Shown here: piece by piece, positions 1 to 64,000 of the stretch
Position numbering within the stretch: position 1 is the stretch's first letter
Layout of the letters: each line of letters begins with the position of its first letter
Assembly: GCA_018052735.1 (NCBI GenBank)
Contig: JAGPMT010000008.1
Coordinates: forward strand, 1 to 64,000
Direction of reading: 5' to 3'
From: Phycisphaerae bacterium
GTDB lineage: Bacteria > Planctomycetota > Phycisphaerae > Sedimentisphaerales > Anaerohalosphaeraceae
Length of the DNA: 64,000 nt
The notes under the pieces: generated by a model
Databases searched by the model: none
What the model saw: only the letters and a program-made list of their open reading frames with translations
Told to the model about the DNA's origin: nothing
Program-made: the position numbers and the translations under genes

Positions 1-127
1 GTTATATGTGAATATATGTAAATACCTGTATCTATGGAAAATTTGGCTAAAAATCCATACTCACAGTCTGCGCCTATGGATAATGAGCTAAAAATCCATA
101 GGCGCAGGTATTCACAGGTCTCAGACG
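1..127. repeat. Direct repeat copy 1 with internal hairpin
   Basis: This stretch recurs at 264-390 with no difference that I can see. It may begin before the window. It holds a perfect 14-bp inverted repeat (68-81 with 94-107, 12-base loop). Its left half (around 33-59) is a diverged version of the same unit, sharing the string GCTAAAAATCCATA, so the element is itself a tandem of two related hairpins. The spacer 128-263 has a 7-bp stem (249-255 with 259-265) that runs into the second copy. I see no credible gene in 1-540; the small ORFs here translate the repeat itself. Confidence 0.85.
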
Positions 128-263
128 CAATCCCAAACGCTACCGTCAAGAGCATATGCACCAAACCTGACGGCTACAGCACAAACCGCCTTTCCAGCTG
201 GGGCGGTAGATGGCGACTCTATCTGTCCGATGCTGCCGATGGGGGCAGACTCCCTATGAGGGA

Positions 264-390
264 GTTATATGTGAATATATGTAAATACCTGTATCTATGG
301 AAAATTTGGCTAAAAATCCATACTCACAGTCTGCGCCTATGGATAATGAGCTAAAAATCCATAGGCGCAGGTATTCACAGGTCTCAGACG
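264..390. repeat. Direct repeat copy 2 with internal hairpin
   Basis: Second copy of the 127-bp repeat, offset exactly 263 bases from the first. The 14-bp hairpin lies at 331-344 with 357-370. After it, 391-540 is unique sequence without a recognisable gene, reaching the 3' end of the minus-strand lyase gene. Only two copies are visible, with spacer length close to repeat length. It could be a REP/MITE-like element or the edge of a larger repeat array lying to the left. Confidence 0.85.
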
Positions 391-540
391 GCACAGGCAG
401 CGACAAATCTCTTTTGCCGGCGGCTCTTTCAAGGATATTTTTTTCCGCGGTTGATGAAGGAAGCGACACGACGATAGCGATCGATACTTAGAAAGCTATT
501 TTTTGCATCGGCAATTGTTAAGTATGATTATCGCTGGCTG

Positions 541-1764
541 TTAAGGAAACAAAAGGGCAGAACGCTGTGAATGGATGCTCTGTTCGGACAGTGTTTTCAA
601 GACCGGCTGAGCATCATAGCCGCGGATTTTAGCATGTGCCTGTTTCAGCAGCGGATACAAAGCGGAAGCGTCGATGGGTTCAATCTGCTGATAAGGCCAT
701 TTGTTTTTTGGATCCGCATAAAAAATCAGATAATCCAGAGCTTTCTGCAGGCAGCGTCCGTCTTCTGTTCGGCAGTTCCACAAATCCATGCCGACATGTT
801 CCCCCAGACGGGCCAAAACAAACGTTCCGCGTAGATTCATCACGCTGTAGCCGTACGATTTGGTACGTGTTAATTCATGGGGCTGGCGTCCGTCCGGTTC
901 AATTTTTGCTGCGATATGCTTTTGTGATGCTAAAGCAAGAATCTGCTGGGCCAGCGGCCGATTGCCGACAAAGAGGGCGAAGGCCGCCGCTTGAGCATCA
1001 TACCATGTGGAATGATTATTCTTTGTCTGGCTTTCTTCCAGACCCAGCGGATGGCTGGTCAGCCAAGTCAAATAATCCGTAAACCACTGGACGAGTTTCT
1101 GCTGGTCAGCTGCTGTCCAGAAAGGGCTGTTTTGAATTAGACCGACACTGTCCACAATTCCGATAAACCCGGCTGTCTCAATAATGCCGTAGCACCGTCC
1201 ATCGCTGCTGCCCAGAACGGCCTGCCCAAAATTCAGATTGGGATTCATTTTCGTTGCTTCGTCCAGAAACCATGTCCGCACCAGCATGGCCGCCCGTTCG
1301 GCATACATCGGATCATCGGTATAATAGTAGCACAGCGAAAGCACTTCAACAGCATCGCACAGCTGGCCGAGCTGCCGGCGGTCTCTTTTGGAATCCAGCG
1401 ATTGCGGATTGCGCTGCCCGTCTTTGCGGATATAAGGCAGACCGTCGGGCGTATCCGGATTAGGCCAGAAATAGGGGGCCAGACTCATATAATCATGCTT
1501 ATCTCCGCTGGGAGGAACCAATGTTTTGTTCATCACGCTGAAGGGTCCGGCCGTTAATGCCTGTTTGCCTTCTTTCTGAAGGATTTCGAATGCCGCCGTA
1601 AAAAAGGGGTCTTGCTGCCGTATCTTCTGCTTAATCTGCTGCAGGCAATTTATATCCCATACCCAAAGCCGGGCGGATGACCAATTCGGCTTGTCGGCGG
1701 CAGATGCTGAACATAAAACAGTGCCAAAAATGCAAACAGCGAATAATCTTTTTTTCAATGCCAT
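541..1764 (-). CDS. Secreted alginate-lyase-fold polysaccharide lyase (PL38-like)
   Basis: A 407-residue protein with a signal peptide (MALKKRLFAVCIFGTVLCSASA) and one alginate_lyase-type (alpha/alpha) toroid domain. Visible hallmarks are YFWPNPDTPDGLPY near residue 95, NNHSTWYDAQ near 246 and ELTRTKSYGYS near 300. The Asn-His pair and the Arg/Tyr cluster correspond to the catalytic Asn, His, Arg and Tyr of PL5/PL38 enzymes, which cut uronic-acid chains by beta-elimination. The assignment to PL38 over PL5 rests on overall similarity and is an inference. It lies 87 bp downstream of the GH2-PL38 fusion on the same strand, whose C-terminal domain is its closest relative here, so the two probably form an operon acting on the same uronic-acid polymer. 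Confidence 0.8.
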   Translation of the reverse strand: MALKKRLFAVCIFGTVLCSASAADKPNWSSARLWVWDINCLQQIKQKIRQQDPFFTAAFEILQKEGKQALTAGPFSVMNKTLVPPSGDKHDYMSLAPYFWPNPDTPDGLPYIRKDGQRNPQSLDSKRDRRQLGQLCDAVEVLSLCYYYTDDPMYAERAAMLVRTWFLDEATKMNPNLNFGQAVLGSSDGRCYGIIETAGFIGIVDSVGLIQNSPFWTAADQQKLVQWFTDYLTWLTSHPLGLEESQTKNNHSTWYDAQAAAFALFVGNRPLAQQILALASQKHIAAKIEPDGRQPHELTRTKSYGYSVMNLRGTFVLARLGEHVGMDLWNCRTEDGRCLQKALDYLIFYADPKNKWPYQQIEPIDASALYPLLKQAHAKIRGYDAQPVLKTLSEQSIHSQRSALLFP

Positions 1765-1851
1765 AATCGGGCCTTATCCTTATAGCAGGTTTACCATAGA
1801 AACGCTCCTGTCAGAACCGATATTGCCCGATTTACGGATATATTCCGTTTT

Positions 1852-4800
1852 TTACTGAAGAAGCGGCACATCTTCTGCACGCAACAGCCACAAAAGCGGC
1901 TGCGTTACCGCCATGTTTCGCCGAACCTCCATATCTGCAGGGTCAGGATTAAGCGTTTGAAAGAGCGTGAGATAGTCAGGCCGGTTTAAGGCATAACCAG
2001 CCAGCAGCAGACAAGGCTGGCGGACAGGCCATTGCTCAAAATGCTCGATATCCGGCGGATACGGCCATGCGGATTTGTCTTTGAGGTAATCAACCAAAAA
2101 TGACATGGCCTTTTTCATGCCGCGGCCGTCCGGCAATGTATAATCCCAGAGATTATCCTGTTCTGTTGAAAGCAGCAGGCACAGAAGCGCCATGTTGTCC
2201 AGTTGGAAAATAGAATAGCCATAGGGTTTGGTACGTGCCAGTTCAGCCGGGAAACTTCCGTCTAAATCCATCTGGGATGGCAAGATGATCTTTTTAAACC
2301 GTTCGCGGGCCAGCTGCAGTTTTTCCTTGTCTTCAGTAAAACGTGCAAAAGCGGCTAATTGAACCAGAAATGCAACGCTGTGATTATTGGCCGCATTCAT
2401 TTCCTGAAGTCCGTTGGGGTGAGTGGTCATCCATTCGGTATAATCGGCAAACCACTGCTTCAGTCCTGCCAAAATTTCGGGCGTCATGGCTTTTGAATTT
2501 TTTAATGCTTCAACAGCCAATGGAACTTCAGCCAAATGCAGCGTATCGATGATGCCGATACCGCGTCCCTTGCTGATGCCGGGAATGGCCTGAGCATAAA
2601 GAAGATGCGGATTCATCCGCGAATGTTCGTTAACAAAAAAAGTGTTCAGCAGTTCAACCGCCTTTTGGGCATAGCGCGGATCGGCAGTGATTCCATATCC
2701 GGCGGCAAGAGCCGCCACGGCGTCCCGCAGCTGCCGTACCAGCAGGCGATGTACAGAGAAATTGGCAGGGTTGGATTGACCGTCCCGCTGCACGTAGGGA
2801 AGTCCGTCCGGGGTATTCGGGTTGGGCCACCAATAATCTCCCATAGAATAAAAATCTCCCGGGCCGGCACCGGAATCAGCAGGGGCCGGATAATCACTAA
2901 GCGAAATCGGCTTGATGGTCAAGTACGATTCGGCCAGTTTTAAAATCCGCTCCCGATCCAGACGGGCCATCTCCAAGGCCTGCTGGCCGGCAGTCAAGGA
3001 CCGCAGATTGATGCTGTCGGGGATCGATTCAAGTTCCAGAAATGCTGTTGGACATCCTTGGCAGGATGCACTTGCCACAGATTTTCCTTGATTTAATTGT
3101 ACATCAATGAAGGCCTGTCCCCCGTACAACTGGACAATCCGGGAACCGCGCGATGTGCCGAGATTGTCGATCAGTTTTCCGTCTCCCGTTATGCCGAAAC
3201 GGATAACATTCCTTGCATCAAGACAAATAATCCCTTTGTCATCCAGCAGTGCGGCACGCAGTGTTGCCCGGTCGCCTGTTCGGTCTGCTTCCTTTAATAC
3301 CAAACGGGCGGGTTTGCCCCACTGTCGAGTCTCGTAGCGGAATACAATTTCATCCGAAACCTCAGTACCGTCTTTGCGTGCGATGACTTTGAGGTGATTC
3401 ATTCCTTTTTTGAAGCCAACCAGCCAGCGCAGTCCGGCGGCAGGAAAATCTTGGCTGTTTCTTTGCTTAATCCCTTCCGATTTGCCGTTGACAAACAGTT
3501 CAGCTTCCGGGCAGTTGGAATACACCTTGACGAGTTTTTTTTCGTCTTCCCTGCCCCACCGTACCGGCCAGTTATGGGCATAGATGCGCACCATCGGCTT
3601 GTCAGTCCAATAAGACTGATACACGTAATATGATTCTTTGGGAGTCAAATCCCGTTCAACGGCGCCTTTTTGGTTCATGTAAGGTATCGGATTATCCGGG
3701 CGAAGGGGGGTGGAGAAGTCTTTAAATATCCAGAATGCCGTGCCCGTCAGCCAATCCATTGTCTCCTGCTCCTTCAAATGCCAATCCACTAAATCGCAGA
3801 TATAGCTTTCTGACCAGTTGCCGTCCCGTGAAGCACGTGCCCGACCGCCGGTCATCAGGTAATCCATGCCGCTTTCTTCGGTTTTGCCGGCCGCTTGGAT
3901 ATCCATCAGCCCTTCATAGGGATTTTCTGTATGGCGCCCGGCATGGCTGTCGCCGCCCCATTCAACATGCAGAAAATGGCTGACTTTGGCCATTTCCCGT
4001 TCGGAAGATTGTTTATATTCGGTGAATTTCCCGCCATACCAGCCTGCCCAAATTGACGGCGAATAAATATCGACAATGTCGCTGCAGAATTCACAGCGAC
4101 GGATAGCAGTTTTACGCTCTGGATCAAGACGGTGCGCAAGGTCATTCAATTCGGCCATAAACGAGCGGATTTTTTCCTTGTCAAATTCCTCGAAATCACC
4201 CGGCCAGTCGTTCTCATTGCCCAAACCCCAGATAATAACCGATGGATGATTCCGGTGCTGGTCAATCATTGCCGTCAGCATGTCGCGGGCTTGCTGTTTA
4301 TAACGATCCCCGCCTAGGCCGCCCCGGCACCAGGGGATTTCTTCCCAAACGAGGATTCCCAATCTATCGCACATATCCAAAGCGATGCGGGATTGCTGAT
4401 AATGCCCCAAACGGATGAAATTGACTCCCATTTCCTTCATCAGATTAAACTCTTTGACAATCAGTTCTTCTGTCAATGCAGCAGCCAGACCTGCGTGATC
4501 TTCATGACGGTGGGTGCCGTGAAGCAATAAGCGCTGTCCATTAAGGTAGAAAGGCCCTTTGGGGGCAAAATCAAACCAGCGAAAGCCGAATTGTTCGCTG
4601 ACCGCAGATTGGCCGCTGCTGCTTATAAGGGTTACGATGCATGTATATAATTTGGGGGAGGTTGTTGACCAAAGAACCGGATTTTGCAATTGAGTCTGAT
4701 AAAGAACGGCGCTGTTTTGCTGGGAATCAAGGATAGTTTGAGATTGAAGAATCTCGGTACCATCCGGATCCAGAATTTGGACTTTTGCTGTTGTGTTTTC

Positions 4801-5517
4801 CTTAAGGGATGAGGGATTGTAAAGCTCTCCCTGAACAGTTAACTGCCAGCTTCCATTGCTTGCCCGTTGGGTCTTAATATGAAGCCCTTTCAGAGAGATT
4901 GCCGGAACATAGACAAGGTTGACATACCGGTACAGACCGCCGTAGAGATTAAAATCACTTAGATCAGATGGAATCATTTCAAGGTCGCGGGAGTTATCAC
5001 AGCGAATGGCAATGGGAATAAGTCCTTTTTTGGTAATGCGATCTTCAGAATCTTGCTTAAAATATGGTTTTTCTTTATACCGATTGACTGCATCTGTAAT
5101 GTCTGCAATAAATTCGTCATATCCGCCGATGTGAGAACAGACTTTTTCTGTATCGATATATACTTCTGTTTTCTGACCAGCCCCTTCAAAATGCAGAAGT
5201 ATGCGCCCGCCTGCAAAAGGATTGTCAATCTTTACTTGTGTGCGATACCAGCCGGGACCTTGATAATACCGCGTATCAGGATCAACGGCGTCATAAGCGT
5301 TAAAACAATGCGGCAGGACAACTTTTTGCCAAGCGCCCCAGTTATTGCTTAACTTGTCGCTGCGAAGTGCTTCCCAAATCCCGCCAATATCGCCTTTGAC
5401 AAATTCCCAATTCTGGGTTAATCGAGTAGAATATTCCGGGATTGCCGCAGTAGAGCCCGATAATAATAAGAACAAGTAAACTGCTGTTAAGAAAAGACAG
5501 GCCGAGCAGGAAGACAT
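1852..5517 (-). CDS. Secreted GH2 glycosidase fused to a PL38-like lyase domain
   Basis: About 1221 residues. A GTG ten codons upstream also fits, but the ATG at 5517 follows an AAGAAAGGA Shine-Dalgarno and opens directly into a hydrophobic signal peptide. The N-terminal half is a complete GH2 enzyme: sugar-binding jelly roll, Ig-like domain, and TIM barrel with the general acid/base Glu in WGLGNENDW (near 435) and nucleophile Glu in HVEWGGD (near 519). Accessory beta domains follow to about 840. Residues about 845-1221 repeat the lyase fold of the next gene, with WWPNPNTPDGLPY (near 890), NNHS (near 1045) and RTKPYGYS. GH2 members remove beta-galactose, beta-glucuronic acid or similar sugars; the exact sugar cannot be read here. 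A glycosidase and a lyase on one chain suggests coupled attack on a uronic-acid polymer. Confidence 0.85.
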   Translation of the reverse strand: MSSCSACLFLTAVYLFLLLSGSTAAIPEYSTRLTQNWEFVKGDIGGIWEALRSDKLSNNWGAWQKVVLPHCFNAYDAVDPDTRYYQGPGWYRTQVKIDNPFAGGRILLHFEGAGQKTEVYIDTEKVCSHIGGYDEFIADITDAVNRYKEKPYFKQDSEDRITKKGLIPIAIRCDNSRDLEMIPSDLSDFNLYGGLYRYVNLVYVPAISLKGLHIKTQRASNGSWQLTVQGELYNPSSLKENTTAKVQILDPDGTEILQSQTILDSQQNSAVLYQTQLQNPVLWSTTSPKLYTCIVTLISSSGQSAVSEQFGFRWFDFAPKGPFYLNGQRLLLHGTHRHEDHAGLAAALTEELIVKEFNLMKEMGVNFIRLGHYQQSRIALDMCDRLGILVWEEIPWCRGGLGGDRYKQQARDMLTAMIDQHRNHPSVIIWGLGNENDWPGDFEEFDKEKIRSFMAELNDLAHRLDPERKTAIRRCEFCSDIVDIYSPSIWAGWYGGKFTEYKQSSEREMAKVSHFLHVEWGGDSHAGRHTENPYEGLMDIQAAGKTEESGMDYLMTGGRARASRDGNWSESYICDLVDWHLKEQETMDWLTGTAFWIFKDFSTPLRPDNPIPYMNQKGAVERDLTPKESYYVYQSYWTDKPMVRIYAHNWPVRWGREDEKKLVKVYSNCPEAELFVNGKSEGIKQRNSQDFPAAGLRWLVGFKKGMNHLKVIARKDGTEVSDEIVFRYETRQWGKPARLVLKEADRTGDRATLRAALLDDKGIICLDARNVIRFGITGDGKLIDNLGTSRGSRIVQLYGGQAFIDVQLNQGKSVASASCQGCPTAFLELESIPDSINLRSLTAGQQALEMARLDRERILKLAESYLTIKPISLSDYPAPADSGAGPGDFYSMGDYWWPNPNTPDGLPYVQRDGQSNPANFSVHRLLVRQLRDAVAALAAGYGITADPRYAQKAVELLNTFFVNEHSRMNPHLLYAQAIPGISKGRGIGIIDTLHLAEVPLAVEALKNSKAMTPEILAGLKQWFADYTEWMTTHPNGLQEMNAANNHSVAFLVQLAAFARFTEDKEKLQLARERFKKIILPSQMDLDGSFPAELARTKPYGYSIFQLDNMALLCLLLSTEQDNLWDYTLPDGRGMKKAMSFLVDYLKDKSAWPYPPDIEHFEQWPVRQPCLLLAGYALNRPDYLTLFQTLNPDPADMEVRRNMAVTQPLLWLLRAEDVPLLQ

Positions 5518-5760
5518 GGGATTCCTTTCTTTGAAAAGTAGCTTCACAAAAATTCCATTCTAAAAGATTTATCCAAACTAAACAGATATCACCCGATAGG
5601 AAACGTTTCTTACAATGAATATAGAGATTTCATAAAAATAGACAAAGCGTAACCACAAAAATTTTAAAGAAAATATAGTCTGTGAAATTTTTTCTGCGAA
5701 AGATGTTAGAATTGATGGGTGATTAATGATGCACAGTAATGATAAACGCAGAATCTGGCT

Positions 5761-6297
5761 ATGAATAGTGAGAAAAAAATTGAGGAAATCGCCGTTTATT
5801 GGACACAGGCTCAATCTATTGTGTCGGCATTCATATCTTCGACGGTACCCAATTTTGAAGATGCTAACGATGTACTGCAATCGGTGGCTGTAGCAGTAGT
5901 CCGTAAATACGACACTTATGATAGAAAATCCCCTTTTACGGCGTGGGCTATTGGAATCGCCCGCAATGAAGTATTGCATTATAAGCGTAAATATGCCCGC
6001 GATAAGCACATTTTTGATGACGAATTGGTCAATAAAATTGCTCAGACATATCATGAGAAGAGCAGCGAATTGGATGACATGAAAAAAGCTCTGGAAAAAT
6101 GTGTTTCCAAGATAGAGGGCCGCTGGAAACAGATTTTGCAGATGCGCTACGTCCGTGAAATGGATGCTAAACGGATTGCTCAATGTCTGGGAGTTTCCAG
6201 CAACGCCGTATTTGTAGCACTTCATCGTATTCGGCTTTCGCTTCGGGAGTGCATCCCAAAGACAATGAGAGCGAGGGAGTTTGGCAGCAATGGATAG
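5761..6297 (+). CDS. Sigma-70 family RNA polymerase sigma factor (ECF-like)
   Basis: A 178-residue sigma factor of the Rhodopirellula/Verrucomicrobium type. Region 2 is visible at about 30-95 (DANDVLQSVAVAVVRKY, then SPFTAWAIGIARNEVLHYKRK) and region 4 at about 115-165 (WKQILQMRYVREMDAKRIAQ with a helix-turn-helix LGVSSNAVFVALHRIR). It directs RNA polymerase to a regulon, here probably the surrounding polysaccharide genes. Its stop overlaps the next gene by 8 bp (ATGGATAG), so the pair is translationally coupled; the partner is a FecR-like membrane protein. The 243-bp gap upstream holds divergent promoters towards the GH2 gene. No clear Shine-Dalgarno precedes this ATG. Confidence 0.9.
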   Translation: MNSEKKIEEIAVYWTQAQSIVSAFISSTVPNFEDANDVLQSVAVAVVRKYDTYDRKSPFTAWAIGIARNEVLHYKRKYARDKHIFDDELVNKIAQTYHEKSSELDDMKKALEKCVSKIEGRWKQILQMRYVREMDAKRIAQCLGVSSNAVFVALHRIRLSLRECIPKTMRAREFGSNG

Positions 6298-7963
6298 AGA
6301 TAAGCTGATGTCACAGTATTTTTTCAGCTCGCTGAATCGGCAGGAACAGGAACTATTTGCCAAATATCTCAAAGAAGATCCTGAGTTTCTTAAGCAGTTT
6401 GTAACGGAGTCTTATGTTCAGCGGCGTCTGTATGACCTGTTTGTAGGCCAAGACAATCAGAAACTGCTGTTTGACAGTGCGGTTCTGCAATCGCCTTATG
6501 AGATGGATTTATGGGCAGCTCTTCTCAATGAAGAAAAAACTGCTCCGACGATAGAGCTTGAAGTAAGCAAAAATGAACCTGTTCTGATAGAAAAATTACA
6601 GAAACAGAAGATCGTTCGCAAAAGCAGCAAGACAACTTTGATTACAGCAGTTGCCGCACTGGCGGCTGTTATTCTGCTGATTGTATATGTCCAGCTGAAT
6701 CCCAAGGAATTTTCTGATCCTGTTGCGACTTTGGCTGATATGGTGGATGTGCGGTGGGCAGATCCGGCTATGTCCCTCAAGCGGGGAGACCGGCTTTTCA
6801 CCCGACAGGGCGGAATTCAGCTGAAGGAAGGAATCCTTAAGATTCAGATGGATAACGGCAGCAACGTAGTTGTAGAAGCCCCAAGCGAATTTGAGTTTAT
6901 TACTTATGACCAGATAGAACTGCGCTACGGCCGTTTATATGCCAATGTGCCGCGACGGGCTATCGGTTTCATCGTCAGCACACCCAACTCCAATGTCATC
7001 GATTTAGGAACCCAGTTCGGCGTCAAAGTCAATATTGACGGCGGCACGGAAGTGCATGTTCTTAAAGGCAAGGTGTCACTGATAGCTGGCAAGCAGTCCG
7101 AAGAAGGGACATCGGAGCTTGTTCAGCAGGGGCAGGCTCGCCGCGTAGAAAAAGGACAGGAAGCAATTCAGGCAATTGCCATCAATCCCGGTGCTTTTGT
7201 GCGGGATATCGATTCGCAGAATCATTATGTCTGGCGGGGACAGCCCCTCGATTTGGCAGATGTGATAGGGGGCGGGAACGGATGGGGGACAGGACAGGCC
7301 AACACCCGAATTGATCCGATTACGGGCAAGTTGGCACAGCGGATGGAGCCGGACGGCATCCAGCGAACAACTCCTTATATTCTGGTGCCGGACCTTGATT
7401 TTGTCGATGGATTGTTTATTCCGGACGGCCGGGCTGGGGCTGTTCAGGTCAGTTCCGAAGGCGATATGTATGAAGGATGTCCGGAAACCACAGGACGCTG
7501 TTTTTACGGGCCGTTTAACGGCTCCGTTCTCCCGTTGAAGACGGCCAATGAGGTCTTTGACCACACTGTTCAAATCGGCGGGCAGACTTTCGGCGGTCCC
7601 GGTCGGCCTATCATCCTTCTGCACAGCAATCTGGGTATTACATTTGACCTGCGGAAAATTCGCCATTCACTGCCGGAAGGCACACGCATCAGCAGCTTTT
7701 CAGCCCTTTGTGGAGTAGGAGAAGGGCCGGCTTCTTCAAAACGAGCCCATGACTATGTGAATTTCTACATTTTGGTAGATGGTCAGGAACGGTTCAGGGC
7801 AGATGATATGGAATATCAGTCCGGGCTGAAACCGATTGATGTTAATCTGTCTGACAGCGACCGCTTTCTGACGCTGATGACTACCGATGGAAGTGACCGA
7901 TCAGTGCATTTGGACTGGAGTTTCTTTGTGCAGCCCCAATTAACAATCGAGTCCGTACAGTAA
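6290..7963 (+). CDS. FecR-like transmembrane regulator with NPCBM-like sugar-binding domain
   Basis: About 557 residues; ATG 6290 lies 10 bp after GGGAG, better than the TTG at 6281. Order: cytoplasmic N terminus (1-115) with a short helical anti-sigma-like region, one membrane helix (about 117-138), a FecR domain (about 165-290, including VVEAPSEFEF, GRLYANVP and VIDLGTQFGV), then a C-terminal domain (about 420-552) resembling NPCBM, with GITFDLRKIR, VNFYILVDGQERF and a terminal LDW. FecR proteins control a partner sigma factor in response to an external signal; NPCBM modules bind galactose-type sugars in known glycosidases. The likely role is sensing glycan outside the membrane and releasing or activating the coupled sigma factor. 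The sensing model is an inference; the domain order is seen. Confidence 0.85.
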   Translation: MDRDKLMSQYFFSSLNRQEQELFAKYLKEDPEFLKQFVTESYVQRRLYDLFVGQDNQKLLFDSAVLQSPYEMDLWAALLNEEKTAPTIELEVSKNEPVLIEKLQKQKIVRKSSKTTLITAVAALAAVILLIVYVQLNPKEFSDPVATLADMVDVRWADPAMSLKRGDRLFTRQGGIQLKEGILKIQMDNGSNVVVEAPSEFEFITYDQIELRYGRLYANVPRRAIGFIVSTPNSNVIDLGTQFGVKVNIDGGTEVHVLKGKVSLIAGKQSEEGTSELVQQGQARRVEKGQEAIQAIAINPGAFVRDIDSQNHYVWRGQPLDLADVIGGGNGWGTGQANTRIDPITGKLAQRMEPDGIQRTTPYILVPDLDFVDGLFIPDGRAGAVQVSSEGDMYEGCPETTGRCFYGPFNGSVLPLKTANEVFDHTVQIGGQTFGGPGRPIILLHSNLGITFDLRKIRHSLPEGTRISSFSALCGVGEGPASSKRAHDYVNFYILVDGQERFRADDMEYQSGLKPIDVNLSDSDRFLTLMTTDGSDRSVHLDWSFFVQPQLTIESVQ

Positions 7964-8027
7964 GCGGGCTTGCCGGTGAACAAACAAGAGAAAATGGATT
8001 ATGATTTTAAGTAGACAGGGGATAGCG

Positions 8028-8912
8028 ATGAAACCAAAAGGATTTACATTGATTGAGTTATTGGTAGTGATAGCCATCATTGCACTGCTGCTGTCGATTT
8101 TGCTGCCCGGATTAAAGGCGGCCAAACTTCAGGCCCAGCTTACGATTGATATGACCAATTTAAGCGGCCTGGGCAAGGCCTGGTTTGCCTACAGTCAGGA
8201 TAATCATGATGAGCTCATCGGGGGCAATTCTCCCGGCAACGCCAGCGGAAATGCCGGCACCTGGACCCGTGATCCGTATTACTGCTGGGTGGATTTCCCC
8301 ATATCCAAAACGAATCCAAACGCATATGCATCGAATTTTGATTATCAGGAAGAAATAAAAGGAATCGAAAATGGCCTGCTGTTTAATTATGTAGGCAAGT
8401 CCGATTCGTATCATTGTCCGGCTGACAAGCGGTATTTGAAGCCTCCGGCCTTAAATGGTTATACCACCGTAAACGGGGGCTACCGGTCGTATTCCATAGC
8501 CGGCGGGGCACGAGGTGGCGCATGGGATGCTGCCAGACGACGCTATGCTGCCACAGGCAGTTTTCAGTTCGTCTCTATTACCAAATACTCTCAGATTAAA
8601 ACACCCGGAAGCAAGTTTATTTTTGTCGAGGAGAATGACGGACGCGGCCTGAATGCCGGAAGCTGGGATCAGGATATGCGTCTGGTTGGACAGCCGGTAA
8701 CGGCATGGGTTTGGGTGGATCTGCCGGCGATGTGGCATTTTGACCGCGGCAGTTTTGGTTTTGCTGACGGACACGCCGAAAAATACAAATGGGTTGATCC
8801 GGGGCTGCTCCAGACAGCCGGCGTGGGATCCCATTTTGTAAAGGTTGACCCCAAATATCCGGATGATTTCGCTTTTGTTCTTCGTGGCTTTCCGTATGCC
8901 GGTGTACCGTAA
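8028..8912 (+). CDS. Prepilin-type protein with H-X9-DG motif (pseudopilin)
   Basis: A 294-residue protein. ATG 8028 follows AGGGGATAGCG and gives a textbook prepilin leader: short basic MKPKG, then the cleavage and methylation motif GFTLIELLVVIAIIALLLSI. The C terminus carries the planctomycete H-X9-DG signature (His, nine residues, Asp-Gly, ending GFADGHAEKYKW). Such proteins are processed by prepilin peptidase and resemble type II secretion pseudopilins; many occur as multi-copy orphans in Planctomycetes and Lentisphaerae with unknown roles. No other secretion gene lies nearby. It sits between the sigma/FecR pair and the secreted LamG array, so it may be co-regulated with them. Confidence 0.88.
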   Translation: MKPKGFTLIELLVVIAIIALLLSILLPGLKAAKLQAQLTIDMTNLSGLGKAWFAYSQDNHDELIGGNSPGNASGNAGTWTRDPYYCWVDFPISKTNPNAYASNFDYQEEIKGIENGLLFNYVGKSDSYHCPADKRYLKPPALNGYTTVNGGYRSYSIAGGARGGAWDAARRRYAATGSFQFVSITKYSQIKTPGSKFIFVEENDGRGLNAGSWDQDMRLVGQPVTAWVWVDLPAMWHFDRGSFGFADGHAEKYKWVDPGLLQTAGVGSHFVKVDPKYPDDFAFVLRGFPYAGVP

Positions 8913-9022
8913 CAGACAAAAAATGGACGGCATGGCCTGTCGTATGCGGGTCTGAAAACGACAGACAGTGCCGGCAGGCTGAGACGGATTACAGATATTA
9001 ACTTTTTTGCGGAGGTTTGATT

Positions 9023-11129
9023 ATGAAGAAGAAATTATGTGTTGTGATGATGTGTTTAGGTGCGATACTGGCGACGGTCGCCAGGGCGGACCTGGTGGCC
9101 CGTTATACTTTTGATGACGGGACGGCGGCCGACGGTTCCGGCAACAGCAATAACGGCGTTCTGTTTGGCAATGTTGCTCCGGCGACGGATGCGGAACGCG
9201 GTGCTGTAATGAATTTTGGGGGGGGCAGACAGTTTTATACGGGTGGCAAACAGCCCCAGTCTGAATGCAGTTGCCAGCCAAATCACGATAGCCATGTGGC
9301 TGAATATCCCCAGTACAGGAACAAGGCAGCTGATTGAAAAAGGCGGTACAGGCGGTTCCGCTTGGTATACAGCCCCTTGGGGGATTCGAATGGAAAGCGA
9401 TGGCCGTCTGCGCATTCAGTGGGGCAATGTGGCTTTTCTGTATTCTGTTTCTGCGATTCCGCTGAATGAGTGGACTCATATCGCCCTGACCTTTGATTCG
9501 ACCCTTACAGAAAATCAAGTGAAGATCTATTCCAACGGTGTTTTAGATGCACAGGCGACATGGGCTACCATCCCTGCCACAAACACGAATGACTTGATTA
9601 TTGGAGCCGATATCTACAACTACCCCGGTACAGCTCCCCGATGGGAATACATAGGATTGATGGATGATATTCAGATTTTCAATACGGCATTGCTGGAAAC
9701 CGAGATTAGTCTTGTGATGACCGGCGGCGGCGTGAAGAATGTGGATCCTGCCAATGGAGCAAAATTTGTGCCGGTTGACAAGGTTCTGTCGTGGGATCCG
9801 CCAGCCGAATTCGAGCCCAACTTTATATTTACCGGCTATGATGTTTATTTTAGTACGGACCAGGACTTGGTCAAGGCCGGCCATGCGTCTGTAAAGGTCG
9901 TTTCGAACAGTCCCGCGGAAGAATACGATCCCTTTGGTCCTGCAGATATGGCTTACTCCACGCAGTATTTCTGGCGTGTGGATGTCGCTGGCCGCTATGA
10001 TTTTTCGACCGAACCAAACGCCATTGAGGGCGGAGTGTATTCATTTACAACTATTTCACTGGCTCCGACCATTACAACGCACCCGCTCAGTCAGGTTCGC
10101 GGTCCAGCCAACGGCAAACCGGATGCAGTGCTGACCATAGAGGCAGTCAATGCAACCGATTACCAATGGTACAAAGATGATGCCCCGATTTCCGGTGCTA
10201 TCCAGCCGACCCTGACAATTACCGGCGTTCAGCCCAGTGATGAAGGCCAGTATTATTGTGCGGCATCCAATGCCAACAGTCCCACAATTGTATATTCCAA
10301 TAAAGCGTGGGTGGAGTATGCACGATTGACCAGTCAGTGGGGTTTTGAAAACGATTATGCGGATGCTGTTGGCGGTTATGATGGTTCTGTTGCCGATGTG
10401 AATTCAACCCCGACATTCGCATCTGGGATAGTCGGCAGCTATGCCCTTGGATTGGATGGAATCGATGATTATCTGATTCTGCCGGCCGCAGCCCTGCCGA
10501 AAGCCGGAACAGAAATGACCTATGCATTCTGGGCCAAAAATAATACACCTACGGTGGGTACAGTAACCCTTTACGGCTATGCCGATGCACTGCCGGGCAA
10601 CCGTCTGGTCAATATCCATACTCCGTGGAGCAACAACAATGCGTATCTGGATATTTCGAATTCGGATGCTGCCGGCGCCTATGACCGTGTAGCAGCAGGC
10701 AATGCAGTCAATACTGCTGCCGAGCCATACTGGATTCACTGGATTTTTACCAAAGACAGTGAAACCGGAATCCAGCGGATTTATCGCAATGGTGTGCGGA
10801 TTGGGCAGGCAACAGGATTAACACGCCGGTTGTACGGTGTGGAACATCTCCAGCTGGGTGCCAACCGCGATACATCGGGCGTTGCCGGGCAGTTCTTCAA
10901 CGGGCAAATTGACGACCTGCGGATTTATAATTATGCCGTGGATGAAGTTGAAGCGGCCTATATGTACCACGACGCAACAGGAGCGGCTGTGTGCATCAAT
11001 GATGCAGATCCGGTTGTCGCCAAGTATGACTTTAACGACAACTGCAAGATTGATTTGCCGGACCTTGCGGAACTGGCGGCCAACTGGCTGCATTGCCAGC
11101 AGGTTCCGACGTGCGTGGCGCGTCCCTGA
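9023..11129 (+). CDS. Secreted LamG/Ig-like/half-dockerin protein, frameshifted
   Basis: Read as one gene with a frameshift at a G8 tract (9218-9225). ATG 9023 follows GGAGG by 7 bp and encodes signal peptide MKKKLCVVMMCLGAILATVARA. The first frame gives the start of a LamG (concanavalin-like) domain up to MNFGG and then stops at 9337. The second frame resumes with ADSFIRVANSPSLNA, the normal continuation seen in the paralogous LamG domains at 26.5 and 32.4 kb. After it come an FN3-like segment (VLSWDPP to YFWRVD), an Ig-like domain (YQWYK to GQYYCAAS), a second LamG-like domain and a C-terminal half-dockerin (YDFNDNCKIDLPDL). As written the product would be truncated at about 105 residues. 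One extra or two fewer G restores roughly 700 residues. It may be a sequencing error, a decayed gene or a phase-variable one. Confidence 0.75.
9218..9225 (+). repeat. G8 homopolymer at the frameshift point
   Basis: Eight consecutive G in the coding strand of the LamG gene, exactly where the reading frame shifts. With six or nine G the two halves join as NFGG-ADSFIRV or NFGGG-ADSFIRV, matching the pattern NFDGVNGSYIRI of the sister LamG domains. Confidence 0.9.
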
Positions 11130-11177
11130 GACGGTCGAAACGGTGAAGAGAAACCATATACTTGAAAGGGTTAAGTA

Positions 11178-13433
11178 ATGAGAAGCATAATCAAGACAAT
11201 ATGCATGATCACAGCGGTCCTGCTTCTGGGCACTGCAGTCCAGGCAGAATTGCAGTTTACCGAGAATTTTGATGGGCGTCCGATCGGAAATCTTATCGGT
11301 GCGACACCCACGGCAGGAAACAATGGTACCGTAGGTGTTTCTAACGGTACATCATCGGGTAATATTCAGGTCCAGCTGCAAAGCGGCTCCAATGTGTGCA
11401 ACATCGCGGGAAACTCCGGCGGCGACCGCCGCGGAGCCGGCACGTATAATATGACCGATCCTATTGCAGTCGGTGAAAAAGGTGTGGTGTTTTTCCGATT
11501 TTTGGTCGACAACACCCGGTCGGTGGATTACTACATTGGAATCCATACACGGACAACCAATATAAACGACTCGGCTATAGGAAGCAATCCGCAGAACTAT
11601 CTTATGGCGGGTTTTCATCTGTGGAGCGACGGTGAGCCGGCCGGCACGATGAAGATGGTGTCAACACAGCATACGGCTACCTTCGCAACCGGTCTCTTGC
11701 GAAACCAGTGGTATAACTGCTGGATTGAAGCGGACCATGCAGCGGAGACATTCAGTGTGTATATCAGCCCGGCTGACGGACCTGCCGGAGCAGCGACTCT
11801 GCCGGCCTCCTCTGATAAAGTCGTATCGGACAGGCCGTTTGAGGTTGCCACAACGGCTCCTCTGGCCGGGATGTTTGTTATGGGCCGGACTTATTCAGCT
11901 GAGGTTGCTCCATGGCAGCGGTCAACCACCCAGTTAGGCAATATCCGGGTGGACGAAATCTATTGGGACGGCAGCAACGGTTTAGCATCGTTGACAGCTC
12001 AGAAGCCGGATCCGGCCAATAAAGCAATCGATGTGGCTATTGAAAAGGTGCTTTCGTGGGAGGCGCCCGATGATCCCAAGATTGCTCAAGTGCTTGGCTA
12101 TGATGTATATATGGACCCGAATATGGCAAAAGTAACCAACCGGGATCCGTCAGTCCTCAAAAGTGCCGCTCAAACGGCAGCATCATACGATCCGACACCC
12201 GATATGGCATTTGTCAAGACATATTACTGGGTCGTCGATACGATTGTTACGCTGGTTGATGACCCCAATGAGCCCAAAGTGCCCCGCGTTCATTCTGGCG
12301 AGGTGTGGTCGTTCACAACAACAAATCCGGGTCCCAAAATTACCAGTGACCCAGCTGATCAGCTGGCTGACTTGGGAGGATCTGCTTCATTTACCGCAGG
12401 TGTTTCCAGCCCTTATGTGCCGGCAACCTATCAATGGTATAAATCCAATGACCGAAGCAACAGCACGCCGGCTGATGATGTGCTGATCGGCGGGGCTACA
12501 GATCTGACCTATACTGTTTCCAATGCTGCTCTGGCTGATGAGAAGTTTTATTACCTTGTTGCCTCTAATGTATATAACAGCGTTACCTATAGCGCAAAAT
12601 CCAAACCGGCTGCCCTCGGCGTAAAACGCAAGGTTGCGCACTGGACACTGGATGGATTAGTAGGCGGCAAGTATGAAGATATCAGCGGGGAAGGACATCA
12701 TGCCGACCCCAACGGTTCGCCGGTATTTTACAGCGGTGTCAATCCGGCTCTCACAAACAATGCGGTATGGGTCAATCCCGATGGCGGCTGGGCAACCGTA
12801 GGGGCATGGGATCCCTCGGAGTTTACAGGCAAACTGACAGTGTCGATGTGGGTCAAATGGAATGGCCAGCCGGCAACTCCGCGCTATCAGGGTTTGATAG
12901 GCAAACGCAGTGTGTATGCAACGAATATGCGGTGGCAGCTGGAAATCGGCAACAATGCTGCCAGTCTCTTGACCTTCAAGAGCAACATCAACGGCATTAC
13001 CGGTCCGATTCTGCCGGTGGGCGAATGGGAACAGGTTGTTGTTGCCTATGATGGAACGACCGCCACAATGTACCGCAATGGGACCTATGCCGTCAGCGGT
13101 CCGGTTACCCTTAACGACGGGATCATTTCCAACTTGGTTATCGGCGGCGTAGGACTTGATCCGGCGGCTGTGCCCCCTGTGGCAACATCGATTCTCGATG
13201 GATTGCTGGATGATATCCAGATCTACAACTACGCTCTTGACCCGGTTACCATTGCTTATTCCTTTACGGATGTGGATCCTCTGGGACGGAAAGCCTGCGT
13301 AGATCCTCGTGATCCGATTTTGGTGGCTTATGACCTCAACGGCGACTGCGAAATCGGCCTTGGAGATCTGATAGATTTGGCCAATCACTGGCTTGAAGGA
13401 CAATTAGTCCCCGATGTAGTGGCTCGTCCCTAA
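11178..13433 (+). CDS. Secreted multidomain protein: novel N-terminal module, FN3-like, Ig-like, LamG, half-dockerin
   Basis: 751 residues. The signal peptide ends ...GTAVQA. Residues about 23-270 form a module shared with the next two genes and with the 1381-residue protein at 18517. Its hallmarks are a start like FTENFDGRPIG, GVVFFRFLV, YYIGIHT, NQWYNCWIEADHAAETF and a closing DEIYWDGSNGL. Then come an FN3-like segment (VLSWEAPDDP to TYYWVVDT), an Ig-like domain (TYQWYKSND) and a LamG domain (AHWTLDGLVGG to LLDDIQIYNYAL), ending in a half-dockerin (ACVDPRDPI, YDLNGDCEIGLGDL). No catalytic motif is seen, so glycan binding or surface adhesion is more likely than an enzyme. It lies 48 bp after the previous paralogue. 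The function is not established. Confidence 0.8.
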   Translation: MRSIIKTICMITAVLLLGTAVQAELQFTENFDGRPIGNLIGATPTAGNNGTVGVSNGTSSGNIQVQLQSGSNVCNIAGNSGGDRRGAGTYNMTDPIAVGEKGVVFFRFLVDNTRSVDYYIGIHTRTTNINDSAIGSNPQNYLMAGFHLWSDGEPAGTMKMVSTQHTATFATGLLRNQWYNCWIEADHAAETFSVYISPADGPAGAATLPASSDKVVSDRPFEVATTAPLAGMFVMGRTYSAEVAPWQRSTTQLGNIRVDEIYWDGSNGLASLTAQKPDPANKAIDVAIEKVLSWEAPDDPKIAQVLGYDVYMDPNMAKVTNRDPSVLKSAAQTAASYDPTPDMAFVKTYYWVVDTIVTLVDDPNEPKVPRVHSGEVWSFTTTNPGPKITSDPADQLADLGGSASFTAGVSSPYVPATYQWYKSNDRSNSTPADDVLIGGATDLTYTVSNAALADEKFYYLVASNVYNSVTYSAKSKPAALGVKRKVAHWTLDGLVGGKYEDISGEGHHADPNGSPVFYSGVNPALTNNAVWVNPDGGWATVGAWDPSEFTGKLTVSMWVKWNGQPATPRYQGLIGKRSVYATNMRWQLEIGNNAASLLTFKSNINGITGPILPVGEWEQVVVAYDGTTATMYRNGTYAVSGPVTLNDGIISNLVIGGVGLDPAAVPPVATSILDGLLDDIQIYNYALDPVTIAYSFTDVDPLGRKACVDPRDPILVAYDLNGDCEIGLGDLIDLANHWLEGQLVPDVVARP

Positions 13434-13516
13434 GACGCCAGAAAGAAGTGAATGAAATTGGCGGTTTAATATCTCTGCCCGGACGGCAGGAATTGGAATA
13501 CGCCAATGCAATGCTG

Positions 13517-13565
13517 CCCTGTTCAGGGTATCGGGCAAACGATATCCTGAACAGGGTGTTTTGTT
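13517..13565 (+). terminator. Rho-independent terminator
   Basis: A 17-bp stem (13517-13533 with 13540-13556, one G-T pair) with a 6-base loop, followed by TGTTTTGTT. It lies 84 bp after the stop of the 751-residue gene and separates the second and third members of the paralogue array. The remaining gap to 13929 (about 360 bp) shows no gene; it ends with the AAAGGA ribosome-binding site of the next gene. Confidence 0.8.
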
Positions 13566-13929
13566 AAAAAGCACGGCAAAAAATGCCCGGATTTGTGGTT
13601 TAGTAAAAAAATGCATTCCTTTAAGTTGCCCAGAAACACAGGACAACAGGGATGGAGAAAAGAAATTATTTCTGATTCGGTTTTTTCCAGAAAGTAATTG
13701 TGAGGAAAAGGGAAAATAAAAGACAGGGGGGAAGGTCGTTCTGTTGAGGGATTATCGCCCAAAGGCATGTTTTTGGAAAAGGACAGGGGCAGGATATTAT
13801 GAATCCACAAAGGGGGATATTTCAGTGGTTGGGGCAACCGATGTGTGCATCGTGCGGCGATGGTTTCGGCGATTCTGGAGTTCCGGACAAGGTAAAGCTG
13901 ATTTGGACTGTATATGAAAGGAAATTGTG

Positions 13930-16116
13930 ATGAAAACCCATCGAATTCTGTTCATCGCGATGATTTTACTGCCGGCGGCATCGGTTGTTGCTGAATTGCT
14001 GCTGGTAGAGGACTTTACCGACAAGACAGAGGCAGTAACCATTGATGGAAAGATCCCCAACGGCGTATTGGGAGGGGCGTGGGATACCGAGGGTGAATCT
14101 ACCGGCAATATTACTACCCGTACATCAGACGGGAGCATGACATTGCGGGTATCTGCCCACAGTTCCGGAACGCTGGTTCGCGGTGCGGGTATTGCGGGGC
14201 TTACCAATCCCATTGACAATACGGAAGCCGGTATATTGTTTTTCCGCTTTAAGGTTGCTTCCGGTTCAAGGCCTCTCCAGGATTATCTGGGAATACATAC
14301 CTACACCAGCAGCAGCTATCTGAACTCTACGACCTGTCAAGGTAGCGCCATGAACGCCGGATTCAGCTTATTCTGTGCGGCTTCCAGCGCGACATTTGAT
14401 ATAAAAACGATCGACAATGCGACAGTCCTGAAGACCGGACTTGCGCGTAATCAGTGGTACAATGTCTGGATTGTTGCGGACAACGCGAGGGATACTTTTG
14501 ATTTATATGTTAATGCATCCAGCAGTCCGGGCAGGCCGGTTGAGCTGCCGGCGGAGTCCGACAGAATCGGAGAGGGACTTGCTTTCGGAATGGCAACTGC
14601 TTCCCCGCTTGCCGGTGTGACATTTGGCAAACCTGTACCGACATTGGTTTCCGGACAGACCGAAGATGTTTTTATTGATGATATTTACTGGGATGGCGAT
14701 GAGGGGCTGACACTGACGAGCAAGGGGGCGAGGAATCCTGTTCCCGCCCATCGGGCGGTGCAGGTTCCATTGGATCAGATTTTATCATGGGATGCCCCGA
14801 ATGACCCGAATGTGGCACAGATATTCGGCTATGATGTGTATTTGGATCCGAATGAAGCGAAGGTTGCAGCCGGCCTGGCTTCCGTACGGGTCAGTACAAA
14901 TCAGGCGGTTCAATTTTTTGATCCTGTTTTGGCTTATGATACGACATACTATTGGCGTGTGGATTCGCGCATCAGGCTTAATGACCCGAACCAGACCCAG
15001 TTGATTGTGCCTTCCAGTGTCTGGCGATTTACCGCCGAATCGTCGCTTCCGGCAATTACCCGGCAGCCCGCCTATGCAGTTGTGAAAGCAGGCACAGCCG
15101 CAGTATTTACGATTACGGTAGAAAGCGTTTTCCCGCCTTCGTACCAGTGGTATAAATCGAGCGATCCGGCTAACGATACCTTTGGGGATGATATCTTGAT
15201 TTCCGGAGCTACGGGGCCAACATTGACATTGTCGGGGGTTTCGACTGCCGATGAGGGCTTTTATTACTGCAAGGTAACGAATCCTCGGGTGGCGTATTCC
15301 AGCGCAGCGGGATTAGCCATTCAGCGACCGCTGGCGCACTGGACACTGGATGGTCTGGTGGGCGGCAAATACGCCGACACAAGCGGCGAAGGGCATCACG
15401 CCGACCCGAATGGTACGCCGCTGTTTGCGGCCGGAGTCAATCCGGCAAAAACGGGCAATGCAGTTGCAATCAATGCCGGCAGCGGCTGGGCCAACGCGGG
15501 CTCATGGAACCCGTCGCAGTATTCCGGGCAGCTGTCGATTTCGCTGTGGGTTAAGTGGGCCGGCCAGTGGGAAGCCCCGTACTATCAGGGCCTCATCGGC
15601 AAACGGAACGCTTATACGGATGACGGGATGATGTGGCAGCTGGAAATCGGCAACACCAGCCCCTACAACCTGACCTTTAAGCGCTATACGACGGGCACAC
15701 AGACAGTCGCCGCCACGGGACCGCTGCCGGTTGGCGAGTGGGAGCAGGTGACTGTTACCTATGACGGCTCAACGGCTCGGGTTTATCGCAATGGACAAAG
15801 CGCGGTCAGTGCAGCGATGCCCTTAAGCGGCGGGACCGACGCAACGGTGATGATTGGAGCCGTCGGTTTGGATTTGACCACCGGCTTGCCAATTTCGCCA
15901 ATGAATGGCCTGCTGGATGACGTATGGATTTACAACTATTCCCTGGATCCGGTCACGGTGGCCTATTCCTATACAGATATTCAAGGCGGAACAGTCTGCG
16001 TGTATCCGAACGATGCGGTCTTGCAGGCATTCGATTTTAACCATAACTGCAGAATTGATGTGGGCGATCTGGTCGAGATGGCCGCTTACTGGCTTTATGA
16101 CCAGCTTGTGCCATAA
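13930..16116 (+). CDS. Secreted multidomain protein of the same array (novel module, FN3-like, Ig-like, LamG, half-dockerin)
   Basis: 728 residues. ATG 13930 is preferred to the GTG three bases earlier because of its spacing from AAAGGA. The signal peptide is MKTHRILFIAMILLPAASVVA. The architecture matches the gene at 11178: N-terminal module about 19-260 (GVLGGAWDTEGESTGN, GILFFRFKV, WYNVWIVADNARDTF, DDIYWDGDEGL), FN3-like, Ig-like (SYQWYKSSD to FYYCKV), LamG and a half-dockerin (VCVYPNDAV, FDFNHNCRIDVGDL), ending shortly after the helix at QLVP. The LamG region is close to that of the 11178 gene even at DNA level (near 12635 and 15332), pointing to a recent duplication. No enzyme motif is seen; a glycan-binding surface role is inferred. 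Confidence 0.8.
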   Translation: MKTHRILFIAMILLPAASVVAELLLVEDFTDKTEAVTIDGKIPNGVLGGAWDTEGESTGNITTRTSDGSMTLRVSAHSSGTLVRGAGIAGLTNPIDNTEAGILFFRFKVASGSRPLQDYLGIHTYTSSSYLNSTTCQGSAMNAGFSLFCAASSATFDIKTIDNATVLKTGLARNQWYNVWIVADNARDTFDLYVNASSSPGRPVELPAESDRIGEGLAFGMATASPLAGVTFGKPVPTLVSGQTEDVFIDDIYWDGDEGLTLTSKGARNPVPAHRAVQVPLDQILSWDAPNDPNVAQIFGYDVYLDPNEAKVAAGLASVRVSTNQAVQFFDPVLAYDTTYYWRVDSRIRLNDPNQTQLIVPSSVWRFTAESSLPAITRQPAYAVVKAGTAAVFTITVESVFPPSYQWYKSSDPANDTFGDDILISGATGPTLTLSGVSTADEGFYYCKVTNPRVAYSSAAGLAIQRPLAHWTLDGLVGGKYADTSGEGHHADPNGTPLFAAGVNPAKTGNAVAINAGSGWANAGSWNPSQYSGQLSISLWVKWAGQWEAPYYQGLIGKRNAYTDDGMMWQLEIGNTSPYNLTFKRYTTGTQTVAATGPLPVGEWEQVTVTYDGSTARVYRNGQSAVSAAMPLSGGTDATVMIGAVGLDLTTGLPISPMNGLLDDVWIYNYSLDPVTVAYSYTDIQGGTVCVYPNDAVLQAFDFNHNCRIDVGDLVEMAAYWLYDQLVP

Positions 16117-16179
16117 CACTGCAGACTGCCTATCGGATAAACAGAATAGAGGGTTTTTGGATGATAGAAAGGGTGTAAA

Positions 16180-18402
16180 ATGCGAAACATAACTGTAACA
16201 GGATTAGGCATTTTACTTGTGCTGCTGTTTGGCCCGGCAGTTCAGGCAGAGCTGCAGTTCGTAGATAATTTTGAAGGGATGACGGTCGGAGCAAATATGC
16301 CATATAATGTTCCGACTGCCGGCGGCGGGGGCATCTGGAGCACGAATACCGGAGGAACGTCAGGAAATATTTATGTCGAAACCAACAGCGGAAGCACTGT
16401 CATTCGCTTTATGACAACCTCCGACGGTGCTAACAGCCGCGGTTTTGGATTTGCCGATATTGATAATGCCATTGAAAATACAGAAAGCGGCATCTTGTTT
16501 TTCCGATTCTGCATTCGCGTGGAAGCTAATGCGGCTGACACCTATTTCGGTATTCATGCTCTAAGCGGAGTCACGCCGTTTGCCGTTGCAGGCAACAGTC
16601 CTCAAAACTATATTGTAGCCGGTTTCCGTGCGGTTAATGGTGCAGGCACATCCGTGGATTTGGTCGCTATCAAAGATCCCGGTGCGGTTCTTTTAGCCGG
16701 TCTGACCCGCGGGCAATGGTACAACTGCTGGATAGACGCCGACAACGCAGCCAACACCTTTGATTTATACATCAGCCCTGCTTCGGGGCCTGCAGGCCCA
16801 CCAACGCTGCCCACTCAGGCTGACAGAATTGCAGACGATCTGCCGTTTGAAAATACCGCGACGTATGGAAACAGCCCGCTGATGGGGGCATTTTTTGATA
16901 CACCCCGTCTGTCTTCCACCACCCGGTCAACTACTCAATCTGCCCGGACGTTTATTGATGAAGTCTGGTGGGATGGCGATGCCGGACTGGTGTTTATAAG
17001 CAAGGGTGCTCGGAATCCGGTGCCGGCCAATAACGCCACCGAGGTTCCGTTAGATCAGGTTCTTTCGTGGGATGCCCCGGACGATCCCAATGTTCAAGCG
17101 GTGCTGGGCTACGATGTATATTTCTCATCCAATCAGGCAGATGTTCAGAACGGCGAACCTTCAGCGCTGGTTAGTGCCGGTCAGACAGCCCTGTCGTACA
17201 AACCGGTTCTGGCATATGACGCACACTATTTTTGGCGCGTCACAACAACAGTTCAGATGGATGATCCGAATCATACAGTATTGGTAGATCCGGGCAGGGT
17301 GTGGAGTTTTGAAACAATGCACTCGCTGCCGATTATTACGCAGCAGCCGGCCGATGTAATTGCCCCTGCCGGTCAGACTGTCCAGTTTGCGATTGCGGCT
17401 GAAAGTATTTTGCCGGCTTCGTATCAGTGGTATAAATCATCCGACCGAACCAGCGGCACACCGGACGATGATACGCTGATTTCCGGCGCATCTTCAGCCG
17501 TTTTAACGCTGTCAACTATTTCGATATCTGATGAAGCGTATTATTATTGCAAAGTTTATAATCCCTCTGTTGTCTATTCCAATGCGGCCTCTTTAGGTGT
17601 CAAACGGGAATTAGCGCATTGGACATTGAACCAGACCGATTATGATACCGCAAACCAGCGGTATTTGGATTCGGTCGGGGGGTACCATGCATCGATTGCA
17701 GTGCCGGGAAATACTCCTGTTTTTATTGACGGTATTGTTGCTCCCGCTTCGAATGGAGCTGCGGTTTTCGATCCCAATACCTACGGCATTGTCAGTATGC
17801 TGAATCCGTCGGAGTTTACCGGCCAATTGACGCTGAGTGTATGGATTTTGTGGGACGGCACTCCTCCTTCAGAATACGGTAACGTCATCCTGCAGAAAGG
17901 AACTGCCTATGATACATGGATGTGGTCGCTGAAACTGCGTCAAAGCGAAGGTAACAGGGCAGGGGTTCGGTTTTATAATAATTTCGGCTATTCGGCACAA
18001 ACAGCTAATCTGATTGAAGCCAATGTCTGGACTCACGTCTGTGCAACGTGGGATGGTACGATGATCCGTGTCTATATCAATGGAAATTTAGCTTCCAGCG
18101 ACGATACGGGAACACTGGGGCCAGATACCCTTGGTGTCATGCATATAGCCAGCGGCGACAATCTTCCGGGAGCGCTGGATGAGGTCCGGATTTTCAATAC
18201 GGCTTATGATGCAACGGCCATTGCTTTGGACCTGTATTACCCCGTCAGCGGCAAGCCGGTTTGCGTAAATCCCGGCGATCCGATTTTGGCTCTGTATGAT
18301 GCCAGCGGGGACTGTATTGTCAATCTGGCAGATTTTGCACTGCTGGCATCTCACTGGATGGATTGTATGCTGGTGCCGGATTGTATTGAGTGGCCTCAAT
18401 AG
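16180..18402 (+). CDS. Secreted multidomain protein of the same array (novel module, FN3-like, Ig-like, LamG, half-dockerin)
   Basis: 740 residues; ATG 16180 follows AGAAAGGGTGTAAA. The signal peptide ends GPAVQA. The N-terminal module (about 22-270) has the family landmarks FVDNFEGMTVG, GILFFRFCI, QWYNCWIDADNAANTF and DEVWWDGDAGL. FN3-like (VLSWDAPDDPN), Ig-like (SYQWYKSSD to YYYCKV) and LamG domains follow. The tail is a half-dockerin (VCVNPGDPI, YDASGDCIVNLADF) plus a second Cys pair in MDCMLVPDC. The LamG domain is more diverged than in its two upstream paralogues, so this copy is probably older. The role is unknown; the context suggests extracellular polysaccharide binding. Confidence 0.8.
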   Translation: MRNITVTGLGILLVLLFGPAVQAELQFVDNFEGMTVGANMPYNVPTAGGGGIWSTNTGGTSGNIYVETNSGSTVIRFMTTSDGANSRGFGFADIDNAIENTESGILFFRFCIRVEANAADTYFGIHALSGVTPFAVAGNSPQNYIVAGFRAVNGAGTSVDLVAIKDPGAVLLAGLTRGQWYNCWIDADNAANTFDLYISPASGPAGPPTLPTQADRIADDLPFENTATYGNSPLMGAFFDTPRLSSTTRSTTQSARTFIDEVWWDGDAGLVFISKGARNPVPANNATEVPLDQVLSWDAPDDPNVQAVLGYDVYFSSNQADVQNGEPSALVSAGQTALSYKPVLAYDAHYFWRVTTTVQMDDPNHTVLVDPGRVWSFETMHSLPIITQQPADVIAPAGQTVQFAIAAESILPASYQWYKSSDRTSGTPDDDTLISGASSAVLTLSTISISDEAYYYCKVYNPSVVYSNAASLGVKRELAHWTLNQTDYDTANQRYLDSVGGYHASIAVPGNTPVFIDGIVAPASNGAAVFDPNTYGIVSMLNPSEFTGQLTLSVWILWDGTPPSEYGNVILQKGTAYDTWMWSLKLRQSEGNRAGVRFYNNFGYSAQTANLIEANVWTHVCATWDGTMIRVYINGNLASSDDTGTLGPDTLGVMHIASGDNLPGALDEVRIFNTAYDATAIALDLYYPVSGKPVCVNPGDPILALYDASGDCIVNLADFALLASHWMDCMLVPDCIEWPQ

Positions 18403-18418
18403 GTAGAAATTGACAGCA

Positions 18419-18445
18419 GGGGACGCTGACATAACGGGCGTCCCC
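18419..18445 (+). terminator. Hairpin after the secreted-protein array (weak terminator)
   Basis: A perfect 8-bp GC-rich stem (GGGGACGC at 18419-18426 with GCGTCCCC at 18438-18445) starting 16 bp after the stop codon. No run of T follows, so it may only slow transcription or protect the 3' end of the mRNA. Confidence 0.4.
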
Positions 18446-18516
18446 CGCATAATATAAATCCTGTTTCCTGCGGGTCTGGTGCGAAAATCAGATAAGCCAA
18501 GAAATATGGGGGCGAT

Positions 18517-21500
18517 ATGAGTGATGCAGAACAAACAAAACCTGTGCGGCCTTGCCGTGCAGAAGATACTGTTTTGAGTCTGCTGATGTTTCTTCTGTTT
18601 CTGCACGGCGCGGCTTACAGCGCCGAAAGTATGCTGGCATATATAGGTTCCCAAGGCCGCTTGGAATATAGTTTTTACGCCAATGAAGGCGAGACGAATG
18701 CGGATAATGTTTTGCCGGATTTTTCTTATTGCGGCTACAAAGGAGGAGGCGCGGCTATTCCGGATGTGCCGGTTGTGTTGACGCTTGAGCCGCAGGAGGG
18801 GGACGATACGCAGTCCATTCAAAATGCGATCAATACTGTTTCTGCTCGTACTCCGAACGCTGACGGTTTTCGCGGGGCGGTTCTTCTTAAGGCTGGCCGG
18901 TATCAAGTGGCCTCTACGCTGTATATTCTGGCAAGCGGGGTGGTTCTTCGGGGTGAAGGTCAGGATGTTCTCGGGACGGTTCTGGAAGCCGTAACCCCAT
19001 CCGATTATGATGTCATTTCTGTCGGCAGCGGCAGCGCCAGTTATGCAGCTCAAAGCGGTACGATACGTGCGATTACTACCCCGTATGTCCCCAGCGGTGC
19101 TGTAAGTTTTGAAATATCTGATACATCCGGTTTTTCTGTAGGCGATTGGATTTCAGTTCGACGGACTCCCAACCAGTTCTGGATTGATGATTTGGATATG
19201 GCGCAATGGGGATGGACTCCTTCCGGCTATATAACTGATCATGAGCGGTACATTACAGCAATTTCAGGCAATACTATAACAGTAGATGTCCCTTTAGTGG
19301 ATGTCTATCAGGACAAATACGGCGGGGGACAAGTCTTTAAGCTTAATCCTATCAGCAGAATAAGTCTGTGTGCTGTAGAAAATCTCCGCATAGAGTCCTG
19401 TTATGCCGGCGATACCGATGAAGAGCATCCGTGGGATGCGATTAAGATGCAGTATGTCGAGAACAGCTGGATTCGCGGCGTTACAGCTCAGTATTTTGCC
19501 TACTCCTGTGTCAATGTATCAAATTATGCACGCTGGATTACAGTTGAAGACTGTGCTTTTCTTGATCCCAAATCGATTATAACCGGCGGCCGACGCTACT
19601 CATTTAATATTGAAGGAACGGCTACCCGTGTCTTAATACAGCGGTGCTATGCCTATGATGGACGTCATGATTTTGTGCTGGGCTCCAGAACACGCGGTCC
19701 GAATGCCTTTGTCGATTGCTATGCGGCCCATTCCAATGCCGACAGCGGCCCTCACCACCGCTGGTCCACCGGGACTCTTTTTGATAATATTTATTCCAGC
19801 AATTCTATCGCTGTTGAAAATCGCCAGGACAGCGGTACCGGGCATGGGTGGTCGGGAGCGCAGATGGTCTTCTGGAATTGCAAAACTCCCAATCAGAAAT
19901 GCGATGCGCCCAAAGGGGCCATGAATTTTGCTATCGGTTCTAAGGCGGACAAGTGCGAGGGAAGCTGGGCGCCGGAAGAGCCATTTGGATGGTGGGAGCA
20001 TCAATGGCAGGATGTTTACCCCCGCAGTTTATATTTTCAGCAGCTTCAGGATCGTCTGGGGCCGACGGCTGTAAATAATGTTTCTTCCATCTCACAGCGT
20101 ACCGGCAACATTTGGGATGAGATTCTTGCATGGGCGGGAAATACCCGATTCCAGCCTAATCCCCTTCGTGAAGGAACTCCCGCAGACAGGCCGCTTTTGG
20201 AAGGGTTGCCGGTAATTTTTGAAGCAGTCCCGGCCGACGGTGCAGTTATCAGAGAATATCAGTGGTATGAAATATCCGGTTCCAACTATATCCGTGCAGG
20301 AGAGAATAGTCCTCTGCTGATTCTTCCCGAAGCGCGCGCGGCTGATTTCGGACGAACGTTTTTCTGCAGAGTTGTAACAGATAAAGGACCGTTCTGGTCG
20401 CCTGCTGTTCGAATCACCAACATTCCCGGCGGAACTAATGGTCAATTAGCGGAAGATTTTAATGGTCGGACAGCGAACGTAACGATTGACAACCTGCCCT
20501 GTAACGGTGTTTTGGGCGGCATTTGGGATACGGAAGGCGAAAGTACCGGCAACGTTCAAACGCAGATTGCCGGTGAAAACACCGTCCTGCTTGTCTCGGG
20601 TCACAGCAGCGGAACATTGAATCGCGGCGGCGGGATAAGCGGATTGACCAATCCTATTGAAAATACGGAAACGGGGGTTCTTTTTTTCCGCTTCAAAGCA
20701 AACGCCGGAACAAAACCGCTTCGAAGCTACTTAGGGATACATCATTATGCCGGCAGCGCATTTCTTACAAGTCCAACCTGTCAAGGCAATGCAGTTACCG
20801 CAGGTTTCGGCATTGTATCTGATGCTTCCAGTCCTGTATTTGATATCATCACAGTCGATCATGCAATGACGCTGAAAACAGGCCTGCTGCGCGGCCAGTG
20901 GTATAATGTTTGGATTGAGGCCGATAATGCGGCTGATACATTTAATATTTATGTTACCCCCGCAGAAGGTCCTGACATGGCAGTAAAGCCGCCTGCGGAA
21001 TCGGATCGAATTACTCCCCAAGGCGGATGTACATTTGGTATAGCTGTTCAATCGCCTCTGACAGGGGCAATGTTTCTGGTTCCGAGGGCTCCCGATGATA
21101 TCCCATTGGACAGTATGTGGATAGATGATATCTATTGGAACGGCGACAGCGGTTTGACAACACAGCAATCCATCATACCGGCCGCACCTGCCCATTTAAC
21201 GGCCGTTCCGGGGGAAGGCATAATTGTATTGGATTGGGATGATAATACGGAGCCGGATTTTTCACATTATGTCGTTTATCGTTCCACAAAGCCGGATTCC
21301 GGTTTCACCCGTCTGGCCGAAGGGGTAACCGAAAGCTGTTATATTGATAGGGATGGAATGGATGGACAGACACGCTATTATTATCGGGTGCGGGCTGAAA
21401 ACAGCGCCGGCCAATTGTCTGTCTTTTCCTCCGAAGTATCCAGTATATCAAAAATCGCTCTTGAAGTTCCTGCCGGCCTCCGTTGTTCTGGGATGGACGG

Positions 21501-22662
21501 AGCAGTTCGACTGCTGTGGGATGCAAATACCCAGCCCGGCTTTGCGGGTTTTATACTTTACCGGAGCCGCTGCATCAGTGAAGGTTATGTTCCAATTGCT
21601 TCCGGACTGACTGTCTGTGAATATCTTGACCAGAATGTTGAAAACAACAAAACCTATTATTATGTCTTGACGGCCTTCAACGACGAAGGTGAACAAACAG
21701 CTCCCTGTCTGCCGGTTGAGGCGGTACCCCATTTGCCGGAGAATCTGGCTCTATATAAGCCTGTAACGGCCAGCAGTTATTACAGTTCAGCTCGACCGGA
21801 GTATGCTGTGGATGGTTTGGTGCTGAATTATCCAGAAATCTGGTATTCCGCTCAGGATGGATCGGATCAACAGCCTTGGATTCGAGTTGATTTACAGGAG
21901 ACTTATCTGATTGATAAGATTCGAATCCATCATTGGCCTAATCCCGGGACATACAGCCGCAATCGGGATTTCGATTTGGATGTTCTGGATGATGAAGGAA
22001 ATCTGATCTGGTCAAATTATGATCCTGCAACAGGTCAGGGTGAACTGATTAATGCAGGCAACTGGATGAACAGCCCGGCGATGATCGAGTATATTCTTCC
22101 TCCCTTCATCAGAGGCCGATATATTGTTTTGACCAAACGCAGTTTTTTGGCCGGAGCTTCGGCATCAGCAAATATTTCAGAGCTTGAAATATTTCACCGC
22201 TTTATGGCTCCGGCGTCACCGACAAATCTATCAGCATCGGCAAACAGCGGCAGCATCGTTCTAAGCTGGGATATGCCGGCCGAACCTGTGGACCATTATA
22301 TTATTTATCGGCGTAACGAACAGAATGAGTTTGTACCAATAGCCAACGCAGTTGGACAAAACTGGTTTGAAGACTCATCCGCCGAATACGGCACTGCATA
22401 TTTTTACGTTGTAGCAGCGGCAGATGGACAAGGCATTGAGTCGGGGTATTCCGAAGAATGCAGGATTTGCCTGCCCTTGTCGGCCGATTTTGATTCCAGC
22501 GGGATAGTGGACTTTTCAGATTTTATTATTTTTGCTCAACAATGGCTGTCTAACGGGTCATCTGTTCCCTCTGCAGATATTGCTCCGCATGAAGGAGACG
22601 GCCGGGTTGATATAGCCGACCTTTTTATGTTTGCTCGGCAATGGCAAATAGGACTGCGGTGA
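18517..22662 (+). CDS. Giant secreted right-handed beta-helix protein (pectate-lyase-like) with FN3, discoidin and dockerin modules
   Basis: 1381 residues with a long N-terminal signal (hydrophobic stretch about 19-35). Residues about 80-560 are a pectate-lyase-superfamily beta helix (DDTQSIQNAINTVS, AVLLKAGRYQV, then repeated Asn/Asp-rich coils). An Ig-like segment (REYQWYE) spans about 570-635. Residues about 640-882 are a copy of the novel module found at the N termini of the three upstream genes (GVLGGIWDTEGESTGN, GVLFFRFKA, QWYNVWIEADNAADTF). Two FN3 domains, an F5/8-type C (discoidin, CBM32-like) domain at about 1080-1225 (NLALYKPVTASS), a third FN3 and a two-motif dockerin-like tail (DFDSSGIVDFSDF, GDGRVDIADLF) follow. 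It probably binds and cleaves an acidic polysaccharide, but I cannot assign a lyase family or catalytic residues. Confidence 0.75.
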   Translation: MSDAEQTKPVRPCRAEDTVLSLLMFLLFLHGAAYSAESMLAYIGSQGRLEYSFYANEGETNADNVLPDFSYCGYKGGGAAIPDVPVVLTLEPQEGDDTQSIQNAINTVSARTPNADGFRGAVLLKAGRYQVASTLYILASGVVLRGEGQDVLGTVLEAVTPSDYDVISVGSGSASYAAQSGTIRAITTPYVPSGAVSFEISDTSGFSVGDWISVRRTPNQFWIDDLDMAQWGWTPSGYITDHERYITAISGNTITVDVPLVDVYQDKYGGGQVFKLNPISRISLCAVENLRIESCYAGDTDEEHPWDAIKMQYVENSWIRGVTAQYFAYSCVNVSNYARWITVEDCAFLDPKSIITGGRRYSFNIEGTATRVLIQRCYAYDGRHDFVLGSRTRGPNAFVDCYAAHSNADSGPHHRWSTGTLFDNIYSSNSIAVENRQDSGTGHGWSGAQMVFWNCKTPNQKCDAPKGAMNFAIGSKADKCEGSWAPEEPFGWWEHQWQDVYPRSLYFQQLQDRLGPTAVNNVSSISQRTGNIWDEILAWAGNTRFQPNPLREGTPADRPLLEGLPVIFEAVPADGAVIREYQWYEISGSNYIRAGENSPLLILPEARAADFGRTFFCRVVTDKGPFWSPAVRITNIPGGTNGQLAEDFNGRTANVTIDNLPCNGVLGGIWDTEGESTGNVQTQIAGENTVLLVSGHSSGTLNRGGGISGLTNPIENTETGVLFFRFKANAGTKPLRSYLGIHHYAGSAFLTSPTCQGNAVTAGFGIVSDASSPVFDIITVDHAMTLKTGLLRGQWYNVWIEADNAADTFNIYVTPAEGPDMAVKPPAESDRITPQGGCTFGIAVQSPLTGAMFLVPRAPDDIPLDSMWIDDIYWNGDSGLTTQQSIIPAAPAHLTAVPGEGIIVLDWDDNTEPDFSHYVVYRSTKPDSGFTRLAEGVTESCYIDRDGMDGQTRYYYRVRAENSAGQLSVFSSEVSSISKIALEVPAGLRCSGMDGAVRLLWDANTQPGFAGFILYRSRCISEGYVPIASGLTVCEYLDQNVENNKTYYYVLTAFNDEGEQTAPCLPVEAVPHLPENLALYKPVTASSYYSSARPEYAVDGLVLNYPEIWYSAQDGSDQQPWIRVDLQETYLIDKIRIHHWPNPGTYSRNRDFDLDVLDDEGNLIWSNYDPATGQGELINAGNWMNSPAMIEYILPPFIRGRYIVLTKRSFLAGASASANISELEIFHRFMAPASPTNLSASANSGSIVLSWDMPAEPVDHYIIYRRNEQNEFVPIANAVGQNWFEDSSAEYGTAYFYVVAAADGQGIESGYSEECRICLPLSADFDSSGIVDFSDFIIFAQQWLSNGSSVPSADIAPHEGDGRVDIADLFMFARQWQIGLR

Positions 22663-22764
22663 GCTGACCGTGTCAGCAAAAGCTGCATCATATAGATGGA
22701 TAATAACTACAAAACAGGTCGGGATAAAATTGACTTTAGACATGCTGAAAGAGAGAGAGGCATA

Positions 22765-25239
22765 ATGCCTGAGATTAAATGGATTGTGTGCACTGCCTGC
22801 TGTTGGATTTTTACAGCAGCTGCGGATTCCAAAGCCGCAGAAGTATATGTGAACTCTATCGCTCAGCTGCAGACAGCAATTAACAATGCATCTGCCGGTG
22901 ATAGGATAATTGTAGCCAATGGGACTTATGCCACATCCGCTCAAATTACGGTTAACCGGATTGGTACAGCCGCTAAGCCCATAGTTATTGAAGCGGCAAC
23001 CGTCGGAGGCGCAGAAATTACAGGAAGTTATGGTTTTGCGCTCAACAGCCCGTCTGCCCATGTGCACATTCAGGGATTTAAGTTTACCCATATCAGCGGG
23101 CGAAACTCCATTAACAGCGGAGCGGTCTTTTGCCGTTTTACCCGCAATATTTTTGAATGTTCAGGCGACGGCAACTATCTCCTTGTAGCCGGCGATGATG
23201 CTCAAATTGACCGCAACGAATTCCGAAATAAAAGTACCGTCGGCAATATGATAGACGTACGCGGCACAGGTACCCAAATTGCACGGCGGGTTTGGATACA
23301 TCATAACTATTTCCATGATTTCTCTAATGCCGGTGAAAATGGAGCCGAAACCATTCGCTTCGGCCTGAGCGGTCTGAGCATGTCCACCGGCGAAGGATTG
23401 ATTGAATACAATCTGTTTGTTCGCTGCCGCGGTGAGAACGAACTGATATCCAATAAGTCCAGCGGCAATACATACCGTTATAACACCTTTCGGGATTCAG
23501 CAGGGGCGCAATTGACGCTGCGTCACGGCAATGACTGTCTGGTGTACGGCAATTATTTCCGCGGAACCGACGGTCTTCGCATATTTGGCGACCGCCACCA
23601 GATATTTTCCAATTACTTTGAGGGTAACACCAAAGGCGTTGATATGGGAAACGGCGACGGCGAAGTAGCCGAAGGGTCAGATTTGACCTGCCATGACCGG
23701 CCGGACGACTGCGTGGTATCGTACAATACATTTATCAATAACAACGTACATTATCAGATGGCTGCGCGTACCGATGGTCTGGGCGCATTGAATATTACGG
23801 TAGCCAACAATATCTTTCAAGGCGGCGGCAGTATGGCCAGCATCAGCAGCACAGCTCCTTACACGGGAGTATGGATCGGCAATGTTCGCTGGAATACGAG
23901 CAGTGCAGGGAGCATGCCTTCCAGCGGTTACACGACTGTAAATCCGCTTCTCGCTGCAGACACTGACGGTGTTTATCATCTTCAGTCTGACAGCCCTGTG
24001 ATTGGAACAGGTATCGGATCTTTTCCGTATGTAACTGTTGATATGGACGGCCAGCCGCGGGATTCTGCACCGGATAAAGGTGCGGATGAGTTTTCCATTG
24101 CTCCCATTGCAGCGAAACTGCTGACGGTTAATGAAGTGGGACCATTTTCTGCTCTTTTTCCAATAGATCCTGCTACACCTGCAGACCAGCAATTGATTAT
24201 TGGGGAACATATTGTTTTTGAAGTTGTCCCTCTGCCGGGTGCGGTTATCCTGAATTATCAGTGGTTTGAATTGACTGTATCAGGGGATACAGCCATCGGG
24301 ACAAATTCGCCGGTTCTGATTATTTCAAATGCCTCCAAAGCCGACACCGGCAGGCAATTTTATTGTAGAATCACGACGGACAAAGGCGTATTTACATCAC
24401 GCACCGCACAGATTTGTTCAATTTGGACGAATCTGGTTGCTTATTTGAATTTTGATGACGGCACGGCTAACGATTTATCCGGCAGAGGCAATCACGGCCT
24501 GCTGATGAATGGGGCAGCGATTGTAACTGATCCCGAACGCGGACACGTGCTCAGCCTTGACGGCGTTGACGATTACGTTCATTTGGGAAACGATGCTTCC
24601 CTGAATCTCAGCAGCACCAGCCAGGCGACTTTAGCCGCTTGGATCAAGGTTGCTGTTACGAAAAATCACAATGCCATTCTCAGCAAGGGCGAGTGGAAGG
24701 ATGCGTATTCGCTGACCGTTAAGGGTGATACCAATCCGCCCAATCGGCTATGGACAGGCAATGATACGTCGGTTTTTTCAGATGATGCAATTCCCCTGAA
24801 TGTTTGGACGCATGCCGCTGTGGTCATCGACGGTAATCTGGCGACATTTTATATCAACGGGCAGCGCAACGGTCCGGCCAACCAGAATCGCGGCGGACCT
24901 ATCGACAATACCAGTGCCGGCGTATCCATTGGGCGGGAACAGTACAGCGGATCGTTACCGGCGGGGCGGTGGTTTTTCAAAGGGCTTATTGACGATGTTC
25001 GGATTTATAACAAGTCGCTGACAGAAGACCAGATTCAGCAGATGATGACGCCGCCTCTGCCCGGCGACATTGACGGTGATGGGAGAGTCGATATGGCGGA
25101 TTTTGCGTTTCTTAGTGCCCAGTGGCTGACCGATGGGGCATTTAACCCTTCTGCGGATATCTGGCCGATGTGGGGCGACAGAGGCGTAGATTTGTATGAT
25201 CTGCTCTTAATTGTTTCACATTTTCTCGAATCGCAATGA
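22765..25239 (+). CDS. PL6 polysaccharide lyase (chondroitinase B/alginate lyase type) with Ig-like, LamG and dockerin modules
   Basis: 824 residues. The longest frame starts at 22696, but ATG 22765 follows AGAGAGAGG and opens the signal peptide (MPEIKWIVCTACCWIF...). A beta-helix PL6 domain (about 28-445) shows the catalytic Lys in ELISNKSSGN (near 229) and Arg in LTLRHGND (near 251), spaced as in chondroitinase B. PL6 enzymes cleave alginate or dermatan-type uronic-acid chains by beta-elimination. After it come an Ig-like segment (LNYQWFEL), a LamG domain (about 555-755) and a two-motif dockerin-like tail (GDIDGDGRVDMADF, DRGVDLYDLL). The stop overlaps the next start (ATGA), implying coupling. 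The exact substrate is not determinable here. Confidence 0.88.
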   Translation: MPEIKWIVCTACCWIFTAAADSKAAEVYVNSIAQLQTAINNASAGDRIIVANGTYATSAQITVNRIGTAAKPIVIEAATVGGAEITGSYGFALNSPSAHVHIQGFKFTHISGRNSINSGAVFCRFTRNIFECSGDGNYLLVAGDDAQIDRNEFRNKSTVGNMIDVRGTGTQIARRVWIHHNYFHDFSNAGENGAETIRFGLSGLSMSTGEGLIEYNLFVRCRGENELISNKSSGNTYRYNTFRDSAGAQLTLRHGNDCLVYGNYFRGTDGLRIFGDRHQIFSNYFEGNTKGVDMGNGDGEVAEGSDLTCHDRPDDCVVSYNTFINNNVHYQMAARTDGLGALNITVANNIFQGGGSMASISSTAPYTGVWIGNVRWNTSSAGSMPSSGYTTVNPLLAADTDGVYHLQSDSPVIGTGIGSFPYVTVDMDGQPRDSAPDKGADEFSIAPIAAKLLTVNEVGPFSALFPIDPATPADQQLIIGEHIVFEVVPLPGAVILNYQWFELTVSGDTAIGTNSPVLIISNASKADTGRQFYCRITTDKGVFTSRTAQICSIWTNLVAYLNFDDGTANDLSGRGNHGLLMNGAAIVTDPERGHVLSLDGVDDYVHLGNDASLNLSSTSQATLAAWIKVAVTKNHNAILSKGEWKDAYSLTVKGDTNPPNRLWTGNDTSVFSDDAIPLNVWTHAAVVIDGNLATFYINGQRNGPANQNRGGPIDNTSAGVSIGREQYSGSLPAGRWFFKGLIDDVRIYNKSLTEDQIQQMMTPPLPGDIDGDGRVDMADFAFLSAQWLTDGAFNPSADIWPMWGDRGVDLYDLLLIVSHFLESQ

Positions 25240-27239
25240 CGGCAAAACGGCACAAGAAAAAGCCGATGGATAACACAGATAATATTATGGGCACAAAGTG
25301 TAGATTACGAATTCGCCAGCTGTTTTTGGGCGCAGCTGCAGTTTTGTCTTCGGTGTCGGCCTACACACAGGTTACGCTTGCAGCGGACGGCCCCGGCAGT
25401 ACTTACGAGCTGATTTCCAGTGTACTGGGCGGCTATCCGATAGAAGTTCCGGACTGCAGCCACCCGGAATTCGGACGGCATATTACGGAAGCATGGGACG
25501 ATATTCTGGGCAAGTATGTTTTTGTTTTTCATATCCATGTGACGCCCGACAATGACCGCTGCGTCAACTTTGACCGGCAGCGCAACGAGATTAAGACATA
25601 CGGACCTTCGCCTGCCTACCTCAAGGGCTACTACAATGACATTCACACCTACCGCTGGAAATTCAAACTCGATGCAGGATTTCAGCCCTCGCCCAATTTT
25701 ACGCATATTTTCCAGATCAAAGCCGGCGACGGTTCCGACAGCGATGCGCCGATTATCACCCTGACCCCCCGGTATGGAACGCCTCAAACGATGCAGCTTA
25801 TCTTTACCCCCTCTTCCGGCAGCAGCGGCGGGGGCACCAAGGACAATCCGCCGCTTGAGCCGTTTAAGGGTGAATGGGTCGAGGCGTATGTCCGGACGCT
25901 GTATGCGGAAAACGGCACGATCGACGTTGTGCTCACGCGGATCCGCGATGGCGCCATACTGATGTCTTACACGAACAACAACCTTGACATGTGGCGGGGC
26001 GATGCGACTTTTAATCGCCCCAAGTGGGGCATCTACCGCAGTTTGAACAGTTCGCAATACCTCCGCGATGAAGAGGTGCGTTTTGCCGACTTTTGCATCG
26101 CCAAGGGCAGCGATACATGTCCCTGCGACGAGAGATTCTTTCCTATCGATCCGGAAACGCCATTTGATCAGGAGCCGGCCAGCGGGGGTGACATTTTCTT
26201 TGAGGTCATTCCGGTTGGCGGGGTAACCATTCTGAATTATCAGTGGTTTGAAGTTGCCGGTTCGGAGGATGTGCCTGTTGGTACGAATTCACCGATGCTG
26301 ATCATTCCGGCCGCCGGCTATTCCGACACCGGCCGGAAGTTTTACTGCCGGATTACTGCGGACAAGGGAACCTTCTTCTCCCGCACGGCACAGATACGCT
26401 CACTGGAGACAGCCCTGATACTGCATCTTGCCTTTGATGACGGTACGGCCAATGATTCCTCCGGCAGCGGCAACCACGGCATACTCAACGGGGATCTGAC
26501 GTTTGTACAAGACCCTCAGCGCGGCAGGGTCATCAATTTTGATGGCGTAAACGGCAGCTACATCCGTATTCCCAACAGCCCTTCCCTCAATGCAGCGGCC
26601 GAACAAATCACGATTGCAATGTGGCTTTATACGGACACAACTGCGGTGCGTCAGTTAACTGAAAAAGGCGGAACCGGCGGTTCGGCCTGGTACATACCGC
26701 CTTGGGGTATCCGCATGGAAAGCGACCGCACCCTGCGTCTGAACTGGGGTAATGGTCTTCCCAACCCCCCAGGACCGCTGTATTCATCAGCGATTGAAGC
26801 CAACCGATGGACTCATGTGGCGATGACATACGATTCGACACTCCCGTTCAATCACCGCAAGTTTTATATCAACGGCGTACTGGATGCCGCCAGCGACTGG
26901 ACAGGCGGGGCTGCGGCTAATACCAATGACTTGTTTATCGGGACGGATTTCTACAACAATACCTCCCGCTGGGCATACCTCGGGCGGTTAGATGATATTC
27001 GCATTTATAATACTGCCCTTTGCGCCGGGCAGATCCGGCGTATTATGACCGGCGGTCCGCATGGGGATATTGATGGTGACGGCCGGGTGACGCTGGCTGA
27101 TTTCGCCTATGTCAGTGCCCAGTGGCTGCTGGACGGGGCAGTTGTTCTGTCAGCGGATATCTGGCCGGGCTGCGGCGACGGCCGGGTGAATATAGGGGAC
27201 CTAATGCTGATGGCCAGCCATTATATGGAGTCAAAATAA
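25236..27239 (+). CDS. Jelly-roll polysaccharide lyase-like protein with Ig-like, LamG and dockerin modules
   Basis: 667 residues; the start ATG overlaps the previous stop as ATGA. Residues about 20-50 act as the signal peptide. Residues about 60-290 resemble jelly-roll polysaccharide lyases related to heparin lyase I/PL20 (PF14099-like): HTYRWKFKLDAGFQPSPNFT, HIFQIKAG, ITLTPR, EPFKGEWVEAYV and PKWGIYRSL. That family link is from memory of the pattern and is moderate. An Ig-like segment (LNYQWFEV), a LamG domain (about 390-600; it supplies the unbroken sequence used to interpret the G8 frameshift) and a two-motif dockerin-like tail (GDIDGDGRVTLADF, GDGRVNIGDL) follow. It is likely to act beside the PL6 enzyme on the same polymer. 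Confidence 0.75.
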   Translation: MTAKRHKKKPMDNTDNIMGTKCRLRIRQLFLGAAAVLSSVSAYTQVTLAADGPGSTYELISSVLGGYPIEVPDCSHPEFGRHITEAWDDILGKYVFVFHIHVTPDNDRCVNFDRQRNEIKTYGPSPAYLKGYYNDIHTYRWKFKLDAGFQPSPNFTHIFQIKAGDGSDSDAPIITLTPRYGTPQTMQLIFTPSSGSSGGGTKDNPPLEPFKGEWVEAYVRTLYAENGTIDVVLTRIRDGAILMSYTNNNLDMWRGDATFNRPKWGIYRSLNSSQYLRDEEVRFADFCIAKGSDTCPCDERFFPIDPETPFDQEPASGGDIFFEVIPVGGVTILNYQWFEVAGSEDVPVGTNSPMLIIPAAGYSDTGRKFYCRITADKGTFFSRTAQIRSLETALILHLAFDDGTANDSSGSGNHGILNGDLTFVQDPQRGRVINFDGVNGSYIRIPNSPSLNAAAEQITIAMWLYTDTTAVRQLTEKGGTGGSAWYIPPWGIRMESDRTLRLNWGNGLPNPPGPLYSSAIEANRWTHVAMTYDSTLPFNHRKFYINGVLDAASDWTGGAAANTNDLFIGTDFYNNTSRWAYLGRLDDIRIYNTALCAGQIRRIMTGGPHGDIDGDGRVTLADFAYVSAQWLLDGAVVLSADIWPGCGDGRVNIGDLMLMASHYMESK

Positions 27240-27295
27240 AAGCAAGGCGTCCTGAATGGATTCTGTAATGATGAATAAAGAAAGGTTTTAAAACA

Positions 27296-28699
27296 ATGCA
27301 GACAAAGGCAATGATGGGGATTTTCGCATTTACGTTGGTTCTTGGGACGGTCGGTTGTGCTCACAGCAGCCAGAAGCTGCAGACACGCGAGCAGATAAAG
27401 AAGATCCGAATGGAGCAGTTTAACCAGCAGAAATTCGGGATGTTTATCCACTGGGGGCTGTATGCACTGCCGGCGGGCGAATGGAAAGGCAAGACTAATT
27501 ATGGCGAATGGATTATGCTGCAGGGCAATATCCCCTCGTCGGAGTATGAAAAATTTGCGCCGCAATTTAATCCCGTCAAATTCAATGCCCAAGAATGGGT
27601 GGCGCTGGCCAAGGACGCGGGAATGAATTATTTAGTGATTACCGCCAAACATCATGACGGATTCTGCATGTACGATTCAGCCCTGACCGAGTACGATATA
27701 GTGGATGCTACGCCGTTCAAGCGCGATCCGCTTAAAGAATTGGCGGACGAATGCAGAAAGGCGGGAATCATGTTTTGTACCTATTATTCAATTGTGGACT
27801 GGCACCATCCCGACTTTCCGCAGAAATATTCTCAGATTCGCCCGGAGTTTCCCGCCGGCTTTCACGGTGATCCGCAGGACAACGCCGACATTAAAAAGTA
27901 TGCCGCTTATATGAAAGGACAGGTTCAGGAATTGCTGACCAAGTATGGAGAAAACGGCATTATGTGGTTCGACGGAGGTGGTTCATTCAGGAATTACGAC
28001 CGCAAAACCCTGCTTGACGGCGAGGAATTGGTGAAGATGATTCATGCCCTGCAACCCGCCTGTCTGATTAATAACCGGCTGGGCTTTGGTTCTGACTACG
28101 GCACGCCGGAACAAAGCATCCCCGAAAGCACACTGGGCACAGCGTTTGAGGTTTGCATGACCCTGAACAGACACTGGGGATACAACAAAAATGACCATGA
28201 CTGGAAGGATGCCCAGACTGTAATTCGAAATCTGATCGATGTAGCCAGCAAGGGAGGCAATTATCTGCTCAATGTCGGCCCGACCGCCGAAGGTGTTATT
28301 CCTGAAGAATCCGTCAAGATTCTGAAAGAAGCAGGGCAGTGGCTGGAAGTTAACGGCCAAGCAGTTTACGGCACAACGGCCGGCCCCAGCAGCGCCAATA
28401 TCCGCATGAGACCAGCCGGCTGTATGACACAAAAGCCCGGCAAGCTGTTTTTGCATGTGTTCGACTGGCCGCAAAACCGCAAAATATTTATGGAGGGCAT
28501 GAAAGGCGGCATTGTCAAGCGAATTTATCTGCTGGCGGATAAAAATCAGACCCCGCTTAGCTATGAACCGTACGAGCGATCTTTGTTTATTGATGTTCCT
28601 GCCCAGTCGCCCAGTCCTTATGCGGGTGTTGTTGTAATTGAATATAACACCAGCCAAGCGATGGAGGAGAATGTTATTGAGCCGCTCACGATGGGATAA
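27296..28699 (+). CDS. GH29 alpha-L-fucosidase, predicted lipoprotein
   Basis: 467 residues. The N terminus has a lipobox-like LGTVGC, suggesting membrane anchoring. GH29 landmarks: [10 protein letters not shown] (near 48), [15 protein letters not shown] (near 118), GIMWFDGGG with the nucleophile Asp (near 222), and GGNYLLNVGPTAEG (near 320). Retaining GH29 enzymes remove terminal alpha-L-fucose. ATG 27296 follows AAAGG. Unlike its neighbours it has no dockerin-like tail, consistent with lipid anchoring replacing that route. It lies 56 bp after the lyase gene and 32 bp before the heparinase-like gene, so it is probably in one operon. Confidence 0.93.
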   Translation: MQTKAMMGIFAFTLVLGTVGCAHSSQKLQTREQIKKIRMEQFNQQKFGMFIHWGLYALPAGEWKGKTNYGEWIMLQGNIPSSEYEKFAPQFNPVKFNAQEWVALAKDAGMNYLVITAKHHDGFCMYDSALTEYDIVDATPFKRDPLKELADECRKAGIMFCTYYSIVDWHHPDFPQKYSQIRPEFPAGFHGDPQDNADIKKYAAYMKGQVQELLTKYGENGIMWFDGGGSFRNYDRKTLLDGEELVKMIHALQPACLINNRLGFGSDYGTPEQSIPESTLGTAFEVCMTLNRHWGYNKNDHDWKDAQTVIRNLIDVASKGGNYLLNVGPTAEGVIPEESVKILKEAGQWLEVNGQAVYGTTAGPSSANIRMRPAGCMTQKPGKLFLHVFDWPQNRKIFMEGMKGGIVKRIYLLADKNQTPLSYEPYERSLFIDVPAQSPSPYAGVVVIEYNTSQAMEENVIEPLTMG

Positions 28700-28731
28700 G
28701 GGTATTTTGAAATATACACGAGAGTAAAAAA

Positions 28732-31700
28732 ATGCTCACGATTCAGAACCTATTTAGTTGGCTAACGGTTGCGGCACTGCTGTACAGCGGAGTTGTAACG
28801 GCTTTAGCCGTTGAACCGCCGCATCCGATTTTGAGTATCCCCGGCAGTTCCAATCCGACTTTGGCCAACGCCATTATTAATAATTACACCGAAACGGAGT
28901 ATGTCAACAACTTCGTCCCCCGCCAATCGCCTCGGAATAATAGTTACGGCTTTGTGCCGGCAGTAGTTCCGGGGGATACGGGCTGGTCATGGAGTTCATC
29001 GACACCCAACCTGATTACCAGTACGCCCAGCGGGACGGTCTTTCCGACCACACCTGCGTATCCAATTTATTACGAAAATGTGCTGGTAACCAGCGGCAAG
29101 ACGCTGGCGATGCCGTATTATCTTCGAGCCGGCAGTTCGACGGCCAAGTCGATGGTGTTTGAACTGATCAATCACAATAAACGCAACAAACTGCGGAGCG
29201 ACCTGAATGTTTTAGCCCCCACGTACATGGCCAGCGGCAGCACCCATGCGACGCGCAACCAAGCCTACGCCCGCCGCATCGCTGTTGCACTGCTGGATTG
29301 GGCTGCATATATGCCGGATTATGTTATGACAGCCAAGAACAGCGCAACTTATATTAACGCCGGGCCGGACTATATCCTGTCCAGCGATTTACAGCGGGCC
29401 AGTGACCATAACGGGCTGGCCCACGAATGGGCGGATGATGAATTGTTTGCCTTTGATGCAATATACGACAGTCCGGCGCTGGCGCAATTGAGCATAGAAA
29501 AGGGCTTTGATGTCCGGCAGTATATTACAGATAATTTGTATTGCAACGAAGGCGATTTCATCGTTTACCGTGTGCCGATCAATGTGGCGATTTCAAGCAA
29601 TCTGTCGGGGCCCTATACTGTGCTGGCACTTGTGGCGCGAGTCCTGAACCGGCCGGATTACATCGACTATATGGACCGGTATTTGGATGCAACTGTGACC
29701 CGAAAAATCCAGCGGGACGGGACGCTGAGTGAAGGGATGGGTTATTCCATCGGCTACATCAACGAGAATCTCGACGCCGCGCGAAACACACGGAATTATT
29801 TTTTGACTCGGCCTGCCGACACCCCCGAATTGCAGGCCATCAGTGTCCGTACTAATACTTATGTCAATATTCTCGAATACGGCCGGGCGCAGTGGCAGGC
29901 TGCCAGCTTGCCCAACGGTCAGCTTCCCTCATTCGGCGATACGCCGTTTAAGACATACTTTGCTGCCCGCAACAGCGGCACCTCCGTCCTGCTGCCTGCC
30001 TACGGTTCGGTTTCAATGGGTGCCGGCAGCAGCACAGCTGTACAGCTCAATCAGTGTTTCGCCGGCGATAACAACCACATGCGTTCCGATACCTGTGCGT
30101 ATGTATTGTGGGCTTTTGGTAATGAAGTTTTGGGCAATGTGCGCTACCACAACGGCACACCGGGCCGACAGTTTACTGAACAAATCTTGGCCTATAATGC
30201 TGTTACTATCGACCGCAGCGATATGGCCAGTCCCTCAGCCAGCACCTATGGCAACGGCGATTTGACATTGTACGAGCCGGGGCAGGACGGTCTGGCTGTG
30301 ACGGAAATTGACGGCCAGAGGGCCTACCATAACAAGGCCTCGCGCTACCAGCGCATCATGCTGCTCAATACGATGGATTTGACACGTCCCTATGCGGTAG
30401 ATATATTCAGGGTGACGGGGGGCACAACACACGATTATGTCTGGCACGGTTCAATTCGATATGACCAAACTGCCCAATGCAGTTTTGCTTTGACGCCGAT
30501 GCCCGGCGAGACACCCATGCTGGAAGGATCTGAAACATGGTATGAACCGACCAGTTCGGGTTCTTCATTTCCCTATTACGGTTTTTTCCGTGACATGAGC
30601 AGCAATCCAGCGCCGGGCAATTTTCAGATCAGCTATCTGGATACCAACCGCTCCTCGCCGCGTGACACCAAACTGTGGATGACCTCTGAGCCGGAACAAT
30701 ATACCGTCTATATGGGCCGCACGCCTGTCCCGGCGCGTGTGGACAGCGAACCTATCAACTGGTGGGTCAATGGTCTGTGGCGGCCGTCGACAATTATCCG
30801 CAGGCGGACTGCCTCCGGTCCGCTGCATGACTTATTCGTCAGCGTTATTGAACCGCTCAACAACGGTGTTAGTCGAATTGCATCCGTCGAACGCATTCCG
30901 ATGGCTGGTTCGCAACTGGAATCAGCGGGCTTGCGTGTTATGTTTACCGATGGGCGGGCGGATACCTATATTGTGAACCTGCACAATCCGCAGGTGGCCG
31001 GCGCCAATACCGGCTCCGCTACGGTGACAACCGCCGATGGAAGCTATTCGCTGACGGGGCGCATCGGAATGCATACAACAGGCAGCGGCAATGCGCGGGT
31101 ATGGGTGATGAACGCAAGCAGTTTCCAGTACCCCGGCGGTTCGTTTATGCCGTCGAACCTATATTATTCCGGCCAGATTACAGGCCAAACCCGCATCCTG
31201 AAAGGTGACAGTTATGATGCGCTGATTACCGATACATCGCTGCCGCTGGGTACGGTTCTGCGCGGCAAATACCTCTCGATGACGTTTGGGACCCTCTCCG
31301 GAAGCGGCACAACAGGCATCAGCCAGATGTTTGAGATTGATCAGGTTATGCAATCTGACGGCCAATATCATATCCAGCTTCCCAGCGACCATTATCTGGA
31401 TATTACGGATGCCGTTTCCATCAGCGGCAGCGGTGCTGATATCTGGGCAGCGGCAGACCAATTTCATTACGCGTGGCAATCACAAACTGGCGATCTGACA
31501 CTTACCGCACGGGTATTGAGCCAGACAAATACCAACGCTTGGGCTAAATCCGGCGTTATGATTCGTGAAAGCAGCGCCGCCAACTCGCGCTATGTCGGCC
31601 TGTATATAACGCCGAGTAATGGCGTGAGTATGCAGTACCGCGACGCCGCCGGCGCAAATGCCATTGACTTTGCCCGTACTGCCGGCCTGACTGCCCCGCG

Positions 31701-33333
31701 CTGGCTGCGCTTGGTACGGTCGGGCAATACTTTCATCGGTTATCAGTCCGTCGACGGGATAAACTGGATACAGGTTGGATCTTCCGGTGTCAGCATATCT
31801 ATGCCGGCTGCCGTCCTGACGGGTCTGGTCGTTTGTTCGCATAATAACAGCGTTCTGAACACGACTACTTTCGATAATATCAGTGCAGAGCTGCCCTTGA
31901 CCAGTGCAGATATTGGTGCGGTTGGCCTGGCTGGAAGTACGGCATACAGCGACATTACGATTGAGCAAGTTGCCCCGCTGCGGACGTTTAACGGGGTCAG
32001 TACATTTGAGATTGCGCTAAGTGCTTCGCGGGCGGCTGCACCCCCCGATACCCCAACAGACCTGCGCGCCATTGCCGGCAATGGGCAGGTAACGCTGAGC
32101 TGGACAGCGGCTGCAGCGAGTTATATCGTTAGACGGTCAGAGATTAGCGGGGGGCCTTACGTTATCGTCGCAAGCCCGATGACGGCCTATTATACGGACA
32201 CAGATGTTGTTAACGGCACGACGTACTATTATGTGGTTGCAGCGGTCAATGAGGCGGGACAAAGTTCCGATTCTCTGCAGGTCAGCGCAACGCCGAGTGC
32301 CTCGGCGCCAACGGGACTGGTGGCGCGATTTGCGTTCGATAACGGTACGGCTGCCGATTCCTCCGGTTATGGAAATCACGGCATCCTTTATGGCGGCTTG
32401 ACATCGATACACGATGCCCAGCGAGGTAATGTCCTCAGCTTTGACGGTGTTAACGGCAGCTACATACGGGTCCCCAGCAGCCCCTCGCTCAATGCGGTGG
32501 CCAAACAAATCACAATTGCTATGTGGCTTTATACCAACACAACGGCTGTCCGCCAACTGATTGAAAAGGGCGGAACCAGCGGTGCGGCATGGTATACTGC
32601 GCCGTGGGGGATCCGACTGGAAACCAACCGCCAGCTTTTGTTGAAGTGGGGCAATGCAGATTTTCTGAAATCGACCGCTATTCCGTCCAATACGTGGACG
32701 CATGTGGCGATGACTTACGATTCGACGCTGGGAACAAACAACACCAAGTTTTATATTAATGGACTTCCGGATACGCAGGCCCACTGGACAGGGGCAGCGG
32801 CTCCCAACAGCTACGATCTGTTCATCGGTACCGATTTTTACAACAATACCTCCCGCTGGGCCTATCTGGGCTGCATGGAAGATGTCCGCATCTATAATCG
32901 GGCTTTAACCCCGGGTGAAATTGCCGAACTGACAACAGCACCCGCCGCCCCAACGGGCCTTGCGGTGACCGGCGGCAACAGTCAGGTCGATCTGGCGTGG
33001 AATGCGTCCCCGGGTGCAGTCAGCTATGCGGTCAAACGCTCGACTGTTCCCGGCGGGCCTTATACAACAATTATTGAAGGGATAATGACACTCCATTACA
33101 GTGACAGCACTGTTGTAAACGGCACGAGATATTATTATGTCATTTCTGCTTCCAACAGTGCCGGCAATGAAAGCACCAACAGTGCAGAAATGTCGGCTGT
33201 GCCGCACCGTCCGGGTGATCTGACACTTGACAATGCCGTAAATATGGACGATATGGCTGCGTTATCTGCCGGCTGGCAGACGTTGTATGAGATTGAAACC
33301 ATGTTTGAAATAGCTGCCAACTGGCTTGATTAA
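28732..33333 (+). CDS. Giant heparinase II/III-like lyase with DUF1349-like, FN3 and LamG modules
   Basis: 1533 residues with an N-terminal signal (about 1-27). A toroid domain (about 40-410, including GTLSEGMGYSIGYI and LPSFGDTPFKTYF) and a beta-sandwich half (about 430-840, including NHMRSDTCAY, YNAVTIDRSDM and YAVDIFRVTGGTTHDYVWHG) match the heparinase II/III superfamily (PL12/15/17/21 clan), lyases of acidic polysaccharides. A DUF1349-like jelly roll (about 913-1053, KSGVMIRESS), FN3 (about 1106-1187), LamG (about 1197-1400), a second FN3 and a short degenerate EF-hand tail (GDLTLDNAVNMDDM, EIAANWLD) follow. The tail has lost most calcium ligands in its second motif. Family-level substrate cannot be read. 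The next gene starts 18 bp later. Confidence 0.82.
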   Translation: MLTIQNLFSWLTVAALLYSGVVTALAVEPPHPILSIPGSSNPTLANAIINNYTETEYVNNFVPRQSPRNNSYGFVPAVVPGDTGWSWSSSTPNLITSTPSGTVFPTTPAYPIYYENVLVTSGKTLAMPYYLRAGSSTAKSMVFELINHNKRNKLRSDLNVLAPTYMASGSTHATRNQAYARRIAVALLDWAAYMPDYVMTAKNSATYINAGPDYILSSDLQRASDHNGLAHEWADDELFAFDAIYDSPALAQLSIEKGFDVRQYITDNLYCNEGDFIVYRVPINVAISSNLSGPYTVLALVARVLNRPDYIDYMDRYLDATVTRKIQRDGTLSEGMGYSIGYINENLDAARNTRNYFLTRPADTPELQAISVRTNTYVNILEYGRAQWQAASLPNGQLPSFGDTPFKTYFAARNSGTSVLLPAYGSVSMGAGSSTAVQLNQCFAGDNNHMRSDTCAYVLWAFGNEVLGNVRYHNGTPGRQFTEQILAYNAVTIDRSDMASPSASTYGNGDLTLYEPGQDGLAVTEIDGQRAYHNKASRYQRIMLLNTMDLTRPYAVDIFRVTGGTTHDYVWHGSIRYDQTAQCSFALTPMPGETPMLEGSETWYEPTSSGSSFPYYGFFRDMSSNPAPGNFQISYLDTNRSSPRDTKLWMTSEPEQYTVYMGRTPVPARVDSEPINWWVNGLWRPSTIIRRRTASGPLHDLFVSVIEPLNNGVSRIASVERIPMAGSQLESAGLRVMFTDGRADTYIVNLHNPQVAGANTGSATVTTADGSYSLTGRIGMHTTGSGNARVWVMNASSFQYPGGSFMPSNLYYSGQITGQTRILKGDSYDALITDTSLPLGTVLRGKYLSMTFGTLSGSGTTGISQMFEIDQVMQSDGQYHIQLPSDHYLDITDAVSISGSGADIWAAADQFHYAWQSQTGDLTLTARVLSQTNTNAWAKSGVMIRESSAANSRYVGLYITPSNGVSMQYRDAAGANAIDFARTAGLTAPRWLRLVRSGNTFIGYQSVDGINWIQVGSSGVSISMPAAVLTGLVVCSHNNSVLNTTTFDNISAELPLTSADIGAVGLAGSTAYSDITIEQVAPLRTFNGVSTFEIALSASRAAAPPDTPTDLRAIAGNGQVTLSWTAAAASYIVRRSEISGGPYVIVASPMTAYYTDTDVVNGTTYYYVVAAVNEAGQSSDSLQVSATPSASAPTGLVARFAFDNGTAADSSGYGNHGILYGGLTSIHDAQRGNVLSFDGVNGSYIRVPSSPSLNAVAKQITIAMWLYTNTTAVRQLIEKGGTSGAAWYTAPWGIRLETNRQLLLKWGNADFLKSTAIPSNTWTHVAMTYDSTLGTNNTKFYINGLPDTQAHWTGAAAPNSYDLFIGTDFYNNTSRWAYLGCMEDVRIYNRALTPGEIAELTTAPAAPTGLAVTGGNSQVDLAWNASPGAVSYAVKRSTVPGGPYTTIIEGIMTLHYSDSTVVNGTRYYYVISASNSAGNESTNSAEMSAVPHRPGDLTLDNAVNMDDMAALSAGWQTLYEIETMFEIAANWLD

Positions 33334-33351
33334 AACATGAAAGGATACACG

Positions 33352-36300
33352 ATGGGAAAAGGAATTTCGATGGTTTTTGTGACGACTGTTTTTTACGCTG
33401 TATTATTGTGGGCCGTCCCGGCAATATCGCAAACAGATGCCGATATTCTTTCAATACCGGGAATTGAACTGACCGAACGGCAAAAGCAGCCGGATTTGGC
33501 TTGGTGGCGGCAGTCAATGCAAAATCGTGACCAGCGGCTTACTTGGTGGAGAAAAGCACGTTTTGGGATGTTTATTCATTGGGGGGTGTATTCTGGACCT
33601 GGCGGGGAGTGGAAAGGTCAAAAAGTCAGCGGCTATGCCGAACACCTGATGCGAAAATGCAAGATTCCCCGTCAGGAATATCTGGAACAGGTCGCCCGCA
33701 AATTCAATCCGGTAGACTATGATCCAGCCGAATGGGTGGCGCTGGCTAAAGCCGCCGGCATGGGGTATATTGTTATTACTGCCAAGCACCACGACGGCTT
33801 TGCAATGTACGATTCGGCGGTGTCTGATTTTGATATCGTGGATGCAACGCCTTACGGCAAGGATATTCTTGCGCGTCTGCGGGACGAATGCCGCAAACAA
33901 GGTATCCAATTCGGTGTGTATTACTCCCATGCCTTTGACTGGGAGCACCCCAATGCTCCCGGCAATGACTGGGAATATCAAAATCCCGGCGGCGACCTTG
34001 GTTTGTGGGGCGGTGTGCGCTGGTATGACCAGCATCCAGAAATGGTCGAACGTATCCGCAAATATGTTGATGAAAAATCAATTCCCCAAATCCGAGAATT
34101 GATTAACAATTATCATCCCTCGATTATCTGGTTCGATACATCCAGCAAGCTGCCGGGTTCTGAGCTTCTCCGGATTCTCAAAGCCGTACGGCAGGAAAGT
34201 AACGACGTTATCGTCAACAGCCGTGTAGGCGGCGAAGGCGGCAATTACGGCGACTACCGATCCACGGCAGACAGACCCGCCGAATTTGTACCCGTTCGAG
34301 AGTCCGACTGGGAGGGTATTCCCACGACGAATGAATCTTATGGGTACAGTAAGCATGATAAAAGCCACAAGCCGGCAGCACATTTTATTCAGCTTCTTGC
34401 CAAAGCTGTTTGCCGGGGCGGAAACCTGATGATGAATATAGGCCCTATGGGCAGCGGCAAATTTGCTTCCGAAGATATTGAGATTCTCAACGGCATCGCT
34501 GAGTGGATGAAATATTATAGGCATACTGTGATTGAAACAGATCGTTCCCCCATTCCTTTGCAGAATTGGGGAGCGGTGACCCGAAAGGGCAATACCCTTT
34601 ATCTTCATATATTTGATTGGCCTGAGGACCAGATTCTGCTGCTGGGCGGACTAAAAAATAGGGTGCGTTCTGTTAACCTTCTCGATAGAAGTGAAAAAAA
34701 GACTCTTTCTTTTGAACGTCTTAATCCCTTTGATATTCAGATTTCTCTGCCCCCTGCGCCGCCGGATAAAGTCGATAGTGTTGTTGAAGTTGTTTTTGAA
34801 GGCACTCCTGATGGGGCCGCTTCCCGTCTTCTGGATTCCCGTGTTCCAAATCGTCTTCATGTCTTTGACAGCGATTTGCACGACCGCGTCCGCTTTATGG
34901 ACGGCAAAACAAATCGGGACTGTACCCAAGAGTGGAATGATCCGCGGGCTGTTATCAGCTGGAAAGCACGTCTGATACAAGAAACAGTTTTCGAACTGCA
35001 ATTGATTAGCGTCGAAAATACTGCTGGCCAGGGACGCTATGAATTAAAAGTGGATAACCAGATCTTTTCGGAACCTGTAAGCAAAGACAGTGCCGTTACA
35101 ACGGCGGGACGCATAACGCTGGCGGCGGGCGAACATGCTATTTCTATTCGGCCGCTTGATGTCGGCCAAGGCGAATTAACCCGTCTTCGCCGGATGGACC
35201 TGATTCCAATTAAAAATCCTCCGCTGAAAATGTGGTACTCAAAACCTGCACAGAAATGGGAAGAGGCCTTGCCCATAGGCAATGGCCGGCTGGGAGCAAT
35301 GGTATTTGGCGGTTCAAAGAAGGAGCACCTGCAGCTTAATGAAGATACATTGTATTCCGGGTATCCGGGTTATCGAGATGTTAAATTGAACATTTATGAA
35401 AGTCTGCCGAAGGTTGTTGAAATGCTGAATGCCCGCCGTTTTGCGGAAGCAGATGATTTTATCACAAAAAACTGGCTCGGCGCAGGTCAGGCCTGTTATC
35501 AGCCGCTGGGGGACTTATATATTGATTTTGAGCATAGTGAACAGGTTTCAAATTATAGGCGCCAGCTGGATATTTCGTCGGCGTTATGCCGGATTTCCTA
35601 CACGGCCGATAATATCCTGTATCAGCGGGACATATTTGCAAGTTATCCGGATAATGTCATTGTTATTCGTCTGACCGCAGACAAACCTTCTTCTTTGAAT
35701 TTCTCCATACGGATGGATTCGCCGCATCCGACTGCAGCAGTCAGGGCAGATGATGCAAGACATCTGGAAATGACGGGACAAGTTCCCGGCTTGGTGCTTC
35801 GGCGTACACTCAAATGGGTTGAAGACCGGAACGAAACGTGGAAATATCCTCAAATCTGGGACGAAAACGGCCGGCGCAGAGATCCGGAAAAAACCATCTT
35901 TTATGGGGACGCTATAGGCGGTGAAGGAATGTTTTTCCATGCTGCTGTTTCAGTGTCATTACGCGGGGGACAAACGAAGGCTGCTGCCGATCGTCTTACT
36001 GTAAATGGTGCAGATGAAGCCGTCATTCTCTTCAATGCAGCCTCCAGTTTTAACGGCTTTGATAAAAATCCTGTTCGCCAGGGTCTGGATGCAGCTGCAA
36101 AATCAAAAGGTTTTCTTAGAGCGGCAGGGCAATACAGTTATAAGGATTTGCTTGGACGCCATACAGCGGATTACAAGGCGTTGTTCGATCGTGTCTGGCT
36201 TGATTTGGGCGGCTGGAATGAGTATGCCGAGATGCCGACGGATCAGCGGATCGCTCAATTTGGTCAAGTCCGGGACCCGATGCTGATAACCTTGTATTTT

Positions 36301-37611
36301 CAATTTGGGCGTTATCTTATGATTTCCGGTTCACGACCCGGCACTCAGCCCCTTAACCTGCAGGGCATATGGAATCCCCATATTGTTCCGCCGTGGGCCA
36401 GTGCCTATACCTTGAATATTAATACTGAAATGAATTACTGGCCGGTGGACATCTGCAATTTGTCTGAATGTTTTGAGCCGCTGGCTCAGATGATTCAGGA
36501 ATTAGCAGTCGACGGCCGTAAAGTCGCCAGCGAAGTGTATCATGCTGACGGCTGGGTCTCTCACCACAACACCTCCATATGGCGGGATGCACAGCCGGTT
36601 GATAATGTGACCCGAACCTCATTTTGGCCAATGAGTTCGGGCTGGCTTTGTCTGCCCCTTTATGACCATTATTTGTTTACTGGAGATGAAGATTATCTCC
36701 GCAGCAGGGCATATCCTCTTATGAAGGGGGCCTGTGAATTTTATCTCGATTGGATGGTTGAAGACTCACAGGGGTTTCTTATAACACCGGTTTCTACTTC
36801 TCCTGAAAATGACTTCTTCTATACAGATGCCGCAGGCAAACAACAGCGAGCCGGCGTTTGTAGGGGAACGGCAATGGATATGGCTATTATCCGGGAGCTG
36901 TTTGCCAATACTATTGAGGCCTCCCGGCGTCTTCAAGTGGATGCAGAATTCCGATCGCTTCTTCAGAACAAATTGCCAAAACTGCGGCCTTATCAGATTG
37001 GTTCTCAAGGACAGCTGCTCGAGTGGCAGGAGGAATTTGCCGAACCTGAGCCTGCGCATCGTCATATTTCCCATCTTTTTGGTCTCCATCCCGGCACTCA
37101 AATTACCCCGCTGAAGACACCCGAACTGGCCAATGCGGCACGCAAAACACTGCAATTGCGGGGCGATGGCGGCACCGGCTGGAGCAAGGCATGGAAAATT
37201 AATTTCTGGGCACGGCTGGAAGACGGCGATCACGCCTTCAAAATGCTCTGTGAACAGATCACCAAGTCAACACTGACGAACTTGTTTGATACACATCCTC
37301 CTTTTCAGATTGACGGCAACTTTGGCGGCACGGCGGGGATAGCAGAAATGCTTCTTCAGAGTCATGCGGGGCAGGTTGTGCTTCTTCCGGCTCTGCCGTC
37401 GGCATTATCCAGCGGGTCTGTTCGCGGATTACGGGCTCGCGGGGGTTTCGAAATAGAAATGGATTGGACGGATGGATGCCTTACATCGGCCCGGATTAAA
37501 TCCCTGCTCGGCAATCCGCTTCATCTTCGATACCGGAGTAAAAGCGCGGCGTATCATACCCAGAGCGGCCAGATGCTGACAGTGAACTCGAACCTTGAAG
37601 AAGTGCAATAA
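33352..37611 (+). CDS. Bifunctional GH29-GH95 alpha-L-fucosidase fusion
   Basis: About 1419 residues. ATG 33352 lies just after GAAAGGA; the ATG at 33337 would place that site inside the gene. The signal peptide ends AVPAISQ. GH29 (about 45-480): [25 protein letters not shown] and IIWFDTSS with the nucleophile Asp near 258. A beta-sandwich linker (about 490-615) follows, then a complete GH95 domain (about 623-1415): [32 protein letters not shown] (near 1022), EWQEEF with [13 protein letters not shown] (near 1222) and FQIDGNFGG (near 1316). GH29 works with retention and GH95 with inversion; both remove alpha-L-fucose or, for some GH95, L-galactose, usually with different linkage preference. 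Both catalytic sets look intact. Confidence 0.9.
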
Positions 37612-37643
37612 AATCGTTTTCTTTTGAAAGGAGTTGTATCAGG

Positions 37644-39959
37644 ATGTTAAAGAAATGTGTTTTACTATTTGTATTGACAGCAGTATTTAGCAGTGCATGC
37701 TTTGTACTGGCTGTTCCTGAAACGGCAAAACTGCAGATTGAAAATATGCATACAGCTGTTGTCTTTGACAATCAGACCAAAAATGCAGCTGTCTATTCCA
37801 AAGATGCTCAGAAAACATATATTTCGTCTATCCAATTTAAAGAAGCATTAGCCACTGCACACAGAAATGATCTGAACGACACGGGATTCGGCAAAGGGCA
37901 GGCTATAGAGATTGTGACCGTCTCCGGCGATCGTCAGAGGCTGGCTCTTTATGATAGGCTTCCGTTTGTGTTTATGCAGAGCACAATCCATAATGCGTCA
38001 GCTGCAATTAAAACAATTCCATATTATGCACCTTGCGTGCTCAAACTTGATCTGCAAAAATCCCCCCGTCAGCTAAAGGCACACGGCACAGCCGGACTTA
38101 CCGCGGTGGACAAGAAATCCAACAGTGGAAGCTACGCATTTTTATCCATTGTTGATCCCGATACCCGAAAGGGTGTCGTTGCTGCGTGGCTGACTAACGA
38201 GCGCGGCAGCGGCGTCTTGTTTTCGGATATTCAGGGTACATCAGTAATTCTTGAGCCGCGGATTGACTATGGGCGCCTGCAGCTGCAGACCGGCCAAAGC
38301 GAAACTCTTGAAACCTTGCTGGTTGGCTGGTTTGATGATGTACGCTTGGGCCTCGAAGCCTATGCAGAGGCGGTGGCTCAGAAGTATGCTATCGTTTTGC
38401 CCCCGCAGCCGACAGTATATTGCACATGGTATCATGCGGGAGCATCGAATGAAAAGGATCTTATTCAGAATGCTGCCTTTGCTAAAGAACATCTGGCCCC
38501 CTTTGGTTTCTCGGTTGTTCAGATTGATGACAAATGGCAGGATGGCAAGTCCACAAATGGTCCCCGAAAAAACTTTACCCAAGTCCAGCCCAACGGGCCT
38601 TATAAATCGGGCATGAAGACCGCAGCGGATAATATTAAAAAACTCGGATTGACACCCGGCATCTGGTTTATGCCTTTTGCGGGGACTTTTGATGATCCTT
38701 ATTTTGCAGACAAACAATATCTGTTTGCTAAGAAAGACGGCAAACCGTTTGATACCAAATGGGGCGGCACCTGTTTTGATCTAACCAATCCTAAAACACA
38801 GCAGTATGTTTATGACATTGTTCATCGGATTGCTCATGAGTGGGGTTATCAGTATTTCAAAATGGATGGATTATATACTGGAACAGCTGCCCGTCTGATG
38901 TATATCAATGATAAATATGCTGATGACCAGCTCGGTGAATCTGTTCTCTACGACCCGTCGATGACTCATATCCAGTCTTATCGCACAGGTTTACAGATTG
39001 TCCGCAAGGCGGCCGGCAGGGACATTTTTTTCCTTGGCTGCTGCATTCCCCAGAATATGCGTTCCTTTGCTCCTGCAATGGGGCTGGTCGATGCAATGCG
39101 CATCGGCCCTGACAACAAGCGTACATGGGAAGCGATGCTTCGCGGTCCCCGATACGGCAGCAAAGTCTATTTCCTGCACAGACGGGTTTGGTATAATGAT
39201 CCTGACCCGATTTATGTGCAGGACGATGTTCCTCTTCAGCAGGCTATAACCTTATGTTCCTGGGTTACTATTTCGGGGCAATTAAACGCCAGCAGTACGG
39301 ATTATACCAAACTCCCCCCGGAACGATTGGATATCCTTAAGCGTACCATGCCTGCACACAATCTCACACCCCGGCCGGCGGATATTTTTGAGCAGGAGAT
39401 CCCTCGCATTTGGCTGCTGAGTGATGAACGTTCCGGGGTCCGTCGCGATGTTATTGCATTGTATAATTGGGACGATAAAAATACTGCAGAGATTCACTAT
39501 CCGCTTCGTAAAATCGGGCTGGATGGAGAAAAGCAGTATATCGGCTTCGATTACTGGGCCAATACATTCCTTGAACCATTCAGCGGCTCTGTCAAGGTCT
39601 CTTTGCCGCAGGCAGGCTGCAGCATCTTGTCTGTTCGCCCGGTAAGTTCGAATCCGATGCTGCTGAGCACCTCCCGCCATATTACACAGGGAATAGTGGA
39701 TGTCAAAGAAGAAAAATGGGACGAATCACTCAAAACGCTGACGGGTGTCAGCGAGGTCGTCGCCAATGATTCCTACGAGCTGCGCATTGCAGCAATGAAA
39801 GGAAATAGTATCTGGCAACTCAAATCTGTCAGTGTGTCAGAACCAGATCGGCAGGCCGGAACTGCTATAAGAATAATCAGCCAGAATGGGCCTTTTATCC
39901 GTTTGTTGATTGAGACAAAAGAAAGTCGGCAAGTCCGCTGGTATGCGGAATTCAATTAA
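37644..39959 (+). CDS. Clan GH-D alpha-galactosidase-like enzyme (GH36-like)
   Basis: 771 residues with signal peptide MLKKCVLLFVLTAVFSSACF, preceded by AAAGGAG. An N-terminal beta domain (about 25-260) is followed by a TIM barrel with WYHAGASNEKDL, VVQIDDKWQDG, PGIWFMPF, YFKMDGLY (nucleophile Asp near 405) and DAMRIGPDN (acid/base Asp near 486). This arrangement fits GH36-type alpha-galactosidases and relatives such as alpha-N-acetylgalactosaminidases. It lies 32 bp after the GH29-GH95 gene and 24 bp before GH105, inside the enzyme operon. It has no dockerin-like tail. Confidence 0.82.
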   Translation: MLKKCVLLFVLTAVFSSACFVLAVPETAKLQIENMHTAVVFDNQTKNAAVYSKDAQKTYISSIQFKEALATAHRNDLNDTGFGKGQAIEIVTVSGDRQRLALYDRLPFVFMQSTIHNASAAIKTIPYYAPCVLKLDLQKSPRQLKAHGTAGLTAVDKKSNSGSYAFLSIVDPDTRKGVVAAWLTNERGSGVLFSDIQGTSVILEPRIDYGRLQLQTGQSETLETLLVGWFDDVRLGLEAYAEAVAQKYAIVLPPQPTVYCTWYHAGASNEKDLIQNAAFAKEHLAPFGFSVVQIDDKWQDGKSTNGPRKNFTQVQPNGPYKSGMKTAADNIKKLGLTPGIWFMPFAGTFDDPYFADKQYLFAKKDGKPFDTKWGGTCFDLTNPKTQQYVYDIVHRIAHEWGYQYFKMDGLYTGTAARLMYINDKYADDQLGESVLYDPSMTHIQSYRTGLQIVRKAAGRDIFFLGCCIPQNMRSFAPAMGLVDAMRIGPDNKRTWEAMLRGPRYGSKVYFLHRRVWYNDPDPIYVQDDVPLQQAITLCSWVTISGQLNASSTDYTKLPPERLDILKRTMPAHNLTPRPADIFEQEIPRIWLLSDERSGVRRDVIALYNWDDKNTAEIHYPLRKIGLDGEKQYIGFDYWANTFLEPFSGSVKVSLPQAGCSILSVRPVSSNPMLLSTSRHITQGIVDVKEEKWDESLKTLTGVSEVVANDSYELRIAAMKGNSIWQLKSVSVSEPDRQAGTAIRIISQNGPFIRLLIETKESRQVRWYAEFN

Positions 39960-39983
39960 ACCGGCAGATACAGGAGAATAGCG

Positions 39984-41279
39984 ATGAACAGGATGTATCA
40001 GCTACGATATAGAGCCAACTATAGTGCAGGTATTATATTTTTTATTGCATCCGCTTTTCTGTATGCGGCTTCTGCCCTTGAAGATGCGGCCGCAACAGCG
40101 GTGCCGGATGCGCATTTAGATTACATACCGGGGCAGGCGCCGGCTTTCTGGTCGATCGCGGCGGCCGAAACCGTGATGGCACGCTGGCCGGATTACTCGA
40201 AGGCCTATTTTAATGCATGGACCTATGTGAACGGTTATATGCTGTGCGGATTTGAGCGCCTGTATCGCGACACAGGCGAACGCCGCTACTTCGATTACAT
40301 CCAGCGCTATATCGACCTATTTGTGGACGAGAACGGCGCTTTCCGCAGTGTTCTCAACAGCAAAGGCAATCTCCAGAAAATATCTTTTACCAATCTTGAT
40401 AATATGATGACGGGCAACACACTGGTGATGCTCTATGAATATACCCGGGATGAACGATACAAAAAAGCAGCAGACACGATTCGCCGGGCTCTGGATGATT
40501 ATCCCCGCAACAGCGATGGCGGTTTCTGGCATGCCCGGGGAATGCACGGCCAGATGTGGATTGACGGCATTTTTATGGGCCAAATGTTTTTAACACGTTA
40601 TGGAAAATCTGTCGGCGACAGCCGTTATTGCTGGGACGAAGCGGCTAGGCAGATTACTGTGTATGCCAAACGTGCCCAGCGTGATGATACAGGGCTTTAC
40701 CTGCATGGTATTTATGAACCCGGTCACGGTGACAGGGTCTGCCGCTGGGCTGATCCCAATACAGGCCTTTCGCCGGAGGTTTGGAGTGAGGGATTGGGCT
40801 GGTATGCTTTGATTGTCGTCGAAACACTGGCTGATATGCCCAAAGATCATCTCCAGCGGCCGGAGATAGAAGCAATCTTCCGCCGGCTGGCTGTTGGTCT
40901 GAAACGCACGCAGGATGTTCCGACAGGTCGATGGTTCCAAGTGGTGGACAAAGGCGATCGGCCTGACAATTGGACGGATAATTCCGGCAGTGCGATGTTT
41001 ACCTATGCACTCCAAAGAGGCATTGAACTGGGATTGATTGACAAAAACGAATTTGAACCGGTTGTTAGGAAGGGCTATCACGGCATTGTAGAGAATGCAC
41101 GAATCAATGCTAAAGGACTTGTGGATATATACAGTGCCTGCGATGGTTTAGGAGTGCAGGCCAGTTATGATAAGTATATTAATTACAAAAAAATGGTCAA
41201 TGCCAAAGAAGCAGTGGCCGGCTTCCTCTGGGCAACAGAAATAGTGGAACGGCCGCAATTGGAGAAAATGAAAAAATGA
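39984..41279 (+). CDS. GH105 unsaturated uronyl hydrolase
   Basis: 431 residues, exported (hydrophobic about 13-33); an AGGAGA site precedes ATG 39984. It is an (alpha/alpha)6 barrel of the YteR/YesR type: LDNMMTGNTLVMLYEYT, GMHGQMWIDGIFMGQMF with the general-acid Asp (near 193), and SPEVWSEGLGWYALIVVETL. GH105 enzymes remove the delta-4,5-unsaturated uronic acid left at the non-reducing end after lyase attack, so it fits downstream of the four lyase-type proteins in this cluster. Its stop overlaps the longest frame of the next gene by ATGA, although the real next start is probably 33 bp further on. Confidence 0.9.
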   Translation: MNRMYQLRYRANYSAGIIFFIASAFLYAASALEDAAATAVPDAHLDYIPGQAPAFWSIAAAETVMARWPDYSKAYFNAWTYVNGYMLCGFERLYRDTGERRYFDYIQRYIDLFVDENGAFRSVLNSKGNLQKISFTNLDNMMTGNTLVMLYEYTRDERYKKAADTIRRALDDYPRNSDGGFWHARGMHGQMWIDGIFMGQMFLTRYGKSVGDSRYCWDEAARQITVYAKRAQRDDTGLYLHGIYEPGHGDRVCRWADPNTGLSPEVWSEGLGWYALIVVETLADMPKDHLQRPEIEAIFRRLAVGLKRTQDVPTGRWFQVVDKGDRPDNWTDNSGSAMFTYALQRGIELGLIDKNEFEPVVRKGYHGIVENARINAKGLVDIYSACDGLGVQASYDKYINYKKMVNAKEAVAGFLWATEIVERPQLEKMKK

Positions 41280-41311
41280 AATGGAAACGATTTAACGAAA
41301 GGAGTGCGATT

Positions 41312-42931
41312 GTGAACAGGTTATTCCAAATGCTCGCATGGACGGTTGCCGCAGGTATTTTTGCATCATCCGTATCGGCCAATACAGATTCTGCCGGAAC
41401 TGCCAGTGCTGATTCGCGAATGTCTGAAATCCCGATCCAGAAGGGGAAGGCCGCATGGAATGTATGCGATTTCGGTGCTGCGGGAGACGGCAAGGCCCTC
41501 GACAGTCCGGCCATCGACAAGGCTATCGAGGCCTGTGCACAGGCAGGCGGAGGAACTGTCTATCTTCCAGCCGGCACCTATCTGAGCGGAAGTATTCATC
41601 TTAAGAGCAATGTTAATCTGCATCTGGGTGCCGGTGCAGTCATTTTGGGCGCCCCTCAAGAAATGAATGCCTATGACTTTACAGAACCTTGGGAGGGAAC
41701 AGCTTATCAGGATGGCGGACATACCTATTTCCATAACAGTTTGATATGGGGCGAAAATCTTACGAATGTATCAATAACCGGCTATGGAATGATTAACGGC
41801 GGGGGGCTTGTCCGTTCCGATGGTTTACTGGACCGGATGTGCGGTTTTTCAACTTGGAATAAGCCCGAAGCGGCGTCTGCAGGCAGAGAAATGCAGCCTG
41901 TCCGGCTGGGCAACAAGGCCATTGCGCTGAAGTTATGCCGAAACGTCTTGATGCGCGATATTACCATATATCACGGCGGCCATTTTGCGATTTTGGCGAC
42001 CGGATGCGATGGATTGACCATCGACAATGTAACGATTGACACCAATCGCGACGGCATCGATATTGACTGCTGCCGCAATACAACTGTTTCTAACTGCCGA
42101 ATCAACGCCCCCGGCGATGATGCGCTGTGTCCGAAAAGCAGTTTTGCCTTAAAGAAAAATGTCATTACGGAAAATCTGACGATTGTCAATTGTCAGGTTT
42201 CAGGTTTTGAAGAAGGTACTCTGCTTGATGGCACGATGAAACCTAGCCGAGTCAAGAACGGCCGCATCAAGTTTGGTACGGAAGCCAACGGCGGTTTTCG
42301 GAATGTAACAGTGTCCAATTGCACTTTCCGCGGCTGTCGAGGGCTGGCGCTGGAGGAAGTTGATGGCGGCATTATGGAAAATATTGTCATCAATAACATT
42401 GCAATGATGGATGTTGCTGCATATCCGATTTATATTACAACCGGAAAACGCAACCGCGGACCGAATGTAACCGAGCCGAGCCGCATGCGGAATATTCTGA
42501 TTTCAAATGTAATAGCAACAGGCATTGAGCCCATGAGCGGCATTCAGATTACGGGACTTCCGGAACAGCCCATAGAAGGGGTCCGGTTGGATAATATTTG
42601 GCTTGTCTTCAATGGCGGCGGCACGAAAGAAGATGCGGCACGGATTCCCCCGGAACTGGGAACTGGTTATCCGGAACCGCGCAATATCGGGGTAATGCCT
42701 GCTTACGGTGTATTTGCACGGCATGTTCGGGACTTGGAACTGCAGAATATAAAAATAAGCTTTCTGAAGGAAGATCTCCGGCCGGCAATGGTTTGTGTAG
42801 ACGTTGATGGCCTTGAAATCGACAGCTTTAAAGCGCAGCTTGCTGCAGAAGTCCCTGCGGCTCGGTTTGAGGATGTTCGCCGGCTGATTATTCGCAATTC
42901 TCCTGTGCTGGATAAAGTGAGCGTAAAATAA
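41312..42931 (+). CDS. GH28-family glycosidase (polygalacturonase-like)
   Basis: About 539 residues from GTG 41312, chosen because AAAGGAG sits at correct spacing and the signal peptide (MNRLFQMLAWTVAAGIFASS...) follows at once; ATG 41276 would add 12 hydrophilic residues. A beta helix begins with WNVCDFGAAGDGKALDSPAI. GH28 marks are NRDGIDIDCC and GDDALCPKSS (Asp-Asp near 268). The usual downstream G-H-G catalytic His region reads instead RIKFGTEANGGFRNV, so that histidine is not seen. GH28 members hydrolyse galacturonan or rhamnogalacturonan backbones or remove terminal galacturonic acid. The altered motif suggests a divergent subgroup with another uronic-acid or deoxysugar linkage. Confidence 0.85.
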   Translation: MNRLFQMLAWTVAAGIFASSVSANTDSAGTASADSRMSEIPIQKGKAAWNVCDFGAAGDGKALDSPAIDKAIEACAQAGGGTVYLPAGTYLSGSIHLKSNVNLHLGAGAVILGAPQEMNAYDFTEPWEGTAYQDGGHTYFHNSLIWGENLTNVSITGYGMINGGGLVRSDGLLDRMCGFSTWNKPEAASAGREMQPVRLGNKAIALKLCRNVLMRDITIYHGGHFAILATGCDGLTIDNVTIDTNRDGIDIDCCRNTTVSNCRINAPGDDALCPKSSFALKKNVITENLTIVNCQVSGFEEGTLLDGTMKPSRVKNGRIKFGTEANGGFRNVTVSNCTFRGCRGLALEEVDGGIMENIVINNIAMMDVAAYPIYITTGKRNRGPNVTEPSRMRNILISNVIATGIEPMSGIQITGLPEQPIEGVRLDNIWLVFNGGGTKEDAARIPPELGTGYPEPRNIGVMPAYGVFARHVRDLELQNIKISFLKEDLRPAMVCVDVDGLEIDSFKAQLAAEVPAARFEDVRRLIIRNSPVLDKVSVK

Positions 42932-42984
42932 TTTCCTGTACTCTTTTCATCTTAAAATGTGGAAATATTGGAAGGATAAACATT

Positions 42985-43140
42985 ATGAAGGTTCATTGCC
43001 GGACTTTGACAGATTCTTTCAGACCGGGGAATTGTTTTATCACGCTCCGGATGTATCATTCTGTTGGGCAGACGACAATGCAGATGTGCACCAAGCCTGT
43101 GAGGGGACAAATATGCGGGATAGCTCTGAGTACGGTATAA
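42985..43140 (+). CDS. Possible 51-residue ORF between GH28 and GH27 (doubtful)
   Basis: ATG 42985 is preceded by GGAAGGA at good spacing and opens 51 codons (MKVHCRTLTD... to ...GIALSTV). It has no recognisable domain or signal peptide, and Cys and Met are frequent. The gap between GH28 and GH27 (42932-43260, 329 bp) holds nothing else convincing. It may be a gene remnant or chance. Confidence 0.2.
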   Translation: MKVHCRTLTDSFRPGNCFITLRMYHSVGQTTMQMCTKPVRGQICGIALSTV

Positions 43141-43260
43141 ATCGCAGGCACCCTGCAGGTGGGTTATACGGTCGGATGCTGATTCTGTGGTATACAACGA
43201 TGCTGTTTCGATAATGTTATGCAAAGAACATTAAACTATGTTAAAGAAAGGATTGCTGAT

Positions 43261-44898
43261 ATGTTATTAAACACGAAGGTTTTTGTAAAAACACTGCTGT
43301 CTGTGGGCATTTTGTCTGTCTGGACGGCGTCGGTGTATGGAACGGATGCTGCTTTGCCTGCACCAAAGGCCCAACCAGAGATCCGCACTCCCAAAGCTCC
43401 CGCTGAGCCGCGTATAAACGGACCGAGCATCTTCGGAGTCAGGCCCGGGCATCCGTTCCTCTATCGGATCCCGGCTACTGGAAACTACCCCATGGAGTTT
43501 GCCGCAGATAAACTGCCGGAAGGTTTGACGATTGATGGCAAAACCGGACAAATTACGGGTACGCTGGCTGCTCCCGGCCAATACGAGGTAATCTTGAGAG
43601 CAAAAAACAGCTTAGGTGTCAGCGAAAAGAAATTTAAGATTGTTGCAGGCGAAACTATTGCTCTGACTCCGCCGTTGGGCTGGAACAGCTGGAATTGCTG
43701 GGGCCCGACAGTCGATGCCGAGAAAGTGCTGGCCGCAGCGAAAGCCATGGTTGAATCTGATCTGATTAATCATGGCTGGACCTATATCAATATTGATGAT
43801 GCTTGGCAGGGTAAAAGGGGAGGTCCATTCAATGCCATACAGGGCAATGAGAAGTTTCCTGATATGAAAAGTTTGTGTGATGCTATTCACGCGATGGGAT
43901 TAAAGGTCGGCATCTATTCAACACCGTGGACAACCTCCTATGCGGAGTATATCGGGGGATCCTCAGAAAATCCTGATGGTTCGTGGGAAAAGCCCACAAT
44001 ACCCAAAAGCGGCAATGTGAACAAAAAGCGACTGCCATGGGCCATCGGCAAGTATTCATTTGCCGTCAACGATGCCAAGCAATGGGCTGCGTGGGGTATC
44101 GATTATCTCAAATATGACTGGAATCCAAATGAAGAGCCGGAAACACGCGAAATGTACGATGCACTGCGTTCCAGCGGACGCGACATTATCTTAAGTCTGT
44201 CCAACAGCATGCCTTTTGAAAATGTTCCGGTATTGTCCAAAATTGCCAATTGCTGGCGTACCACCGGAGATATCCGCGATAACTGGTGGAGCGTAACAGG
44301 CATCGGATTCACCCAGACTAGATGGGCTCCTTATCAGAGTCAGGGGCACTGGAACGATCCGGATATGCTGGTTGTCGGCTATGTTGGCGGCTGGGGCGGA
44401 CGGCAACCAAAACCCAGCGGGCTGAGCCCCGATGAACAATATACCCATATTACTTTATGGTCGCTGCTGGCTTCGCCGCTGCTGATTGGATGCGATATGA
44501 CGCGTTTGGATGAGTTTACGCTGAATCTGCTGACAAACGATGAGGTGCTGGCGGTTAATCAGGATGCCTTGGGCAAGCAGGCTGTACAGATTGTAGAAAC
44601 AGGCCAGCCGGTTACCATTGTACGCAGCGACCGGCCGGAGCAGAAACGTACCCTCAAACCATATCAAATTTGGGCACGGCCTCTTGAAGACGGATCTATT
44701 GCTGTCGGACTTTTTAATCTCAGCGACCAGCCGGCACCGATTACGGCTTCCTGGAAAGACCTGAAACTGACTGGCAGACAAACGGTACGCGATTTGTGGC
44801 GTCAAAAAGAGCTTGGGCAATATGACGAACAATTCCAGATGGTTGTTGCACCACATGGGGCTGAACTGGTTAAAATTAAATCTGTGGTTTTGCCCTAG
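43261..44898 (+). CDS. GH27 alpha-galactosidase with N-terminal putative-Ig (He_PIG-like) domain
   Basis: About 545 residues; ATG 43261 follows AAAGAAAGGA and gives a signal peptide (MLLNTKVFVKTLLSVGILSV...). Residues about 50-130 resemble a putative-Ig domain (LPEGLTIDGKTGQITGTLA). The GH27 barrel follows: PPLGWNSWNCWG, INIDDAWQG, LKVGIYSTPW, DYLKYDWNPN (nucleophile Asp near 283), CWRTTGDI (acid/base Asp near 335) and HWNDPDMLVVG. These are retaining exo-enzymes that release terminal alpha-galactose. The small N-terminal domain is often present in planctomycete and Bacteroidetes GH27 proteins. Confidence 0.93.
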   Translation: MLLNTKVFVKTLLSVGILSVWTASVYGTDAALPAPKAQPEIRTPKAPAEPRINGPSIFGVRPGHPFLYRIPATGNYPMEFAADKLPEGLTIDGKTGQITGTLAAPGQYEVILRAKNSLGVSEKKFKIVAGETIALTPPLGWNSWNCWGPTVDAEKVLAAAKAMVESDLINHGWTYINIDDAWQGKRGGPFNAIQGNEKFPDMKSLCDAIHAMGLKVGIYSTPWTTSYAEYIGGSSENPDGSWEKPTIPKSGNVNKKRLPWAIGKYSFAVNDAKQWAAWGIDYLKYDWNPNEEPETREMYDALRSSGRDIILSLSNSMPFENVPVLSKIANCWRTTGDIRDNWWSVTGIGFTQTRWAPYQSQGHWNDPDMLVVGYVGGWGGRQPKPSGLSPDEQYTHITLWSLLASPLLIGCDMTRLDEFTLNLLTNDEVLAVNQDALGKQAVQIVETGQPVTIVRSDRPEQKRTLKPYQIWARPLEDGSIAVGLFNLSDQPAPITASWKDLKLTGRQTVRDLWRQKELGQYDEQFQMVVAPHGAELVKIKSVVLP

Positions 44899-44946
44899 GC
44901 AGGGGATGCTTTATGTATGTTGAAAATGTATGAACAGGAGCACAAT

Positions 44947-45966
44947 ATGAAGTGCAGATTTGTACAGGATATTGCCGGATTAGTCCTGATTTTGATGACT
45001 GCCGGTGTCGGACATGCCGAACACCGGGCATCTTGGATGCAGAAAGCCAAATGGGGTGTGATGAACCATTATTTGGCCGACTGGATTGCAAAGACTGACA
45101 ATATTCCTATGAGTGTTGAGCGGTGGAACCAGCTTGTGGATAACTTTGATGTAGAAGGATTGGCCGAACAGGTCAAATCTGTAGGAGCCGGGTATTATAT
45201 TATCACTATTGGCCAGAACTCCGGATATTATCTGGCCCCTAATCCGGTTTATGATCAGCTCACAGGGATTCAGCCGAGCAAATGTTCCCGCCGCGATTTG
45301 GTTTCAGATTTATCTGCTGCACTGACCCGACGCGGCATCCGACTGATAGTCTATCTGCCGGCAGGTGCACCAAGCCGCGACCGCCTTGCCTGCCAGACTC
45401 TGCAATGGAAAGACGGAGCGGATCGGAACCTTGAATTCCAGCTGCGATGGGAAAAAATTATCCGTGACTGGTCAATCCGCTGGGGGGATAAGGTTTCCGG
45501 CTGGTGGTTTGACGGCTGTTATTGGCCGAACACAATGTACCGTTATGAACAGCCCCCGAATTTTGCTTCTTTTGCCGCAGCCGCCCGGGCAGGCAATTCC
45601 GCTTCAATAGTCGCATTTAATCCGGGTGTTGTGGATCGTATTATATCTGTAACACCTCATGAAGACTATTCTGCCGGCGAGATAAATGAGCCCGAGCGTC
45701 TTATGATACGACGTTCTGTCGATGGACTGATGGACGGCTCACAGGTCCATGTATTGAGCTACCTCGGACAAACCTGGGGGATGGGACAGCCGCGTTTTAG
45801 TGCTGAACAGGTATCCGAATGGAGCCGCCGTATCGTTCAATATCAAGGCGCAGTAACATGGGATGTCCCCATACAGCCCAGCGGTCTGATGGCACAGGTT
45901 TTTATGGACCAGTTAAAAGTTATTGGAGCAGCAGTGGCAGCAGTAAATCCAGAAATAAGCAGATAA
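44947..45966 (+). CDS. Divergent GH29-superfamily (alpha-L-fucosidase-like) protein
   Basis: 339 residues from ATG 44947, which follows AGGAG; the signal peptide ends GVGHA. It resembles the GH29 barrel in outline: WMQKAKWGVMNHYL replaces the usual [21 protein letters not shown] replaces ITAKHHDGF, and VSGWWFDGCYWP holds a candidate nucleophile Asp (near 185). It is about 100 residues shorter than the GH29 proteins upstream and lacks their C-terminal beta domain. The HWG and HHD residues that line the fucose site are not conserved, so its sugar may differ. It could be an uncharacterised family near GH29 or GH139. Confidence 0.65.
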   Translation: MKCRFVQDIAGLVLILMTAGVGHAEHRASWMQKAKWGVMNHYLADWIAKTDNIPMSVERWNQLVDNFDVEGLAEQVKSVGAGYYIITIGQNSGYYLAPNPVYDQLTGIQPSKCSRRDLVSDLSAALTRRGIRLIVYLPAGAPSRDRLACQTLQWKDGADRNLEFQLRWEKIIRDWSIRWGDKVSGWWFDGCYWPNTMYRYEQPPNFASFAAAARAGNSASIVAFNPGVVDRIISVTPHEDYSAGEINEPERLMIRRSVDGLMDGSQVHVLSYLGQTWGMGQPRFSAEQVSEWSRRIVQYQGAVTWDVPIQPSGLMAQVFMDQLKVIGAAVAAVNPEISR

Positions 45967-46336
45967 AATCAGGATTGAAAAGAAGAATAGAGCTGTGTCC
46001 TATCAACAGGCAATGTTTGTTTTGGACAATGTTTTCCCGCGGCAAATTATTTGGATATAGATGAATGACAGCTGCCGAATTCAGAATATTAAGTTGTCCA
46101 GAAGCACAAGTCAGCTTTTGCTGAGTAGAATAGTTGGAACTTCGTATTTTGAATACTGTAAAATCTATTAGGGTGTGTAGATAATGAATATTTTACGACT
46201 GTTAATGATTCTATCCGAAATCCTGAATTGCTATGGACGCAGCATCAAAACTGCCGGGAATATGAGGTCATAAGATTTTTTATTCATGCAATAAAGATAA
46301 TAGCAGAAACAATCAAGAAATGAGGAGATCAGCACA
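45967..46336 (+). other. AT-rich intergenic region before GH97
   Basis: About 370 bp with no ORF of note and no obvious strong hairpin. It ends with ATGAGGAGATCAGCACA, which carries the ribosome-binding site (GAGGAG) of the GH97 gene. Because spacing elsewhere in the cluster is 17-60 bp, a separate promoter for GH97 is likely here, but I cannot place its boxes with confidence. Confidence 0.5.
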
Positions 46337-48322
46337 ATGCAGGCAATAAACAGAAAATATGCTTTTGCAGCGATAATATTGTATGCAGCTGCCTTAACTT
46401 TTGCGCAGGCAGAACGTCAACAGCCCAGACAACAGCGAACCAATCGTTCAACCACACGCCGTACGCAGCGGGTTATACCCATGAAGGAAGTCCGGCTGGT
46501 TAGTCCCGATGGCAAGGTTTCCTTCATTATAGATTCCAATCCCGAACGGCTGACATGGTCGGCGATGATAGAAAGCACAATAGTTATTGAGCCGTCTCCT
46601 CTGGATATGAGAATAGACGGCTATGATATTTCATCCGGCGTTATTTTCAATGCTCTGCAAGAGTATTCTATAGATGAAGCTTATCCATTGCATGGTGCAC
46701 ACAGCAGAGCGGTTAACCGATGCAATGGAGCCAGAATAACATATACCCATGATTTAAGCCAAATACCGTATATTCTGGAGGTTCGTGTTTTTAATGATGG
46801 GGTGGCATACCGTCATATTATTGATGGAAACGCCGAAGCTGTTCGTACTCCGAATGAATATTCGCGTTTTATTCTGCCGGCCGGAACAACAGTCTGGTAT
46901 CATGATTTGGATGGTCATTATGAAGCCGAATACACCAAACAGGACATTTCCGATGTAAAAGCCGGTCAGTGGGCAGGACCTCCGCTGACATTCCAGCTGC
47001 CTGACGGGGCCGGCTACGGTTCCATTACTGAAGCCAATCTGGTCAACTATTCCGGTATGGCATTGGAAAACGATGGACGACGCGGCTGGATTATAGGGCT
47101 TGGACATCGTCAACCTGTCAATTATCCCTATGAACTCCGGTATGGGCGCGATGAAGCAAAACGTCTTGCTGTACCGGCAGCAATTTCCGGCTCGATTACG
47201 ACGCCATGGCGGGTTGTTTTCATTGCCCGCGACTTAAATGTTTTGGTCAATAGCGATATTCTCCCGAACCTCTGTCCTCCGGCTGATCCGCAATATTTTC
47301 CGCAGGGTATGGATACTCCTTGGGTAGAGCCCGGATTGTGTGTGTGGGATTATGTAGATCGGAACTATGTACGAAATGAAGATGCCGACCAGTTTCAGCG
47401 GATGAAAGACTTTTCCCGTATGGCGGGGCAAATTGGAGCCAAATACCATATTCTCGAAGGATTCGCCTACGGATGGTCAGATGAGCAAATACGTGAATTT
47501 ACAGATTATTCAAAACAGCAGGGCGTTCGGGTTTTATTCTGGCGTCACAGCCGGAATCTCCGTACACCTGAGCAGCGAGAAGAATTCTTTGCTCGCTTGA
47601 ACCGTCTCGGAGTTGCCGGCGCCAAGATTGATTTCTTTGACCATGAAGCCAAGGAAAATATTGACCTTTACGAGGCGTTGCTGGAAAAAGCGGCTCACTA
47701 TCAGTGTGTTATTGATTTTCATGGCGCCAATAAACCCACCGGCCGCCTTCGTACATGGCCTAACGCGATGATTTATGAGGCTGTTCGGGGAATGGAATCA
47801 AGCAGTCTTCAGCAGCGTGCCCGTCATGAGACGATTTTACCCTTTACCCGTTACTTAGCAGGCCCGTGCGATTACACTACAATGGTCTTCAATGACCGGC
47901 GCAGGGATTCAACATGGGCACATCAGATTGCCTGTCTGGCGACCTTCCACAGCCCGATTCTTACAATAGCTGCCCATCCCCAAAGTGTGCTCGATAATCC
48001 GGCCTTAGAAGTCATTAAAAGCATCAAGCCGGTGTGGGATGAGACGATAGTCCTGCCGGACTCCAGAATTGGTGAACTGTCCATATTTGCACGGCGCAGC
48101 GGGGATATGTGGATGCTGGCGATCACGGCAGCTGGTCCGAGCCGAACCTTGCAGGTGCCGTTGTCATTTTTATCGGAGGGTGCTTACAAGGCCATTTATG
48201 TAAGAGATAATATGAATAAGCCGGATGCGGTGGTTGTTGAAAAATCAACAGCATCAAAAAATGAGATACTGACTATTCAGCTGGCTGACGGAGGCGGATT
48301 TATCGGACAATTTGTGAAATAA
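46337..48322 (+). CDS. GH97 glycoside hydrolase (retaining alpha-galactosidase type)
   Basis: 661 residues; the signal peptide ends ALTFAQA and is followed by an Arg/Gln/Thr-rich linker (about 25-45). N-terminal beta-supersandwich and barrel follow GH97: VWYHDLDGHYEAEY, GAKIDFFDHE (nucleophile Asp near 430) and MIYEAVRGME (Glu acid/base near 480). An Asp in this barrel position marks the retaining branch, typified by Bacteroides BtGH97b alpha-galactosidase; the inverting branch uses Glu bases. It is the last plus-strand gene of the cluster; its stop lies 7 bp from the stop of the convergent phosphatase gene. Confidence 0.9.
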   Translation: MQAINRKYAFAAIILYAAALTFAQAERQQPRQQRTNRSTTRRTQRVIPMKEVRLVSPDGKVSFIIDSNPERLTWSAMIESTIVIEPSPLDMRIDGYDISSGVIFNALQEYSIDEAYPLHGAHSRAVNRCNGARITYTHDLSQIPYILEVRVFNDGVAYRHIIDGNAEAVRTPNEYSRFILPAGTTVWYHDLDGHYEAEYTKQDISDVKAGQWAGPPLTFQLPDGAGYGSITEANLVNYSGMALENDGRRGWIIGLGHRQPVNYPYELRYGRDEAKRLAVPAAISGSITTPWRVVFIARDLNVLVNSDILPNLCPPADPQYFPQGMDTPWVEPGLCVWDYVDRNYVRNEDADQFQRMKDFSRMAGQIGAKYHILEGFAYGWSDEQIREFTDYSKQQGVRVLFWRHSRNLRTPEQREEFFARLNRLGVAGAKIDFFDHEAKENIDLYEALLEKAAHYQCVIDFHGANKPTGRLRTWPNAMIYEAVRGMESSSLQQRARHETILPFTRYLAGPCDYTTMVFNDRRRDSTWAHQIACLATFHSPILTIAAHPQSVLDNPALEVIKSIKPVWDETIVLPDSRIGELSIFARRSGDMWMLAITAAGPSRTLQVPLSFLSEGAYKAIYVRDNMNKPDAVVVEKSTASKNEILTIQLADGGGFIGQFVK

Positions 48323-48329
48323 AAAAGAA

Positions 48330-49517
48330 CTATTTGACAACATGCATCCCGATGGCCGTAATATCATCGATTTGATTCGGCGGGAAATCATGGTGGATTG
48401 CCATGCGATTAAATGCCTGAAGCATCGGCACGATTGGAAGATTACAAATATCCACGAATGCCTGCTTGAATTGAAGCTGCCCTTCATCGGCCGCATGAGC
48501 GATAAGAGGTTCGCCGCCGTCTGAGTATATAAACAGTTTATCACCCGGGTGCAGCTGGAGGGTTTTCTGCTCAAATTGCGCTTCCTCGAATACCCCGAGA
48601 AGACCGCCGCGGGATTCGAGCTGGTGAATTTGACCGCCGCGAATGAGAAGAGGGTAGGGGTGACCTGCTCGGGCGTATTCAAGTGTAAGTGTTCGGATGT
48701 TGATAAGACCATAAAAGCAGGTTGCGAAAAGGCAGCCGCTCAATTCCTGCTGCGTCATCCGCAGATTCAGGGCGGTAATGACTTCCTGCGGCTTAAATAT
48801 GGTATAATCGTTGCCGAAGGTCTGACGCATTATTATGGAATGCTTGAGAAACATTGTCAGCAGGGCCGCAGGCATCGAATGTCCTACCGCATCGGCTAAA
48901 TAAAAACCAATATGATCTTCATCCAGTCGGGCTACATCGTAAATGTCGCCGGAGACCCATTCGGCCGGACGAAATACAGCCGCCCAATGAATGGTATCAT
49001 TATCAGGCAGCTGGGCCGGCAGAAAATTGCGCTGAACACGTCCTGCCATTTCAAGCTGCTGAGCGGTGTCTTTTGCAAGCAGATAGTTTTCTTTTTGCCC
49101 TTTTAGCTTCTGCAGCCGTTTAGAAAATTGCACACTGCTTTCGATGCGTGCCCAAAGTTCTTCGTATCCGAGAGACTCTGCCCTGACAGCCAGTTGAAGA
49201 TGGTCGGTCTTGATGCAGGAAGGACAACGATATAGAATAACTGGTGTGTCCTGCTGATCCAGTTTTTCAAAAAGACTTTGGTAAGCGGAGACGCTGTCAG
49301 AATCTATCATTTCTGCGTCAACAATTACTGGGCCGCAAATTGTCCCTTGCTGCGCATAAGTATAAAGTTCATCCAATCTAATACGGTTCCAGTGATATCC
49401 GCGGCTGCCCAGAAGAAACAGCAAATCGTCAGAAATCGCTCGTTCGCCTGCAAACAGGACATTTACAGGGGCTGCCGAATTAGTTGAACAGGTTGTTAAT
49501 TGGGTTTCCGTAAGCAT
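48330..49517 (-). CDS. SpoIIE/RsbU-type PP2C serine phosphatase
   Basis: 395 residues, no signal peptide. Residues about 18-125 look like a degenerate receiver-type domain (VNVLFAGERAISDDLLFLLG, PVIVDAEMID). A coiled-coil-like linker (about 130-160) leads to a PP2C domain (about 165-393) with metal-binding Asp residues in VSGDIYDVARL and FYLADAVGHSMPAAL, YARAGHPYPLLI and IYSDGGEPL. RsbU-like phosphatases dephosphorylate anti-anti-sigma factors in partner-switching cascades or act as response-regulator outputs. No STAS protein or anti-sigma kinase is in the window. The stop abuts the GH97 stop with no terminator in the 7-bp gap. Confidence 0.88.
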   Translation of the reverse strand: MLTETQLTTCSTNSAAPVNVLFAGERAISDDLLFLLGSRGYHWNRIRLDELYTYAQQGTICGPVIVDAEMIDSDSVSAYQSLFEKLDQQDTPVILYRCPSCIKTDHLQLAVRAESLGYEELWARIESSVQFSKRLQKLKGQKENYLLAKDTAQQLEMAGRVQRNFLPAQLPDNDTIHWAAVFRPAEWVSGDIYDVARLDEDHIGFYLADAVGHSMPAALLTMFLKHSIIMRQTFGNDYTIFKPQEVITALNLRMTQQELSGCLFATCFYGLINIRTLTLEYARAGHPYPLLIRGGQIHQLESRGGLLGVFEEAQFEQKTLQLHPGDKLFIYSDGGEPLIAHAADEGQLQFKQAFVDICNLPIVPMLQAFNRMAIHHDFPPNQIDDITAIGMHVVK

Positions 49518-49671
49518 TGTATAATTCGGAACACAAACCGCTGATGATAAATGTCGGTAATTTTAGGGGGTGACTTAATCTAACTGAAAAGGATTTGGAT
49601 AATTTTAGCGGCTAATTCCAAGATCGCAAATAACCGGATATATAACAGGTAATTTGTCTTCTATCAGAAAA

Positions 49672-50397
49672 TTAACTGAAAATAGCTGATCCGATACGGA
49701 GCATTGTGGCTCCTTCTTCGATGGCAATGGGGTAATCCTGACTCATTCCCATGCTGAGGTGCTTAAATTTGGCTCCTCCAATATGTTCGGCCCGAATTTC
49801 CTCGAAAAGCTCTCGAGCTCGGGCAAAACAGCTCCTTACAATATCTTTATCCATTGTCAGAGGGGCCATGGTCATAAGCCCAATCAGACGAAGATTCGGC
49901 ATTGTGTCAATCTGTTCGGCTAAATGAACGGCTGCCCCGACAGGCACTCCATACTTTTGCGGCTCTCCAGAGCAGTTAACCTGCATTAACACATTTATAT
50001 GAATTCCCATTTTCTGGGCTTGGATATTAATTTCTTCAGCCAAGCGCAAGGTGTCGACGGAATGGATGATCCTGCAGATCTGCAGAGTCTGGCGGACTTT
50101 GTTACGCTGCAAATGCCCAATCATATGCCAATTCACACAGCGAGGAAGTCCCTCGGCTTCCGCTTTTTCTTTTAAAAATGCATCTACTTCATCGGAAATC
50201 TGCTTTAGATGCTGCACTCTGTTTTCCCCCAGTTCCACAGCCCCAGCACGAATTACTTCCTGAATCGCCTCCATAGATGCTGTTTTGGTTACGACGATGG
50301 TCTGGATGGTTTTTTCACTGCGCCGGCAGCGTGCACAAACAGAGGCAATCTCATCCTGCAGTTTTTTCAATTTGTCTGCTATCACACCCATCCGCAT
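49672..50397 (-). CDS. YggS family PLP-binding protein (PLP homeostasis)
   Basis: 241 residues, typical length. It is an alanine-racemase-like barrel with the PLP Lys in IQTIVVTKTAS (near 38), VELGENRVQ, NWHMIGHLQRNKV, LRLIGLMTMAP and LSMGMSQDYPIAIEEG. Proteins of this family bind pyridoxal 5'-phosphate and buffer its cellular level without a known enzymatic reaction. It starts 18 bp after the stop of the Top6A gene on the same strand, so the two are probably cotranscribed. No clear Shine-Dalgarno is seen; ATG six bases further in is an equal alternative start. Confidence 0.93.
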   Translation of the reverse strand: MRMGVIADKLKKLQDEIASVCARCRRSEKTIQTIVVTKTASMEAIQEVIRAGAVELGENRVQHLKQISDEVDAFLKEKAEAEGLPRCVNWHMIGHLQRNKVRQTLQICRIIHSVDTLRLAEEINIQAQKMGIHINVLMQVNCSGEPQKYGVPVGAAVHLAEQIDTMPNLRLIGLMTMAPLTMDKDIVRSCFARARELFEEIRAEHIGGAKFKHLSMGMSQDYPIAIEEGATMLRIGSAIFS

Positions 50398-50415
50398 TTA
50401 TCTGTTGACAAACTT

Positions 50416-51510
50416 TTAGGGAAGAAACTTATTCGGATTTTTCAGCTTATCCGGCAGATAATGATCCACAACAAAGTCCAGCCCATGTTTGGCAAAGGCC
50501 TGCTGCTCGACACGGACACCCATTTTCAGCATCTGATTGATGGCTTCCTGCCATGGCTTATGATGTGCTACGAAGGGATCGTTTTTCAGAGCATCTTTGG
50601 CTCGTTTGACGTCCACATCTTTTAACGGATGCGTGGGCAGCTTGTAATCGATAATATCCTGCGGCGTTACTCCAAGAAATCGTGCCTGCGGAACACAGAA
50701 AAATTCATTCAAATGAGCAGAATTACCCGAGCCGACCTTCAGTGTCCGGTAGATATTGAAGTATCCGTATGGGTCCCCATCGACGAAGGCATAGACGGGT
50801 ATTTTCAGCGTATCGCTCAGCCGCCGTATAAACCGCCGGCAGGCCCGTGTCGGTACACCGCCCATGCTTATCAAGATGCAGTCGGCTTTTTTCCAATAGT
50901 CGCATTTGACCAGACGCTGGAAAGCTCCAGCAGTTTCGATGGCCAAAATGAATTTAGCTTTGCTCTGGAATCCCAGTTCTTCGACATTGATAGGAATGGA
51001 ATAGGCCCCTGAACCGAAGCGGGTACAGTCGATTTTCAGCGGCTTGCCGCCGGCATCTTTGTCCAGAACAATCAGCTGACCTGCCACATCACCGCCTTTT
51101 TCTTCGGGCACGAAGCGAAGCTGCTCGCGATTTACGCCGAACATTGCTTCCATATCATCCATCACCGTATCAGATTCCGGCTGTTCGTCAAAGCCGGCCT
51201 TTCCCCAGTTTTTCGAGATATAATAGGCCTCTCGTTTGGTTGCCATATTGTCATTGTCTATTAATTCCTTAGACAAGGCCATCATTTTCAAAGTTTGGGC
51301 AAAGGTTTTTACGGTATTGACTGTCAGCGTACGGTTTTTGGTATTTCCTTTTATTTCAAAATGGCCTTTTTTGACATGATATTTTACATTGGACAAGGAG
51401 CGGATGGGAGTGCTCATCGTGGGTTTACGGTTGGCAAGAATCGAGTTATATACCTGACGTGCATTATCCGTTATAAGCTCCGCGGCGGTATTTTTTTTAT
51501 TTTTTCCCAT
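50416..51510 (-). CDS. DNA topoisomerase VI subunit A/Spo11-family protein
   Basis: 364 residues, normal for Top6A. The 5Y-CAP (winged-helix) part holds ATKREAYYISKNWG with the candidate catalytic Tyr (near 96-97). The Toprim part shows ILAIETAGAFQRLV (Glu) and VYAFVDGDPYGYFNIYRTL (Asp-x-Asp). In archaea A and B subunits form a type IIB enzyme that makes a double-strand passage with 5'-phosphotyrosine links. Here no subunit B gene lies on either side: YjbQ is upstream and YggS downstream. Top6B may be elsewhere, or this may be a Spo11/Topo VIII-like solo protein. The 425 bp upstream carry a candidate small RNA on the other strand. Confidence 0.85.
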   Translation of the reverse strand: MGKNKKNTAAELITDNARQVYNSILANRKPTMSTPIRSLSNVKYHVKKGHFEIKGNTKNRTLTVNTVKTFAQTLKMMALSKELIDNDNMATKREAYYISKNWGKAGFDEQPESDTVMDDMEAMFGVNREQLRFVPEEKGGDVAGQLIVLDKDAGGKPLKIDCTRFGSGAYSIPINVEELGFQSKAKFILAIETAGAFQRLVKCDYWKKADCILISMGGVPTRACRRFIRRLSDTLKIPVYAFVDGDPYGYFNIYRTLKVGSGNSAHLNEFFCVPQARFLGVTPQDIIDYKLPTHPLKDVDVKRAKDALKNDPFVAHHKPWQEAINQMLKMGVRVEQQAFAKHGLDFVVDHYLPDKLKNPNKFLP

Positions 51511-51731
51511 AAATTAAGGACACTCCTTTACCTAAATCGTGCGTATTTATTATACACTGTATTCATTATTTTTTCCGTTACAAACAAGTTATAAATCCTA
51601 CGAAAAAAATATCTTGGTTGCAAGCCTTAACGTGTGCTGTATTGAAAACTCATTACAGGTAATATTGGGTACACAATACCTATTAAAGTTTTTTATATGC
51701 TCTTAAATTCGTTTTTTTATAAAAACAATCG

Positions 51732-51760
51732 TTGACAAAGTCCGATTTTATGGATATACT
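51732..51760 (+). promoter_or_regulatory. Sigma-70-type promoter for a candidate small RNA
   Basis: TTGACA (51732-51737), exactly 17 bases, TATACT (51755-51760). This is one of the best consensus promoters in the window and points away from the neighbouring minus-strand genes. Transcription would start near 51767. Confidence 0.5.
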
Positions 51761-51766
51761 GATTTC

Positions 51767-51873
51767 AAATTGATGATGAAGTCAGGGGAAAAGACTTTGT
51801 TATAATCCTCGGCGAGGCGAAGTGGTCATCCGTTTTCCCCCCCAGACGGAGCCGCTATCCTCGCCATCTTTTT
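51767..51873 (+). ncRNA. Candidate small RNA of about 107 nt ending in a terminator
   Basis: It lies in the 425-bp gap (51511-51935) upstream of Top6A, behind a consensus promoter. A short stem (AAGTC with GACTT, near 51779-51799) is followed by a long hairpin at 51811-51865: GGCGAGG with CCTCGCC, then AGTGG with CCGCT, then TCCGT with ACGGA. It ends in ATCTTTTT (51866-51873), as an intrinsic terminator on the plus strand. No ORF fits. The family is not recognised. The rest of the gap (51511-51731) is AT-rich with no gene seen. Confidence 0.4.
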
Positions 51874-51935
51874 GCGCGGCACTGAAAAAGTTGGGCACAT
51901 AGGAAAAAAGGCAATGTCCTGTTTGAATATCTGTG

Positions 51936-52343
51936 CTAACCGCAAATGGAAAGGTAAACGCTTCGCTGGCGAGGACCGTCGAACTCGCAGAAAAACAACG
52001 CCTGCCAAGTTCCCAATTTCAGCCGTCCATTCTGGATTAAAACTGTTTTACTGACACCGACCAGTGAGGATTTGACATGGGCATCGCTGTTGCCTTCGCT
52101 GTGTTGGTATCCTTGGCGAAAATGCGGCACCAGTTCCTCCAGCGTCATCAGGATATCGTGAACAACATCTGGATCGGCGTTTTCATTGATGGTAACGGCA
52201 GCTGTTGTGTGGGGGCAGAAAACGGTCAGGATACCGGTGTCTATGCCGCTTCGGGTGATGGCTGCTTCCACTTCTGACGTGATATCAATCATTTCATTTC
52301 GCTTATGTGTTTTAACAAAGAAGCTGTCTTGAACAACTTTCAT
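51936..52343 (-). CDS. YjbQ family protein (UPF0047)
   Basis: 135 residues. ATG 52343 follows AGGAGG at 6 bp, better than the upstream TTG at 52349. The conserved core is VFCPHTTAAVTINENADPDV and the C-terminal LGTWQALFFCEFDGPR. The family has weak thiamine-phosphate synthase activity in some members; its real role is unsettled. It begins 10 bp after the argS stop, so it belongs to the rsfS-argS-yjbQ operon. Confidence 0.93.
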   Translation of the reverse strand: MKVVQDSFFVKTHKRNEMIDITSEVEAAITRSGIDTGILTVFCPHTTAAVTINENADPDVVHDILMTLEELVPHFRQGYQHSEGNSDAHVKSSLVGVSKTVLIQNGRLKLGTWQALFFCEFDGPRQRSVYLSICG

Positions 52344-52353
52344 TGGCAACCTC

Positions 52354-54117
52354 CTACATTTGCTCTACAACTTCAATGCCCAGCAATTCGCTCATGCCAT
52401 GCCGGATTGTACGGGCTGTCAAGTCACACAGCAGCAGCCGCAAGGGACGCTGCTGTGCATCAGCCTCAAGAACGTGACATGCTGCATAAAAACGGCTAAA
52501 GGCCTGTGACAGGTCATACAGATATCCGGTCAGATAATTCGGCCGGCACTCCTGTGCCGCCGCATCGATTGCCTGATCATAGCGTATCAGCAGCTTGGCC
52601 AGCTCTTTTTCCGCTTCGGATGTGAAGCTCAAAGAGCAAAGGCCGGAAAGCTCTCGTTCAATGTCAACCTCGCGCCCCGAGGCCTTGCGCTCAATGGATT
52701 TAATCCGTGCATAAGCATACTGCATATACGGAGCGGTATTGCCGTCCATTGCCAGCATCTTGTCAAAGCTGAAAACATAATCGCTGTTGCGGTTATTGGA
52801 ATAATCGGCATACTTAACAGCCCCTATGCCGACGGCTTGTGCAATATGTTCTTTCTGCTCGGCTGAAAGAGAAGGATTTTTTTCTTCTACAATTTTTCGA
52901 GCACGTTCGACTGCTTCGTCCAGCAGGTCTTTAAGCTTGACGGTTCCCCCGGATCGGGTCTTGAACGGCTTGCCGTCCTCGCCCAGCATGGTGCCGAATG
53001 TGACATGGACCAGTTCAGTTCCGCTGTCAGTCCAGCCGGCCATTTTGGCCGCCGCAAACAGCATCTGAAAATGCAGCGACTGGCGCGCATCTGTTACATA
53101 GATAATTGTATCCGCATGCAGCTCCTGTATCCGATACCGCAGTGCCGCAAGGTCTGTGGTCGCATATAAAAAAGCCCCATCGCTTTTCTGAATAATAAAA
53201 GGCAGGGGCTGGCCTTCCTTGTTTTTGAATCCTTCAGGGAATATGCATATGGCTCCATCGGATTCTGACGCCAATCTGCGTCCCTTGAATTCTTCTACTA
53301 CCGAGGCCAGTTTATCCGCATAAAAGCTTTCCCCGCGTTCGTCATCGGCGGTCAACATGATATTCAAGCTTTTGTAAATCGGCAGGTAATGCTTTCTGGA
53401 TTCCTGCACAATCTGCTTCCAAACCAGAATCGTATCGGCATCGTGATTGTGAAGCCGGACAACTTCCTGACGGGCTTTCTGTTCAAATGTTTTATCTTCC
53501 TCGGATTTGCGTTTGGCATCCTGATAAAAAGTCTCCAGATCCGCGATATGTGCAGACGACAGATTATCGAGGATATGCGGATACTGCTCTTTCAGAAGGG
53601 CAATCAGCATCCCGAATTGTGTGCCCCAATCGCCGATATGATTTTGGCGGATTACTGTATGCCCTTGAAATTCATAAAGACGGGCGATACAGTCGCCGAT
53701 AATAGTGCTGCGTAGGTGGCCGACATGCATCTGTTTGGCAATGTTGGGCCCGGAATAGTCAACCACAACTGTTTTGGTTTTTTTTGTTTTTTCAATACCC
53801 AGACGCTGTTTGTTTGAATTGATTTCAATCAGGCGAGCAGCCAAAAACTCATCCTTGAGACGCAGATTGATAAATCCCGGCCCTGCAATCTCGGGTGGTT
53901 GGCAGATATCAGCAATATCAAGTACAGCTGCAACCTGTTGAGCTAATTGGCGGGGATTGGTTTTGATTTGTTTAGCGGCCGGCATTATGCCATTGGCCTG
54001 ATAATCACCGTATTTCGGCTCGGCGGCAGGTCGAACCATCGCCGGGAATGAGCGGCCTGTAACCTGCCGAATGGCACCAGAAATGCGTTCTTCAAGAATA
54101 TCTGTCAGACGTTTCAT
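52354..54117 (-). CDS. argS: Arginyl-tRNA synthetase
   Basis: 587 residues, a class I enzyme that charges tRNA-Arg. N-terminal additional domain about 1-110. The HIGH motif reads HVGH in PNIAKQMHVGHLRSTIIGD (near 128), followed by NHIGDWGTQFGMLI. GEDGKPFKTRSG stands in place of a clear KMSKS, as in most bacterial ArgS. Anticodon-binding DALR domain at about 465-587, ending in IRHGMSELLGIEVVEQM. Its start overlaps the rsfS stop by one base (TAATG), so the two are translationally coupled. Confidence 0.97.
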   Translation of the reverse strand: MKRLTDILEERISGAIRQVTGRSFPAMVRPAAEPKYGDYQANGIMPAAKQIKTNPRQLAQQVAAVLDIADICQPPEIAGPGFINLRLKDEFLAARLIEINSNKQRLGIEKTKKTKTVVVDYSGPNIAKQMHVGHLRSTIIGDCIARLYEFQGHTVIRQNHIGDWGTQFGMLIALLKEQYPHILDNLSSAHIADLETFYQDAKRKSEEDKTFEQKARQEVVRLHNHDADTILVWKQIVQESRKHYLPIYKSLNIMLTADDERGESFYADKLASVVEEFKGRRLASESDGAICIFPEGFKNKEGQPLPFIIQKSDGAFLYATTDLAALRYRIQELHADTIIYVTDARQSLHFQMLFAAAKMAGWTDSGTELVHVTFGTMLGEDGKPFKTRSGGTVKLKDLLDEAVERARKIVEEKNPSLSAEQKEHIAQAVGIGAVKYADYSNNRNSDYVFSFDKMLAMDGNTAPYMQYAYARIKSIERKASGREVDIERELSGLCSLSFTSEAEKELAKLLIRYDQAIDAAAQECRPNYLTGYLYDLSQAFSRFYAACHVLEADAQQRPLRLLLCDLTARTIRHGMSELLGIEVVEQM

Positions 54118-54542
54118 TATTCCTGCTTTTTGTCAATTTTTAACTGTTTGGCGTCACCCCAGAGCATCTCAAGATTGTAATAATTCCGATGTTCAGCATC
54201 AAAAATATGGACTACCACCGTTACAAAATCCAGCAGAATCCACTGGCCTCGTTCATAGCCGGCGATGCCGAATCGCTGATGTCCCTGTTTTTTGGCTTCC
54301 TGTGAAATTTCGTCTGCTACCGTTCGGCTCTGGCGGTCGCTGGTTCCCGTTGCAATAACAAAATAGTTGGCTGCGGGACTGATGCCCCGCAGGTCAAGAA
54401 TGGTGATATCAGTGCAATTGCGGTCTTGGGCAATACGAGCCGCCGAAAGGGCGAGCTGTTTATCTGTTGACCGTTTTGGTCTTTTTATATTTATTTTGGC
54501 GGTTTGTTTTTTTACTGTTTTTTTAGATGTCTTTTTTGCCAT
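54117..54542 (-). CDS. rsfS: Ribosome silencing factor
   Basis: About 141 residues from ATG 54542. A longer frame from GTG 54602 exists but would run through a transcription terminator hairpin (54567-54596), so the internal start is preferred. A lysine-rich leader (MAKKTSKKTVKKQTAK) is followed by the RsfS core: ITILDLRGISPAANYFVIAT, GTSDRQSRTVADEI and DFVTVVVHIFDAEHRNYYNL with LEMLWGDA. RsfS binds ribosomal protein uL14 and blocks subunit joining in stationary phase or starvation. It overlaps argS by one base. Confidence 0.93.
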   Translation of the reverse strand: MAKKTSKKTVKKQTAKINIKRPKRSTDKQLALSAARIAQDRNCTDITILDLRGISPAANYFVIATGTSDRQSRTVADEISQEAKKQGHQRFGIAGYERGQWILLDFVTVVVHIFDAEHRNYYNLEMLWGDAKQLKIDKKQE

Positions 54543-54559
54543 AGTTTTATTTTCTGTAG

Positions 54560-54596
54560 ACAAAATAGGAGCGTCCTCATTATGGGGGACGCTCCT
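54560..54596 (-). terminator. Intrinsic terminator after the membrane pyrophosphatase gene
   Basis: A perfect 10-bp stem (AGGAGCGTCC with GGACGCTCCT, 54567-54576 and 54587-54596) with a 10-base loop. On the minus strand it is followed by ATTTTGTCT. It lies 42 bp after the hppA stop and separates that gene from rsfS. Confidence 0.75.
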
Positions 54597-54637
54597 GTAC
54601 ACTAATCGAAAATACGCAATTCGTCAAGCATTCGGAA

Positions 54638-57061
54638 TTAACTGCTCAAACCGAACAGATTGAAGAACCACTGCCCGATCATAGGTGCGAACTTGACCAC
54701 TATGCCGCTGAATACCACGCTGACCATTGTCATCAGCTTAATCAAGATGTTCAAGCTGGGTCCAGAAGTATCTTTGAAGGGATCGCCGACAGTATCGCCT
54801 ACAACGGCTGCGCCATGGACCGGATTTTTGGTTCCATCGGGCAGTTTTTTGCCGCCGTATGCGCCTTTTTCGATATACTTCTTGGCGTTATCCCATGCAC
54901 CCCCGGCATTATTCAGTGTGATTGCCAGAACAAATCCGGCTGTCAAGCCGCCGGCCAGCAAGCCCATCACGCCTGCCACGCCTAAAAGAAGCCCTGTTGC
55001 TACCGGAACCACGATAGCCAAAGCTGAGGGCACGACCATTTCCTTCTGTGCACCGGCTGTGGATATAGCCACGCAGCGGGCGTAATCTGGCTTGCCTTTG
55101 CCTTCCATAATGCCCGGAATCTCGCGGAACTGACGACGCACTTCATTGACCATTGCCCCGGCTGCTCGGCCGACCGCCTTCATTGTCATTGCACAGAAGA
55201 TAAAGGCCATCATAGCCCCGATAAACAGGCCGCAAATCAGCTTGGGATTCATAATCGTCAAATCATAAACCTCAACAAACTGAGAAATACTGGCAACTTT
55301 TACCTGTGCCGATGTAAAGCCCATATAGATGCCTTCGGGACTCTCATTGGCAAGCCGACCAATCCAGATGCGGACCTCTTCAATGTAAGCAGCCAGCAGA
55401 GCCATGGCTGTCAGAGCAGCCGAGCCAATCGCAAAGCCCTTGCCGGTCGCAGCAGTGGTGTTGCCCAGTGCATCCAGAGCATCGGTCCGTTTGCGGACTT
55501 CTTCGCCAAGACCGCTCATTTCGGCATTGCCGCCGGCGTTGTCAGCAATCGGTCCATAGGCATCCGTGGCCAGCGTAATGCCCAGCGTAGACAGCATACC
55601 TACAGCCGCAAAGCCGATTCCGTACAGGCCCATCGATACATCGCTGAAGCCGCCGGCAAAGGCATAGGCGCAAATAATGCCGATGACGATAGTGATAACC
55701 GAGCCGCCGGTCGAGAACATGCCGACAGCTAGCCCATCGATGATGGTTGTTGCCGGTCCCATCACGGCCTGTCCGGCAATGCCTTTAGTGGGATTGTATT
55801 CATCTGACGTATAGTACTCTGTAATCTGGCCGATAATAACCCCCGCGGCAAGCCCCGAGATAACCGACCAGAAAATGCCCCATGTAATCATTCCCATCTT
55901 GGCCATAATAGCCAGTGCAATCACAATCAGTATGGAGCTGCTTAGCGTACCCTTTAAAAGAGCTGTCAGCAGGTTTTTCTGGGATGCACCTTCTTTGCAT
56001 TTGACCATAAAGATGCCCGCAATGGACAGCAGAATGCCGATACCGGCTACAATCATCGGCGATAAAACAGCCATTATCGGGTCAATTCCTTTGGCGGCCA
56101 AAGAAGCAGCCGGAAGAGCTGCCCCCAGTGCTGCAGTTGACAGAATTGAGCCGCAGTAGCTTTCATACAGGTCAGCGCCCATGCCCGCTACGTCGCCGAC
56201 ATTATCGCCCACATTATCTGCAATAGTCGCCGGATTGCGAGGGTCATCCTCGGGAATGCCTGCCTCAACCTTGCCGACCAAATCGGCCCCCACATCAGCC
56301 GCTTTGGTGTAAATACCGCCTCCGACACGCGCAAACAGCGCTTGTGTTGAAGCACCCATACCGAAGGTAATCATGGTTGTTGTGATTTCTACCAGCTTAT
56401 GAGCACTGTCAATGCCGGGATGAACCAGTACAAAGCTGCCGATTTTGAAACCTTTGGTTAATCCATCTGGACCCAGAGCAAAAAAGACTTTATCCAGCAG
56501 AATATACCAGAGAGAAATATCCAGCAGGCCAAAACCCACTACCACCAGTCCCATCACAGCACCAGAGCGGAATGCAACCTGCAATCCCCTGTTCAAGCTT
56601 TCACTTGCGCCTTGTGCTGTGCGGCTGGAGGCATTTGTTGCTGTTTTCATGCCCAGAAAACCGCACAGGCCGCTAAAAAAGCCCCCTGTTAGGAAAGCTA
56701 CCGGGACAAATGGATTCTGCACGCCCTTATAGGCAAGAAAGGCAAAAACCGCTACAAGAATAATGAAAACCACTGTAACGACCTTGTATTGGCGGAACAA
56801 ATACGCATAAGCCCCTTCGCGAACATGATCGGCTATTTCCATCATCTTAGGGCTGCCCGCCGGCGCTTGCATGACTTTTTTGTAGAAATAGATTGCCATC
56901 AGCAGAGAGATTACAGCGCTGCCCATTGCCAAATAAGGCGCCATCGGAGCAAACTTGGCAGAAACTGTTGCTGTCTGGGCGGCCTGTTCCTGTGCCATGG
57001 CTGTTGATGAAAGTACCATCATCGGTAATCCCAACAATCCAATCCTTTCTAATCCTTTCAC
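54638..57061 (-). CDS. hppA: Membrane-bound proton/sodium-translocating pyrophosphatase
   Basis: About 807 residues from GTG 57061, which follows GAAAGGG at 8 bp; a longer frame from 57115 lacks a site. The N terminus looks like a cleavable signal ([16 protein letters not shown]). About 16 membrane helices. Catalytic motifs: [48 protein letters not shown] and [17 protein letters not shown]. It couples PPi hydrolysis to H+ or Na+ export. The key motif reads [16 protein letters not shown]: Ala and Gly at the positions equivalent to 460 and 463 mark the K+-dependent class, whereas K+-independent enzymes carry Lys there. Which ion is pumped cannot be told from this alone. Confidence 0.96.
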
Positions 57062-57113
57062 GTGTTGATCCCTTTCATTTGAATATATAAGTGTTAAATT
57101 TAAAATTGAAAAC

Positions 57114-57141
57114 AATATAGCGACTTTTCAGAAGTTTTCAA
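57114..57141 (-). promoter_or_regulatory. Possible hppA promoter
   Basis: On the minus strand TTGAAA (57141-57136), 16 bases, TATATT (57119-57114), about 50 bp before the hppA start codon. The match is fair; spacing is one short of ideal. Confidence 0.4.
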
Positions 57142-57215
57142 CCTTTTTGTTTATAGTTTTTGCCTGCATCGGATTTTGGGCCGCTTTATTCATTTTGATC
57201 CGCAAAATCGGCCTG

Positions 57216-58418
57216 TCAAGTATGATAATCAGCATTAATGGTTACATAATCTCTGCTTAGATCACAGCCGTAACAGAAATCGTTATGTCGGCCAGACCCT
57301 AAATAGACCGTAATTGTATGTTCTTTTCGACTGATTATCTTCGATACTTTTTTGGAGTCAAAATTGGTCGGTTTTCCATTTCTGAATACGTAAATATCTC
57401 CAATTTTGCAGGAGAGGCGGTTGGGATTGAGTTTGACGCCGCAGGAGCCGACAGCGCAGATAATACGGCCCCAATTAGGATCCCCTCCATGAATAGCGCA
57501 TTTAACCAAGTCGTAATCTGCCACTGCGCGGGCAGCTTTGAAGGCATCTTCCTTTGTCGCAGCTTCCTTGATTTCAACCTTAAACATCCGTGTGGCACCT
57601 TCTGCATCCAAAGCCATCTGTTTGGCCAAATCACTGCATAGGTCAGCCAAAGCCGCGGAAAAACGGCGATAGCCGATATCTTGTTTCTTGATTGTCTTGT
57701 TTTCTGCAAGGCCTGAAGCCAAAATCATTGCCGTATCGTTGGTGCTTTGATGGCCATCTACAGTTAAGCGGTTCAGGGAAAGCCCGACAGCATTTCTCAG
57801 TGCTTTATCGAGAAGGATTTTAGTAATGGCTGCATCTGTAGTGATGACGCTGATAGTCGTAGCCATATTGGGGCCAATCATTCCGGCTCCCTTTGCGGTG
57901 CCGGCTATGGCGATGGTTTTACCTCCTATTTTCACAGTACGTATCGCCTGTTTGCACCGCGTATCGGTTGTCATAATTGCTTTAGCAAAAGCCAATCCGC
58001 CTGCTGAGTCGGCTCGCAGCTGGCTGGCAGCGGATGCAATCCCGGATGTAATTTTAGATAAAGGCAGCTGATGTCCGATGATGCCGGTGGAGGCAATTAG
58101 CACCTGCTGGGGAGCAATTTGCAGTTGGCTGGCGGTTTTGCGGCAGATGGCCTCAGCCGCCGCCAAACCCTTGGTGCCTGTACAGGCATTGGCATTGCCG
58201 CTGTTGATAACGGCTGCATAGATTTTTTTGCTGGCGATATGCTGCCGGCAGACAGCAACCGATGCCGCCTGAATCGCATTCGTTGTAAACATAGCTGCTG
58301 CCGCTGCACCTGTAGGGCAATAAACAATTGCTAAATCTGGTTTGCCGGACTGCTTAATCCCGCAATGGACTCCTGCCGCCAGAAATCCCTTCGGGGCTGT
58401 AATACTGATATTTGTCAT
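57216..58418 (-). CDS. argJ: Bifunctional ornithine acetyltransferase/N-acetylglutamate synthase
   Basis: 400 residues from ATG 58418; an upstream start at 58466 would add 16 residues with no similarity to the family. ArgJ transfers acetyl from N-acetylornithine to glutamate in the arginine pathway. Visible: YCPTGAAAAAMFTTNAIQAA, AVINSGNANACTG, GAGMIGPNMATTISVITTDA with the self-cleavage site before Thr (MA-T; most enzymes read MATML), and the C-terminal INADYHT. The precursor splits into alpha and beta chains at that Thr. It lies 154 bp upstream of hppA on the same strand. Confidence 0.95.
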   Translation of the reverse strand: MTNISITAPKGFLAAGVHCGIKQSGKPDLAIVYCPTGAAAAAMFTTNAIQAASVAVCRQHIASKKIYAAVINSGNANACTGTKGLAAAEAICRKTASQLQIAPQQVLIASTGIIGHQLPLSKITSGIASAASQLRADSAGGLAFAKAIMTTDTRCKQAIRTVKIGGKTIAIAGTAKGAGMIGPNMATTISVITTDAAITKILLDKALRNAVGLSLNRLTVDGHQSTNDTAMILASGLAENKTIKKQDIGYRRFSAALADLCSDLAKQMALDAEGATRMFKVEIKEAATKEDAFKAARAVADYDLVKCAIHGGDPNWGRIICAVGSCGVKLNPNRLSCKIGDIYVFRNGKPTNFDSKKVSKIISRKEHTITVYLGSGRHNDFCYGCDLSRDYVTINADYHT

Positions 58419-58566
58419 AAAACTTTGTCTCCACTGGTTTTTTGTTGTTTGAATCGGCTGTTTCACAATACGAAAAGCCCTGTAAAAATCAAGTTATAAT
58501 TTTAATCATCTTTTAAAAAGATAAACCGTTATGTGTACAATAGAAGCAGCTATTGTTTGCACAAAT

Positions 58567-58603
58567 AAAAAAGGCCGATGCCTTTTTAAGGAATCGGCCT
58601 TTT
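58567..58603 (-). terminator. Bidirectional-looking intrinsic terminator
   Basis: A 9-bp stem AAGGCCGAT (58571-58579) with ATCGGCCTT (58593-58601) flanked by A and T runs on both sides. On the minus strand it ends the 781-residue secreted protein gene, 21 bp after its stop, and isolates argJ. Confidence 0.8.
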
Positions 58604-58623
58604 CGAAAGTCTAAGCTGCGATT

Positions 58624-60969
58624 TTAGGGCGAAGTCAGCAGCCAATCACTTGCCAGAATGGCAAAATCATGCAGATTGACGACGCAGTCATGATTGATAT
58701 CGCCTTGCAGTGTATGGCAGGGCGGTTTCTGGTTGGTTGTCAGCTCAAAGGCTAAATCCCATGAAGCGCCCGGAGCCGGATATTCTGGGATTTGAATCGG
58801 AATACCTTTGCCGAAAACCGAACCAACCTGCGGCGGCCAGAGTCCCTCAGCTGTTGCGATGATACGAACCGCATCATCATTAAACAAATGCGGCCTTGTT
58901 TTCCAGCCCCACGGATTGGCAATCAAAGCATTGTCATCGTAAATAGCGGCAATGCTAAGCCAGTAGATGTTCGGCTGTTCTGGATTCTCGCTGGGTTTCT
59001 GATAGAACCAATCATCTTCACTGAGGAGCTGATTGAACTGGAAGCAGGCCTCATTCCGGAAGCAGGGCATTTCGGGATATTCGCAGCGGGGGTCAATATC
59101 GTAGCCGGCAAAGTTCCACACCCAGTTGTCGCAAATGTGTTCCCAAATAAGCTTGCCCGGATGGCTGTAGGGATTATTGGGTCCAGCCGGTACATCCGTC
59201 CATATTCCGATATGGAATGCCTTCGGCACAACGCGCGGCAAATACGGTTGTGTCCAGCCCTTGAATGATCCCCACCAGTGGATGTCCGTAACAGGCCGTC
59301 CGTCCAGACAAATCCAGTCATCGGCCATAATGGGCCATTGAGGCGGCTTGTAAATTGAAACCTCATCCCACCCCAGAATATTCGGCACCGCCTGCTCCGG
59401 ATTCAGCACAACCGGCGGCTGCGAATATTTCGGCCAAGTTCCTTTGTAGGCCTGGGTGTTTTTGGTTACCAGCAGATTGTGCCAATAATTCCAGCCGTAA
59501 ACGAAAATCTGCTGTCCCGGCGGGGGCACAGGCTGCTGACCGAAAATATACTTGAAATTTTCATCTACATCAAAAAACTGCGACTTGGTGATATCAAAGC
59601 CTGGGACATTCATATAGCCCGTAGCAACAGGAGAAGCGGCAGCTACACCTGTGAGTGCTGTATTGATTTTAACTGTTGTGGGCACTCCCAGTGGAATTGT
59701 GCCGGGCACATTCCACCACCATGTCCGCATCCGGTTGGCGATGTCAACGATACTGAAAGAAACAATATTGATATTGGGCGTCATCGGCGAGACGGTAACC
59801 TGAATGGTGCAGTTGGACAAATCTGGATCAAGCCCGTAATCCCACCGCCAAGCGGAAGCATAGTTGCCTTCCTCTGCCGGCGGGGTTGTGCCCCATGCCA
59901 TAACAAGACCGGCATCTTCAGGAATACCCCCGCCGCCTCCGCCGCCTTCATAGACATACAGCATCCCTTCCGGTTCAATGGGCGGAATAAACTCGCTGCG
60001 CGGATACGGTTCACCCTCAATTTCACTTGTTGGATTGGCCCAGTAATCCATATATTGCCGCCAGAAAGTTAGTGTAGCCGGTCGAATGTTGGCGTCTGGA
60101 AGGGATGAATGCAATGCTGTCTCCCATTCCTCAAAGCTGTCAATCATAAATACTGCCTTACAGGGTTCCGGTTCTCCAATCAGGAAATCGCTTTGATGCT
60201 GATAGGGGTAATATACTTCGGGACCATATAAATAGGTTTCAAGCGGAACGACGGTAACCGTTGAATACAAAGGCATTTCCTCCGGCGGTACAAGAACATC
60301 GAAGAAAATGTCAAAAAATGAATCCGGCGGTTCAGGCCATATTTTCATCGGTACTGGTCCAAACAATGAGTGTCCTTTTACTATTGCAGTTCCGATATCA
60401 GGTCCAGGTCCCCACGTCTCCACAATAAACGGCGAACCCGGCGAAGATTCCACGGCAGCAATATTCATATGTACCGGATTCCACCTCAATGCAACCTGAA
60501 ATTGCTGTACCAAAACGGGATGTACGGGCTGATCCAGATAAGCGACGGTTGTAACCGGCAATTGGCGGCCGGCCGAAATAAAAGGCCGGGGTTTAACAAC
60601 AGTAGACAAATCCGGATTGATTTGAACATTGCAAAAAATCCATACATCTTTTCCTTCGGAGTAGCTCTTGCATATCCAAGTGGTGCTGCCGGAGCAAAAT
60701 GCTGTGGTGGCCTTCAGCTCCATCGTGGCTCCGATGTAATCCAGCGAATCCGAGCTTACAACAAAGCTGAATGAACCGTCTTTTTCTGTTGTTGTACTGC
60801 CTGAAGCCACACCACCGACGGCCCAGTTTACCGTAAGTGTTACAGTCGCTCCCTTGACTGAATCGGTCCCTCCGGAATAAAAAACCTTTCCGTTGACGCT
60901 GTAATTGTATCCTGCCGACAACGATGCACAGATCAGTAAAAACAATAGAATTTTAAGAACTTTCTTCAT
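58624..60969 (-). CDS. Secreted protein with DUF7901-like domain and half-dockerin tail
   Basis: 781 residues; ATG 60969 follows AGGAGG and opens signal peptide MKKVLKILLFLLICASLSAG. Residues about 22-110 look like a carboxypeptidase-regulatory or Ig-like beta fold (VNGKVFYSGGTDSVKGATVT). The middle is rich in Trp, Pro and Tyr, with a Gly8 run (near 345). Residues about 560-750 hold MADDWICLDGRPVTDIHWWG and FHIGIWTDVPAG, a pattern I associate with the planctomycete domain DUF7901, of unknown function. The tail PPCHTLQGDINHDCVVNLHD is a Cys-clamped half-dockerin. No enzyme motif is seen. It stands alone between two terminators or promoters and has an unusually long leader. Confidence 0.7.
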   Translation of the reverse strand: MKKVLKILLFLLICASLSAGYNYSVNGKVFYSGGTDSVKGATVTLTVNWAVGGVASGSTTTEKDGSFSFVVSSDSLDYIGATMELKATTAFCSGSTTWICKSYSEGKDVWIFCNVQINPDLSTVVKPRPFISAGRQLPVTTVAYLDQPVHPVLVQQFQVALRWNPVHMNIAAVESSPGSPFIVETWGPGPDIGTAIVKGHSLFGPVPMKIWPEPPDSFFDIFFDVLVPPEEMPLYSTVTVVPLETYLYGPEVYYPYQHQSDFLIGEPEPCKAVFMIDSFEEWETALHSSLPDANIRPATLTFWRQYMDYWANPTSEIEGEPYPRSEFIPPIEPEGMLYVYEGGGGGGGIPEDAGLVMAWGTTPPAEEGNYASAWRWDYGLDPDLSNCTIQVTVSPMTPNINIVSFSIVDIANRMRTWWWNVPGTIPLGVPTTVKINTALTGVAAASPVATGYMNVPGFDITKSQFFDVDENFKYIFGQQPVPPPGQQIFVYGWNYWHNLLVTKNTQAYKGTWPKYSQPPVVLNPEQAVPNILGWDEVSIYKPPQWPIMADDWICLDGRPVTDIHWWGSFKGWTQPYLPRVVPKAFHIGIWTDVPAGPNNPYSHPGKLIWEHICDNWVWNFAGYDIDPRCEYPEMPCFRNEACFQFNQLLSEDDWFYQKPSENPEQPNIYWLSIAAIYDDNALIANPWGWKTRPHLFNDDAVRIIATAEGLWPPQVGSVFGKGIPIQIPEYPAPGASWDLAFELTTNQKPPCHTLQGDINHDCVVNLHDFAILASDWLLTSP

Positions 60970-61215
60970 TTTACTAACCTCCTAAATGATGCTTTATGCA
61001 CAAGCTTGGCAGAACGTCTGCGCAGCCTAATTTCTTCTGAAAAAGACGGTAGATTAAAAAATGGAAATAGGGACTTATAGTCCTTCTGGGGTGTCCTCCT
61101 CTTTTGACGCTGACAGCCATCGGTTTTGTCCTGCTGCCTTATTTAGTAGTACATTCCACTTGTGGTAAGCACTATCAGCCGTCTTTTCCGGATGCAAAAA
61201 CAGGCAGCAATGTTT
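60970..61215 (-). promoter_or_regulatory. Long structured 5' leader, candidate riboswitch or cis-regulatory RNA
   Basis: About 245 nt between the predicted start of transcription and the 781-residue protein. A perfect 8-bp pairing (61202-61209 with 61132-61139) encloses 62 nt. Within it, 61175-61183 can pair with 61106-61113 outside the enclosed loop, forming a pseudoknot. Alternatively 61179-61187 can pair over 9 perfect base pairs with 61041-61049. These two pairings exclude each other. A short stem (61071-61075 with 61079-61083) lies in between. No known riboswitch class is recognised. Confidence 0.4.
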
Positions 61216-61221
61216 TTATAC

Positions 61222-61250
61222 ATTATACCAACATTACATTCACAAATAAA
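61222..61250 (-). promoter_or_regulatory. Extended -10 promoter for the 781-residue secreted protein
   Basis: On the minus strand TGGTATAAT (TATAAT at 61227-61222), an extended -10 element, with a weak TTTATT 17 bases upstream (61250-61245). It lies in the AT-rich part of the 424-bp gap (60970-61393) between this gene and the divergent GH95 gene. Confidence 0.5.
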
Positions 61251-61393
61251 ATCAGTAAAAATACCTAAATTCCATTAAATAAAAAAGTAACAAGAAAAGT
61301 TCTTGTTTGAAAACGCTGCAGATTTTATCCTTCTACATGAAGGCAAATGTTGAGAAATATTTTGTTCAAATAAACTTATCTTGGAGAAAGACA

Positions 61394-63820
61394 ATGAAAG
61401 TATTTAGATGTAATAGGCCAGAATTGTCCATAATAATTTTTTTTATTTTTTCCGGATATATCCAAAGTCAGTCTTTATCCGAGCTGCCGCAGTTTAGTCA
61501 GAAAACGGCTTTTGATGGTCAGATAGAGGGTTTTGCTCCAGCACCGGCCGAACCGCTGAGCTTATGGTATCGCCGGCCGGCTGAAAAATGGACCGAAGCG
61601 CTGGCGATTGGGAACGGGCGGCTGGGGGCAATGGTTTTCGGCGGGATTGTAAATGAGCGGCTTCAGCTTAATGAAGATACGCTGTGGGCGGGGGGGCCGT
61701 ATGAGCCGATCAATCCCGAAGCGCTGGCGGCTCTTCCGGAAGCCAGACGGCTGATTTTCGAAGGACAATATCGTCAGGCATCGCGATTCATTGACAGTAA
61801 AATGATGGGCAAACCGTTAACACAGATGCCTTATCAGACCGTCGGCGATGTATTGCTACAGTTTGACAGTTTCGAACGTGTTGCAGATTACCGGCGGGAC
61901 CTGAATCTGGATACGGCTGTAGCAACAACATCATTTACTGCCGATGGCGTGCGATATACGCGTCAGGTATTCTCCAGTTCGGTTGATCAGGTTATTGCTG
62001 TGCATCTTACTGCAGATAAACCGGGGCATATTAGCTGCAGGATTGGAATGAAAAGCCCTCAAAAGGCCTCTGTCAAATGCGATGGATCTGATACACTGGT
62101 TCTAAGCGGTGTCAACGGTGGCTCTGCCGGCATTGCCGGGGCCTTGAAATTTCAAGCCCGGCTGCTGGCAAAAACAACAGGGGGAACGTTATCTCCCGAG
62201 CAAGACTGCCTTAAAATCATTGGTGCAGATTCAGCTGTGCTGCTGATAGTTATTGCCACGAGTTATAAAAAGTATAACGATGTCAGCGGCGATCCGGAAT
62301 TCTTGACCAAACAAGCTATTGAAGCCGCTGGAAAACGCTCTGTTCAAGACATCCTCAAGGACCATATTGCTGCCCACCAGAGTCTATTTCGCAGGGTATC
62401 TCTGGATTTGGGTTCGACAGAGGCCATAAAAAATCCAACCGACCGGCGGATTGCTGACTTTGCCAAAGGTAATGACCCGCAGCTTGCTGCGCTGTATTTC
62501 CAATTTGGCCGCTATTTGCTGATTTGCAGTTCGCGTCCCGGTACTCAGCCGGCCAATCTGCAGGGGATCTGGAATGACAGCATGACTCCGCCGTGGGGAA
62601 GCAAGTATACCATTAATATTAATACGGAGATGAATTATTGGCCTGCTGAGCCGACCAATCTGGGCGAATGTGTCGAACCGCTGATTGCAATGGTGATGGA
62701 CTTGTCGCAAACCGGCCGTCGAATAGCACAGATGCATTGGGGGGCCGGCGGCTGGGTATGTCATCATAATACGGATCTGTGGCGTGCGGCGGCTCCAATC
62801 GACGGGGCTACATGGGGATTTTGGCCGACCGGCGGCGCTTGGCTGTGTAAACATCTGTGGGAGCATTACGAATACAATGGGGATCGTATTTATCTGGAAA
62901 AAATATGGCCTGTTCTAAAGGAGGCAGCTCAGTTCTTTCTGGATACGCTGGTTGAAGAGCCAACCCACAAATGGCTGGTGACGTGCCCTTCGTTGTCACC
63001 TGAAAATGGTCATCAATTTGGAGCCAGCATATGTGCAGGCCCAACAATGGATTCTCAGATTATTCGCGATTTATTTGACAGCTGTATAATTGCCGGCGGC
63101 ATCCTCAATACAGACCAGTCATTTCGATCGCAGCTTGTTAAGGTCCGCGACCGGTTGGCCCCCAATCAAATTGGAAACGCCGGACAACTTCAGGAGTGGC
63201 TGGAAGACTGGGATATGGAAGCACCCGATAAGCATCACCGTCATGTTTCCCATCTGTACGGCTTATACCCCAGCGACCAGATTAATATATATGATACGCC
63301 GGAGCTGGCGGCAGCGGCTCGCAAGTCTCTGGAAATTCGCGGCGATAATGCAACTGGCTGGGGAATCGGCTGGCGGCTGAATCTGTGGGCACGCTTGTTG
63401 GATGCAGAACATGCCTATTCTATTTTGAAGCTCCTTATCGCACCGGAGCGAACCTATCCCAATATGTTTGATGCACATCCGCCGTTTCAGATTGACGGCA
63501 ATTTCGGCGGCACGGCGGGCATTGCGGAAATGATGATGCACAGCAGAGTACAATACAGCGGCGCATCTATGCTTACAGAGATAGAGCTGCTGCCGGCTTT
63601 GCCGAAGATCTGGCCGAACGGCCGCATACAGGGATTGCGAGCAAAAGGCGGTTTTGAGCTTGATATCGAGTGGAAAGAAGGCCGGCTGAATTATGCAAAA
63701 ATTCGCTCTCTGCTGGGAAATCTCTGTCGGGTCCGTTATGCCGGCCGGTGTTACCCCATTCAAATTCAGAAGGGGCAAGAAATAGTCTGGCAAGTGCCTC
63801 CAATAGCAGATGGAAAGTAG
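61394..63820 (+). CDS. GH95 alpha-L-fucosidase
   Basis: About 808 residues from ATG 61394, preceded by TTGGAGAAAGAC; a longer frame from 61307 lacks a site. The signal peptide spans about 1-27 (IIIFFIFSGYIQSQ). A single GH95 unit: LWYRRPAEKWTEALAIGNGR (near 54), [12 protein letters not shown] (near 407), EWLEDWDMEAPDKHHRHVSH (near 600) and [16 protein letters not shown] (near 697). GH95 enzymes are inverting alpha-1,2-L-fucosidases or alpha-L-galactosidases. The catalytic Asn, Glu and Asp positions look intact. It is related to the C-terminal half of the GH29-GH95 fusion at 33352 but stands apart from the main cluster, divergent from the DUF7901-like gene. The 180 bp after it show no gene. 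Confidence 0.93.
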   Translation: MKVFRCNRPELSIIIFFIFSGYIQSQSLSELPQFSQKTAFDGQIEGFAPAPAEPLSLWYRRPAEKWTEALAIGNGRLGAMVFGGIVNERLQLNEDTLWAGGPYEPINPEALAALPEARRLIFEGQYRQASRFIDSKMMGKPLTQMPYQTVGDVLLQFDSFERVADYRRDLNLDTAVATTSFTADGVRYTRQVFSSSVDQVIAVHLTADKPGHISCRIGMKSPQKASVKCDGSDTLVLSGVNGGSAGIAGALKFQARLLAKTTGGTLSPEQDCLKIIGADSAVLLIVIATSYKKYNDVSGDPEFLTKQAIEAAGKRSVQDILKDHIAAHQSLFRRVSLDLGSTEAIKNPTDRRIADFAKGNDPQLAALYFQFGRYLLICSSRPGTQPANLQGIWNDSMTPPWGSKYTININTEMNYWPAEPTNLGECVEPLIAMVMDLSQTGRRIAQMHWGAGGWVCHHNTDLWRAAAPIDGATWGFWPTGGAWLCKHLWEHYEYNGDRIYLEKIWPVLKEAAQFFLDTLVEEPTHKWLVTCPSLSPENGHQFGASICAGPTMDSQIIRDLFDSCIIAGGILNTDQSFRSQLVKVRDRLAPNQIGNAGQLQEWLEDWDMEAPDKHHRHVSHLYGLYPSDQINIYDTPELAAAARKSLEIRGDNATGWGIGWRLNLWARLLDAEHAYSILKLLIAPERTYPNMFDAHPPFQIDGNFGGTAGIAEMMMHSRVQYSGASMLTEIELLPALPKIWPNGRIQGLRAKGGFELDIEWKEGRLNYAKIRSLLGNLCRVRYAGRCYPIQIQKGQEIVWQVPPIADGK

Positions 63821-64000
63821 GAATAATAATTCCTTAGATTCCTGCTGATGACGGGGCTGTCTGCTCGTATAATTGTAAAGGCTGATTTTTGAAATAGATT
63901 TACACTGAATGGCGTTGTTATTTGCCGATAAAATAAAAAATCTGTAAGTATATAGTTGTATTTAAGTATAGGCAGACTGAATTAATGATATGAAGGGTAT

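Follow-up and report, generated by a model that had tools for sequence, protein, structure and literature searches.

A probable lineage-specific fusion of complete GH29 and GH95 glycosidases in a Phycisphaerae bacterium

A single gene at 33352..37611 (+) of the window, i.e. the whole 64,000-nucleotide stretch of DNA that was analysed, encodes a GH29 module, a CBM35/CBM6-like domain and a GH95 module in one protein. Two complete exo-acting glycosidases that stem from one polysaccharide-degrading enzyme set have probably been joined here in a genuine gene fusion specific to the lineage. The gene is delimited by its open frame, its Pfam domains and an upstream AAAGGA. The frame at 33337-37611 (+) has no internal stops and yields 1424 amino acids when counted from the first ATG. 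As the Shine-Dalgarno-like AAAGGA is located about 6 nt upstream of the ATG at 33352, this start (1419 amino acids) appears likelier than 33337; residue numbers below follow the 1424-residue count and are converted to the 1419-residue count by subtraction of five. The original prediction of GH29 and GH95 within one 1419-residue protein is borne out by the frame, by Pfam and by the residue alignments. A phmmer search against the PDB returned the same two blocks, with E-values down to 1e-195 for GH95 matches and 1e-75 for GH29 matches, while an NCBIfam search of the fusion protein gave no match. By appearance, the N-terminal sequence ([27 protein letters not shown]) resembles a Sec signal.

The GH29 module with its C-terminal beta-sandwich spans residues 41-490 (33457..34806, +), as judged from PF01120, PF16757 and alignment to solved GH29 structures. 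The Alpha_L_fucos profile PF01120 is matched nearly over its full length (residues 60-394, profile positions 17-343 of 345, E 5e-78), and Fucosidase_C (PF16757) gives a weak match at residues 415-480, under its Pfam cut-off. The nucleophile aspartate is D267 in a WFDT motif, which aligns with WFDT, WFDM or WYDY of solved GH29 enzymes. E326 sits in a Trp-Glu motif, and the acid/base residue of GH29 is subfamily-dependent and aligns poorly in GH29-A (PMC10154630, PMC9548408). The same GH29 family and the same extra beta-sandwich are found in standalone alpha-L-fucosidases of GH29 that bear a CBM-like domain at the C-terminus, namely in the planctomycete genomes G031 and G034, in Chitinophagaceae and Sphingobacteriaceae, in the solved structures 9rzy, 9rzx and 9s0x and, by fold, in FucWf4 (9pnj). 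In the catalytic region the identity amounts to 76% with G034/G031 and to 55-59% with the standalone GH29s of Bacteroidota. Unlike the fusion, these proteins stop after the CBM-like domain (at about 620-640 residues) or carry a GH88 domain, and no GH95 was attached to any GH29 of the standalone type among the relatives examined. The GH88 case is L037 13823-16900 (+) from Flaviaesturariibacter, where the same GH29-CBM type is fused to GH88; in the Niastella locus L090, GH88 is the gene directly following GH29.

The segment between the two catalytic modules, residues 482-626 (34780..35214, +), was assigned as a CBM35/CBM6-like beta-sandwich based on alignment, AlphaFold2 and Foldseek. It matches the C-terminal domain that is usual in the standalone GH29 relatives, even though Pfam recognised no family in it. 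An AlphaFold2 model computed from the window sequence and its relatives shows a jelly-roll beta-sandwich (pLDDT 85, pTM 0.81), and Foldseek relates it to the GH29-like fucosidase FucWf4 (E 6e-8), to a GH26-CBM35 protein (1e-7) and to the CBM35 2vzp (3e-6). The CBM35/CBM6 matches include a CBM35 solved with glucuronic acid, and the modelled fold points to a putative carbohydrate binder. Because residues 482-626 form a domain and not a linker, the layout of the protein is GH29, CBM35/CBM6-like domain, GH95.

The GH95 module (35215..37608, +) comprises an N-terminal sandwich, an alpha/alpha barrel and a C-terminal sandwich, as seen with PF14498, PF22124 and PF21307 and in alignment to 4ufc and 7kmq. 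All three domains are present in order between residues 632 and 1409: Glyco_hyd_65N_2 (PF14498) at 632-906 (E 7e-67), Glyco_hydro_95_cat (PF22124) at 934-1339 (E 4e-176) and Glyco_hydro_95_C (PF21307) at 1341-1409 (E 2e-20). E1157 in SPEN and D1326 in QIDG are conserved in alignments to 7kmq, 2rdy, 4ufc and 8zbv. Equating by motif only, we take E1157 to correspond to the general acid E566 of AfcA and D1326 to its conserved Asp D766; the catalytic Asn pair of AfcA is N421/N423. N1027 and N1029 align with N372 and N374 of BACOVA_03438 (4ufc), and T1025 with T370, in the published numbering of that enzyme (PMC4491172). The same three-domain build and active-site motifs recur in standalone GH95 proteins, i.e. 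the homologue in G033, XacAfc95 (7kmq), BH0842 (2rdy), BACOVA_03438 (4ufc) and AfcA (2eab), which, unlike the fusion, start with a leader of their own and are not preceded by a GH29 module.

Most GH95 enzymes act as alpha-1,2-fucosidases, and the family also contains some L-galactosidases and some members of relaxed specificity (PMC10154630). The GH95 half could be an alpha-L-galactosidase, in which case the protein would release L-galactose in addition to fucose rather than cleave two fucose linkages. This alternative, which overlaps with our preferred explanation insofar as the latter admits either L-fucose or L-galactose as the GH95 sugar, is considered unlikely. It draws on the equivalence of T1025 with T370 of BACOVA_03438, a residue in contact with O6 of L-galactose in that enzyme (PMC4491172). 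However, this Thr is also present in the fucose-specific XacAfc95 and in Blon_2335, and a T395H exchange in XacAfc95 left the sugar preference unchanged (PMC8245568). T1025 as a marker of L-galactosidases was therefore dropped. The sequence does not discriminate between L-fucose and L-galactose as the sugar of the GH95 half, nor does it reveal the linkage preference of either half.

A second alternative holds that one half is a degenerate passenger, so that only one of the two fucosidases works. Fusion partners can decay as a matter of general knowledge, and the acid/base residue of the GH29 half lacks an assignment by sequence. Still, both sets of domains are full-length with high Pfam scores and uninterrupted by stops, the GH29 nucleophile and the GH95 catalytic residues are kept, and the branches leading to intact homologues are short, which renders a passenger quite improbable.

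The preferred reading of a real fusion of two complete enzymes is supported by the junction ([11 protein letters not shown]; 35215..35232, +), which was located by comparison with standalone homologues. In the fusion, IPIK gives way to NPPLKMW at exactly the point where the standalone GH29s of G031 and G034 end (..EMLPIR). These nearest GH29 relatives are separate 626-residue proteins from the same family, and the nearest GH95 relative, likewise from the same family, is a separate 842-residue protein in G033 with 64% identity to the GH95 half. In phylogenetic trees the GH29 half groups with the G031/G034 proteins (support 99); for the GH95 half, the G033 protein is the partner (support 98). 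A PL6-type gene directly precedes the GH29 gene in G031 and G034 and the GH95 gene in G033, and the PL6 proteins of all three loci are 66-71% identical to that of the window. The leader of the G033 protein, about 40 residues long, has left no trace in the fusion, and there is almost no linker at the join. That a lost stop codon or a chimeric contig has artificially united neighbouring genes is very improbable: the fusion is known from one genome only, a draft assembly of 70 contigs, and a locus with GH29 and GH95 in the same frame and a single TAA between them does exist (L029 1351-5235, +), but a lost stop would have left the GH95 leader in place, whereas here it is cleanly lost and the join runs domain to domain, GC and third-position GC (GC3) are even across it, and the nearest relatives of both halves belong to the same family.

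The fusion or its halves were searched for in 98 order-level relatives, in 392 Planctomycetota, 345 Bacteroidota and 240 Verrucomicrobiota (large phylum surveys in which scoring covered the top two candidates of each genome, so that distant fusions could be missed) and in 72,556 plasmid records. No second GH29-GH95 open reading frame appeared among the matches listed or among the long GH29 and GH95 frames of the fetched loci, be it in relatives or in other phyla; this is the outcome of the search for the same architecture in other genomes that the original prediction had called for. None of the plasmid matches covered 80% of the fusion protein, and a survey of the middle domain in the 392 Planctomycetota gave only weak matches elsewhere among the matches listed. 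The prediction had also named a prior biochemical report of this exact fusion as grounds for refutation, and none was found in the open literature, where the sole match was a table cell naming two families. As far as our tools see, the architecture is new within the surveyed data and both halves belong to ordinary, known families.

The clade is rich in other multi-catalytic proteins with GH29 or GH95, and GH29-GH95 is one more combination. Other fusions among the relatives are GH29-GH29 (L106, L176), triple GH29 (L175), GH95-GH95 (L143), GH9-GH95 (L145), esterase-pectinesterase-GH95 (L138), GH20-GH29 (L170) and GH2-GH29. They resemble the window protein in joining complete enzymes in one secreted-type protein and differ from it in their partners, none combining GH29 with GH95. 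The two GH95 modules of L143 2328-7373 (+) lie in a 1682-residue frame of a planctomycete of the same family, and the three GH29 domains of L175 2152-7032 (-) in a 1627-residue frame. The proteins encoded by L138 1073-5182 (+) and L145 663-4577 (+) suggest pectin- and glucan-linked roles for their respective GH95 modules.

In the window, the fusion gene is part of a co-directional gene run (22696..42931, +) with gaps of -4 to 56 bp, which encodes in order a PL6/chondroitinase B-like protein, a LamG-dockerin protein, a GH29, an unknown LamG-fn3 protein, GH29-GH95, an alpha-galactosidase-like protein, a GH88 and a GH28-like protein. At 1852..5547 (-) Pfam identifies a second fusion, in which GH2 is joined to the alginate-lyase family PF05426; it is 71% identical over 1202 residues to a corresponding fusion in G033, and its GH2 part is 55-62% identical to GH2 genes found beside GH29 and GH95 in Bacteroidota. 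GH2 and the PF05426 lyase are separate genes near GH29 and GH95 in Bacteroidota and one protein in the planctomycete window. Among 80 GH95 loci that were fetched, a sample drawn by GH95 matching, there are 12 in which a GH29 of this type and a PF05426 lyase lie no more than about 10 kb from GH95. All of these are from Bacteroidota, and GH2 is present in 11 of them, L057 being the exception. The Niastella locus L090 shows the row SusC, SusD, an unmatched gene, GH2, GH95, GH31, PF05426, GH29 and GH88. As in the window, relatives of both halves thus occur near GH2, lyase and GH88; unlike in the window, they are separate genes of a Sus-type locus accompanied by SusC and SusD, neither of which was found in the 64 kb. 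With GH29 as the anchor, G737 displays the order GH2-GH95-PF05426-GH29 again, and G517 has GH2-PF05426-GH29 together with PL6 and a GH27 that is 55% identical to that of the window. No GH95 was present within the 19 kb looked at in G517, nor in two GH29-anchored stretches from Verrucomicrobiota, one of which is short.

Because GH29, GH95, PF05426 and GH2 cluster recurrently, the GH29 and GH95 types are attributed to a shared glycan, and the gene neighbourhoods make it most likely that both halves act on one uronate-containing, fucosylated polymer. By hypothesis, the fusion might remove two linkages from the same side chain. A more specific version, a dual de-capping enzyme for an undescribed uronate-containing glycan with two neighbouring terminal caps (L-fucose plus L-galactose, or two fucose linkages), is conceivable yet doubtful. 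If true, the set of GH2, PF05426 lyase, GH29, GH95 and GH88, often with PL6, would define the degradation pathway of that glycan in Bacteroidota and planctomycetes.

In the mechanism we propose, a secreted GH29 fucosidase with a CBM35-like C-terminal domain would have gained a leaderless GH95 module right after its last residue, and both halves would be active. The GH29 half would be a retaining enzyme that releases alpha-L-fucose or a close analogue, and the GH95 half an inverting one that releases alpha-L-fucose or alpha-L-galactose. Both catalytic halves may be anchored to the polymer through the CBM-like domain, and their fusion would bring the two de-capping activities together at one site in constant proportion. 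De-capping might precede or accompany the action of the uronate lyases (PF05426, PL6), GH88, GH2 and alpha-galactosidase-type enzymes of the locus. Fusions indicate enzymes that work on one substrate, and the GH29-GH95, GH2-lyase and bacteroidotal GH29-GH88 fusions link members of one conserved enzyme set. The fusion leaves the knowledge of the GH29 and GH95 families unchanged and is chiefly useful in drawing attention to this set. Moreover, it provides a ready-made two-module fucosidase in which a retaining and an inverting enzyme are joined and can be compared with their mixture.

Separate GH29 and GH95 genes at 27296 and 61307/61394 had been proposed to give flexibility. Both genes exist according to Pfam, but the idea that the GH95 provides flexibility on the same side chain is not supported. 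The GH29 at 27296 lies in the same gene run as the fusion and falls into a different GH29 clade of the tree. The GH95 at 61307 is separated from the cluster by a block of genes unrelated to carbohydrates (SpoIIE-like phosphatase, topoisomerase VI A subunit, ArgRS, H+-PPase, ArgJ). It is most closely related to a different set of proteins, with 60-68% identity to L064, L130, L132 and others. As it lies outside the cluster and has different relatives, it probably serves another substrate. Within the intervening block, the topoisomerase VI A subunit (50416-51510, -) is a Spo11-like Toprim protein in a bacterial genome. Directly upstream of the fusion, 28732-33333 (+) encodes a secreted-looking protein of 1533 residues that contains LamG and fn3 and ends in a dockerin-like part. 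Over its first 850 residues, sequence comparison gave no match to a Pfam family or to a solved structure, and this region might represent an unrecognised family of lyases or hydrolases. Finally, a short protein at 44917-45966 (+) shows only a weak GH29 match (E 5e-7) and shares 60% identity with the product of a gene at the border of the G033 locus.
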